A program made the position numbers and the translations under genes. From positions 1 through 36,268 of the forward strand of contig NZ_VIGX01000026.1 of NCBI RefSeq assembly GCF_007858475.1: DNA of 36,268 nucleotides. Reading direction: 5' to 3'. Origin of the DNA: Tsukamurella conjunctivitidis. GTDB taxonomy: Bacteria; Actinomycetota; Actinomycetes; Mycobacteriales; Mycobacteriaceae. Below, piece after piece: positions 1 through 36,268 of this stretch. The notes beneath the pieces were generated by a model. It worked only from the letters and a program-made list of their open reading frames with translations, searched no databases and was not told the DNA's origin. Position 1 is the first letter of the stretch. Each line of letters opens with the position of its first letter.

Positions 1-2
1 CA

Positions 3-923
3 CCCGTCACCAAAACCGGCATGGTCATGGGCACCGCCCAGTACATCTCCCCCGAACAGGCCTCCGGCGAAGACGCCACCGCCGCCTCCGACGTCTACTC
101 CCTCGGCGTCGTCGGCTACGAATGCCTCACGGGGCACCCGCCGTTCACGGCGGAGACGGCCGTCGCGCTCTGCGTCCAGCACATCCGGGAGGACCCCCCG
201 GCCCTGCCCCCGTGGGTCCCCGCCCACGTCGATGACCTCATCACGCGGGCACTGTCGAAGGAGCCGGGCCGGCGGTTCGCCGACGGCGGCGAGCTCGCGG
301 ACGCGATCACCTCCGTCTCGAGCCCGGCCGCACCGACCGTCCGGCGTGATCGGGCGGCCGCGTACGCGCCGACACAGCGCCGGTCGATCGATCGTCCCGC
401 CGGCACGGGCCGCCCCGGTGCGCGCCCGGCGGGGCGGTCGGAGACGACCCAGCCGATCCGCACCACCGCGCCCGCGCGCACCGCCTCCCGCGACGGGCGG
501 CGCAAGCGCTCGCTCGCGGCCGTCGGCGCACTGATGGTCGCCGCGCTCTCCCTGGGCGGAGCCTTCGCACTCACGGGATCGGGCGACGACGGCGGCGCGG
601 GCAGCACCGCCGTGCCGACCGAGAACCCCGGAGTGTTCCCCGTGCCTCGGACGATGGCCGACCGCCCGTCGGATCGACTCACGCCCGGCGACCTCGACAG
701 GCCGACCGATCAGCGCACGACGACCAGCGTGCCGCGCACCACGACGCCGACGAGCTCCCCCACATCGACCACCACCACGACGTCGACGACCACATCGACG
801 ACGACCACGACGACCAGCACGACGTCGACCACCCCGACCACGACGACTCCGACGTCCACGTCGACGGCAACTACGACGAAGAGCACGCCGTCGTCCGCGT
901 CGCAGGAGGATTCACGCGTCTGA
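3..923 (+). CDS. Ser/Thr protein kinase, PknA-like, C-terminal part (5' end outside window)
   Basis: The frame is open from the left edge, so this is the 3' part of a larger gene. The visible part begins in the kinase activation loop (T-x-T-G, then GTAQYISPEQA, the APE-equivalent motif). The subdomain IX motif SDVYSLGVVGYE and the C-lobe follow, to about residue 100 of the visible part. A basic, Arg/Pro-rich juxtamembrane linker leads to one membrane helix (about residues 165-185, SLAAVGALMVAALSLGGAFA). The tail is extracellular and very rich in Thr, Ser and Pro. Eukaryotic-type kinases of this layout phosphorylate cell-division and envelope proteins in mycobacteria. The loop resembles PknA most, but the usual pknA neighbours (pbpA, pknB) are not to the right, so this may be a paralogue. 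Confidence 0.9.
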   Translation, partial: PVTKTGMVMGTAQYISPEQASGEDATAASDVYSLGVVGYECLTGHPPFTAETAVALCVQHIREDPPALPPWVPAHVDDLITRALSKEPGRRFADGGELADAITSVSSPAAPTVRRDRAAAYAPTQRRSIDRPAGTGRPGARPAGRSETTQPIRTTAPARTASRDGRRKRSLAAVGALMVAALSLGGAFALTGSGDDGGAGSTAVPTENPGVFPVPRTMADRPSDRLTPGDLDRPTDQRTTTSVPRTTTPTSSPTSTTTTTSTTTSTTTTTTSTTSTTPTTTTPTSTSTATTTKSTPSSASQEDSRV

Positions 924-2072
924 CGCGCGCCCGGCTCCGAGTACCACGTAGACGACGATCCCGACGACCAGCGCCCAGAAGGCGGAACCCACACCGGCCA
1001 CGGTCGTTCCCGAGGCGGCGACGATGAACGTCAGGGCCGCGGGGACGCGGGCGGATTCATCCGCCATGGCACCGGCGCACGCGGCGGCGAAGGCTCCCAC
1101 CAGAGCGACGCCGGCGACCGCCTGGATGACACCCTCGGGGGCGGCGAGGACGACGGCGGTGAGGCCGGTGCTCAGCACGCCGAGCACGAGATTGGCCGCG
1201 CCCGACGAGACGCCGGCGATCCACCTGCGCGAGCGATCCTCCCCCGCATCGGGGCCCGCGGCCAGGGCCGCACTGATCGCGGCGAGGTTGATCGCGTGTC
1301 CGCCGAAGGGCGCCCCGAGAACGCTGCCGACGCCCGTCACGGCGAGCGAGGGCCGCCAGGGCACGGAGTAGCCGTAGCTCCCGAGGACCGCCGCCCCGGG
1401 GATGTTCTGCGACGCCATGGTCACGATGTACAGCGGCAGCACCACTCCCGTCAGCGCCTGGAGCGTGATCGACGGCGTGGTCCATTCGACGTGCGGCACC
1501 AGCTCCGCGACGGCCGGAACGGCATCGTCGCGCACGAGGGCCACCGCGATCACGGCGAGCGCGGCGACGAAGGCGAGCGGCACCGCCCACCGCGGCCGCA
1601 GTTTCAGGAGCACTAGCCACACCACCAGCACGGGTGCCACGGCCCACGGGTGTTTCGCAAGCGAGGTGACCGGCGCGATGCAGAGCGGCAGCAGGACGCC
1701 CGCCAGCATGGCCTGCGCGATCGGTGTCGGGATCCGCTGCACCCAGCGCGCGAGCGCCGGCCAGAGCCCGGTGAGGACGAACAGCACACCGCACACCACG
1801 AAGGCACCGACCGCGGCGGGCCAGCCGCCCGCGACGGCGCCCGTGGTCGCGAGCAGTGCCGCGCCCGGCGTCGACCAGGCGCTGATGATCGGCATCCGGA
1901 ACCGCCACGAGAGCAGGGCGGACGCGGCCCCCATGGTCACCGTCACGGCGAGCAGGCCCGATGCCGCCTGCCCCGGCGTGGCGCCCATCGCGCGCAGGCC
2001 CGCGAGCACGACGGCGAACGCCGACGTGTAGCCGACGAGGGCGGTCACGACGCCGGCGCCCACCGGCACCAT
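912..2072 (-). CDS. BenE-family benzoate/H+ symporter-like membrane transporter
   Basis: About 386 residues, nearly all hydrophobic with 11-12 predicted membrane segments and family-like features: an early AFAVVLAGLRAMGATPGQAASG stretch, then ISAWSTPGAALL, and later FGGHAINLAAISAALAAGPDAG. BenE proteins import benzoate-like acids with protons; the true substrate here cannot be read from sequence. I chose the ATG at 2072. An upstream in-frame ATG at 2096 has no ribosome site and would place the coding sequence over the palindromic operator. The gene overlaps the kinase tail by 12 bases at its 3' end (convergent). It is divergent from the XRE-cupin gene, which probably controls it. Confidence 0.85.
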   Translation of the reverse strand: MVPVGAGVVTALVGYTSAFAVVLAGLRAMGATPGQAASGLLAVTVTMGAASALLSWRFRMPIISAWSTPGAALLATTGAVAGGWPAAVGAFVVCGVLFVLTGLWPALARWVQRIPTPIAQAMLAGVLLPLCIAPVTSLAKHPWAVAPVLVVWLVLLKLRPRWAVPLAFVAALAVIAVALVRDDAVPAVAELVPHVEWTTPSITLQALTGVVLPLYIVTMASQNIPGAAVLGSYGYSVPWRPSLAVTGVGSVLGAPFGGHAINLAAISAALAAGPDAGEDRSRRWIAGVSSGAANLVLGVLSTGLTAVVLAAPEGVIQAVAGVALVGAFAAACAGAMADESARVPAALTFIVAASGTTVAGVGSAFWALVVGIVVYVVLGAGRASDA

Positions 2073-2073
2073 C

Positions 2074-2107
2074 GTTCCGTTTTCAGAACGTTCCATGAAC
2101 AGAACGT
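2074..2107. promoter_or_regulatory. Candidate operator between benE-like and XRE genes
   Basis: This short divergent gap holds the direct repeat CAGAACGT (2084-2091 and 2100-2107), the perfect inverted repeat GTTC-CAT-GAAC (2090-2100) and a looser GTTC...GAAC pair (2074-2089). Repeats built on one GAAC half-site in a 46-base gap next to an XRE regulator suggest its binding sites. That function is inferred. Confidence 0.45.
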
Positions 2108-2118
2108 AGCATGGGAAC

Positions 2119-2631
2119 ATGCCCACCCCCGATGTCGGCCGACGACTCCGCGAGCTGCGCACCGAACGCGGACTCAGCCTGTCCGAGCTGGCGCGGCGCT
2201 CGGGCGTGGGCAAGGGCTCGCTGTCCGAGATCGAGGCGGGCGGACGCAACCCGACGATCGAGACGCTCTACGCACTCTGCGACCCGCTCGACGTGCCACT
2301 CACGGCCCTGGTCGGCGAATCGCCAGGCGCGCACAGCACCGCCGGCGGCGGCATGCGCAGCGTGCTGCTCTCCGTGCGACACCTGCCCCACGTCGTCGTC
2401 GAGGTCTTCCGGCTCGAGTTCCCCGCCGGTTCGAACCACGTCTCCCCCGGGCACGGCCCGGCCGTCCGGGAGCACCTCACGGTGGTCGACGGTGCGCTCA
2501 CCGTGGGCCGGGTGGGCGAAGAACTGACCGTGCACCAAGGAGATTCGTGCAGCTGGACGAGCGACGGCCCGCACCGCTTCGCCACCGTCGACGGCGCGGA
2601 GGCGGTCGTGGTGATCACGACGCCGCGCTAG
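2119..2631 (+). CDS. XRE-family transcriptional regulator with C-terminal cupin domain
   Basis: 170 residues. Residues 7-65 are a classic Cro/C1 helix-turn-helix (RLRELRTERGLSLSELARRS, then SLSEIEAG and NPTIETL). Residues about 95-168 form a cupin barrel with HVSPGHGPAVREHLTVVDG and a later WTSDGPHRF. Proteins with this two-domain layout bind a small ligand in the cupin and usually regulate an adjacent transporter or catabolic gene. Here the neighbour is the divergent BenE-like transporter, so the pair is probably a regulator-transporter unit. The start at 2119 gives the standard short N-terminus before helix 1. Confidence 0.9.
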   Translation: MPTPDVGRRLRELRTERGLSLSELARRSGVGKGSLSEIEAGGRNPTIETLYALCDPLDVPLTALVGESPGAHSTAGGGMRSVLLSVRHLPHVVVEVFRLEFPAGSNHVSPGHGPAVREHLTVVDGALTVGRVGEELTVHQGDSCSWTSDGPHRFATVDGAEAVVVITTPR

Positions 2632-3194
2632 AAGGCCTCCGCACCGCGCGAGCTGACGACCATGCCGTGCCCGGTGGTCCGGTGGGTGAAGGCGGTGCCG
2701 TACTCGTTGGCGACGATGAACCAGCCCCGTGCCGTGTAGGTCTTGTAGTCCAGAGTCTCCGGGTCGATCGCGCCGAGGTTGCCGAGCACGTACGACAGGT
2801 CGCCGCCACTGGTGACGTTGACGCCGTTGGCCTCGTCGCCGGACTCGGTCCGCGGCCGCGGCTGGTCGAAGACGAGCTGGCAGCCGGCGCTGGTCTCGCT
2901 CACCTGACACCGGGTCCGGCCGCTGCGGGTCTGGATGAAGGTGAAACCGTTCCCGTTGTCGGGCAGGACGATGGCTGTTGCCGCGGCACTCGACGGCGGC
3001 GCACTGGGTGTCGTCGACGGTCCGGCCGGCGTCGTCGTCCCGCCGGTTGGGACGGGCGCGGGCGTGGCGATCCCCGGTCCCACGCCGCCCTTGATGACGG
3101 TCACGCCCGCGCCGTTTCCGGACACCGTCGCAGAGCACCCCGCGAGGAGTGTCGAGCAGCCGACCACCACCGCCATCACGACTCGTGCGCGCAT
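2628..3194 (-). CDS. Putative secreted lipoprotein
   Basis: 188 residues. An N-terminal signal peptide (Arg-rich start, VVMAVVVGCSTLLAGC) ends in a lipobox LLAGC, so the mature protein should be lipid-anchored at Cys19. A low-complexity Pro/Thr/Ser linker (about 35-75) precedes a compact domain (about 80-188) with two Cys in RTRCQVSETSAGCQLVF, probably a disulfide, and a glycine-rich end. The domain resembles unassigned mycobacterial Lpp-type proteins; I cannot give a function. The ATG at 3194 was chosen because a GGAGG ribosome site lies just upstream and it gives a proper signal peptide. It is tail-to-tail with the XRE gene, overlapping it by 4 bases. Confidence 0.8.
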   Translation of the reverse strand: MRARVVMAVVVGCSTLLAGCSATVSGNGAGVTVIKGGVGPGIATPAPVPTGGTTTPAGPSTTPSAPPSSAAATAIVLPDNGNGFTFIQTRSGRTRCQVSETSAGCQLVFDQPRPRTESGDEANGVNVTSGGDLSYVLGNLGAIDPETLDYKTYTARGWFIVANEYGTAFTHRTTGHGMVVSSRGAEAF

Positions 3195-3237
3195 CCGGAA
3201 CCTCCACTCGTCGTCACTTCTGCAACAAGCGTAAACT

Positions 3238-3815
3238 TCAATCCCTTTCGACGCACGAGCGGTCGCCCGAAACACGGGTCCTGAGCAGGGCGGTGTAGTC
3301 ACGCGCTCCCGCCGCGACCGCGGCGTGCACGGCCCGCGCAATCCGCGCGCCCCACTCCGATCGCGGCCCGCCGAAGGACTCCTCGAGCGCTCCGCGCCCG
3401 GGCACCGGCGCGACGATGCACACCGCGTCCGAGGCCGTCCCCGTGCCGGGGTAGCCCTCCTCCAGCAGGGCCTGGGTCTTCGCCTCCGTCACGGTCATCA
3501 CGGCGTTGACCAGCGCACCGTCGGACAGCGGAACCAGCACCTGGATGTTGATGGTGCCCCGGCCGCGGCGGCGGCCGTGAGCATGCCCACGCCGCGCCCG
3601 GCCAGCCCCTGAGCGGCGGCGAGTTCGTCGAGGTGCGCCGCCGCGTCCATCCGGGCGTAGCCGCCCGGGACCTGCGCGTTGATCACCCAGGCGACCGGGC
3701 CGATCCCACCGCCGACCATCGCCGACGAGATCCCGCGCCTGCCCGTCCCGAGCCGCCAGACGGTGGTCGCGGCGACCGCACCATCCTCGTCGCGGTGGAC
3801 CGTCTCGACGTTCAC
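3238..3815 (-). pseudogene. cbiZ: cbiZ (adenosylcobinamide amidohydrolase), internal deletion plus frame change
   Basis: The GTG start at 3815 overlaps the upstream ATPase stop as GTGA. The first frame encodes a clear CbiZ N-terminal half (GGGIGPVAWVINAQVPGGYA, then HLDELA and GVGMLTAA). Near 3555-3575 the frame changes, and the C-terminal half continues in another frame (GTINIQVLVPLSDGALVNAV, TEAKTQALLEEGYPGTGTAS, DAVC). Intact CbiZ proteins have roughly 40 more residues between TAA and GTIN, including a conserved ATVG segment. That segment is absent here, so this is an internal deletion that also broke the frame, not a one-base error alone. CbiZ cleaves the amide side chain of adenosylcobinamide to give cobyric acid during corrinoid salvage. 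The gene is probably inactive. Confidence 0.8.
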
Positions 3816-4579
3816 CGCAGCAACCCCAGCAGCGGCCGCCCGTCGGGGCCGTCCTGGACGTGCACCCGCGCACCGAAGTGCTCGCGGATGAGCTCCGCCG
3901 TGAGTACGCCCCGGGGTGCGCCGGCCGCGGCGACCCGCCCGCCCGCGAGGAGCACCAGGTGATCGGCGTACTGCCCGGCCAGGGTGAGGTCGTGGATCGT
4001 GGTGACGACCGTGAGGCCGTCGGCGCGGCGCAGGTCGTCGATCAGGTCCATGACCTGCTGCTGATGCCCGATGTCGAGGGCCGTCGTCGGCTCGTCGAGC
4101 AGGAGGACCGATGCCTGCTGGGCCAGCGCCCGCGCGAGCACCACCCGTTGTCGCTCGCCGCCGGAGAGGTGCGTGATGTCGCGGTCGGCGAACTCCTCGA
4201 GCTCCAGCCGCCCGAGCACGTCCCGCACGATCCGCCGGTCGGTACCGCTCTCGCGGCCGAGGTAGGGGATGTACGGCGACCGGCCGAGCAGCGCGTAGTC
4301 GAAGATCGTCATCCCCTCGGGCAGGTTCGGCGATTGCGGCGCGTAGGCGATCGACCGCGCGCGCTCGCGCGGTGAACGCCGCCGCGGGTCGGCACCGTCG
4401 ACCGTGATCGCTCCCCCGCTGCGCACCAGGCCCAGGACCGCCCTCAGGAGCGTCGACTTCCCCGCGCCGTTCGGCCCGACGATCGCGGTCCAGGTGCCCG
4501 ACGGTGCCGCCATCGTGACGTCGTGCAGGACGGGGCGGCCGTCGAGAGCCACGTCCACGCCGGAGATCTCCAACCTCAT
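3812..4579 (-). CDS. btuD: Corrinoid-type ABC transporter ATP-binding protein (BtuD/FecE-like)
   Basis: 255 residues with all ABC ATPase motifs: Walker A GPNGAGKST (about 36-44), Q-loop YAPQS, signature LSGGERQR (about 139), Walker B VLLLDEP, D-loop TALDIGH and switch His in TTIHD. It hydrolyses ATP to drive import through the membrane permease encoded just upstream. It overlaps that gene by 4 bases (ATGA) and the cbiZ remnant by 3. The family also serves siderophores; corrinoid specificity is inferred from the adjacent cbiZ and the BtuF-like binding protein. Confidence 0.88.
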   Translation of the reverse strand: MRLEISGVDVALDGRPVLHDVTMAAPSGTWTAIVGPNGAGKSTLLRAVLGLVRSGGAITVDGADPRRRSPRERARSIAYAPQSPNLPEGMTIFDYALLGRSPYIPYLGRESGTDRRIVRDVLGRLELEEFADRDITHLSGGERQRVVLARALAQQASVLLLDEPTTALDIGHQQQVMDLIDDLRRADGLTVVTTIHDLTLAGQYADHLVLLAGGRVAAAGAPRGVLTAELIREHFGARVHVQDGPDGRPLLGLLR

Positions 4580-5652
4580 ACGCCGGCCCTCCCCCGCATC
4601 GATCGCAGCACCACGACGAAGAAGGGGCCGCCGATGAACGCCGTGACCACGCCGAGCGGTAGCTCACCGGGCGCGACAGCGGTCCGGGCCAGCACGTCGG
4701 CGAGCACGAGGAAGGCGGCGCCCGCGAGCAGGGACAGCGGCAGGACCGCGCGGTACGAGGGCCCGGCCAGCCGCCGCACGACATGCGGCACGACGATCCC
4801 CACGAATCCGATGAGGCCGCCGGCCGCCACCGCCACCGCGGTCGCCAGCGACGCCGCGGCGAGCACGAGGAACCGGATCCGACGGGCCGACAGGCCCAGA
4901 GCCGTGGCCTCCTCGTCGCCGACACCGAGCACGTCGAGCAGCCTGCCGTGCAGCAGGAGGACCAGCACGGAGACGGCGGCGTAGGGCAGGAGCGCCCACA
5001 GCCGCGGACCGTCGGCTGCCGCGACGCCGCCCAGTACCCAGGAATAGATCCGGCGCAGCTCCTGCGCGTCGCGCTGCATCAGGAAGGTCTGGACCGCACT
5101 GAGGAAGGCCGAGACGGCGACCCCGGCGAGGAGCAGCGTGGCCTTACCGCGCCCGCCGGCGACGCTGCCGAGCGCGGAGGCCAGGGCGACCCCGGCGAGC
5201 GCGCCGACGAACGCGGCGACCGGCACCGTCGTCGCAGGGGCACCCGGGAACAGGACGATCGTCGCGGTGGCTCCGACCCCGGCGCCCGCGGCCGCCCCCA
5301 GCAGATACGGGTCGGCGAGCGGGTTGCGGAACACCCCTTGGTAGCCCGCACCCGCGATGGCGAGCAGGCCGCCCACCATCGCCGCCGCGAGCACCCTCGG
5401 CAGCCTTATCTCGAGCAGCAGGTTCGCCTGCAGCTGCGACAGTCCCGAATCGACGCGCACGCCCGGAACCCGGTCCAACAGCTCGAGCAGCATCCCGCGG
5501 ACGGGGAGGTCGACCGCGCCCACCAACAACCCGCCGGTCATCGCGCCGAGCAGGGCGACGACGGCGACGAGCAGAGGGAGAGGCCGCAGCCCGCTCGCAC
5601 GCGGCGCCGGGCCCGATGTCGACTGCGCGCCGTCGCGCACCGGTGCGCTCAC
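4576..5652 (-). CDS. btuC: FecCD/BtuC-family ABC transporter permease
   Basis: 358 residues, about 10 predicted membrane helices. It has family-typical stretches such as IRLPRVLAAAMVGGLLAIAG, YQGVFRNPLADPYLLG, GVSAFLSAVQTFLMQ-like text and FVGIVVPHVVRRLAGPSYR, the last being the cytoplasmic loop that couples to the ATPase. The start is GTG at 5652 because this overlaps the binding-protein stop as GTGA; upstream in-frame starts would run far into that gene. It acts as the membrane channel of the corrinoid importer with the ATPase and binding protein of the same operon. Confidence 0.88.
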   Translation of the reverse strand: MSAPVRDGAQSTSGPAPRASGLRPLPLLVAVVALLGAMTGGLLVGAVDLPVRGMLLELLDRVPGVRVDSGLSQLQANLLLEIRLPRVLAAAMVGGLLAIAGAGYQGVFRNPLADPYLLGAAAGAGVGATATIVLFPGAPATTVPVAAFVGALAGVALASALGSVAGGRGKATLLLAGVAVSAFLSAVQTFLMQRDAQELRRIYSWVLGGVAAADGPRLWALLPYAAVSVLVLLLHGRLLDVLGVGDEEATALGLSARRIRFLVLAAASLATAVAVAAGGLIGFVGIVVPHVVRRLAGPSYRAVLPLSLLAGAAFLVLADVLARTAVAPGELPLGVVTAFIGGPFFVVVLRSMRGRAGV

Positions 5653-6578
5653 CCGCCCGCCGGGACCTTCTGCGCCGCGACGGCGATCGCAGCGCCGACG
5701 GCGCGGTAGAAATCGGGGAGCCGCGGCCCCCATCGCGACGGCACGTCGGCCGGCAGGGCGACGACGGTGCCGTCCCGGACCGCCCGGAGATCGCGCCACC
5801 CGGGCCGGCCGGCGACCACGTCCGCACTCTGGCCGCAGCACTGGGCGTCCGCCAGGAAGACGAGCGCGGGGTCCGCCTGCAGCAGCGCCTCCCGGGAGAG
5901 CTGCGGATAGCCGGATCCCGCCGTGTCCGCGGCATCCGCGACGTTCTGCAGCCCGAAGGCGCCGTAGACCCTGCCGATGAACGTCGACGACGTCACGGTG
6001 TAGAGCTGCGGGTCGAGCTCGTGGAAGTAGGTGAGCGGCACGGCGGGACGCGGGGTGGCTCGGACGGTCTCGTCGATCGCGGCCCGCATCCGGTCGACGA
6101 CCGCCTTCGCCTGCTCGACCTGCCCCGTGGCGGCGCCGAGGTCGGCGATCTGGTCGTAGGCCTCGTCGAGGTCCTTCGCCGCGGGTTCCACGAGCACCGG
6201 GATCCGCACCTTCTGCAGGGCCGCGACGATGCCGCCCTGATCGTCCGAGACGATCACCAGATCCGGGGCGTACCCGATGACGGCCTCGGCGTTCGGGGTG
6301 AAGCCCGACAACGCGGTCCGCGGAGCCTCGGCCGGATAGGTCGACTGGTCGTCGACGGCCACCACCCGCTTACCGGCGCCGATCGCGAACAGGGTCTCCG
6401 TGTGCGTGGGCGCGAGCGAGACGATCCGCTGCGGTGCCGCGGGGATCGTGACCGCCCCGTTCGCGGCCTGGACGGTGACCGTCCTCCCCCGCGGCTCCTC
6501 CCGCTGCGCTGCGCCGCAGCCCGCAGCGAGCAGGGCGATCGCGAGCAGCGCGAGCGGTCCTCGGATACGGGCGCGCAT
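5649..6578 (-). CDS. btuF: Corrinoid-type ABC transporter substrate-binding lipoprotein (BtuF-like)
   Basis: 309 residues. The signal peptide with lipobox LLAAGC marks a lipid-anchored extracellular protein. The mature part is a cluster A-III binding protein: RIVSLAPTHTETLFAIGAG, VDDQSTYP, a linking helix through AKAVVDRMRAAIDETV, and a second lobe ending in PRLPDFYRAVG. The ATG at 6578 has a strong GGAGGAGG ribosome site upstream and gives the correct signal peptide. It is the first gene of the four-gene minus-strand operon. Heme or siderophore binding is the alternative; the adjoining cbiZ remnant favours cobalamin or cobinamide. Confidence 0.85.
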   Translation of the reverse strand: MRARIRGPLALLAIALLAAGCGAAQREEPRGRTVTVQAANGAVTIPAAPQRIVSLAPTHTETLFAIGAGKRVVAVDDQSTYPAEAPRTALSGFTPNAEAVIGYAPDLVIVSDDQGGIVAALQKVRIPVLVEPAAKDLDEAYDQIADLGAATGQVEQAKAVVDRMRAAIDETVRATPRPAVPLTYFHELDPQLYTVTSSTFIGRVYGAFGLQNVADAADTAGSGYPQLSREALLQADPALVFLADAQCCGQSADVVAGRPGWRDLRAVRDGTVVALPADVPSRWGPRLPDFYRAVGAAIAVAAQKVPAGG

Positions 6579-6632
6579 CGATCCTCCTCCGGTTCGTCGG
6601 CCCAGTCTCCCAGAGTCGGTATCGTCGCGATC

Positions 6633-7271
6633 GTGAACCTGCTGCTGCTGTCGCTCAATGCGGGCGCTCTCCCCGACTTCCTCCGCCGGCACACCGGACG
6701 GGAACCGAGCGCCCTCCGGATCGGCTTCATCGACGACGCCGGCGCGCCGTACGCGGATCAGCCCTTCGGCTCCTTCGAGTGGACACAGCTCACGGACCTC
6801 GGCTTCCGCCTGACCCGGATGACCGTCGGAAAGTACCGGGACGCGGCCGATTTCGACTCGGACCTGAACAGCGTCGACGCCGTCTACCTCTCGGGCGGCC
6901 ACACCTTCGTCCTCCTCGGCGCCCTGCAGGGCAACGGCACCGGCGAGGTGCTCAAGGCCCGGGTCCGCGCAGGGCTGCCCTACATCGGGCTCAGCGCGGG
7001 CTCGGTCGTGGCAGGACCGAACGTCGAGCCGGTCGCGCCGCTCGACGATCCCGCCGATGCGCCCGGCGTCACCGATTACACGGGCCTGGGCCTCGTGGAC
7101 ACCGTCGTCATCCCGCACGCGGACGGCGCCCTGCCGCCCTATCCGTCGTCGATGATCGACGACGTCGTCCGCACCTACGGGGAGCGCTTCCCGCTGACCC
7201 GGGTCAACGACGATCAGGCGCTCCTCGTCGAGGACGGCGTCGCCACCCTCATCCCCTCGGCGATCACCTAG
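6633..7271 (+). CDS. Peptidase E-like (family S51) protein
   Basis: 212 residues, the usual length for the family. The nucleophile elbow GLSAGSVVAG, with catalytic Ser in G-x-S-A-G-S, lies at about residues 125-134. It is preceded by YLSGGHTFVLL and followed by GLGLVDTVVIPHAD, all typical of dipeptidase E and cyanophycinase relatives. Such enzymes are cytoplasmic and cleave Asp-X dipeptides or related substrates. The GTG at 6633 was chosen because it gives the standard MNLLLLS-type N-terminus. It is divergent from the BtuF-like gene with a 54-base gap, so both promoters must lie there. Confidence 0.85.
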   Translation: MNLLLLSLNAGALPDFLRRHTGREPSALRIGFIDDAGAPYADQPFGSFEWTQLTDLGFRLTRMTVGKYRDAADFDSDLNSVDAVYLSGGHTFVLLGALQGNGTGEVLKARVRAGLPYIGLSAGSVVAGPNVEPVAPLDDPADAPGVTDYTGLGLVDTVVIPHADGALPPYPSSMIDDVVRTYGERFPLTRVNDDQALLVEDGVATLIPSAIT

Positions 7272-7346
7272 AGCGCTCACGCGGAGACCGCGTCACAGGC
7301 CGCCGTTCCCGCCTCGGCGCGCCTTTGCGAGCGTTACGATCGACGC

Positions 7347-8477
7347 ATGACCGGCATGCTCTCCGACGTATTGCCCTCGGTCTGTAGCGCTTTCGGCATC
7401 GCCGTTGAGAACCGGCTGGGACTGACCGTCGAGCGGGACGTCGTCCTCCTTCTCATCGACGGGCTCGGCGCGGAACTCCTGCGGCGCCACGCCGAGGACG
7501 CACCGACGCTGGCGGCGCACGTGCGCACCACGCTCAACGCGGGCTTCCCCGCGACCACTGCGAGCAGCCTGTCGAGCCTCGCCCTCGGCGCGCCGTGCGC
7601 GGCGCACGGGATCGTCGGCTACAGCTTCGGCGTCCCCGACGAACACGGCCGCCGCCTGTTCAACTCGTTGCGGTGGACCATCGACGGCGCGAGCGGACCC
7701 GATGCCCGCGAGACGCATCCGCCGCGCGAACTGCAGCGCCGCCGCAGCCGGCTCGAGGACCTCGCCGAGGCCGGCGCCGAGATCCACTACGTCGTCCCCG
7801 GTTACCAGGAGACGTCGGGCCTGACCCTGGCGTCGTTCCGTGCGCCGGGCATCCTCCACCCGGCGTCCCACCTCGACGAGGTCCGCGCGGGCGTGCTCGA
7901 GGTCGCCCGGCACGACTCCGCTGCCCGTCGGTTCGCGTACGCCTACACGGGCCTGCTGGACGCAGCCGGTCACGTGCACGGCCCCGGTTCGGCCGAATGG
8001 CTGGGCGTGCTGCGCGCCGTCGATGCGATGTTCGCGGACCTCCTGGCCGACCTTCCCGGAACCTGCACCGTGCTGGTCACCGGCGACCACGGGATGATCC
8101 AGGCCGAATCACTGGTGAACCTCGACGTGCTCCCCGCGCTGCGTCACGGTGTCCGCATCATCGCGGGAGAGGCTCGGGTGCGGCACGTCTACCTCGCGCG
8201 GGGCCACCACGTCGACGACGTTCTCGCGCGATGGTCGGAGACGCTCGGGCCGCATGCCCGGGTGGTCACCCGGGAGCGGGCGCTCGACGAGCACTGGTTC
8301 GGTCCCACGCCCCCGAACCCCGTCATCGCGCACCGCATCGGCCACGTCCTCGCCGTCGCTCAGGGCGGATCGGTCCTGGTGACGCCCAGTCAGGAGCCGA
8401 TGGAATCCCGCATGCTCGGCCATCACGGCGCGTGGACAGTCGACGAACAGGCCATCCCGCTCATCACCGTCCCGTGA
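7347..8477 (+). CDS. Alkaline phosphatase superfamily / nucleotide pyrophosphatase-like enzyme
   Basis: 376 residues. Metal-site and nucleophile motifs appear in family order: VVLLLIDGLG (first metal Asp), NAGFPATTASSL (Thr nucleophile), GLLDAAGHVHGPGS (Asp-x-x-Gly-His) and VLVTGDHGM (Asp-His pair). The C-terminal His in RMLGHHGAWT completes the site. Members hydrolyse phosphodiesters or phosphonates; the substrate is unknown. There is no signal peptide, so it is probably cytoplasmic. A second ATG lies 9 bases inside. The ribosome site is weak at both, so the start could be either. Confidence 0.85.
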   Translation: MTGMLSDVLPSVCSAFGIAVENRLGLTVERDVVLLLIDGLGAELLRRHAEDAPTLAAHVRTTLNAGFPATTASSLSSLALGAPCAAHGIVGYSFGVPDEHGRRLFNSLRWTIDGASGPDARETHPPRELQRRRSRLEDLAEAGAEIHYVVPGYQETSGLTLASFRAPGILHPASHLDEVRAGVLEVARHDSAARRFAYAYTGLLDAAGHVHGPGSAEWLGVLRAVDAMFADLLADLPGTCTVLVTGDHGMIQAESLVNLDVLPALRHGVRIIAGEARVRHVYLARGHHVDDVLARWSETLGPHARVVTRERALDEHWFGPTPPNPVIAHRIGHVLAVAQGGSVLVTPSQEPMESRMLGHHGAWTVDEQAIPLITVP

Positions 8478-8593
8478 TCACCCGCCGCACGATGGGACAC
8501 GAGGCGAACGCGCCCCTGTCCGATTCTTGCGGGAGTGTCCCGTAGGATACCGAAACAAAAGCAACGACAGTCCAGGGTGAAGACGCTCAGCCC

Positions 8594-9787
8594 TTGCATG
8601 ACACCAGGGTGGTGCCCACCATCGAAACGACGAAGCCGCCGCAGGTCGCCGCGCCCGAGAAGGCGCCGGCGAAGCCGAAGCGCGAGCAGACCGCCGACCT
8701 GACGCGCGTCCTCCTGTTCCTGGGCGTCGTGATCGCGCACTGCGTCACCACGATCAACTACACCCCGGACGTGATCCGGCAGACCGGCGCCGTGTCCGCT
8801 GCGCTGCACCTGACCCGGTACGGCTTCGTCGCGGTCACGCTCTTCGTCCTAGTCCTGAGCATGCGCGGGCGCACCATGACGGCGCGCGAATTCTGGCGCA
8901 AGCGCTTCGGGCTCATCGTCGGCCCCTATCTCGTGTGGACCCTCGTCTACTCGATCACCGATCACCTGCTCATCGCCGGAGACCCGTTCCCCTCGCCCGG
9001 GCGCTGGCTCGGCGACCTGGCCCGCACCACCTTCACCGGCGACGCCAAGTACCAGCTGTACTTCCTGCTGATCTCGATGCAGATCTACTTGTTCTTCCCG
9101 GCGCTGCAGAAGCTCTCACGCAAGCTCGAGCGTCACCCGTGGGCGGTCCTGCTGACGGCGGGTGGGATCCAGCTGGGCTTCTTTGCCTTCTACCAGTACT
9201 TCCCGCGGCCTCCGGGCCAGCCGTGGGAGACGATGTTCAACCACATGTGGAAGCTGCTTCCCATGTACGTGTTGTTCGTGGCGATGGGCATGCTCGCCGC
9301 GCAGCACTACGCGAAGGTCGGCCCCTGGCTCCGGTCGCACGCCCTGCGGCTGGTGGCCGTCTGCCTCGCGGCGGGCGCGTTCAGCCTCGTCGTGTACCTG
9401 CGCGACACCGAGCCCGGCATCGTCCCGGACACCGCGACCGCCGCGTGGAACCCGCTGTACCTCCCCTGGTACGTCGCGGCCACGATCCTGATCTGGCTGG
9501 TGGCGATGATGTGGGACGATCTGCGCGCCTCGGGCCGTGCCGTCGGCGAGCGCGCCGTCTCCTACGCGACGATCCGCGCCTTCGGCGTCTTCGCGGTGCA
9601 CCCACTGATGCTCGACATCCTGAGCAAGGCCGGTTTCTTCGAGCTGCTCGGCACGTGGTTCCCCGCCTCCGCGCTGCTGCGCACCGCGACGCTGTCCGTG
9701 GTCGTCCTCGCCATGTCGCTGCTCTTCGTCGACATCGTGCTGCGGACCCCCGTCAGCCGGTGGATCGTGGCTCGCGACCGCATCTGA
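8594..9787 (+). CDS. Acyltransferase-3 family integral membrane protein
   Basis: About 397 residues with roughly ten hydrophobic helices. A charged Pro/Lys-rich N-terminus precedes DLTRVLLFLGVVIAHC, where the His matches the conserved position of acyltransferase-3 helix 1. YGFVAVTLFVLVLSM and RKRFGLIVGPYLVWTL follow as the family's next segments. Such enzymes acetylate or acylate surface polysaccharides and lipids. The start is uncertain: TTG at 8594 and GTG at 8609 or 8612 are all possible and none has a good ribosome site. The gene stands alone between plus-strand and minus-strand neighbours. Confidence 0.8.
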   Translation: MHDTRVVPTIETTKPPQVAAPEKAPAKPKREQTADLTRVLLFLGVVIAHCVTTINYTPDVIRQTGAVSAALHLTRYGFVAVTLFVLVLSMRGRTMTAREFWRKRFGLIVGPYLVWTLVYSITDHLLIAGDPFPSPGRWLGDLARTTFTGDAKYQLYFLLISMQIYLFFPALQKLSRKLERHPWAVLLTAGGIQLGFFAFYQYFPRPPGQPWETMFNHMWKLLPMYVLFVAMGMLAAQHYAKVGPWLRSHALRLVAVCLAAGAFSLVVYLRDTEPGIVPDTATAAWNPLYLPWYVAATILIWLVAMMWDDLRASGRAVGERAVSYATIRAFGVFAVHPLMLDILSKAGFFELLGTWFPASALLRTATLSVVVLAMSLLFVDIVLRTPVSRWIVARDRI

Positions 9788-9800
9788 CCGCGCCCTCGGG

Positions 9801-11096
9801 TCAGTACCAACTCGACGGTGCCGCCTGCGGCTTCTGCACCCAGAGCGCGTCCGTCGGGACGCCCGGCGCCCCGGTCCGCCACCGGCGGATCGCCTCGTCG
9901 CGCAGCGGCTGGTCGAACTGCTCGTTGCGCATCCGCTGGTCCACGTACAGCAACGTCTGCACGCCGGCCAGGAAAGGCACCGTGAGGAGCTGCGCGATGA
10001 ACGATCCGACGCCGGTGACCGCGAGCGCGGGCAGCGTCAGCCCAGCGAGGGTGTCGGCACCGTCGCCGCCGTCGACAACGGCGGCGACGATAGTGCTCGG
10101 GATCGAGACGACGATCGCGATGATGCCGGTGATCAGGTACGTCAGCAGCAGGACGCCGAGGACCCGCCAGAAGCCGGGCTTCTGCAACTCGTAGCCCCGC
10201 TTGAGCGCGGCGATCGGGCCGAGGTGCTCAAGGACCACCGCGGGGTACGAGAGCGAGACGGTCGGCAGGAGCGCCAGGTACCCGACGACCAGCACGAGGA
10301 ACAGCACGAACGCCACGAGGACCGCAACGAGGGGGCCCGCATCGCCCGACGCCACCCCGATGAGGACGACGAGGCCGACCACGACGGCGGTCGGCACGAG
10401 GAAGATGAGGAACTGCAGCAGGCTCAGCCCGATCAGCGACGGCAGGCGCGGACCGATCGCCCGCACCGCTACGCCGACCGTCGTCCGCTCCCCCATGACC
10501 GCGCGGGCGACCGCGACCGTCAGGACTCCCGTGAGGAACAACGTGGCGATCCCGGCGATCAGCCCGATGCCGAAGCCGAGCCCCGTCGCGGTCGCCAGGT
10601 CACCGAAGAACTCCGCGTCCTCGGCGTCCGAGTCCACCGCGATGCGGGTCATCGGAACCTGCGCGAGGAGGACGATCAACTCGGTCACCAGCAGGAACAC
10701 AGCCGTCACGCCGACCATGACGCCCGGGTTGGTGCGGATGGCCGCGACCGCGCCGCTGTAGATCGCGCCCAGGTCGAGCGGGCGGAGCGGGATGATGCCG
10801 ACCTTCACGTCGGGCGCCGGCGCGCCCCAGCCGGGGGCGGGCGGGACGTACCCCGGCTGGGCGTACCCCGGCTGGCTGTAGCCCGGCTGGGCGTACCCCG
10901 GCTGCGCGTAACCCGGCTGGGCCTGGCCGTGCGGCTGCGCCCACGGATCGCCGGAGGGATACTGCGGCGGCCCCGCCTGCTGCCCGTCGTACTGGGTGCC
11001 GCCCTGCTGCGGGTCACCGTGGGCTGGCGCGCCCCACTGGCCGTCGGGGCCGTAGCTGGGCTGATTGCCGGTTCCGTCGGAATTCACAGCACTCAT
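9801..11096 (-). CDS. Multi-pass membrane protein, glycerophosphodiester-phosphodiesterase membrane-domain-like
   Basis: 431 residues. The N-terminal 105 are disordered, rich in Gln, Gly, Pro and Tyr, and hold five consecutive QPGY-x repeats (about residues 66-90). The rest has six to seven long hydrophobic helices with RPLDLGAIYSGAVAAIRTNP before the first and LKRGYELQKPGFWRVLG in a cytoplasmic loop, a layout I associate with the GPDPase membrane-domain family in actinobacteria. The function is unknown; the tail could be an interaction platform. The ATG at 11096 is preferred over an upstream ATG at 11114 because the shorter N-terminus is typical, but ribosome signals are weak for both. Confidence 0.75.
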   Translation of the reverse strand: MSAVNSDGTGNQPSYGPDGQWGAPAHGDPQQGGTQYDGQQAGPPQYPSGDPWAQPHGQAQPGYAQPGYAQPGYSQPGYAQPGYVPPAPGWGAPAPDVKVGIIPLRPLDLGAIYSGAVAAIRTNPGVMVGVTAVFLLVTELIVLLAQVPMTRIAVDSDAEDAEFFGDLATATGLGFGIGLIAGIATLFLTGVLTVAVARAVMGERTTVGVAVRAIGPRLPSLIGLSLLQFLIFLVPTAVVVGLVVLIGVASGDAGPLVAVLVAFVLFLVLVVGYLALLPTVSLSYPAVVLEHLGPIAALKRGYELQKPGFWRVLGVLLLTYLITGIIAIVVSIPSTIVAAVVDGGDGADTLAGLTLPALAVTGVGSFIAQLLTVPFLAGVQTLLYVDQRMRNEQFDQPLRDEAIRRWRTGAPGVPTDALWVQKPQAAPSSWY

Positions 11097-11196
11097 CCTG
11101 CATTGCGAATGCACTCATTTCAACTTCACGTCCTGCCGTCGCCCGTAGGGTGGGCGACGATCTGAATCTTCTCCACGACCACCGATCGGAGAGCGC

Positions 11197-11556
11197 GTGA
11201 TCCTGGTGACCGGAGCGACGGGGGTCATCGGGCAACGCGTGGTCGCGCAGCTCGTCGCCGACGGCGTATCCGTCCGCGCGACCAGCCGGAATCCGGCCTC
11301 GGCGGACCTCCCCAACGGCGTCGAGAGGGCGGACTCGGCCGCCCCGGCACGCGCGCTCCTCGACGGCTGCTCGGCCGCGCTCGTCGTCGCGTCGGCGTTG
11401 GGCGCCGCACAGGAAGAGCGGCTCACGGCGCTGGTCGAGGCGGCGACCGTCGCGGCGTCCGCACCCGCTCCGAGTGGTGTCGTCGAGGCCGTCACTGGAC
11501 GGCCGGCCCGCAGGTACGCACAGTGGGTAGCCGACCACGCCGAGCTCTTCCGGTGA
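11197..11556 (+). pseudogene. NmrA-like NAD(P)-binding protein, internally deleted remnant
   Basis: 119 residues where the family has about 270-290. It opens with a complete Rossmann start (ILVTGATGVIGQRVVAQLVA, T-G-A-T-G-x-I-G) and a second strand with ATSRNPA. At residue about 90 it jumps straight to the family's C-terminal signature, VTGRPARRYAQWVADH. The catalytic and substrate-binding middle is missing, yet the frame is kept. The simplest reading is an in-frame deletion. The product may still fold as a nucleotide-binding stub, but an oxidoreductase function is unlikely. The start is GTG at 11197. Confidence 0.6.
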
Positions 11557-11608
11557 GCCTCGCTGCGGCTGCGGGCGGGCGGAATTCCGTCCGCCGGGCC
11601 GCATGCCG

Positions 11609-11614
11609 TAACAT
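11609..11614 (+). promoter_or_regulatory. Possible -10 element of the tRNA-Gly gene
   Basis: TAACAT lies 26 bases before the tRNA 5' end, a suitable distance for a short leader. No convincing -35 was seen. Confidence 0.25.
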
Positions 11615-11639
11615 GTCTCGCGCGCCGGAAACGGCGCAC

Positions 11640-11713
11640 GCGGGCGTAGCTCAATGGTAGAGCCCTAGTCTTCCAAACTAGCTACGCGGGTTCGATTCCC
11701 GTCGCCCGCTCCA
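11640..11713 (+). tRNA. tRNA-Gly (anticodon TCC)
   Basis: A full cloverleaf can be drawn: acceptor GCGGGCG pairs with CGCCCGC, the D arm contains AGCTCAATGGTAGAGC, and the anticodon stem CTAGT/ACTAG carries loop CTTCCAA with anticodon TCC at 11672-11674. The T arm has GGTTCGATTCC. CCA is encoded at 11711-11713. A tyrosine integrase gene follows within 900 bases, so the 3' half of this tRNA is the likely attachment core (attL side). Confidence 0.95.
11672..11713 (+). other. Probable attL core (3' half of tRNA-Gly)
   Basis: The boundary between compact host genes and prophage genes falls here, and tyrosine integrases commonly target the 3' half of tRNA genes. No second copy of this stretch is seen elsewhere in the window, so attR must lie to the right of base 36268. 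The exact core length cannot be fixed without attR. Confidence 0.55.
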
Positions 11714-11717
11714 CGAA

Positions 11718-11765
11718 AGACCCCCTGGTCAGCGGCCACAAACCGCAGGTCAGGGGGTCTTTTTG
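11718..11765 (+). terminator. Rho-independent terminator after tRNA-Gly
   Basis: A perfect 10-base stem, AGACCCCCTG (11718-11727) with CAGGGGGTCT (11751-11760), encloses a 23-base loop and is followed by a run of T at 11761-11764. Confidence 0.85.
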
Positions 11766-11829
11766 ACTAACAGTTCGGGGTATCGACCCTGGCAGGATTC
11801 GGCACCTTTCAGCAGTCTTGGGCAGGCCG

Positions 11830-11851
11830 TAGTGTCACAGATAGTGTCACA
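11830..11851 (+). repeat. Tandem direct repeat TAGTGTCACA, candidate integrase arm sites
   Basis: TAGTGTCACA occurs at 11830-11839 and again at 11842-11851, a 12-base pitch, between the attachment tRNA and the first phage gene. A shorter relative, GTCACAGA, occurs at 13909-13916 just after the integrase gene. Arm-type binding sites of tyrosine integrases are usually short direct repeats in this position. The function is inferred. Confidence 0.4.
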
Positions 11852-11881
11852 AGAAACCGCTCCTGAGCTGGAGGTTTCACG

Positions 11882-12595
11882 ATGACCGGCACACCCGAGG
11901 GCCCCGACGTTGCACAGGTTGCACCGCCCGCCGATCTGATCCGCGAGGGCCGTGAGAAGCTGGCAGCAGTAACACCCGGCGACTGGCTCATCCATGACCG
12001 TGGAATTGGCGTCGAGGTGCACGCGCCGAACGGCGCAGACTCGGCGGACCCAGGTGGGACGCACTGCCTCACTGACGACGATGTGTTCAATGAGCGGTAC
12101 GTGCCTGGGAGCACCGGGAACGCTGAGTTCATCGTGTGGGCGCGGAACAACCTGCCCGCCGTGCTGGACGCGCTCGAAAGCATGCAAGCCAAACGAGAGC
12201 GCCGAGGTCGAGCATTCGTGACTGCGGTCCAGGAGCGCGACACTCTATGGCATGCGCTCGAGCAGATACTCCACGTTCAGCTGCACGAGAGCATGGAGTG
12301 GGAGACAGTCCAGCGGATCGTAGACGCCGGGATCGAGGGCTTTGACGAGGCGTACGGCTACCCGGACATTCCTAACAGCTACCGGGCGGTGACGACCGCC
12401 GAGGATCTGGACGCGCTGCCCCTTCGCACCGTTGCGGTCGAACCCGACACCGATCATGTGTGGATCCGTCACAGCGAGAAGTGGCACTGCTCCTGCGACG
12501 GAACCGGCGTTGAGTGGACCAGCGCGGAAGTGTTCGGCGACCTGGGAACAGGTGGCCGCCCACTCACTGTTGTCTGGCTCCCCGAGGAGTCTTGA
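11882..12595 (+). CDS. Phage protein, Ead/Ea22-like N-terminal region
   Basis: 237 residues. The stretch NAEFIVWARNNLPAVLDALE (about 80-100) is the hallmark of phage Ead/Ea22-like proteins, followed by a helical segment. The C-terminal part (about 160-237) has a separate small domain with HVWIRHSEKWHCSCDG. The function is unknown; such proteins are non-essential early genes in many temperate phages. A GGAGG ribosome site lies at a good distance from the ATG. The stop overlaps the integrase start by one base (TGATG), so the two are probably co-translated. Confidence 0.75.
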   Translation: MTGTPEGPDVAQVAPPADLIREGREKLAAVTPGDWLIHDRGIGVEVHAPNGADSADPGGTHCLTDDDVFNERYVPGSTGNAEFIVWARNNLPAVLDALESMQAKRERRGRAFVTAVQERDTLWHALEQILHVQLHESMEWETVQRIVDAGIEGFDEAYGYPDIPNSYRAVTTAEDLDALPLRTVAVEPDTDHVWIRHSEKWHCSCDGTGVEWTSAEVFGDLGTGGRPLTVVWLPEES

Positions 12596-13884
12596 TGGCA
12601 GCCGAGAAGAAGAAGCGGCGAGCCAAAGGCGACGGATCCATCTTCCAACGCGCCGACGGCTACTGGGTCGCCGTCGTCGAACTCCCACCCGGCCTCAACG
12701 GCAAACGCAACAGCAAACGCATCGTCCGCAAATCCAAAGCCGACGCCATGACCGAACTCCGCAAAATCCGCACCCAAGTCGAACGCGGCGAAGTCGTCAC
12801 CAGCCGCAACGTCATCATGTCCGTCTGGTGCGAACACTGGCTCACCGAAATCGCCCCCACCAAACTCCGCCCCGCCGCACTCGACACCAACCGGTCCTAC
12901 ATCAACAACCACATCCTCCCCGCCATCGGACGCAAACGACTCGACCGCCTCACCGCCGACGACATCCGCTCCGTCACCCGCATCATGACCCGCCCCACCG
13001 AAGAAGGCGGCAAAGGACTCGCAACCGGCACCGCCAAAAACGTCCACTGGCTCATGTCCGGCATCCTCGACGACGCCGTCAAATCCGGCCGCGTCCACAA
13101 CAACGTCGTCGACCGCGTCGCACCTCCCGCCGTCGTCCGCACCGTACGCCGACCACTCACCTACACCGAGTGCATGGAAATCCTCCGACACCTCGCCGCA
13201 CACGCAGACGCCACCCGCAACACCCCCGACGAACTCCCCGCCGTCCAAGCACTCGCACGCTGGACCTTCGGCATCTTCACCGGCACACGCCAAGAAGACA
13301 TCCTCGGCCTCACCTGGGACATGATCGACCTCAACACCGCAACCGCCGACATCCGCCGATCACTCCAATGGCTCCCCCTCCGCGACGGCTACTCCCGCGG
13401 CCACGGCAGGCACCTCACCGGCCCCGACCTCTACCCCCGCGAAGCCTTCAAAGTCGACCCCGGCGTCGTCTTCGAACCACTCTGGCGATCCGCCTGCCTC
13501 GTCGAAACCAAAACCCGACGCCGCCGAATCGTCCCCCTCATCCCCCAACTCGTCGCATCCCTCCGCCGACTCCACGAAATCGACACCACCCAACGCGCCG
13601 GCAACCTCGTCTTCACCCGCCCCGACGGCCGCCCACTACGCCGCCAAGACGACACCAATGCATGGAACGAGCTGTGCCGCGGCCTCGGCATCGAAGGCGT
13701 CCACCAACACGGCGCACGGCACACCACCGCCACCCTGCTCCTCGAGGCCAGTGTACCTGAGGACGTGCGGATGGCGATTCTCGGTCACAGCACGGCGGCT
13801 GCTCATCGTGGGTACGCGCACGTCGACCAGACCGTCACCCGCGCCGCACTCGAAGGCGCATTCAGCGGGATGCTCGACGGCTAG
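12595..13884 (+). CDS. int: Tyrosine site-specific recombinase (phage integrase)
   Basis: 429 residues, standard for the family. Layout: N-terminal arm-binding region (about 10-50, GDGSIFQRADGYWVAVVELP), SAM-like core-binding domain (about 75-165), and catalytic domain with the first Arg in FTGTRQEDILGLTW, the His-x-x-Arg box in HQHGARHTTATLLLE, GHS, and the nucleophile Tyr in AHRGYAHV. It joins and excises the phage at the tRNA-Gly attachment site. Odd: the middle of the gene (about 12615-13735) uses almost only C- or A-ending codons (GAA, CAA, AAA), while the last 45 codons switch to G/T-ending ones. This suggests a recombinant gene. Confidence 0.95.
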   Translation: MAAEKKKRRAKGDGSIFQRADGYWVAVVELPPGLNGKRNSKRIVRKSKADAMTELRKIRTQVERGEVVTSRNVIMSVWCEHWLTEIAPTKLRPAALDTNRSYINNHILPAIGRKRLDRLTADDIRSVTRIMTRPTEEGGKGLATGTAKNVHWLMSGILDDAVKSGRVHNNVVDRVAPPAVVRTVRRPLTYTECMEILRHLAAHADATRNTPDELPAVQALARWTFGIFTGTRQEDILGLTWDMIDLNTATADIRRSLQWLPLRDGYSRGHGRHLTGPDLYPREAFKVDPGVVFEPLWRSACLVETKTRRRRIVPLIPQLVASLRRLHEIDTTQRAGNLVFTRPDGRPLRRQDDTNAWNELCRGLGIEGVHQHGARHTTATLLLEASVPEDVRMAILGHSTAAAHRGYAHVDQTVTRAALEGAFSGMLDG

Positions 13885-14112
13885 GCAGACGGCCGCGCAA
13901 GGGAGTCCGTCACAGACCTAGCGCTTGTTAGGCCAGATTCCCGCCAGGGCAACATCTTCCGATCACTAACGGTCGCGCTTCCTGCACCGTCGATGCCCGT
14001 CATGAAATGCAGCCCGGCTTGTAGCGACTTGTCGGACCCCGGCGATACCGTGGGTGACACAGCACACCCGCCGGCCACTTCCCGGCTCGCACGACCCCCA
14101 AGGAACAGCCTC

Positions 14113-14322
14113 ATGTTTGACGCCGCCTCAGCGACCGCATCCGAGATTATCCAGCGAACCGCCGCGCTCCGCGTCATCGGGAAGCACTGCGATGCGATTG
14201 ACTACAGTCGGCAGACGACAGTGGAACTCGAGATGCTAGGCGTCATCCTCGGGGCCGTCGTGGACGGCACGCTTACCGAGACCCTTCGTGCGAGCTTCGG
14301 CGTCGGCCTGCTCGCGAGTTAG
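14113..14322 (+). CDS. Small hypothetical protein (doubtful)
   Basis: 69 residues with no recognised domain; helical and Ala-rich. An AAGGA ribosome site precedes the ATG. It overlaps the convergent repressor gene by 87 bases, so one of the two 3' ends may be unused. I include it because start signals are reasonable. The 228 bases between it and the integrase show no other gene. Confidence 0.35.
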   Translation: MFDAASATASEIIQRTAALRVIGKHCDAIDYSRQTTVELEMLGVILGAVVDGTLTETLRASFGVGLLAS

Positions 14323-14670
14323 CGCTAGAACGAGTCTCTGCTTCGCCACCAACTCCTCGATCATGTCCGAGACCACCCGTCGCTGCTTCTTGTCAAGAAG
14401 GTGTGCACCCTCGGGGATAGTGATCGGATCACCCTCAGGCTCATCGTCACGTACGGACCGCAGGCGCTCTATAGACACTTTGAACGCCCGACTGACCGCC
14501 ACCCATGTCTCGTTCGTGGGGTTTCGGGTCTTCCCGTTGAGGAAGTTCGTGAGCGAAGACGTCGCAAGGCCGGTCACTCGCTCAAGGTCTGCTTGGTTGC
14601 GAATATCGACCCCCGTCTCGTCAGCGAGCGCGAGGTACTTCGCAGGCAGGTCTTTCGGTGCTGCTGGCAT
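14236..14670 (-). CDS. Phage immunity repressor-like HTH protein
   Basis: 144 residues. A Cro/C1-type helix-turn-helix lies at about 22-70 (NQADLERVTGLATSSLTNFL, then NGKTRNP and TWVAVSRAF). A basic, helical C-terminus follows with no LexA-like protease motif, so induction would not be by RecA-driven self-cleavage. It is transcribed leftward, divergent from a Cro-like gene, as in the immunity switch of temperate phages. The ATG at 14670 has a GGAAGG ribosome site; the open frame upstream of it has no support. Confidence 0.8.
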   Translation of the reverse strand: MPAAPKDLPAKYLALADETGVDIRNQADLERVTGLATSSLTNFLNGKTRNPTNETWVAVSRAFKVSIERLRSVRDDEPEGDPITIPEGAHLLDKKQRRVVSDMIEELVAKQRLVLALTREQADAEARTKGLGKRAVHDGPEDDA

Positions 14671-14711
14671 GCCGTGAACCTTCCACTGAGGGATGGACCT
14701 TGGCAACCTAC

Positions 14712-14740
14712 CAACTATCCAGACTGGAAAGTAATCCCAA
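14712..14740 (-). promoter_or_regulatory. Candidate leftward promoter of the repressor gene
   Basis: Read leftward, TTGGGA (14740-14735), 17 bases, then TAGTTG (14717-14712). A TGGAAAG motif at 14725-14731 lies inside the spacer. Confidence 0.35.
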
Positions 14741-14792
14741 GCGTGTAACACCAGGTCACGCACGTCAGCGCGAGAAATTTCCCCCTCAAGGC

Positions 14793-14821
14793 TTTACAAG
14801 GTTGGAAAGGTGCGTTAGTCT
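14793..14821 (+). promoter_or_regulatory. Candidate rightward early promoter
   Basis: TTTACA (14793-14798), 17 bases, then TAGTCT (14816-14821). The spacer contains TGGAAAG at 14803-14809, the same motif that sits in the spacer of the opposing promoter, so one operator sequence could control both directions. Confidence 0.4.
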
Positions 14822-14857
14822 TGCTGGACATTGGAGCAACAGGAGGTGACAACACCA

Positions 14858-15187
14858 GTGGAACCGCAGGACTACGCCGAGCTGCAGGTATCGGCAGACA
14901 AGTTCAAGGAGTACGTGCAGGATCTCGGTTCGTACCGCACCTTCGCGGACGACTCGACAGCGCTGCTGCAGAAGCAGCGCCGGGACCGTGCGCGACGACG
15001 CCGGTCTGCGATCCGTGACGACGAGCCGGGCAGCATCTCGCACTCGCTGATCTCTCAGCTCGCTAACGGCATCACCCGCAACACTCACCCCGATCGCGCC
15101 AGAGCGATCTCCAAGATGCTCGGGCGAGATGACCTTTTCGTCGTCCGAAGCTCCAACCTCCAGCCGCCTGTTCGAAAGACGGCCTAA
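14858..15187 (+). CDS. Cro-like phage regulator
   Basis: 109 residues. The C-terminal half contains an HTH-like stretch (HSLISQLANGITRNTHPDRA, then RAISKMLG), preceded by a basic patch KQRRDRARRRR. It is the first rightward gene after the immunity region, the usual place of Cro. The GTG at 14858 is chosen because a near-perfect AGGAGGTGA ribosome site lies at 14841-14849; an upstream TTG is less likely. Confidence 0.7.
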   Translation: MEPQDYAELQVSADKFKEYVQDLGSYRTFADDSTALLQKQRRDRARRRRSAIRDDEPGSISHSLISQLANGITRNTHPDRARAISKMLGRDDLFVVRSSNLQPPVRKTA

Positions 15188-15204
15188 CCCCCGGACACGA
15201 AAAA

Positions 15205-15228
15205 GCCGGCCCGCTGCAACGGACCGGC
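15205..15228 (-). terminator. Weak hairpin, possible leftward terminator
   Basis: GCCGGCCCG and CGGACCGGC pair with one mismatch. A run of A on the left (15200-15204) would be a U run for a leftward transcript. It is equally possible that it is only a leader structure for the next rightward gene. Confidence 0.35.
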
Positions 15229-15262
15229 CAGGCACCCCGCCCCATCGGAAGGAGAGAACAAG

Positions 15263-15616
15263 ATGCATCACCAGTTTACCGCACCGCCCCCAACCCGGGT
15301 AGCGCGAACCAGCTCCACCCCAGGGATCGGCGTCCTGGGAATCGAAGACCTCAAGTCAGCGACACGTACCGTGCTCGATAACGCAGGGGTGACTTGGAGT
15401 CCGAACCGTATCGTGAAGGTGTGTCTCCGGTTCGCCCGAGACGTTCATGGCAGCGGCTGGGACTTCTTCGACTTCATCACCACAGAGCTTGCGATCTCTG
15501 CCGAGGAGAAGCGAAATCTTCGCGACGACCCGGAGGTTCAGCGCATCTTTCGCTTCGGCCTTGATCCGACGGGTGAGCAGGCGGTCGGCAACGTTATGCG
15601 CGAGCGGGGCTACTGA
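15263..15616 (+). CDS. Phage protein of unknown function
   Basis: 117 residues, soluble. A disordered Pro/Thr-rich start is followed by a helical domain (about 28-117) with WSPNRIVKVCLRFARDVH and a GWDFFDF aromatic patch. I recognise no family. A strong GGAAGGAG ribosome site precedes the ATG. The next gene starts one base after its stop. Confidence 0.65.
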   Translation: MHHQFTAPPPTRVARTSSTPGIGVLGIEDLKSATRTVLDNAGVTWSPNRIVKVCLRFARDVHGSGWDFFDFITTELAISAEEKRNLRDDPEVQRIFRFGLDPTGEQAVGNVMRERGY

Positions 15617-15617
15617 C

Positions 15618-16067
15618 ATGATCTTCAACCGCAAATCGCCCGCCGGCTTCGTGGAGCGCGCCCTCACCGGTGTCGGCTACGGGTTCGATCGGACGAACAA
15701 GTCGGGCTGGTCAGTGTTCACGCGCACCGGATCGCCGGATGTTCCAGTGAATCCGCGGATCGCTGAGCGCGATGCCCGGCACCTGGTGGTTCGCATCGAG
15801 AAGTCGCATGGCGTGGCGCAGTCGACGAACAAGCGCAATCCGGAGGCGATTCGGGAGCGGCGTGCGGCTGAGCGTGCTCGGATTCAGGCCGCGATGGATC
15901 GTTTGGATGCGGAGCGTGCCGAGTTGATCCGTCGACGTGAGCTGCTTCCGTCTGGTGATTTCGACTTGATGTCGCTGTCCGAGCGGTTGCGGCTGGAGCG
16001 GGAGATTGCCCGTATCGAGCGTGAGCGTCGCGAGTGGGTGCAGTTGATGCGCCAAGAGTCCGCGTAG
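15618..16067 (+). CDS. Phage protein with C-terminal coiled coil
   Basis: 149 residues. The N-terminal 70 are mixed; residues 75-149 are an almost uninterrupted charged helix (RRAAERARIQAAMDRLDAER and later RLRLEREIARIERERREW), a clear coiled coil. The codons are rich in G/T endings (CGT, GAG, GCG), unlike the integrase. Function unknown. The ribosome site is weak and translation may be coupled to the upstream gene. Confidence 0.6.
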   Translation: MIFNRKSPAGFVERALTGVGYGFDRTNKSGWSVFTRTGSPDVPVNPRIAERDARHLVVRIEKSHGVAQSTNKRNPEAIRERRAAERARIQAAMDRLDAERAELIRRRELLPSGDFDLMSLSERLRLEREIARIERERREWVQLMRQESA

Positions 16068-16143
16068 CTCCCCATCCTTCTTATTCCTGGCCCCGTCTCG
16101 CACCTCAGCGACGCGGGGCCGATCTATACCCCAGGAGTGCCAC

Positions 16144-16374
16144 ATGGCAACCATCATTCACCTTCCGCCCGAGGTCGAAGTCCAACGTCTCCGCCGTGAG
16201 AATCACCGCCTCGAGGACGCCCTTCACACCGTCTGGCAGCGGCTCATCACCCTCGAGGCCTCCGTGCAGGGCAGCGGCAAGCATCTCGACTCGTGGACTG
16301 ACGAGCAGCTTCGCGACGTGTCTGACCTCGCCGCGTTCGCCGCCAACCACTACACGGGGCAGGTGGCGTCATGA
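16144..16374 (+). CDS. Small coiled-coil phage protein
   Basis: 76 residues with a heptad-like helix at 8-45 (EVEVQRLRRENHRLEDALH). AGGAG lies upstream at good spacing. It overlaps the next gene by ATGA and starts the long coupled array. Function unknown. Confidence 0.6.
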   Translation: MATIIHLPPEVEVQRLRRENHRLEDALHTVWQRLITLEASVQGSGKHLDSWTDEQLRDVSDLAAFAANHYTGQVAS

Positions 16375-16580
16375 CAACCATCAGCGAGCGCATCGCCCGC
16401 CGCTTCGTGCTCAGGCAACTCGTAGACGACGGCCCACGTCGATTCGATCGCTCGAGCGCAATGAGCGCCCTGCTTGTGAATGACGCCGCTTGGTGGCTGG
16501 TGTCGCAGGGTCTCGTCACCCACCGTGACGGCATCTTCGTGTACGTCGGCCCCGTCAAGGCTGAAGCGGTGGCGTCATGA
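16371..16580 (+). CDS. Small phage protein, possible winged-helix
   Basis: 69 residues. The pattern helix-helix-short strand (RFVLRQLVDDGP, AAWWLVSQGLVTHRDGIFVY) looks like a mini winged-helix fold, but this is only a shape argument. It is coupled to both neighbours through 4-base overlaps. Confidence 0.55.
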   Translation: MTTISERIARRFVLRQLVDDGPRRFDRSSAMSALLVNDAAWWLVSQGLVTHRDGIFVYVGPVKAEAVAS

Positions 16581-16840
16581 TCTCCGCGCTGGTGCGTCTC
16601 GCGCTCGCGGGTTCCGCCGTTTACGTCGTCATCCAGGTCGCCCGCGTTGAGCCGGGACTTGCGTTCCCGATCGGCATTCTCGCGGCCGTGTTCGCGGGGC
16701 TGTGGCTGTCGAGCGCGCTCTACGACGAGCAGCAGGCGATGGAGGGGCTCGCGGATAACGCGGCCATCACCGAAGACATCGGCCCGCATATGGCGGCGCT
16801 GGCTGTCGAAGATCACCACGACCGCTGGGAGGACCAGTGA
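16577..16840 (+). CDS. Small membrane protein, two helices
   Basis: 87 residues. Two hydrophobic segments (about 4-22 and 29-47) are followed by an acidic cytoplasmic or external tail ending HHDRWEDQ. There is no known family. It lies in the coupled early array and may act at the host membrane. Confidence 0.6.
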   Translation: MISALVRLALAGSAVYVVIQVARVEPGLAFPIGILAAVFAGLWLSSALYDEQQAMEGLADNAAITEDIGPHMAALAVEDHHDRWEDQ

Positions 16841-17166
16841 TGAGCGCACCCACCCCGAACACCGCGACCGAGCGCGCAACCGCCCGTCTCCTCTCGTACT
16901 ACGAAGCGCACCCGGACGCCCTGGATCACACGGTCGACAACATCGTGAAGCACTTCGAGTTCGAGCATCACCTGAACGATGTGCAGCGCATGTTCCGCGT
17001 GAACGCGGCGATGCAGCGTCACCCGGCAGGTAAGGCGCGCACCCGCGAGTGCACTCCTGCCGCGTGGTCGCCGGCCCCGGACCCGATCCATTGGGAGCCG
17101 CGGATGTCGAGTTGGGACATCGTGCGGGATTTGGTGGCGCTGGCGTGGAAGACGATCCGGCGATGA
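16840..17166 (+). CDS. Phage protein of unknown function
   Basis: 108 residues. The first 60 are helical (YYEAHPDALDHTVDNIVKHF); the end has WEPRMSSWDIVRDLVALAW. A GGGAGGA ribosome site supports the ATG at 16840, which shares one base with the upstream stop. Confidence 0.6.
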   Translation: MSAPTPNTATERATARLLSYYEAHPDALDHTVDNIVKHFEFEHHLNDVQRMFRVNAAMQRHPAGKARTRECTPAAWSPAPDPIHWEPRMSSWDIVRDLVALAWKTIRR

Positions 17167-17477
17167 GCATCACCAGCACACCCAAGCTCCGCGAACTCGC
17201 ACTCGGGGCGAAGCTTCTCAGGTCACAGCCGCAGTTCATCGGCCACACCGAACTCGCGAACCTGGTGGCTGACTGGATCGAAGCGGAAGTTCTCATGTGG
17301 GACACCGCCGAGAAGATCGTCGAACTCACCAACGCCGTCGCCGCCGACATCAGTGGTGGCCGCGCAGGAAGCGTGGAGTTCGGCAAAGACCCCGACGGTA
17401 ACCCCGCCATCCAGATCGACACCTCGGTCCATGCCCATCGGATCATCGCCGCACTCACGCGGGAGGACGACGAATGA
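17163..17477 (+). CDS. Phage protein of unknown function
   Basis: 104 residues, mostly helical (FIGHTELANLVADWIEAEVL), with an acidic end. No motif recognised. It is coupled by ATGA overlaps on both sides. Confidence 0.6.
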   Translation: MSITSTPKLRELALGAKLLRSQPQFIGHTELANLVADWIEAEVLMWDTAEKIVELTNAVAADISGGRAGSVEFGKDPDGNPAIQIDTSVHAHRIIAALTREDDE

Positions 17478-17746
17478 CCGCCGCCGATCCCGCCGTGGCT
17501 GCGGCACAACGGCAGATGACGACGCAGTTCGGCACGTCGTGGCGCGATCCGTCGTACCAGATCCGCGTTCGCACCGAAGCCGCCCGTGAAGCCCTCGCCC
17601 CACTCCGCGAGCTGCACAGCAAGGCGGACTGTGACGACGCCGAATGTGGCGAAGAGTGCCGCTACGGCTTCCCGATGTGCGCGGGCTGCCTTGAGCCGTG
17701 GCCTTGCGACACCGCCCGCCTCATCTATCCCGAGGAGGAACTGTGA
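17474..17746 (+). CDS. Cys-rich phage protein, member of a tandem pair
   Basis: 90 residues. The C-terminal half has six Cys (DCDDAECGEECR, then CAGCLEPWPC), enough to bind one or two zinc ions. The core TEAAREALAPLREL and the end TARLIYPEEEL are echoed in the product at 17880-18125, so the two are probably ancient duplicates with only this one carrying the metal site. A GGGAGGA ribosome site is present. Confidence 0.6.
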   Translation: MTAADPAVAAAQRQMTTQFGTSWRDPSYQIRVRTEAAREALAPLRELHSKADCDDAECGEECRYGFPMCAGCLEPWPCDTARLIYPEEEL

Positions 17747-17883
17747 TCCTCCGCCGACGCCGCCACCGCAAACGCATGGACGCCCTGCACCCGCAGTGGC
17801 TCGCACTCCAAGCCCGCATTCTCACCACCACCCCCACCGGCACACCCCTCGACGTGCTGCTGCCCAAGGAGAACCGCCAATGA
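17743..17883 (+). CDS. Very small basic phage protein
   Basis: 46 residues, start GTG with GAGGAGG upstream. The N-terminus is strongly basic (ILRRRRHRKRMD), and a helix and a short tail follow. It overlaps both neighbours by 4 bases. Function unknown; nucleic-acid binding is only a guess from charge. Confidence 0.5.
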   Translation: MILRRRRHRKRMDALHPQWLALQARILTTTPTGTPLDVLLPKENRQ

Positions 17884-18125
17884 GCACTTCCGATCCTGCT
17901 GAGGCTGCCGCCCGGCGCGCGTGGGAGAACGGCGGCTGGCCCGGGTTTGACCCCACCTCTTTCGCCCCGCGCGAATGGCGGACCGCAACAGCAGCAGCGA
18001 CGGAAGCCCTCACGCCCATCAAGAAGTTCGCTCTCGACCACTCGATCGCCCTCAGTGACGCCGGGATCCTCAACGAACTTTGCGCCCTCATCTACCCCAC
18101 GAACGAACTCACCCAGGAGAACTGA
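17880..18125 (+). CDS. Phage protein, paralogue of the Cys-rich upstream protein
   Basis: 81 residues. ATAAATEALTPIKKFALDHS and NELCALIYPTNEL match the layout of the 17474 product, but the Cys cluster is reduced to one Cys. AAGGAG precedes the ATG. Function unknown. Confidence 0.6.
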   Translation: MSTSDPAEAAARRAWENGGWPGFDPTSFAPREWRTATAAATEALTPIKKFALDHSIALSDAGILNELCALIYPTNELTQEN

Positions 18126-18130
18126 CCATC

Positions 18131-18481
18131 ATGACCACCACCCACCGCGCGCTCACCTTCCTCGGCACCCTCACCGCAGGAGCCATGATCGCCGCCAGCA
18201 CCATCGCCACCGCCCACGCCGAACCCGCACCCATCGATGATGGCAGCGGACCGATCAGCAACGGCGCGTCCATCGAGGATGGATCCGGCACACCCGGCCC
18301 CAGCTTCGACGGGCCCGTGTCCATCCCCGACGTCACCGCCGACAAGACCACCAACCCCGACGAGTACCAGCGGCAGGTCAACGCACGCGCACAGGCCCAG
18401 GCACTCGAAGCCGCACGCATCGCCGCGAAGGCCTACCGCGACTGCATCAACGCGGGCGGCGACCAGGACCGGGTGTGCTGA
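18131..18481 (+). CDS. Predicted secreted phage-encoded protein
   Basis: 116 residues with a clear Sec signal peptide ([19 protein letters not shown], then an AHA-EP cleavage site at about 31). The mature 85 residues are acidic and Gly/Asp/Pro-rich, then helical. Two Cys near the end ([15 protein letters not shown]) could form a disulfide outside the cell. AGGAGA lies upstream. There is a 5-base gap to the previous gene. It could be a lysogen-expressed surface or exclusion factor; no family is recognised. Confidence 0.65.
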
Positions 18482-18864
18482 TGAGCGCATCCACGCCTAG
18501 CCGATGGATCAAGAAGCCCGTCGTCATCGAGGCGATCCAGTGGGTCCGCACCCTGGTGTCACTGGACTCGATCGGCGAGTTCACTCAGCACGTCATCGAG
18601 CGACGTGATGACGGCAGACCCTACAAGATCGCTGAGCAATTCATGCTGCTGCTCGATGGTTGGGACGACCTTGCGCTGGACGTACTCGGAGAGAGCGAGG
18701 TTGTCGAGCGCAGGGATGGCGGCTTCGATGCGGTGGTGTACGACCGGCTGCACGGCACCTGGGTCAACGTCCGTAAGGGCGACTGGATCATTCGCGGCGT
18801 CGAGGGCGAATTTTACCCGTGCCGCGAGGACGTCTTCGCCGCGACATACGAGGCCGCGCCATGA
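18481..18864 (+). CDS. Phage protein with GEFYPC-type C-terminal motif (copy 1)
   Basis: 127 residues. The end, [20 protein letters not shown] then FAATYE, is a signature I know from many actinophage and other phage small proteins of unknown role. A second, shorter member is at 34020-34328. The start [13 protein letters not shown] also matches the family's strand-helix beginning. It shares one base with the upstream stop (TGATG). Confidence 0.75.
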
Positions 18865-19220
18865 CCGCCTTCACGATCCGTCGCCTGCACCCCGACATCC
18901 TCGCCATCGACGACGGAACCCGCGCATGGACCGCAACCGTCGACCCTGACCGCAGTGTTCGCCGCATCGCCAACGCCACATCCGGCCGCGCGCTGAAACT
19001 CGACGGGCCGCTCGGGAAGCGCATCACCGCAGCCGTGCACGACTGGCTCGTGGAATGCGCCGAGCAACTGCCAGCAGCGCTGGACGAGTACGTGCGGACG
19101 TTGACGGACAGCACCGAAGTGATCCCGCGGCTCGACGCCTGGGATCGCTGCAAGCAGCTCGGCGCGAACCGCTACGACTACGACCGCGCACGACGACGCG
19201 CAGAAGGGATCGCATCATGA
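18861..19220 (+). CDS. Phage protein of unknown function
   Basis: 119 residues, mixed strand and helix, no motif. It is coupled upstream by ATGA and downstream to the exonuclease gene by ATGA. A recombination accessory role is possible from position only. Confidence 0.6.
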
Positions 19221-20047
19221 GCCTGCAGGTATTCCCGCAGATGGATCAGAGAAGCGACGCCTGGCACGAAGCCCGCCGCGGACTCGTCACCGCATCCACC
19301 GTCGGCCAACTCCTCACCACCCGCCGACTCACCGCAGTCGACTACATATGCCCAGCCTGTAGTTCCCCAGCCGGTGAGCCCTGCATCGGAGCACGCGGCG
19401 GACCCATCAAGACGATGCACACCGAGCGCACCGCCAAAGCCAAGAGCACCAGCAGCCCACTCATCATCGAGCCGGCGTCCAACGACAGCTCGCGCGGGCT
19501 CACGAAACGTCTCGTCGCCGAACGCATCACCGGCCAAGTCGACGACAACACGTTCATCTCGGACGACATGCAACGGGGCATCGACCACGAGCCCTACGCC
19601 CGCGACCGATACGCCGAAGTCAACGGCGTCACCGTCGAACAGGTCGGGTTCATGGTCCGCGACGTCGACGGCATCCGCTGGGGCTGCTCACCCGACGGCC
19701 TCATCAACACCGACGGGATGCTCGAGGTCAAGTGTCCGCGCCCGGCAACGCACATCGACACCATCATCGCCGACACCGTCCCTATTGAGCACATGCCGCA
19801 ACTCCAATGCGCCCTGCTCACCTCAGGCCGCCAGTGGATCGACTTCGTGTCGTTCGTCGCCGGGCTGCCGCTCTACACGAAGCGCGTGTTCCCCGACGCG
19901 CGATGGACCCGCCCGATCTACGACGCCATCCGCCAGTTCGAAGCCAACGCCATCGAACGACAGCGGCTGTACGCCGAAGCCGCCGAGGGACTACCCAGCA
20001 CCGAACGCATTCCCGAAATCCCCACCGAAATGAGGTTCGCATCATGA
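19217..20047 (+). CDS. YqaJ / lambda-exonuclease-type 5'-3' DNA exonuclease
   Basis: 276 residues. The PD-(D/E)XK nuclease core is seen in order: RSDAWHEARRGLVTASTVG (family opening), GIDHEPYARDRY (Glu), WGCSPDGLI (Asp) and LEVKCP (Glu-x-Lys). It resects double-stranded ends for single-strand annealing. Odd: a Cys cluster, CPACSSPAGEPC, followed by a His about 13 residues on, is inserted between the opening motif and the catalytic core (about residues 45-72); it is probably a small zinc ribbon. An AAGGGA ribosome site supports the start. The partner is probably the next gene. Confidence 0.9.
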   Translation: MSLQVFPQMDQRSDAWHEARRGLVTASTVGQLLTTRRLTAVDYICPACSSPAGEPCIGARGGPIKTMHTERTAKAKSTSSPLIIEPASNDSSRGLTKRLVAERITGQVDDNTFISDDMQRGIDHEPYARDRYAEVNGVTVEQVGFMVRDVDGIRWGCSPDGLINTDGMLEVKCPRPATHIDTIIADTVPIEHMPQLQCALLTSGRQWIDFVSFVAGLPLYTKRVFPDARWTRPIYDAIRQFEANAIERQRLYAEAAEGLPSTERIPEIPTEMRFAS

Positions 20048-20658
20048 CCGCACCCGACCTCGCCGCAGCCGCCGCGCCCCGATCCGATCAGCTCAACGCT
20101 GACGACCTCATCGGCGGCCCCCGCACCGTCACCATCACTGAAGTGCGACGCGGCAACAGCGAGCAGCCCGTCGAAATCGTCACCGAGGAATTCGGACCCT
20201 CGCGCCCGTACAAGCCTGGGAAGTCGATGATCCGCGTCCTCCTCGCCACCTGGGGGCCGGAAGCATCGACCTACACCGGCCGGAAGCTCATGCTCTACCG
20301 CGACCCCGAAATCACCTTCGGCCGCGACAAAGTCGGCGGCATCCGCATCAGCGCCATGTCCCACATCGACAAGCGAATGAGCATCCCCCTCACCGTCACT
20401 CGCGGCCGACGTGCACCGTTCGTCGTCGAACCTCTCCCCGCCGGCCCGCAACTCATCACCGACGACCAGGCCGACGACTTCGCACGCCGCATTCTCGAAG
20501 CCGCCACCATCGACGCCCTCAACACGATCGCCGCGGATCTGAAGACGTGGGATCTCGGCGGGCATCGACAGCGACTCGGCACCGCATGGACGGCACGAAA
20601 GAACGAGATCGAGCAGCCGGTGCAGGGCGCGATCGACGACCAGGAGCAGGCGTCATGA
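20044..20658 (+). CDS. Exonuclease-linked phage protein, possible recombination partner
   Basis: 204 residues. The segment PYKPGKSMIRVLLATWG followed by GRKLMLYRDPEITFG and GGIRISAMSHI is conserved in many actinophages next to YqaJ exonucleases. It is a beta-rich domain that could bind single-stranded DNA, with a helical C-terminus. It does not look like RecT or Erf in sequence. A role as annealing or binding partner is inferred from its place, directly coupled to the exonuclease by a 4-base overlap. Confidence 0.7.
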   Translation: MTAPDLAAAAAPRSDQLNADDLIGGPRTVTITEVRRGNSEQPVEIVTEEFGPSRPYKPGKSMIRVLLATWGPEASTYTGRKLMLYRDPEITFGRDKVGGIRISAMSHIDKRMSIPLTVTRGRRAPFVVEPLPAGPQLITDDQADDFARRILEAATIDALNTIAADLKTWDLGGHRQRLGTAWTARKNEIEQPVQGAIDDQEQAS

Positions 20659-20852
20659 CGCGCCAGTCTATGTTCCGCGTCCACCGCAACACCGAACCCG
20701 ACGAACCGTGCGACGAACACGGCGCGATGTGGTGGCACCTCGACGACGCAGTGGGGAACCTCATCGCCTGCCGCCCCACCTGGAACGAGATCATGGCCCG
20801 CGCCGACTTCTACGCATACGGCACGCGCCGCAGCAGTGAGCGCGCGTCATGA
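20655..20852 (+). CDS. Small phage protein
   Basis: 65 residues. It has His/Cys/Asp near the start (EPDEPCDEHGAMWWHL) but no full metal motif. AGGAG lies upstream. Function unknown. Confidence 0.5.
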   Translation: MTRQSMFRVHRNTEPDEPCDEHGAMWWHLDDAVGNLIACRPTWNEIMARADFYAYGTRRSSERAS

Positions 20853-21250
20853 CCAGCCCGCTACCCGATCTGGTCGTCTACGACAGCGACGGCAACGAGA
20901 CCGAATGTGTCGAGATGTACATCTCCCATCGACCGCTCAAGTCGGGCGACCTGGTCGTCACCAAGAAGCACCGCAGCGGCAAGGGGGCGGAGACCAGCGA
21001 GCGTCTAGTGCGCGTCCCCAAGGGCGGCTGGTTCGACATCCTCCCGATCGAATTCCGCAGGGAAGACAACCCGCTGCGGGTCCGCGGCGTATGCCCGGCG
21101 GACCTTCGAATCCTCGAGCGCCGCGTCTTGTTCATCACCGCCAGGCGCGCCGAGAACAAGGCGAACGACCGAGACCTCATGGAGCGATCCGCGCTTCGCC
21201 GCGTCCTCGCGCATCTACGTGAGCAGGAGGATCAGACGTGTTCACCCTAG
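20849..21250 (+). CDS. Phage protein of unknown function
   Basis: 133 residues. The first half is strand-rich (LVVYDSDGNETECVEMYISH); the end is a basic helix (DLMERSALRRVLAHLREQE). No family recognised. The 3' end overlaps the next gene by 13 bases. Confidence 0.6.
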   Translation: MTSPLPDLVVYDSDGNETECVEMYISHRPLKSGDLVVTKKHRSGKGAETSERLVRVPKGGWFDILPIEFRREDNPLRVRGVCPADLRILERRVLFITARRAENKANDRDLMERSALRRVLAHLREQEDQTCSP

Positions 21251-21417
21251 CCATGATCTTCGGCATCCCGCTCCTGTGTGTCGCCTACATCTGCCTCGTT
21301 ATGTGGATGCTGTGCGGTCTGCATCAGGTGTTCGGCGTCAACCCCTGCAAGCGATGCGGCAGGCCTCTCTACGGCCAACCGCACACCTGCCCGCCCGAGA
21401 CTGGAGCCGACTCATGA
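21238..21417 (+). CDS. Small membrane protein with zinc-ribbon tail
   Basis: 59 residues, start GTG with an AGGAGG ribosome site at ideal spacing. One hydrophobic helix (AMIFGIPLLCVAYICLVMW) is followed by CKRCGRP and then HTC, a likely C2HC zinc knuckle. It lies between two coupled genes (13-base overlap upstream, 4 downstream). The product is too short for most gene finders. Function unknown. Confidence 0.55.
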   Translation: MFTLAMIFGIPLLCVAYICLVMWMLCGLHQVFGVNPCKRCGRPLYGQPHTCPPETGADS

Positions 21418-21749
21418 CCACCGGACTCGAGCGCCGCGACGAAGGCTGGTCCGCCGTCCAAGCCGCAGACCAAGCCGTCAACCGCGACTACGGGGATCAC
21501 ATTCGCGCCGCACTCGACCTACTCATCGACAAGGGCAAGCCGTTCACGACCGACGACGTGACCGAACTCGCCGCATGGGGCGCCGCCCGCTGCATGTGGA
21601 GATGCGAACCCCACTCCCCCAACCTCATCGGCTCCATCATCGGCACCGCAGCACGCGCCGGCCGAATCACCCGCACAGGCAACCGACGCCGCAGCACACA
21701 CCCCAGCCGAAACGCCGCCTACAACGCCGAATGGAAGGCAGCCCAATGA
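21414..21749 (+). CDS. Phage protein with winged-helix-like core
   Basis: 111 residues. HIRAALDLLIDKGKPFTTDD and later GSIIGTAARAGRITRTG form the helix-turn-strand pattern found in many actinophage early proteins near replication genes. The C-terminus is basic. GGAG precedes the ATG. DNA binding is plausible, not shown. Confidence 0.6.
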   Translation: MTTGLERRDEGWSAVQAADQAVNRDYGDHIRAALDLLIDKGKPFTTDDVTELAAWGAARCMWRCEPHSPNLIGSIIGTAARAGRITRTGNRRRSTHPSRNAAYNAEWKAAQ

Positions 21750-21949
21750 ACATCCCACCCCGACCCACCGACGACCGACTCCTCCGGTACGAAGAAGTCG
21801 CACGCCTCCTCAACTGCTCCCGCCGTTACGTCCAAGACCTCGTCAACGACGGCGAACTCATCACCGTCAAACTCGGCAAAGGCGGCGTCAAACTCTTCCG
21901 AGCCAGCGATATCCAAAACTACATCCGCCACCTCCCCGAGGCATCATGA
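21746..21949 (+). CDS. Excisionase / MerR-type HTH DNA-binding protein
   Basis: 67 residues. LLRYEEVARLLNCSRRYVQD, then LVNDGEL and KLFRASDIQNYI, is the standard excisionase-type winged HTH. It could serve as the phage's excisionase (direction factor for the integrase) or as an early regulator. It is far from the integrase, which is common in actinophages. GGAAGG lies upstream. Confidence 0.8.
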   Translation: MNIPPRPTDDRLLRYEEVARLLNCSRRYVQDLVNDGELITVKLGKGGVKLFRASDIQNYIRHLPEAS

Positions 21950-22254
21950 ACAACCCCTACGCCCTGCCCACACCCATCACCAGCCGCGACGACTGGCGAC
22001 TCAAAGGCGCCTGCAGAGACCACGACCCCGAAATCTGGTACCCCACCGACGCCGACCGCCCCACAGGACGCAACCGAGCACAACGCGCCACCCAAGCCGC
22101 ACGCATCACCGAAGCCAAACGAATCTGCCACAACTGCCCCATCCTCCTGACCTGCCGCGCCCACGCCCTCAACACCCACGAAGACTGGGGAATTTGGGGC
22201 GGCCTCACCACCGAAGAACGCCACCAAGCCATCGCACACCGGATGCCAGCATGA
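21946..22254 (+). CDS. Phage WhiB-family iron-sulfur regulator
   Basis: 102 residues. Four cluster-binding Cys are in place: the first in KGACRDHDPE (about 23), then CHNCPILLTC. The family turn GIWGGLT follows. WhiB proteins bind a 4Fe-4S cluster and act on sigma-factor-driven transcription in actinobacteria. In mycobacteriophage TM4 a WhiB homologue alters septation and excludes superinfection. Codons are almost all C- or A-ending here, as in its excisionase-like neighbour. Coupled by ATGA on the left and by a 4-base overlap on the right. Confidence 0.92.
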   Translation: MNNPYALPTPITSRDDWRLKGACRDHDPEIWYPTDADRPTGRNRAQRATQAARITEAKRICHNCPILLTCRAHALNTHEDWGIWGGLTTEERHQAIAHRMPA

Positions 22255-23081
22255 CCCGAACCTGCACCCGACCAGGGTGCGAACAGAAGCACCTCGCACG
22301 AGGACTCTGCCGCCGCCACTACCGGGCCAACCAGTACCGCCAGTCCGCCTACGGCCGCTGGGAACCGTTCCAACGCGTACCCACCACCCCAGCTCGTCAA
22401 CGCGTCCAAGAACTCCTAGACGCCGGCCTCACGCAGGCCACGATCGCAGACCTATCCGGTCTCAACGCGCGAACCATCTCAGGCCTCCTCAACAGCGAGT
22501 ACGACACCGTATTCGTGAGCACCGTTCGCGCACTCAACGCCGTTCGACTGCCACCACTCGAACGGCTGAACCCGCAAGGCCTCGTCGCCAACGTCGGAAC
22601 AGCGCGCCGGTTACAGGCGCTCGCAGCGATCGGCTGGGAGGCGGGAAAGATCCGCGCCGAACTCGGCTGGGCGCAACCGCAGCTGACTCGGGTCCGATCA
22701 GGCACGCAACGGCAGGTGACCGTGGCCGTCGCGATACAGGTACGCGACCTGTACACACGACTTCACCTCATCGACGGAGGCGGCGGACTGAAATCCCGCC
22801 GGTATGCCATCCGCGCCGGCTGGGCACTCCCGCTCGAGTGGGACGACATCGACAACCCTGATGAGACCCCGACCGGCCGCCGCGAACTCTTCGGCCAACA
22901 GAAGGCTGAGACCCTCGATCGTCGCGAGCAAGTCGCCGAATGGATGGACGACCCCCGCCCCGAATGGCACAAAGGCACCGCCATGCAACTCGCAGAACGC
23001 CTCGGGTGTACGGACCGCACCATCGAGCGCGACAAGGCCCACATCCGCTCTCAACGCGCCAAAGAGGAGGACGCGGCATGA
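22251..23081 (+). CDS. Phage DNA-binding protein with Cys/His N-terminus and two HTH segments
   Basis: 276 residues. The N-terminus CTRPGCEQKHLARGLCRRHY is a compact C3H zinc motif (residues 4-23). A first HTH lies at LTQATIADLSGLNARTISGL (about 59-79), and a second at the C-terminus (MQLAERLGCTDRTIERDKAH). Between them is a repeated-helix region. It probably binds DNA at two sites, as a regulator or replication accessory. I do not recognise a named family. Confidence 0.65.
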   Translation: MTRTCTRPGCEQKHLARGLCRRHYRANQYRQSAYGRWEPFQRVPTTPARQRVQELLDAGLTQATIADLSGLNARTISGLLNSEYDTVFVSTVRALNAVRLPPLERLNPQGLVANVGTARRLQALAAIGWEAGKIRAELGWAQPQLTRVRSGTQRQVTVAVAIQVRDLYTRLHLIDGGGGLKSRRYAIRAGWALPLEWDDIDNPDETPTGRRELFGQQKAETLDRREQVAEWMDDPRPEWHKGTAMQLAERLGCTDRTIERDKAHIRSQRAKEEDAA

Positions 23082-23365
23082 AACCCATCCAGCACGGCAC
23101 CAACGCCGGCTTCCAGCAACACCGACGCCGAGGAGTACCCGCTTGCGACGAATGCCGAGCCGCTCGAGCCGCTTACGACACCCGCCGACGACGCGCCAAC
23201 GGACAGCCCGCACGCGAGGCAGGCAAGTACACATCAGTACCCACCACCGCGCTCGCAGACCTCTACCTCAACGCCTCAGTCGAAGCGCAACAACGCGCAG
23301 AACAGGTGATACGAGAAGACGTCCTCAAGCTAGCGGTCGACCGATACGACAAGGAGGTCGCATGA
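23078..23365 (+). CDS. Small basic phage protein with CxxC
   Basis: 95 residues. HGTNAGFQQHRRRGVPACDE then CRAARAAYDTRRRR resembles a recurring actinophage motif (H-G-T, then C-x-x-C-R-x-A). A helical tail follows. GAGGAGG lies upstream. Its stop overlaps the start of the interrupted methyltransferase copy by ATGA. Confidence 0.6.
   Translation: MKPIQHGTNAGFQQHRRRGVPACDECRAARAAYDTRRRRANGQPAREAGKYTSVPTTALADLYLNASVEAQQRAEQVIREDVLKLAVDRYDKEVA
23351..23357 (+). promoter_or_regulatory. Strong ribosome site of the original methyltransferase start
   Basis: AAGGAGG stands just before the ATG of the truncated first methyltransferase copy (23362). The rebuilt copy at 23906 has no comparable site. This supports the view that the upstream copy is the original gene start. 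Confidence 0.6.
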
Positions 23366-23412
23366 CCCGGCCGCGCCTGCTCGACCTGTACTGCTGCGCA
23401 GGAGGAGCCGCG
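23362..23412 (+). pseudogene. Original 5' end (codons 1-17) of the C5 cytosine methyltransferase gene
   Basis: Seventeen codons encode MTRPRLLDLYCCAGGAA, motif I of a C5 methyltransferase. At 23413 the match stops, and the next three bases (TTA) are the reverse complement of the stop codon of the antisense HNH gene. The frame stays open beyond this only as a mirror of the HNH gene and shows no methyltransferase sequence. The same 17 residues, with one change, restart at 23906. Confidence 0.85.
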
Positions 23413-23886
23413 TTAGACAGACTTCCAGATATTGCGACGGGTTATGTCACTGACAGTCTTTCGGTCGACGCTAAACGAACGCGCAAGAGCCCGTATCGAT
23501 TCCCCGCCCTCATGTCTGCGACGAAGATCTTTAACCTCCGGCGTAGTGAGCTTCGAAGCAGGGTTCATTTCACCCACATGATGGGTGGTAACCCCGCGCG
23601 CCTTAGCTCTCATGTCCGCCAAGTTGTCGAATTGCGAACCGATCCTAAGGTGCTTCGGATTCACGCACGGAGGATTGTCGCACGTGTGCATCACTACAAA
23701 TCCATCCGGGATTGGCCCATTGTGAATTTCCCAGCTAACACGGTGCGCTTTAAGGTTCTTCCCGAGCCGTCTCATCTGCCCGTATCCAGTTGGACGTCGA
23801 GACGCGGTCCACTCCCAGCATTCAGATTCCGAACCCTTGGCGACCTTAGGCCAAAACTGCTCATCAATCGGTTTGGTGTGTCCCAT
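23413..23886 (-). CDS. HNH homing endonuclease
   Basis: 157 residues. The N-terminus has FWPKVAKG, CWEWTAS and TGYGQM, then HRVSWEIHNGPIPDGFVV, and the HNH core HTCDNPPCVNPKHLRIGS, where His and Asn coordinate the metal for DNA cleavage. A C-terminal HTH (LTTPEVKDLRRRHEGGESIR, then RKTVSDITR) is probably the DNA-recognition part. It is the only minus-strand gene between the repressor and HicAB. Its start codon overlaps an in-frame plus-strand ATG at 23885 (CATG). It looks intact and probably active. Confidence 0.85.
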   Translation of the reverse strand: MGHTKPIDEQFWPKVAKGSESECWEWTASRRPTGYGQMRRLGKNLKAHRVSWEIHNGPIPDGFVVMHTCDNPPCVNPKHLRIGSQFDNLADMRAKARGVTTHHVGEMNPASKLTTPEVKDLRRRHEGGESIRALARSFSVDRKTVSDITRRNIWKSV

Positions 23887-23962
23887 GACTGAAAGTATAC
23901 CAAAGATGCCCCGCCCCCGACTGTTGGATTTGTACTGTTGCGCCGGAGGTGCGGCAGTTGGC
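23413..23962. mobile_element. HNH homing cassette carrying a recoded 5' exon of its target gene
   Basis: The unit consists of an antisense HNH gene (23413-23886), a 19-base link, and a recoded copy of methyltransferase codons 1-17 plus about two more (23906-23962). The left border is exact: codon 17 of the original gene is followed directly by the HNH stop. On the right, codon choice changes back from TTG, GAT, TGT, GGT and GTT to the C-ending style at about 23963. The link and HNH gene look less GC-rich than their surroundings. The HNH family's homing behaviour is known; the cassette model is inferred. Confidence 0.7.
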
Positions 23963-24553
23963 TACCACCGCGCCGGCTTCGACATCGTCGGCGTCGACAT
24001 CGACCCCCAACCGAACTACCCGTTCACATTCGTCCAGGCCGACGCGCTCAAGTTCCTCCTCGAGAGCCACAGCGAGTTCGAGGCGTACCACGGCAGCCCG
24101 CCATGCCAGGCGTTCACGAATGCTCAACGCATCCAGGGCAACGACCATCCCGACTTCATCACAGCGACCCGCTCAGCACTCAAGCTGATCGGCAAGCCAT
24201 ACGTGATCGAGAACGTCCCCGGAGCGCCGCTCGACGACCCATTCGTGCTGTGCGGCGCGATGTTCCCCGGGCTCAAGACCTACCGGCACCGCCTGTTCGA
24301 GAGCAACATCCCAATCTGGACCCCGCGGCACCCCGAGCACGCCGTCCCGACAACCAAGATGGGCCGCAAGCCGGTCGCAGGTCAATTCATGCACGTCGTC
24401 GGCAACTTCTCCGGAGTCCAGCAGGCTCGCGAGGCCATGGGAATCGACTGGATGACACGGGATGAACTCCGCGAAGCGATCCCACCGGCGTACACCGAGC
24501 ACATCGGCCGCCAGCTCATAGCGGCCCTCGTCGGCCAGGAGGCGTTGTTCTGA
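23906..24553 (+). CDS. C5 cytosine-specific DNA methyltransferase, 5' end rebuilt by the HNH cassette
   Basis: 215 residues, short for the family but normal for phage enzymes. Motif I RLLDLYCCAGGAAVGYHRAG, GVDIDPQP (cofactor Asp), motif IV HGSPPCQAF with the catalytic Cys, motif VI VIENVPGA, and RHRLFE (motif VIII region). It transfers a methyl group from S-adenosylmethionine to cytosine, probably protecting phage DNA from host restriction. The first 17 codons come from the cassette; after about 23963 the codon style changes. ATG 23906 is preferred; ATG 23885 would add seven residues. Its own ribosome site is poor. Confidence 0.85.
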   Translation: MPRPRLLDLYCCAGGAAVGYHRAGFDIVGVDIDPQPNYPFTFVQADALKFLLESHSEFEAYHGSPPCQAFTNAQRIQGNDHPDFITATRSALKLIGKPYVIENVPGAPLDDPFVLCGAMFPGLKTYRHRLFESNIPIWTPRHPEHAVPTTKMGRKPVAGQFMHVVGNFSGVQQAREAMGIDWMTRDELREAIPPAYTEHIGRQLIAALVGQEALF

Positions 24554-24554
24554 C

Positions 24555-25403
24555 ATGCCGTGGTTCGCTGTAGACGATCAGTTCGCCTTCCACGCGAAGG
24601 CGATCACAGCTGGAAATGAAGCGCTCGGAATGTGGGTGCGCGCCGGCTCGTGGTGCCAGCAACAGGGCGGAACGGGAGTCGTCCCCGAAGGGATTGTTGC
24701 GGCCCTCGGAGGGATCGATCTGGCTGAGAAACTGGTCCGTGCGGGGCTCTGGGCGCGCACCCCGAGTGGTTTCAAATTTCACGAGTGGGATGAGTATCAG
24801 AAGCTCAATTCGGCCGCCCGGAACCGGAGTGCGAAGCGCGCTGAGGCGGGCCGGATGGGTGGGTTGAAGTCGGGTGAGGCGCGTCGCGCGAAAGCCGCAA
24901 ATCGGACAGAGTCTGTGAAGCAAACCGCGAAGCAAACGCCGAAGCAACCCCTGAAGCAAACTCCATTTTGCTTCGAAGCAAAAACATCACCTGACCTGCA
25001 AGAATCGAAGCAAACGAAGCAAAACGGGAACCCATTACCCAATACCCTTACCCATAGGGTTGCTTTAGGAGAGGGAGTTACGTTGGCAACCGCGCGCGTT
25101 TGCCCCCGCCACCCTGACGGCAACCCGACCGGCGAAGCGTGCGGCGGCTGCGCCGACGCCCGCCGCGCCGTCGCTGCCGATGCAGCCGAAGCGCTCGAGG
25201 CTGCCAAGCGAGCCCGATCGGCCGAGGTTCGTGAGCAAGCCGCCGGCAAGCTCGCCGCCATCGCCGACTGCGGCCTCTGCGACGACAACGGCTACCGCGG
25301 CACCGTCGTCTGCGACCACATCGACCACGCGCCAGCAGCCGCACGAGGACGAGCCAAAATCCAGGCGGAACTCGATGCGATCGCAGCGAGGAAATCCGCA
25401 TGA
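24555..25403 (+). CDS. Replication-initiator-like phage protein with iterons in its gene
   Basis: 282 residues. The N-terminal 90 (WFAVDDQFAFHAKAITAGNE, LWARTPSGFKFHEWDEYQ) form the winged-helix domain common in actinophage replication proteins. A charged low-complexity linker (about 100-165) contains KQT repeats encoded by the iterons. The C-terminal part has two Cys pairs, in CPRHPDG/CGGCADARR and CGLCDDNGYRG, possibly zinc binding, and a helical segment. A separate gene could start at TTG 25083, where GGAGAGGGAG gives a ribosome site, but the frame is the same and continuous. The layout resembles lambda O. Confidence 0.75.
   Translation: MPWFAVDDQFAFHAKAITAGNEALGMWVRAGSWCQQQGGTGVVPEGIVAALGGIDLAEKLVRAGLWARTPSGFKFHEWDEYQKLNSAARNRSAKRAEAGRMGGLKSGEARRAKAANRTESVKQTAKQTPKQPLKQTPFCFEAKTSPDLQESKQTKQNGNPLPNTLTHRVALGEGVTLATARVCPRHPDGNPTGEACGGCADARRAVAADAAEALEAAKRARSAEVREQAAGKLAAIADCGLCDDNGYRGTVVCDHIDHAPAAARGRAKIQAELDAIAARKSA
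24917..25065 (+). repeat. Iteron array and AT-richer stretch, candidate phage replication origin
   Basis: GAAGCAAAC or close variants start at 24917, 24929, 24941, 24953 (exact 12-base pitch), 24975, 25007 and 25016. TTTTGCTTCGAAGCAAAA (24966-24983) is a perfect 18-base palindrome containing one direct and one inverted copy. After the last copy comes an A/T-richer stretch with ACCC repeats (ATTACCC, AATACCC, TTACCC, 25034-25054). Iterons followed by an AT-rich unwinding element inside the initiator gene match lambda-type origins. Confidence 0.6.
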
Positions 25404-25436
25404 CATGAACCTCCAATATCCAGTCGCACTTTCGTG

Positions 25437-25442
25437 TATAGT
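25437..25442 (+). promoter_or_regulatory. Possible -10 element before the small-gene array
   Basis: TATAGT is followed by CA, as at 35969-35976. No convincing -35. The gap 25404-25493 is the only sizeable non-coding space between 23886 and 35259, so a promoter here would drive the whole small-gene array. Confidence 0.4.
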
Positions 25443-25452
25443 CAAGATCCAG

Positions 25453-25470
25453 GAGCCGCTGCAACGGCTC
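25453..25470 (+). other. Hairpin in the leader of the small-gene array
   Basis: GAGCCG and CGGCTC pair around CTGCAA. No T run follows, so it is a leader structure, not a terminator. Confidence 0.45.
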
Positions 25471-25493
25471 GCAACATCGGAAGGACCCCCGAC

Positions 25494-25634
25494 ATGACCA
25501 GCAAAAATCCCCCACCGAGACCGGTCGCCGCCACCAGCACGACCCAGGGGAACGACGTCCCTGCCACCGCACCGGACCTCCGGTTCTTCGCTGCAGGAGT
25601 CCCGGATGCGGATGCTCAGGGCGGTGCACGATGA
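25494..25634 (+). CDS. Very small Pro/Ala/Thr-rich phage protein
   Basis: 46 residues, disordered in appearance. A GGAAGGA ribosome site precedes the ATG. It overlaps the RuvC-like gene by ATGA, so one role may be to load ribosomes for it. Function unknown. Confidence 0.5.
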   Translation: MTSKNPPPRPVAATSTTQGNDVPATAPDLRFFAAGVPDADAQGGAR

Positions 25635-26134
25635 GCCGCCTCGTCGCCGTCGACCCCGGCTCACGAACCACCGGATGGGCCGCATTCGACCACGGCAAAC
25701 TCGCCTACTTCGGCGTCATCGACAACACCGGCAACCTCACCCCCGACGACACCAGCGCGGAGTACATCCGCAGCGTCTACCGGCAGGTCGCGCGTCTTCA
25801 TCCGCAGACCATCGCTGTCGAATCCGTCACCGCACCCAAGGGTTTCAAGGGTGGTGTGCGTGCGCCGATCAACCCCGAGGGCATGGCTGGCTTGGGGGCT
25901 GCGTGGTCGGCTGTTGTGCTGGCCGCTCTGACCTCGGGTGCTGCGGTCGCGCATGTTGCGCCGGCTGGTCATGGGTCGAAGCCGCTGGGTGCGTATCCGG
26001 CCGAGTTGGTTGGTGATCGTGAGCGGTTGTCGGCTGGCTGGCAGTTGCGTGTTGGTGGCGGGAAGCTGCGGCATGCTCGGAGTGCGTTCGACATCGGGCG
26101 CGTGGCTCTGCGACTTCCGGTGGTGGCGGCATGA
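25631..26134 (+). CDS. RuvC-like Holliday junction resolvase
   Basis: 167 residues, the normal RuvC size. The RNase H-like fold and its acidic residues are visible: VAVDPGSRTTGWA (first Asp), TIAVESV (Glu), and HARSAFDIGRVAL at the C-terminus (last Asp). It would cut four-way junctions formed during phage replication or recombination. Odd: up to about 25800 nearly all codons end in C or A; from about 25845 to the stop nearly all end in G or T. The switch is sharp and lies inside one gene. Confidence 0.8.
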   Translation: MSRLVAVDPGSRTTGWAAFDHGKLAYFGVIDNTGNLTPDDTSAEYIRSVYRQVARLHPQTIAVESVTAPKGFKGGVRAPINPEGMAGLGAAWSAVVLAALTSGAAVAHVAPAGHGSKPLGAYPAELVGDRERLSAGWQLRVGGGKLRHARSAFDIGRVALRLPVVAA

Positions 26135-26676
26135 CCGCCCCGAACCCCGCTGTTGGTGCCCAGCCGGGTTGGCGTGGCACCGACCCCGACGGCGGAACAT
26201 GGGTGCGCCTCACGCGGCGCAGCGGCCATCCGTGGCTGGAGATCACCGCGACCGGCGGACTGCACTTCCGCACGCAGGAGGAGGCCGAGGCCGCGGGCCT
26301 GGTCCGCCTGATCCCGGCGGTGGGCTACCACTACGACGAGCGTGGCGAGGATGTGGTGCCGGACGTCGAGGGTGGTGCCGCCCCGCTGGACCCGGGCAAC
26401 CCCGAGCGCTTCCGGCAGGCCGCAGAGTCGGCGCGCGAGATGGCGAAGTCTCCGCACCTCGACACTGCGACCTGGGAGCACATCGCGGCTACGTTCGAGT
26501 CGCAGGCCGATCGCCTGGACCGTGAGCACGCCGAGGCCGAGCAGGACGCCTCCGACCGCGCAGAGGCAGACAACTACGCCAAGGAAAGCTCCACCACCGA
26601 GGAGTTCTGGGCGCGCCACAACGCCTACCTCGACGGCATCCGAGCTGAGCGTGCACGTCAGGAGGCGGGACAGTGA
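26131..26676 (+). CDS. Phage protein with charged helical C-terminus
   Basis: 181 residues. The N-terminus has a small strand-rich region (GWRGTDPDGGTWVRLTRRSG). Residues 90-181 are a long charged helix (ESQADRLDREHAEAEQDASD), probably coiled coil. Function unknown. Coupled upstream by ATGA and downstream by GTGA. Confidence 0.6.
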   Translation: MTAPNPAVGAQPGWRGTDPDGGTWVRLTRRSGHPWLEITATGGLHFRTQEEAEAAGLVRLIPAVGYHYDERGEDVVPDVEGGAAPLDPGNPERFRQAAESAREMAKSPHLDTATWEHIAATFESQADRLDREHAEAEQDASDRAEADNYAKESSTTEEFWARHNAYLDGIRAERARQEAGQ

Positions 26677-26864
26677 CCGAGTGGAAGTCGAACGTCACCG
26701 ACCGCGACGGGAAGCTGCTGAACGTCGGGGATCGTGTGCAGTGCGGATGCTGCGGTGAGCTGGCGACCGTTGTCAACGACGGGGGGTTCCTCGAAGCGGA
26801 GACGGATTCGGGATGGCGTGACCTGATCTGGTCGAACGTCGTGCTGGTGGAGCGTGCATCGTGA
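26673..26864 (+). CDS. Small phage protein, SH3-like with CGCC
   Basis: 63 residues, GTG start with AGGAGG. The pattern LLNVGDRVQCGCCGELATVV then WSNVVLVER looks like a small beta barrel with one Cys triplet (C-x-C-C). Function unknown. Confidence 0.55.
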   Translation: MTEWKSNVTDRDGKLLNVGDRVQCGCCGELATVVNDGGFLEAETDSGWRDLIWSNVVLVERAS

Positions 26865-27118
26865 CCGCCGTGGACCGTCTCGCCGCCACGCTGGCGAAGC
26901 ACGGCAACCGCTTCCGCACCTTCCCGGACGGGCCGATGAGCGACCGCAGGTGGACAGGCCGATGCATCTGCGGGCACGTGCTGGAGTGCCGAACCAGCAT
27001 GGAGCCTGAGCCTGAGGGCTGGCTGGCGGAAGCGCACGGGCGACACATCGCTGCCGTGATCGCCTCCTCCGACGACCTCGCCGTCATCGAAGTCAAGGCC
27101 GGTGACCGCGATGTCTGA
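26861..27118 (+). CDS. Small CxCG...H phage protein
   Basis: 85 residues, GTG start. GRCICGHVLEC is followed about 20 residues later by EAHGRHIAAV, giving a C-x-C-G and His set shared with the products at 28529 and 30357. It may bind one zinc. The stop overlaps the HNH gene by 8 bases. Confidence 0.55.
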   Translation: MTAVDRLAATLAKHGNRFRTFPDGPMSDRRWTGRCICGHVLECRTSMEPEPEGWLAEAHGRHIAAVIASSDDLAVIEVKAGDRDV

Positions 27119-27710
27119 CGAGTTCTGGTCGCAGGTCAGCAAGTCCGACGGCTGTTGGGAGTGGCGTGGGCCGGTCAGCCCGGATGGCTACGGGCGCACG
27201 ACGGTGGATGGCGTTCGATGGTTCACGCACCGCTACGCGTACACGGTGCAGCGGGGCGAGATCCCGGCGGGCCTGGTCATAGACCACCTGTGCCGGAATC
27301 GTCGCTGCTGCAACCCCGACCATCTTGAGCCGGTGACGGGCCGGGAGAACGTCCTTCGCGGAGTCGGGGTGTCCGCGCTCAATGCAGCCAAGACCCACTG
27401 CGATCGCGGACATTTGCTCGACGAGGCCAATGTCTACGTACCGCCGAAGAATCCGACCCAGCGCCACTGCCGGGCGTGCAAAGCCATCCATAACCGGAAG
27501 AAGAACGACCGCTTGCTCGCCGAACGAGCTGAGGCACGGAGCAGGCGTGTCCCGCCGACCCACTGCGTGCGCGGGCATGAGTTCAGCGAGAAGAACACGA
27601 TCGTGAGTGAGCGAGGCAGGGCGTGCAGGTCGTGCAAGTCCGCCGCCGATGCCAGGCGGTATGCGGCCAAGGCTGCCGCGAAGGCAGCAGAAGGGGTGAG
27701 TGACCGATGA
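27111..27710 (+). CDS. HNH endonuclease with two C-terminal Cys/His modules
   Basis: 199 residues. FWSQVSKSDGCWEW, then GYGR, THRYAYTVQRG and the HNH core DHLCRNRRCCNPDHLEPV match the endonuclease family of the cassette at 23413. Two tandem modules follow (THCDRGHLLDEANVY...CRAC and THCVRGHEFSEKNTIV...CRSC), each a likely zinc finger for DNA contact. Unlike the other HNH gene it is on the plus strand inside the coupled array and interrupts no visible gene. Confidence 0.8.
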   Translation: MSDEFWSQVSKSDGCWEWRGPVSPDGYGRTTVDGVRWFTHRYAYTVQRGEIPAGLVIDHLCRNRRCCNPDHLEPVTGRENVLRGVGVSALNAAKTHCDRGHLLDEANVYVPPKNPTQRHCRACKAIHNRKKNDRLLAERAEARSRRVPPTHCVRGHEFSEKNTIVSERGRACRSCKSAADARRYAAKAAAKAAEGVSDR

Positions 27711-27898
27711 CCGCCCTCACCGTCCTCGGCGGAATCGCCTGCATCATCGTCGGCCTATGTGGGGTGGCGGGCATGGACGAGAAGAAGCCTCGAACCATCT
27801 GGATAGGCGGGGCGGTGTGGTTCGTCACCACTTTCATCGCGCTCCTGTTGATCACCTACGGATTCCCGGACCAGGGGTGGCCTCATGACTGCGAGTGA
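27707..27898 (+). CDS. Small membrane protein, two helices
   Basis: 63 residues. Helices at about 3-21 and 33-50 are separated by MDEKKPR, so both ends are probably on the same side of the membrane. AAGGGGTGA lies upstream. The 3' end overlaps the next gene by 14 bases. Function unknown. Confidence 0.55.
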   Translation: MTALTVLGGIACIIVGLCGVAGMDEKKPRTIWIGGAVWFVTTFIALLLITYGFPDQGWPHDCE

Positions 27899-28532
27899 CC
27901 CGACCGACCTCATCCGCGCCGTCGACTTCGTCCACGTGAGCGGCATGATGTCCAAGCTCTACGGTCCCGGCCTTGAGGAGTGCTGTTCGTCCTGCGGCGA
28001 GAGGTGGCCGTGTGAGGTGCGCCGTCTGCGGGATGCGCTCGACGCCAGTGATGCGGAGCTGGATGGCGTGGGGCAAGCACTGGCTTTGGCGGAGATCCGC
28101 GTGAATCACTTTCGTGCGTACGCCGAGGATGTGGCATCTCACGGGATGCGCGCCGACCTGAATCCGACGTTGGGGCGAGTGATGACGGCCGACGAAACAG
28201 TCGGGTGGGCGTACGGCTACCTACGCCGCGTCGACGCGTGGGTGAGGGGTTCGGCGAATCGCACGTTGGACACCGATCCCGGGGACAGCGGACTCCCACC
28301 GTTGCCGCCCGAACACCGGTTTCTGAACCTGAATCCGTACAGCCAAAAGCCGTCGGATACGGAGGCCGCCCTGGCTGAGGCGAACGCGACCATCGATCGC
28401 GTCCGGGCGCTGGTAGAGGAGCGCGAGAACCACTGGTCGGCGGCCTTGATGGTGGGACACGGAGGCGTGAAGCTACCAATCGTCGTGAGCACTGATGACC
28501 TCCGCCGTGCCGTCGAGGGGCCGGCGACATGA
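27885..28532 (+). CDS. Phage protein with CC..CG...PC motif
   Basis: 215 residues. CCSSCGERWPCEVRRLRDAL (about 33-52) carries four Cys and resembles the CAGCLEPWPC motif of the 17474 product. A coiled-coil-like segment follows, and a second helical part with TEAALAEANATIDRVRALVE. Family unknown; this type is common in actinophage early regions. Confidence 0.6.
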   Translation: MTASDPTDLIRAVDFVHVSGMMSKLYGPGLEECCSSCGERWPCEVRRLRDALDASDAELDGVGQALALAEIRVNHFRAYAEDVASHGMRADLNPTLGRVMTADETVGWAYGYLRRVDAWVRGSANRTLDTDPGDSGLPPLPPEHRFLNLNPYSQKPSDTEAALAEANATIDRVRALVEERENHWSAALMVGHGGVKLPIVVSTDDLRRAVEGPAT

Positions 28533-28726
28533 GCATCGACGAGGTGGCGCTGTTCACGTCCCTGTGCGAGCACCTGGGCATGACGGTGACCGCGCACGAG
28601 CTGTACGAGTTCGACGGGACATGCTCGTGCGGCTGGGACTACATGGACGCCCCGGACTACGACGACGACCCCGACTTGGACGAGATGCACCGGCGGCACA
28701 TGCGCGGCGAGGAGGGGCAACTATGA
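28529..28726 (+). CDS. Small acidic CxCG...H phage protein
   Basis: 65 residues, net acidic. GTCSCGWDYMD is followed by HRRHM about 22 residues later, again a C-x-C-G and His arrangement. The Asp-rich middle (DAPDYDDDPDLDEMH) is unusual. Function unknown. Confidence 0.55.
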   Translation: MSIDEVALFTSLCEHLGMTVTAHELYEFDGTCSCGWDYMDAPDYDDDPDLDEMHRRHMRGEEGQL

Positions 28727-28989
28727 GCGGCGACCTGGATGCGATCCGTGAGGACGTGGCGATGGCTGCCCGGTCGGCGGAGATGGCGCGGCATGTGGCG
28801 TTGGATCACGCGCCGGAACTGCTCGATGAGGTGGAACGGCTGCGCGCAACCATCGAGCAGGTGTCGCACATCGCTTACGACCCGTTCATCTCAGATGGCG
28901 AGGCGCTGACGCGCATCCAGGACTTGACCGATGCAAATCTCCCGCCTGGCGAAATGCCATCCGCCTGGCTGCCTGAGGTGTCGTCGTGA
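28723..28989 (+). CDS. Small helical phage protein
   Basis: 88 residues, mainly helical (AMAARSAEMARHVALDHAPE, LLDEVERLRATIEQV). GAGGAGGGG gives a very strong ribosome site, so this is a likely re-initiation point in the array. Function unknown. Confidence 0.55.
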   Translation: MSGDLDAIREDVAMAARSAEMARHVALDHAPELLDEVERLRATIEQVSHIAYDPFISDGEALTRIQDLTDANLPPGEMPSAWLPEVSS

Positions 28990-29231
28990 CTGGGGCGCGT
29001 GGGTGGACGTTGGTGGCTGGTGTGGTCATCGCCATCGACGCCACAGCCCGCCCAGGCCACACCCTCAGCGAGACCATGGACGGCTGGCTCGAGCATCACC
29101 CAGTGCTGGCGATCGGCGGGACCGTGCTGGTCGCCGCGCATCTGCTGAACGTATTCGACGTGTGCGGCGCGCGTGAGTACGACCCGATTCATCGCGTCGC
29201 AGCCCTCATCGCCCGAAAGGCCGAATTATGA
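28986..29231 (+). CDS. Small membrane protein
   Basis: 81 residues, GTG start with GAGGTG. Hydrophobic stretches at about 6-20 and 39-55 (VLAIGGTVLVAAHLLNVF). The C-terminal ARKAEL comes from a 16-base sequence repeated at the end of the next gene. Function unknown. Confidence 0.55.
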   Translation: MTGARGWTLVAGVVIAIDATARPGHTLSETMDGWLEHHPVLAIGGTVLVAAHLLNVFDVCGAREYDPIHRVAALIARKAEL

Positions 29232-29488
29232 TTGACACCACTGACGCCCAGCTCGCCGAAGACGCCAAGCAGTTCCTCGCAGTCTGGACCGGCGGCAAGC
29301 ACCTGTCCGACGAGCACCGCGAGGACTTCATCGCCGCGTGGACAGGTTGGCATCGGGGCGCGGAATTCCAGCGGGAGTGCGACGAGCGTGATGCCAAGGC
29401 GGCTATCGGCGCGTATGTGTCGGCGCTTGCTGTTGAGCGGGCCGAGTTGGCTGCCGCGCTCGCCGACGCCCGAAAGGCCGAATCATGA
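29228..29488 (+). CDS. Small helical phage protein
   Basis: 86 residues. EDFIAAWTGWHRGAEFQREC and AALADARKAES are amphipathic helices, a pattern frequent in actinophage small proteins. AAAGG lies upstream. Both borders carry the repeat GCCCGAAAGGCCGAAT. Function unknown. Confidence 0.55.
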   Translation: MIDTTDAQLAEDAKQFLAVWTGGKHLSDEHREDFIAAWTGWHRGAEFQRECDERDAKAAIGAYVSALAVERAELAAALADARKAES

Positions 29489-29769
29489 GTGTCCCCGAAC
29501 GAGACCGACTGGCGCACCGAATCGCCGACGCGCTGAACGCTGCCGAGCCCTCGTGGAACGTCACCCCGTTGCGGGTGTGGACAACGAAGGACTGCAGGCT
29601 CATCGCTGACGCGGTCCTCGCTGACGGATACAACCGAACGGCCGCCGAGGAACTGGATGCCGCCCCACTGAATCTGCCTGTGGTTTGTTCGCGTTGCTAC
29701 GGACGGGGCGGCCCCTGCTACGACGAGGCAGAACTCCCCGCCCCGCTCTCAGGTGAGAGCGATGCTTAG
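29485..29769 (+). CDS. Phage protein with CxxC motif
   Basis: 94 residues. The helical first half (RLAHRIADALNAAEP) is followed by CSRCYGRGGPC, three Cys that resemble a zinc knuckle. The 3' end overlaps the next gene by 8 bases. Function unknown. Confidence 0.55.
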   Translation: MSVPERDRLAHRIADALNAAEPSWNVTPLRVWTTKDCRLIADAVLADGYNRTAAEELDAAPLNLPVVCSRCYGRGGPCYDEAELPAPLSGESDA

Positions 29770-29983
29770 TCAGTCCTCGCGCGAGTGGATCGATGAGGCG
29801 ATGGCGCACAACAACGCCCACGACGGTGAGGTGTGGATGCGGCAGCGGACCCGGGAAGCACACCAAGCCTTCGACCGCCTACCGCTGTGGGACTTCTCGA
29901 ACGTGGATGCGCAGGGGTGGCTCACGCGGCATGAGCAGTCGGTGTACTGCCTGCCGGAAGCACTGGTCAGGAGCGCATCATGA
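29762..29983 (+). CDS. Small Trp-rich phage protein
   Basis: 73 residues with four Trp and several His; no motif. An AGGTGAG ribosome site supports the ATG at 29762; an upstream in-frame GTG at 29753 is less likely. Function unknown. Confidence 0.5.
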   Translation: MLSQSSREWIDEAMAHNNAHDGEVWMRQRTREAHQAFDRLPLWDFSNVDAQGWLTRHEQSVYCLPEALVRSAS

Positions 29984-30360
29984 TCGGCGACGTCATCGAC
30001 GAACTCACCTGCCGCTGCGGCACCGTCTGCAAGCGGATCATCGAATCGGAGCGCCGCCCACACCAGGACGGACGATCCGACTGGGACAACGGCTGGCGCG
30101 TCGAGTCCAAGGTCGTCGAGAGCGACTGCCCGCACGGCACCAACACCACGACGGAGCACTGCCCGAGCTGCGGACGGCAGGTCGGCGCGCACGGCTTCGG
30201 GGTGGTCGGCGAGGGTGACTGCCCGTGCTGGGACCGCCCGATGAAGCGGCGGATCCGCGCCGCCGCAGACTGGTGCAAGGCGCATCCGATCGCCAACCAG
30301 CTCATCAACTTCGCGCTGTTCGCGACCTCCTTCCTGGCGATGACGTGGTGGCTGTCATGA
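29980..30360 (+). CDS. Membrane-anchored zinc-ribbon-like phage protein
   Basis: 126 residues. CRCGTVC near the start and CPSCGRQVG...CPCWDRP in the middle give about seven Cys, enough for a zinc ribbon. A C-terminal hydrophobic helix (LINFALFATSFLAMTWWLS) should anchor it in the membrane with the Cys domain inside. AGGAG lies upstream. Function unknown. Confidence 0.6.
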   Translation: MIGDVIDELTCRCGTVCKRIIESERRPHQDGRSDWDNGWRVESKVVESDCPHGTNTTTEHCPSCGRQVGAHGFGVVGEGDCPCWDRPMKRRIRAAADWCKAHPIANQLINFALFATSFLAMTWWLS

Positions 30361-30584
30361 GCACGCCGATCGGGCACATCGTCTCCATCGCCGCCGTGCG
30401 CGCCACCTCTCAACCCATCGCCCGCGCCTGGTGCACCTGCGGCTGGGAATGGCGCTGCAGCAGCGGAGCCACCCACCTCGCGTTCAGCAAGGGTGAGGAG
30501 CACGCGATTCAGGCGAACTACACGCCGCCGGTGGGTGACCGGCACAGGCCGAACCCCTGCCTGGTGAGCAAGGAGGACAGTTAG
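30357..30584 (+). CDS. Small CxCGWEW...H phage protein
   Basis: 75 residues. AWCTCGWEWRCSSGATHLAF followed by GEEHAIQA carries the C-x-C-G and His set shared with the 26861 and 28529 products. The next gene starts directly after its stop, with its ribosome site inside this coding sequence. Function unknown. Confidence 0.6.
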   Translation: MSTPIGHIVSIAAVRATSQPIARAWCTCGWEWRCSSGATHLAFSKGEEHAIQANYTPPVGDRHRPNPCLVSKEDS

Positions 30585-30962
30585 ATGGGCGCCATCGAGA
30601 ACTACGCGGAATCCTGCTACGAGAACCTGCCGAGCGAGACCGGCGACAAGACGCCGTGGCAGGAGATCAGCGAAGGCCGGAAAGAACACTTCCGAGAGCT
30701 GGCGCGAAGCCTCGGCCGAGTCTTCCCCGAAACCTACCCCGGGATCGCAGCCGAGCTGCAGGCCGAGAAGCCGAAGATGTACCTCGTATCCCGGAGTTCG
30801 ATGGGCGACAGCTATCTCAAGCTGTACGTCGACGAACACCCCGTCAGCGTCTTCGACTACGACCCGAGAGACGGCGAGGAGAAGCTGAACGAAATCCTCG
30901 CCGGATGCCAGCGGGTCGCCGACCGAAACGGCATCGAGTTCGAAGGGTTGGTCCACCGATGA
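30585..30962 (+). CDS. Phage protein ending in FEGLVHR
   Basis: 125 residues. Strand-rich second half (MYLVSRSSMGDSYLKLYVDE) with the end IEFEGLVHR. The 31560 product has a similar fold outline and the end KFEGLVNR, so the two are likely paralogues. AAGGAGG lies upstream. Function unknown. Confidence 0.6.
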   Translation: MGAIENYAESCYENLPSETGDKTPWQEISEGRKEHFRELARSLGRVFPETYPGIAAELQAEKPKMYLVSRSSMGDSYLKLYVDEHPVSVFDYDPRDGEEKLNEILAGCQRVADRNGIEFEGLVHR

Positions 30963-31312
30963 GCGCGCCCACCGGTCGTCTCGCGTGGGACAAGCCGCTG
31001 CGGGTCCAGCTGGCCGACCCGGTCCTGAGCCTCATCCAATGGCGCGCCGCTCATCCTGGCCGCCACGACGTGCCGAGCGCTGAGGAGTGGGCGGAGATGC
31101 AGCGGCAGGAGGAGGAGCGTGAGGAGCGGCACCGGAAGTGGCACACCGAACAGCTCGCACTTGAAGCCCGGCGGTCTGCGAATCCGATGTGGGCGAAGGT
31201 GTACGACGCCCTCGGTGTCAACGGCGAATACGCGTGCATCGACTGCGGCGGCACACAGCCTGAGGATGTCGACGCCGTGATGGATGTCGTGTACGGAGAG
31301 GGCCGCTGGTGA
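30959..31312 (+). CDS. Phage protein with charged helix and CxxC
   Basis: 117 residues. A highly charged helix (EEWAEMQRQEEEREERHRKW) is followed by CIDCGGTQP, one Cys pair. GAAGGG lies upstream. Function unknown. Confidence 0.55.
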   Translation: MSAPTGRLAWDKPLRVQLADPVLSLIQWRAAHPGRHDVPSAEEWAEMQRQEEEREERHRKWHTEQLALEARRSANPMWAKVYDALGVNGEYACIDCGGTQPEDVDAVMDVVYGEGRW

Positions 31313-31563
31313 CCAACGGACATCGTGTGGACAAACGTAGTGACGGCACCGAGTTCCGCCACTACGGCGATGAACTAGACGAAATCGTGGCTCGTGACGT
31401 CAAGTTCCTTCACTTCGAGCAGATGGGCGAGTCCCAGTTCTGGATGAGCATTGAACTCGCCAACGGTGAGCAGTGGGCCATCAACTTCGGCGCGGAGAAC
31501 GAGAAGGCCAAGGGTTACAGCTTCGCGGAGCTGGAGTACATCCATGGGGAGCTAGCGCCATGA
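31309..31563 (+). CDS. Small strand-rich phage protein
   Basis: 84 residues, GTG start with GGAGAGGG. HFEQMGESQFWMSIELANGE looks like paired strands and is a shape seen in several actinophage small proteins. No motif. Function unknown. Confidence 0.55.
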   Translation: MTNGHRVDKRSDGTEFRHYGDELDEIVARDVKFLHFEQMGESQFWMSIELANGEQWAINFGAENEKAKGYSFAELEYIHGELAP

Positions 31564-31742
31564 CCGATTCGCTGTACATCGTGCGCCGCCGAGACGCGTT
31601 CTCCGGTGTCTACCTGCGGCTCATGCAGGGCGACCACCTCCTTGCCACCTACCACATCCGCGAGCTGGGAACGGCTTTGGCGACAGGGCGGGCGGTCTCC
31701 GAGAAGGTAGGTGCCAAGTTCGAAGGTCTGGTGAACCGATGA
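31560..31742 (+). CDS. Small phage protein, short paralogue of the 30585 product
   Basis: 60 residues. SLYIVRRRDAFSGVYLRLMQ and the end KFEGLVNR parallel the C-terminal half of the 30585 product. GGGGAG lies upstream. The repeat of TTCGAAGG...GATGA at both 3' ends suggests duplication of a gene-end unit. Function unknown. Confidence 0.55.
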   Translation: MTDSLYIVRRRDAFSGVYLRLMQGDHLLATYHIRELGTALATGRAVSEKVGAKFEGLVNR

Positions 31743-31846
31743 TCGACCGCTTCTGCTTCGTGTGCGACCGCACGTTGACCGCCGATGAACAGGCTGACCG
31801 GGACCGCACAGGCTGCGGACTGCACTGCGCAACAACGGAGGACTGA
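31739..31846 (+). CDS. Four-Cys microprotein
   Basis: 35 residues: CFVCDRTLTADEQ then CGLHC, a compact C4 zinc-finger pattern. It overlaps the upstream stop by ATGA and is followed after 5 bases by the next start. The product is too short for usual gene calling, but coupling and motif support it. Confidence 0.5.
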   Translation: MIDRFCFVCDRTLTADEQADRDRTGCGLHCATTED

Positions 31847-31851
31847 ACCCG

Positions 31852-32487
31852 ATGACCGACGAGCACACACTCCCCGACGCCCGACGCCAACTCGACGACG
31901 CCCACCACCACCTCTGCGCCGCACAAACCCACCACGACCAACACGGCACCTACACCTCCCCCTCACTCCTCACCCAACTCCAACAAGCCCTCCAAAACGC
32001 CGACCGGCCACGCAACCCCGGCGGACGACCAGGCTTCGAATCCCACCCCACCGCATGGCTGTCCGGCATCGACAAAATGCAGGAGATCGAGCGGAAGGTG
32101 AAGGAGTGGGCGGCGGTCATCGGGCATGACGGCCGCGACAACATCCACACCCTGCTGGACAAGGTGAACAGTTTCAAGTGGGCACCCGCGCAAATCGAAA
32201 CCGTCCACGAAGCCGCCCGCGCCATCAACCGCTGGGCCGACTGGATCCACTCCGCACTCACCGGAGACACCGTCGGCCTCTACGACAAACCCTGCCCCAA
32301 CTGCAACCAAGGCCCCTGGACCTACCGGCACATCGCAGGCGAAAACGTCAAAGTCACCATCCTCGTCGCCCACCGCCAAGAAGACGTATGGACCCGCGTC
32401 GAATGCATCGACTGCCATCACCAGTGGGTGGGGATCACGCAGATCATCAACCTGGGCCGCATCTTCGAAACCGAGGCAGCAGCATGA
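31852..32487 (+). CDS. Phage protein with C-terminal zinc-ribbon domain
   Basis: 211 residues. A His-rich helical N-terminus (DDAHHHLCAAQTHHDQHG), a middle helical part, then CPNCNQGPWTY and CIDCHHQWVG about 40 residues apart, a typical four-Cys zinc ribbon. The layout matches a family widespread in actinophages. Codons are C/A-ending to about 32060 and from about 32200, with a G/T-ending block between. GGAGGA lies upstream. Confidence 0.65.
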   Translation: MTDEHTLPDARRQLDDAHHHLCAAQTHHDQHGTYTSPSLLTQLQQALQNADRPRNPGGRPGFESHPTAWLSGIDKMQEIERKVKEWAAVIGHDGRDNIHTLLDKVNSFKWAPAQIETVHEAARAINRWADWIHSALTGDTVGLYDKPCPNCNQGPWTYRHIAGENVKVTILVAHRQEDVWTRVECIDCHHQWVGITQIINLGRIFETEAAA

Positions 32488-32669
32488 CCAGTCCCGACCC
32501 GCAGGTGCAGCTGACGACCGCCGGCCCGCGCCGAGGCCACTGCCCCGAAGGTCACCCCGCGCTCGTGTTCAACATGCATGTTCTGTCCGACACCGGTGTG
32601 TCGGATGCTCCGTTGGGTTCCGCCGTGTTCTGCCCTACCTGCTTCGATGTCGAAAAGGGGTACCGATGA
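32484..32669 (+). CDS. Small CxxxH/CxxC phage protein
   Basis: 61 residues. RGHCPEGHPALVF and FCPTCFD provide two Cys and a His plus two Cys, a probable zinc site. Coupled by ATGA on both sides. Function unknown. Confidence 0.55.
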   Translation: MTSPDPQVQLTTAGPRRGHCPEGHPALVFNMHVLSDTGVSDAPLGSAVFCPTCFDVEKGYR

Positions 32670-33016
32670 GTCGCGTCGTCTGGAAGTTCACCGTCCCTGT
32701 CACCGACCGCGCCACCGTGCTCATGGATGCGCACCTGTTGAAGTGGCTGCACGTCGAATCGGCTGGCCCGGACATGCTGACGGTGTGGGCGCTGGTTCGG
32801 CCCGCAGCGGACGGGAATGCGCGCCGGTATGTGCTGCATGTGCACGGGACAGGCCACACGTTGTCGGAGCGCGCGGGCAGGCATGTGGGATCCGTGTCGT
32901 GGCATGGGATCAAGACGACGGACCTGCTTGCGGGGCCGGTCGCGGAACCGATCGTGTTCGTGTGGCATGTGTTCGCGGAGACCGGCACCGAACTCGGGAT
33001 CGGAACCGCAGCATGA
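32666..33016 (+). CDS. Phage protein of the VWKF...GTGH type (DUF7352-like)
   Basis: 116 residues, all-beta in appearance: VVWKFTVPVTDR, WLHVESAGPDMLTVWALV, HVHGTGHTL and FVWHVFAE. I recall this pattern as a widespread small phage family (DUF7352, from memory). Function unknown. AAAGGGG lies upstream. Confidence 0.65.
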   Translation: MSRVVWKFTVPVTDRATVLMDAHLLKWLHVESAGPDMLTVWALVRPAADGNARRYVLHVHGTGHTLSERAGRHVGSVSWHGIKTTDLLAGPVAEPIVFVWHVFAETGTELGIGTAA

Positions 33017-33312
33017 GTCGCCGGGACGTGGCGTTCGGGATCGAGCTGCCGATAGGCTCAGTGTCGTCGATCGCCCGAGACGACATCCTGGACCAGTACG
33101 CGGACATGGCAGCCTGGCCTGGGAAGCCGATCCGCACCACGGGCGGGTTCACCCGTGAGGTGAAGTGGACGATGCCGCAGTGGTGGTACGCCCTCACCTG
33201 GCTGCCGATCCTGGGTGCCGCACCCGATCCGCGCAAGCACTTCACCATCGGCGGCAATCCACTGCCAGGCGCGCTCACCGCATGCCTTCGCCGACTCGGC
33301 GGATCACCGTGA
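33013..33312 (+). CDS. Phage protein of unknown function
   Basis: 99 residues. It contains a Trp-rich centre (EVKWTMPQWWYALTWLPILG), perhaps one membrane-associated helix. No motif. Coupled by ATGA to the previous gene and by GTGA to the next. Confidence 0.55.
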   Translation: MSRRDVAFGIELPIGSVSSIARDDILDQYADMAAWPGKPIRTTGGFTREVKWTMPQWWYALTWLPILGAAPDPRKHFTIGGNPLPGALTACLRRLGGSP

Positions 33313-33506
33313 CCGGCCCGCCGTGGGTGTCCCTGTGGCCCACCAACGACCACGCCGACTGCTCGAAGGACGCCCGCCACATCGGCATCCGAATGGACAC
33401 CTACCTACTCGACCCGAACGGCGTCACCAAAATCGCGCCCGCCACCTTCTGCCCCGACTGCTACGCCCAACACAAGAGCACCACCAACGCCGAGGAGGCA
33501 CCATGA
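33309..33506 (+). CDS. Small Cys-containing phage protein
   Basis: 65 residues, GTG start. NDHADCSKDARHIGIRMDTY and TFCPDCYAQH hold three Cys and two to three His, a possible zinc site. It resembles the 32484 product in layout. Function unknown. Confidence 0.5.
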   Translation: MTGPPWVSLWPTNDHADCSKDARHIGIRMDTYLLDPNGVTKIAPATFCPDCYAQHKSTTNAEEAP

Positions 33507-33739
33507 CCGACACCCACGAGACGGACCAGCTCGTCGCCGTACTCACCGACGCACTCGAAATCTACGGCCGACCGGACGACGGACTCCCCCAACACCTCGC
33601 CGCCGTCATCCGCCGCGAACTGTGGTCGATGGAACCGGCCGAGAGCGCACTCGCCAGCCTCGAATCGATCATCAACTTCGGGCTCGGCGGCTTCAGCTCT
33701 CACACCGTCGACACACGTGATGACGAGGACGCGGCATGA
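33503..33739 (+). CDS. Small acidic helical phage protein
   Basis: 78 residues (QLVAVLTDALEIYGRPDDGL, then IRRELWSMEPAES). GAGGAGG gives a strong ribosome site. No motif; function unknown. Confidence 0.5.
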   Translation: MTDTHETDQLVAVLTDALEIYGRPDDGLPQHLAAVIRRELWSMEPAESALASLESIINFGLGGFSSHTVDTRDDEDAA

Positions 33740-34023
33740 GCACGCGGATCGCGCGCCGACACCGCCGCAACCACGAACACGGCCACGAGTGGGTGGACAC
33801 CGAACACGAACACCTCCGCTTCATCGCAGCCCGGCAACGCATCCTCGCCATCGCCGACGGACGACTCAAAGTCTCCAAGCGCGCACGACGGCAGGGCGCG
33901 AGCTACCACATCGCACCCGGGCTGCCGTGGCTGTCGATCATCCCCGAAGTGAAGGGATTCCGCGCCGAAATCGAACGACGACTGGCCGGCATCACGACCA
34001 CCCGCGAGGAGACCGCAGCATGA
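33736..34023 (+). CDS. Small basic His-rich phage protein
   Basis: 95 residues. The N-terminus is full of His and Arg (IARRHRRNHEHGHEWVDTEH); the rest is basic and helical. Possible nucleic-acid or metal binding, unproven. Confidence 0.5.
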   Translation: MSTRIARRHRRNHEHGHEWVDTEHEHLRFIAARQRILAIADGRLKVSKRARRQGASYHIAPGLPWLSIIPEVKGFRAEIERRLAGITTTREETAA

Positions 34024-34328
34024 CCGAGGATCAGACAAAGCGGAGCACGCCCACACGCTGGCGGAAGATGCCCGTCGAGATCGAAGCCATGCACTACCCG
34101 GCCGAGGCGACCGTCCACGACAACGCGGCCCTGCACCGCTGGATCAATGACAACGGCGGACGCACCGAGGTCGTGCGCGTCGACGGGCAGTACGCCATCG
34201 CGATCCGCACCCTCGAAGGCGACATGATCGCCACCCCGGGCGACTACGTGATCCGCGGAGTCCAGGGCGAGTTCTACCCGTGCAAGCCCGACATCTTCGC
34301 GGCGACGTACGAGGCGGTGGATTCATGA
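34020..34328 (+). CDS. Phage protein with GEFYPC-type C-terminal motif (copy 2)
   Basis: 102 residues. PGDYVIRGVQGEFYPCKPDI then FAATYE matches the end of the 18481 product, and KMPVEIEAMHYP matches its beginning. The two genes are about 15 kb apart in the same prophage. GAGGAG lies upstream. Function unknown. Confidence 0.75.
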   Translation: MTEDQTKRSTPTRWRKMPVEIEAMHYPAEATVHDNAALHRWINDNGGRTEVVRVDGQYAIAIRTLEGDMIATPGDYVIRGVQGEFYPCKPDIFAATYEAVDS

Positions 34329-34540
34329 CCGACCCGATCGCTGCTCTGCTCGCCACGTGCCCCACGAACAACCTCATCCGCGAAGTCACCATCCACGCCG
34401 ACCACGACACCGTGACCGTCACCCACGTCTACGACCGCACCGAATACGAGCAATACGCGCAGACCGTCAAGGCGAAGAAGGAACAGGAACGCCGCGACCT
34501 CGCAGACCTGACCGATCGCCTACGCAAGGGCAAGCCGTGA
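34325..34540 (+). CDS. Small phage protein
   Basis: 71 residues. The first half is strand-rich (VTIHADHDTVTVTHVYD); the end is a charged helix (KKEQERRDLADLTDRLRKG). Function unknown. Confidence 0.5.
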   Translation: MTDPIAALLATCPTNNLIREVTIHADHDTVTVTHVYDRTEYEQYAQTVKAKKEQERRDLADLTDRLRKGKP

Positions 34541-34659
34541 TCGACGACGGGCCGGCGCTGGTGCACGGCGAGCACTACACCATCGGCGACCTCTACACAT
34601 GGTGCTGGGACTGCGGCATGGTCCGAGGCAAACACGACTGCACCAAGGAGGACGAGTGA
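34537..34659 (+). CDS. Three-Cys microprotein
   Basis: 40 residues, GTG start with AAGGG. WCWDCGMVRGKHDC gives C-x-x-C plus His-x-Cys, a likely zinc knuckle. Coupled on both sides by GTGA overlaps. Function unknown. Confidence 0.5.
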   Translation: MIDDGPALVHGEHYTIGDLYTWCWDCGMVRGKHDCTKEDE

Positions 34660-34859
34660 GCCTGAACGAGGAACAGGTGCGCCAGATCGTCCGCGATGAG
34701 ATCGCAATCGGCCTGAAGCAATGCCTCATCGCGTCACTCGACGCCGAAATCGCGGCACGCAAGCGAGTCCAAACAGCCATCGCCGAACACCGCGCCGAGG
34801 TTGAGGCAGCCAAACAGAAGCGCACCCGACGGTTCAGCCGAAAGAGACACCAACCATGA
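34656..34859 (+). CDS. Small helical phage protein
   Basis: 67 residues, GTG start with AAGGAGG. Entirely helical with a basic end (KQKRTRRFSRKRHQ). Function unknown. Confidence 0.5.
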   Translation: MSLNEEQVRQIVRDEIAIGLKQCLIASLDAEIAARKRVQTAIAEHRAEVEAAKQKRTRRFSRKRHQP

Positions 34860-35074
34860 CCGACGAGTCCGCATCCTTCGACGCCACCACCAGCATCATC
34901 GGCACCCGCCTCCTCATCTCCCACTACCTACTCGACGACGGACGACAGGCATACGCCGTCCAAATGACCGGCGGCACCTCACAAATCGAAGCACTCGGGC
35001 TAATACGACTAGCGGAAGCTCAGATCCTCAGCGGAAACTGGCAAGAGCTGGAAGAGAAGGAGGACGACGAGTGA
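34856..35074 (+). CDS. Small phage protein
   Basis: 72 residues. Strands (SIIGTRLLISHYLLDDGRQA) precede a helix and an acidic tail (EEKEDDE). No motif. Function unknown. Confidence 0.5.
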   Translation: MTDESASFDATTSIIGTRLLISHYLLDDGRQAYAVQMTGGTSQIEALGLIRLAEAQILSGNWQELEEKEDDE

Positions 35075-35259
35075 GCGGCACGGACAAGGACTCCCCCGCG
35101 TACCGAAGGTGGCTGCACAGCATCGGCTACCCCTACCGCCGAGACCACGCCCCATCGAGCTGGAACCGGCAGCAGCGCCGCGAGGAACGAACCAAAGCGA
35201 AGCAGGCGATACGGAACGGCGACGAGCCGACCCCGTACCACCGGCCCTACTACTGGTGA
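35071..35259 (+). CDS. Small basic phage protein, last gene of the array
   Basis: 62 residues, GTG start with AAGGAGGA. Rich in Arg, Trp and Tyr (YRRWLHSIGYPYRRDHAPSS). It is convergent with hicB, with one base between the two stops, so no terminator separates them. Function unknown. Confidence 0.5.
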   Translation: MSGTDKDSPAYRRWLHSIGYPYRRDHAPSSWNRQQRREERTKAKQAIRNGDEPTPYHRPYYW

Positions 35260-35260
35260 C

Positions 35261-35680
35261 CTACTTGCGCGCCGTCCGCGCTACCCGCGGAGAACCAGCC
35301 GCACGCTTCGCCTTCCGAGGCTGCGACAACTGCGACACCCGCTGAGGCGACACCTTCATCACCGTGCCAACATCCCGCACCGACAGCCCCGCCTCGCGCA
35401 ACTCGGCAACCAAACTCCGAGACTTCACAGCCACAGACTCCTGCATTCGCTCCATCTCAGCGATACCGTCCTGAACCACACGCACAGCAGCAGGAGAAAC
35501 ACCCTCCACCAGCGGCACCACATCGACCCCGTCGACCGACACCCCCAACGCCTCGGCTGCGTCCACGACCTCGGCTTCGATCAGATCCAGTCGACGGGCC
35601 TGAGTGAACAGGCCGGGCAACTCAGGAACCTCGACCGCCCACCAGCCACCCGACCGAGTGGCGTTCGCTGTAACCCTCAT
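35261..35680 (-). CDS. hicB: HicB-type antitoxin
   Basis: 139 residues. The N-terminal HicB fold is visible (VTANATRSGGWWAVEVPELP, GLFTQARRLDLIEAEVVDA). A C-terminal helix-turn-helix (LSVRDVGTVMKVSPQRVSQL) should bind the promoter. HicB neutralises HicA and represses the operon. It overlaps hicA by ATGA and has an AAGGAGG ribosome site inside hicA, which should give more antitoxin than toxin. Confidence 0.85.
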   Translation of the reverse strand: MRVTANATRSGGWWAVEVPELPGLFTQARRLDLIEAEVVDAAEALGVSVDGVDVVPLVEGVSPAAVRVVQDGIAEMERMQESVAVKSRSLVAELREAGLSVRDVGTVMKVSPQRVSQLSQPRKAKRAAGSPRVARTARK

Positions 35681-35877
35681 TCGCCTGCCTCCTTGCCTTC
35701 CATGTGCTTGATGATGCTGTTCGCAGTCATCTCGTTGACCTCGTTGTGGCGGGGAATCGTGGTGTTCCTGTCACCGATCGACGCCTTGGTGTGGCGACCG
35801 CCCTCGACCAGGATGAGTTCTTCGCCGCGGTCCTTGGCGATCTGCCTCAGTCGTTTGATGATGTCCCTGCGCTTCAT
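35677..35877 (-). CDS. hicA: HicA-type mRNA interferase toxin
   Basis: 66 residues, typical toxin size. KRRDIIKRLRQIAKDRGEEL, then LVEGGRHTKASIGDR with the catalytic His in G-G-x-H, and TTIPRHNEVN. HicA is a double-stranded-RNA-binding-like ribonuclease that stops translation. The ATG at 35877 has no ribosome site and lies 7 bases after the -10 element, so the mRNA is probably leaderless. Toxin precedes antitoxin, the classic hicAB order. Confidence 0.88.
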   Translation of the reverse strand: MKRRDIIKRLRQIAKDRGEELILVEGGRHTKASIGDRNTTIPRHNEVNEMTANSIIKHMEGKEAGE

Positions 35878-35883
35878 ACTGTA

Positions 35884-35913
35884 AGTCTAGACCCCCTTTA
35901 CGGCAAGTGTCAA
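35884..35913 (-). promoter_or_regulatory. Promoter of hicAB
   Basis: Read leftward, TTGACA (35913-35908), 18 bases, then TAGACT (35889-35884). The expected transcription start falls at or next to the hicA ATG. Confidence 0.6.
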
Positions 35914-35925
35914 GTAGGGCTAGAC
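35885..35925. promoter_or_regulatory. Candidate HicB operator sites
   Basis: GTCTAGAC (35885-35892) is a perfect 8-base palindrome over the -10 element, and CTAGAC recurs at 35920-35925 just upstream of the -35. Sites that straddle the promoter fit autorepression by HicB. Confidence 0.45.
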
Positions 35926-35965
35926 AATTCCTTTCGGGCGAGAATTACACGCATGTGATTCGATG

Positions 35966-35974
35966 TGCTATAGT
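35966..35974 (+). promoter_or_regulatory. Extended -10 promoter
   Basis: TGCTATAGT is an extended -10 element (TG-N-TATAGT). The -35 is weak. Transcription would start near 35981 and reach the terminator at 36013-36046. Confidence 0.45.
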
Positions 35975-35980
35975 CACCAC

Positions 35981-36046
35981 AGCAGGTGAAGTGTCCCTGC
36001 AGCAAGTTTGCTCCCCATCATCCTCCGGGACTGGTGGGGCTTTTTC
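35981..36046 (+). ncRNA. Candidate short structured RNA
   Basis: Between the promoter and terminator lie about 65 bases with three consecutive hairpins: GCAGG/CCTGC (35982-36000), AGCAA/TTGCT (36001-36012) and the terminator stem. There is no plausible reading frame. It could be a small RNA or an attenuated leader of late genes to the right. Confidence 0.35.
36013..36046 (+). terminator. Rho-independent terminator
   Basis: CCCCATCA (36013-36020) pairs with TGGTGGGG (36032-36039), one G-T pair, then C and five T (36041-36045). Confidence 0.75.
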
Positions 36047-36268
36047 GTTCGAGGTCTACTGCGACCGGATCGCCAACGCGATACCGGCCACCGCACGTTG
36101 TGGGCAACCACGACAGCCTCGACGCCACCACTGATCCGCGACTGGCTATGTCAAGTTGATCTGGCCCCGGTAGGGCGGTTTCATTCGGCCCCACCTGAGT
36201 GGGGCCCTGAGCCGCTAGAGTCCGGGGTGTGGATGGGCGGCCGCGGGTGCGCAGTGTGGTTGCGCCGA
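36047..36268. other. Right edge: hairpin and possible start of the next gene
   Basis: No convincing complete gene. GGCCCCAC-CTGA-GTGGGGCC (36187-36206) is a perfect 8-base stem without a T run. A plus-strand frame could begin at GTG 36229 and run off the edge (VDGRPRVRSVVAP); it is too short to identify. In temperate actinophages the packaging genes often start near here, so this may be the beginning of the late region. Confidence 0.3.

Follow-up and report, generated by a model that had tools for sequence, protein, structure and literature searches.

A putative HNH homing cassette with a replacement gene end in a prophage C5 methyltransferase gene, and similar layouts at other phage genes

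The window analyzed here (one 36,268-base contig in the 5.07 Mb draft genome of Tsukamurella conjunctivitidis) probably contains an intron-less homing cassette, consisting of an HNH endonuclease gene and a diverged replacement 5' end, whose insertion point is motif I of a prophage C5 methyltransferase gene. Codons 1-17 of the original gene would have stayed behind as a dead remnant, and the methyltransferase would now be made from the start and first codons of the cassette, joined to what is presumably the old body of the gene. Comparison with alleles without the HNH showed the same architecture in Mycobacterium phage Misha28 (3' end) and in phage CHX131 (5' end), and cases at other HNH loci showed its recurrence in unrelated genes.

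The locus begins with an upstream gene of 95 aa that has a weak WhiB-like PHROG match (23078..23365, forward strand) and whose stop codon overlaps the ATG at 23362 (ATGA). This ATG follows a Shine-Dalgarno sequence, AAGGAGG (23351..23357, forward strand), presumably that of the original methyltransferase start, and opens the remnant, which corresponds to original methyltransferase codons 1-17 with motif I (MTRPRLLDLYCCAGGAA; 23362..23412, forward strand). Directly after codon 17, base 23413 is the first of the stop codon, on the reverse strand, of an HNH homing endonuclease-like gene of 157 aa with a C-terminal HTH-like region (23413..23886, reverse strand). The product belongs to HNH_3 (Pfam E 4.4e-13; 49.1 bits against a curated cut-off of 24.8) and also matches PHROG endonuclease families. 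A gap of 19 bases containing a TATAC-type motif (23887..23905) separates the divergent starts of the HNH and methyltransferase genes. Beyond it, the 17 codons of the replacement 5' end (MPRPRLLDLYCCAGGAA...; 23906..23956, forward strand), 12 of which, and one residue, are unlike the remnant, open a complete C5 methyltransferase gene of 215 aa (23906..24553, forward strand). The first-pass annotation had described the AAGGAGG and ATG, the break after codon 17 with the antisense HNH stop codon next to it, and the restart, just past the HNH start, of a gene that continues intact; each of these features was confirmed. Read on from the remnant, the frame stays open across the HNH antisense strand for 176 aa (23362..23892, forward strand) and ends at a TGA (23890-23892) 13 bases 5' of ATG 23906, which is +1 relative to it. 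The viral-contig locus L304 has the same layout as the window, and there 3 bases separate the stop from the new ATG.

The restarted gene matched PHROG 363 (DNA methyltransferase) with E 1.9e-47 and had no Pfam match at E 0.001; similar phage genes are annotated as DNA cytosine methyltransferase. PPCQ, ENV and a C-terminal YTEHIGRQL, which we take to be C5 methyltransferase motifs, were seen by eye, and this family match together with the intact motifs places the product among the C5 methyltransferases. It is followed by a gene for a replication initiation protein of 282 aa (24555..25403, forward strand). Since the window also encodes an integrase (12514-13884) and a RecE-like exonuclease (19055-20047), it was marked as a prophage. 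None of five large ORFs to the left of the integrase (1650-10191, chosen solely for their length) matched a PHROG, and the left third of the contig may therefore belong to the host chromosome; the large right-hand ORFs at 27885 and 32578 had no PHROG match either.

The two 17-codon copies differ, as had been claimed, by a single residue (Thr2 to Pro; 16/17 identical) yet mostly in their codons: 12/17 codons and 13/51 bases are different, and the longest common run is 7 bases. Five codons are identical against 7.9 expected from independent draws (P 0.063), a shortfall that is only suggestive. Both flanks of HNH genes related to that of the window were compared with each other, with swapped flanks as the control. 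The window duplication exceeds chance: compared in translation, its two copies score 90-91, and the control maxima were 53 (300 pairs), 58 (1500) and 50 (1500), or 44 among 2000 pairs with an identity filter. Two of 800 wide-flank controls scored above the window pair, one being an identical stretch (684) and the other an HNH-to-HNH match (105); among 5000 final controls one reached 90, a true homologue from Gordonia phage Wrigley, and the next scored 59.

Whether the new 5' end is foreign was also approached through composition. G or C occupied the third position of 14/17 remnant codons, 11/17 codons of the new end, 170/199 of the methyltransferase body and 92/158 of the HNH gene, and by codon-usage likelihood the new end was not separable from the body. 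Codon usage and GC3 are thus not decisive as proof of a foreign origin, and since codon usage fails to set the new end apart, what looks recoded may simply be the sequence of a diverged homologue. The closest homologues (L003, L046 and L007) keep 13-14/17 residues at 36-41/51 bases; by the same measure the window copies keep 16/17 residues at 38/51 bases. The first-pass annotation had proposed aligning both copies to uninvaded alleles. In the 5' DNA of 28 relatives the remnant was nearer than the new end in 16, tied in 5 and farther in 7. This leans towards the remnant as the native form of the methyltransferase 5' end, although GC content and the common ancestry of some relatives confound the comparison.

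The same annotation had suggested that uninvaded alleles with codon 17 joined directly to codon 18 should be sought. No close HNH-free allele of the window gene was found in phages, genome contigs (26 loci) or plasmids, among the best 80 of 357 viral-contig matches, or in 15 other genomes of the genus and 400 others of the family; therefore the codon 17-18 join was not seen. The nearest methyltransferases have 73-76% protein identity to that of the window, and an HNH of the window type lies within 2.5 kb of the methyltransferase in only 4/110 relatives. The upstream gene (23078-23365) had no match in the loci compared, and two other neighbours in the window have distant homologues (27-32%) near some relatives. 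At locus L056 (2952-4040) a methyltransferase relative has a truncated 5' copy broken in motif I, then two unrelated ORFs and no HNH, then a full gene with a diverged 5' end. This is perhaps a cassette whose nuclease was replaced; as a duplication without an HNH, it indicates that the layout can exist without one.

Closer comparisons were available for the C5 methylase of Misha28, whose final 28 codons, counting the stop, have been rewritten and are rich in AT. The order there is the rewritten methylase end, the HNH gene and then the native 3' end as a remnant. Against phage TChen, 1332/1430 bases of the body but 50/85 of the rewritten end are identical (Fisher 3e-17), and the remnant is identical at 75/75, as are the next 300 bases. 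The rewritten end differs from TChen at 5/27 residues, and of the 22 codons that specify the same residue 2 are identical versus 8.6 expected from independent draws (P 0.0004). Identity to six alleles without the Misha28 HNH was 0.85-0.93 in the body, 0.59-0.66 in the rewritten end and 0.79-1.00 in the remnant, where 'HNH-free' means that there is no insertion at the methylase 3' end and two of the six, Dante and Dori, have other HNH genes in the vicinity. Identity was lower towards the end of the body, at 0.79-0.90 over its last 120 bases, than over the body as a whole. In all six, the methylase is a single gene continuous with a remnant-type 3' end.

The Misha28 arrangement also occurs in Awesomesauce and SkinnyPete; across the three phages, which represent two genera, the rewritten end (85/85) and the HNH (586/586) are identical and the remnants match each other at 61-72/75. 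Identical rewritten ends and HNH genes beside differing remnants fit a cassette that moves as a unit. The methylase bodies of Misha28 and Awesomesauce are themselves identical (1430/1430), and plain recombination may thus equally account for its spread between these phages. In Gordonia phage Wrigley (L112, 2396-3060) an HNH related to that of Misha28 (141/195 residues) has the same methylase 3' end immediately behind it, matching TChen at 61/72 bases; no methylase body lies beside the HNH, and the gene that precedes it is unrelated. Judged by this arrangement, the Wrigley locus appears to be a cassette remnant that has outlived its target gene.

Replacement of a 5' end was seen in T7-like phages whose HNH genes lie at the ribosome site and first codons of the DNA polymerase (L468, 1995-2396; L485, 1771-2172). 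In CHX131 and UKE1 the HNH starts at this site and these codons (ATG TTT GAC or GAT), which in phage YZ1 lie just ahead of the conserved polymerase region, and the polymerase restarts after the HNH with a changed 5' end. Compared with phage YZ1, the restarted polymerase of CHX131 is identical at 17 of the first 27 bases and then at 1130/1173, and that of UKE1 at 16/27 and then 1139/1173; YZ1 alone, from 237 matching records, served as the HNH-free polymerase allele, and its record sets the polymerase start 27 bases further upstream than the start used here, which is our own reading. The native remnant in CHX131 is 9 bases. In phage HC13 the HNH comes after the SSB stop and ahead of the endonuclease I start, and endonuclease I matches that of PRF-SP9 at 145/210 of the first 210 bases and 222/243 of the rest; this is the window layout with little or no remnant. 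Of the T7-like HNH loci fetched, which also included L110, L465, L466, L467 and L470, the comparison with HNH-free relatives covered those of CHX131, UKE1 and HC13. The earlier interpretation is upheld in part, by analogy with Misha28 (3' end) and CHX131 (5' end): phage HNH cassettes bring in a diverged version of the gene end they displace, the native end can persist as a remnant, and the body continues as in HNH-free relatives; the window gene itself offered no close HNH-free allele.

Across the wider set of HNH loci, a neighbouring-gene end was repeated on the other side of the HNH with a score above 50 in 13 of 318 distinct HNH cores, a sample of the best matches near the seeds used and not a random one, versus 8 of 5000 swapped-flank controls. 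Identical loci were merged, and thus Misha28, Awesomesauce and SkinnyPete were counted once. One of the 13 (L439) enters through an other-strand echo scoring 51; its true pair scores 92, lies partly within the HNH core and is thus hidden by the rule that excludes HNH-to-HNH matches. L157 and L193 were such self matches and were set aside by inspection and later by this rule, which also removed 102 controls, 4 of them scoring above 50. The highest of the 8 controls paired the Misha28 type with Wrigley, a genuine homologue, and the remaining 7 (52-59) were taken for chance. Loci L248, L107, L127 and L473, with scores of 45-49, were not accepted as cases. Four loci (L137, L116, L347 and L202), each either with a score no higher than 46 or not passing the filter, were added on the basis of aligned starts or stops or family homology.

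The resulting 17 cases, all from a viral contig collection except the window, L202 and Misha28, and most of them seen once, comprise 8 replacements of a 5' end (window, L303, L304, L436, L327, L347, L116 and L137) and 9 of a 3' end (L180, L309, L153, L164, L294, L432, L439, L202 and Misha28). L202 mirrors the window, with the HNH at the 3' end of a gene of the same methyltransferase family. Pfam gave names to 7 of 10 target proteins tested, and the named targets are C5 methylase, uracil-DNA glycosylase (UDG), helicase, DNA polymerase A, glycosyltransferase, SU10 adaptor and lysozyme. In L137 and L116 the remnant forms an in-frame fusion with the N-terminus of the HNH, and in L294 (1803-2480) and L439 (2489-2959) a 3' remnant supplies, in frame, the C-terminal end of the HNH protein. 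Among 17 phage records fetched, chosen partly by annotation from 1616 with a match, a gene-end duplication on both sides of the HNH was present in one, Misha28. No close DNA relatives of L309, L432 or L304 were found in phages, nor of L309 in viral contigs, and the L137 target gene matched only its own contig.

Two of these loci have further features. In L432 a single frame (3-2387) matches uracil-DNA glycosylase at residues 9-122 and DNA polymerase A at residues 411-781 and may encode a fusion of UDG and polymerase; its C-terminal codons are repeated beyond an HNH. L347, L374, L377 and L379 are related contigs, about 91% identical, with a common helicase 5' remnant region and HNH; the sequence 5' of the remnant in L347 is arranged unlike that in the other three.

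The main rival to a homing cassette is passive mosaic recombination without homing, in which a block from another phage, made up of an HNH gene and a diverged methyltransferase 5' end, was joined illegitimately to the gene, the HNH is a passenger and the codon differences are ordinary divergence. We consider this unlikely because the association of duplicated gene ends with HNH genes exceeds the control (13/318 versus 8/5000), the HNH lies flush against the junctions, and the change seen in Misha28 and CHX131 is confined to the gene end beside it, even though cargo other than an HNH separates the two 5' copies in L056 and the retention of 13-14/17 residues at 36-41/51 bases by homologues means that 16/17 at 38/51 needs no special recoding. 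An origin from two methyltransferase genes in tandem, of which a deletion shortened the first before the HNH entered, would account for an N-terminus that is present twice. It is very improbable, given that the first copy consists of codons 1-17 only and ends at the HNH stop codon, and that the Misha28-type methylase is single and continuous with a remnant-type 3' end in six fetched alleles. The first-pass annotation had named two separate full genes in related phages, one of them merely truncated, as evidence against its proposal. No such case was found: in the host genome there is a single methyltransferase match of this kind besides a 19-residue fragment, and therefore no tandem pair of full genes. 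The notion that the 176-aa frame encodes an overlapping protein with a function of its own, or that splicing or a frameshift connects it to the methyltransferase, has least to recommend it. The frame is open for 176 codons behind a strong ribosome site, but such openness has a chance probability of about 0.15-0.59 (for which reason it was rejected as a sign of selection), the product has no PHROG or Pfam match at E 0.001, and the downstream methyltransferase is complete on its own.

Under the homing cassette that we favor, the HNH protein would cut HNH-free alleles at motif I, and repair from an HNH-containing allele would copy the HNH and the replacement end together, both steps being modeled on the known homing treated in passages of PMC2988022. 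The changed codons plausibly remove the cut site and so would confer resistance, and the low identity of the two copies, with its 7-base limit, would prevent the recombination that would drop the HNH. The weak ribosome site of the new start may gain from reinitiation after the TGA at 23890-23892, and the chimeric methyltransferase presumably stays active. Taking all cases together, we lean slightly towards the broader view that phages harbor widespread, as yet unnamed, natural cut-and-rescue elements. These would be HNH cassettes with a rewritten target-gene end that enter conserved motifs (methylase motifs I and X, the polymerase start and the lysozyme C-terminus) without an intron or intein, are self-immune, resist loss by repeat recombination and drive chimeric gene ends.

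A nuclease combined with a recoded rescue of its target gene is the cleave-and-rescue principle, and the phage cassettes would be a natural counterpart of the gene drives engineered on it. On the usual view, a selfish endonuclease persists in a coding gene by being spliced out, or else occupies the space between genes; HNH cassettes appear to persist by bringing spare parts for the genes they interrupt. Such cassettes would explain the truncated fragments and chimeric gene ends that lie next to HNH genes and make annotation difficult. Since Misha28 and TChen grow on the same laboratory host, the cassette is testable. No paper among the matches listed in our literature search, which lay largely outside subscription papers and preprints, described replacement gene ends at phage HNH genes.

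Several known systems share parts of this design. The ShiLan element is an out-of-frame HNH that invades mycobacteriophage DNA methylase genes and for which homing without splicing was proposed, according to passages of PMC11855218. An HNH element invading phage DNA methylase genes is common to both systems; however, the ShiLan insertion is described there as read through in frame, with the gene kept as one ORF, and the word starts recod and duplicat are absent from the main text of that paper. The window is not an insertion of this type, as the new ATG is +1 to the remnant frame, which ends at 23892. Free-standing phage homing endonucleases such as T4 SegG are similar in that the endonuclease gene lies near its target and repair co-converts the flanks; unlike the cassettes, the passages on intronless homing in PMC2988022 describe no replacement gene end within the target gene, and the word starts truncat, duplicat and remnant are absent from its main text. 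Engineered home-and-rescue and Cleave-and-Rescue drives likewise place a nuclease and a recoded rescue in one element (PMC7968924 and PMC7951863), although they are engineered, and CRISPR-based in PMC7968924, and the phage element is natural with a single nuclease.

Fungal mitochondria provide nearer parallels. Introns with duplicated N-terminal gene ends are described in passages of PMC7315562, and there too a mobile element duplicates and exchanges the beginning of its host gene. In contrast to these, the phage cassette needs no intron and the gene restarts at its own start codon; in the window the downstream copy is complete with its own first 17 codons, and the first flank is duplicated and not needed. 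The closest known kind, as far as the passages of PMC3630166 on mobile ORFs extend, are those with duplicated C-terminal gene ends in Allomyces (atp6) and Glomus (atp6, atp9, cox2 and nad3), where the native and replacement copies of Glomus atp6 have 63.5% identity. They differ in having LAGLIDADG or GIY-YIG endonucleases, a mitochondrial setting and C-terminal ends, whereas the phage cassettes have HNH genes at either gene end and in either orientation. In both, an endonuclease gene sits inside a coding gene with a foreign replacement end and the native end persists as a remnant; this arrangement of the fungal elements was found in the window, where the endonuclease gene lies between a native remnant and a diverged replacement end.
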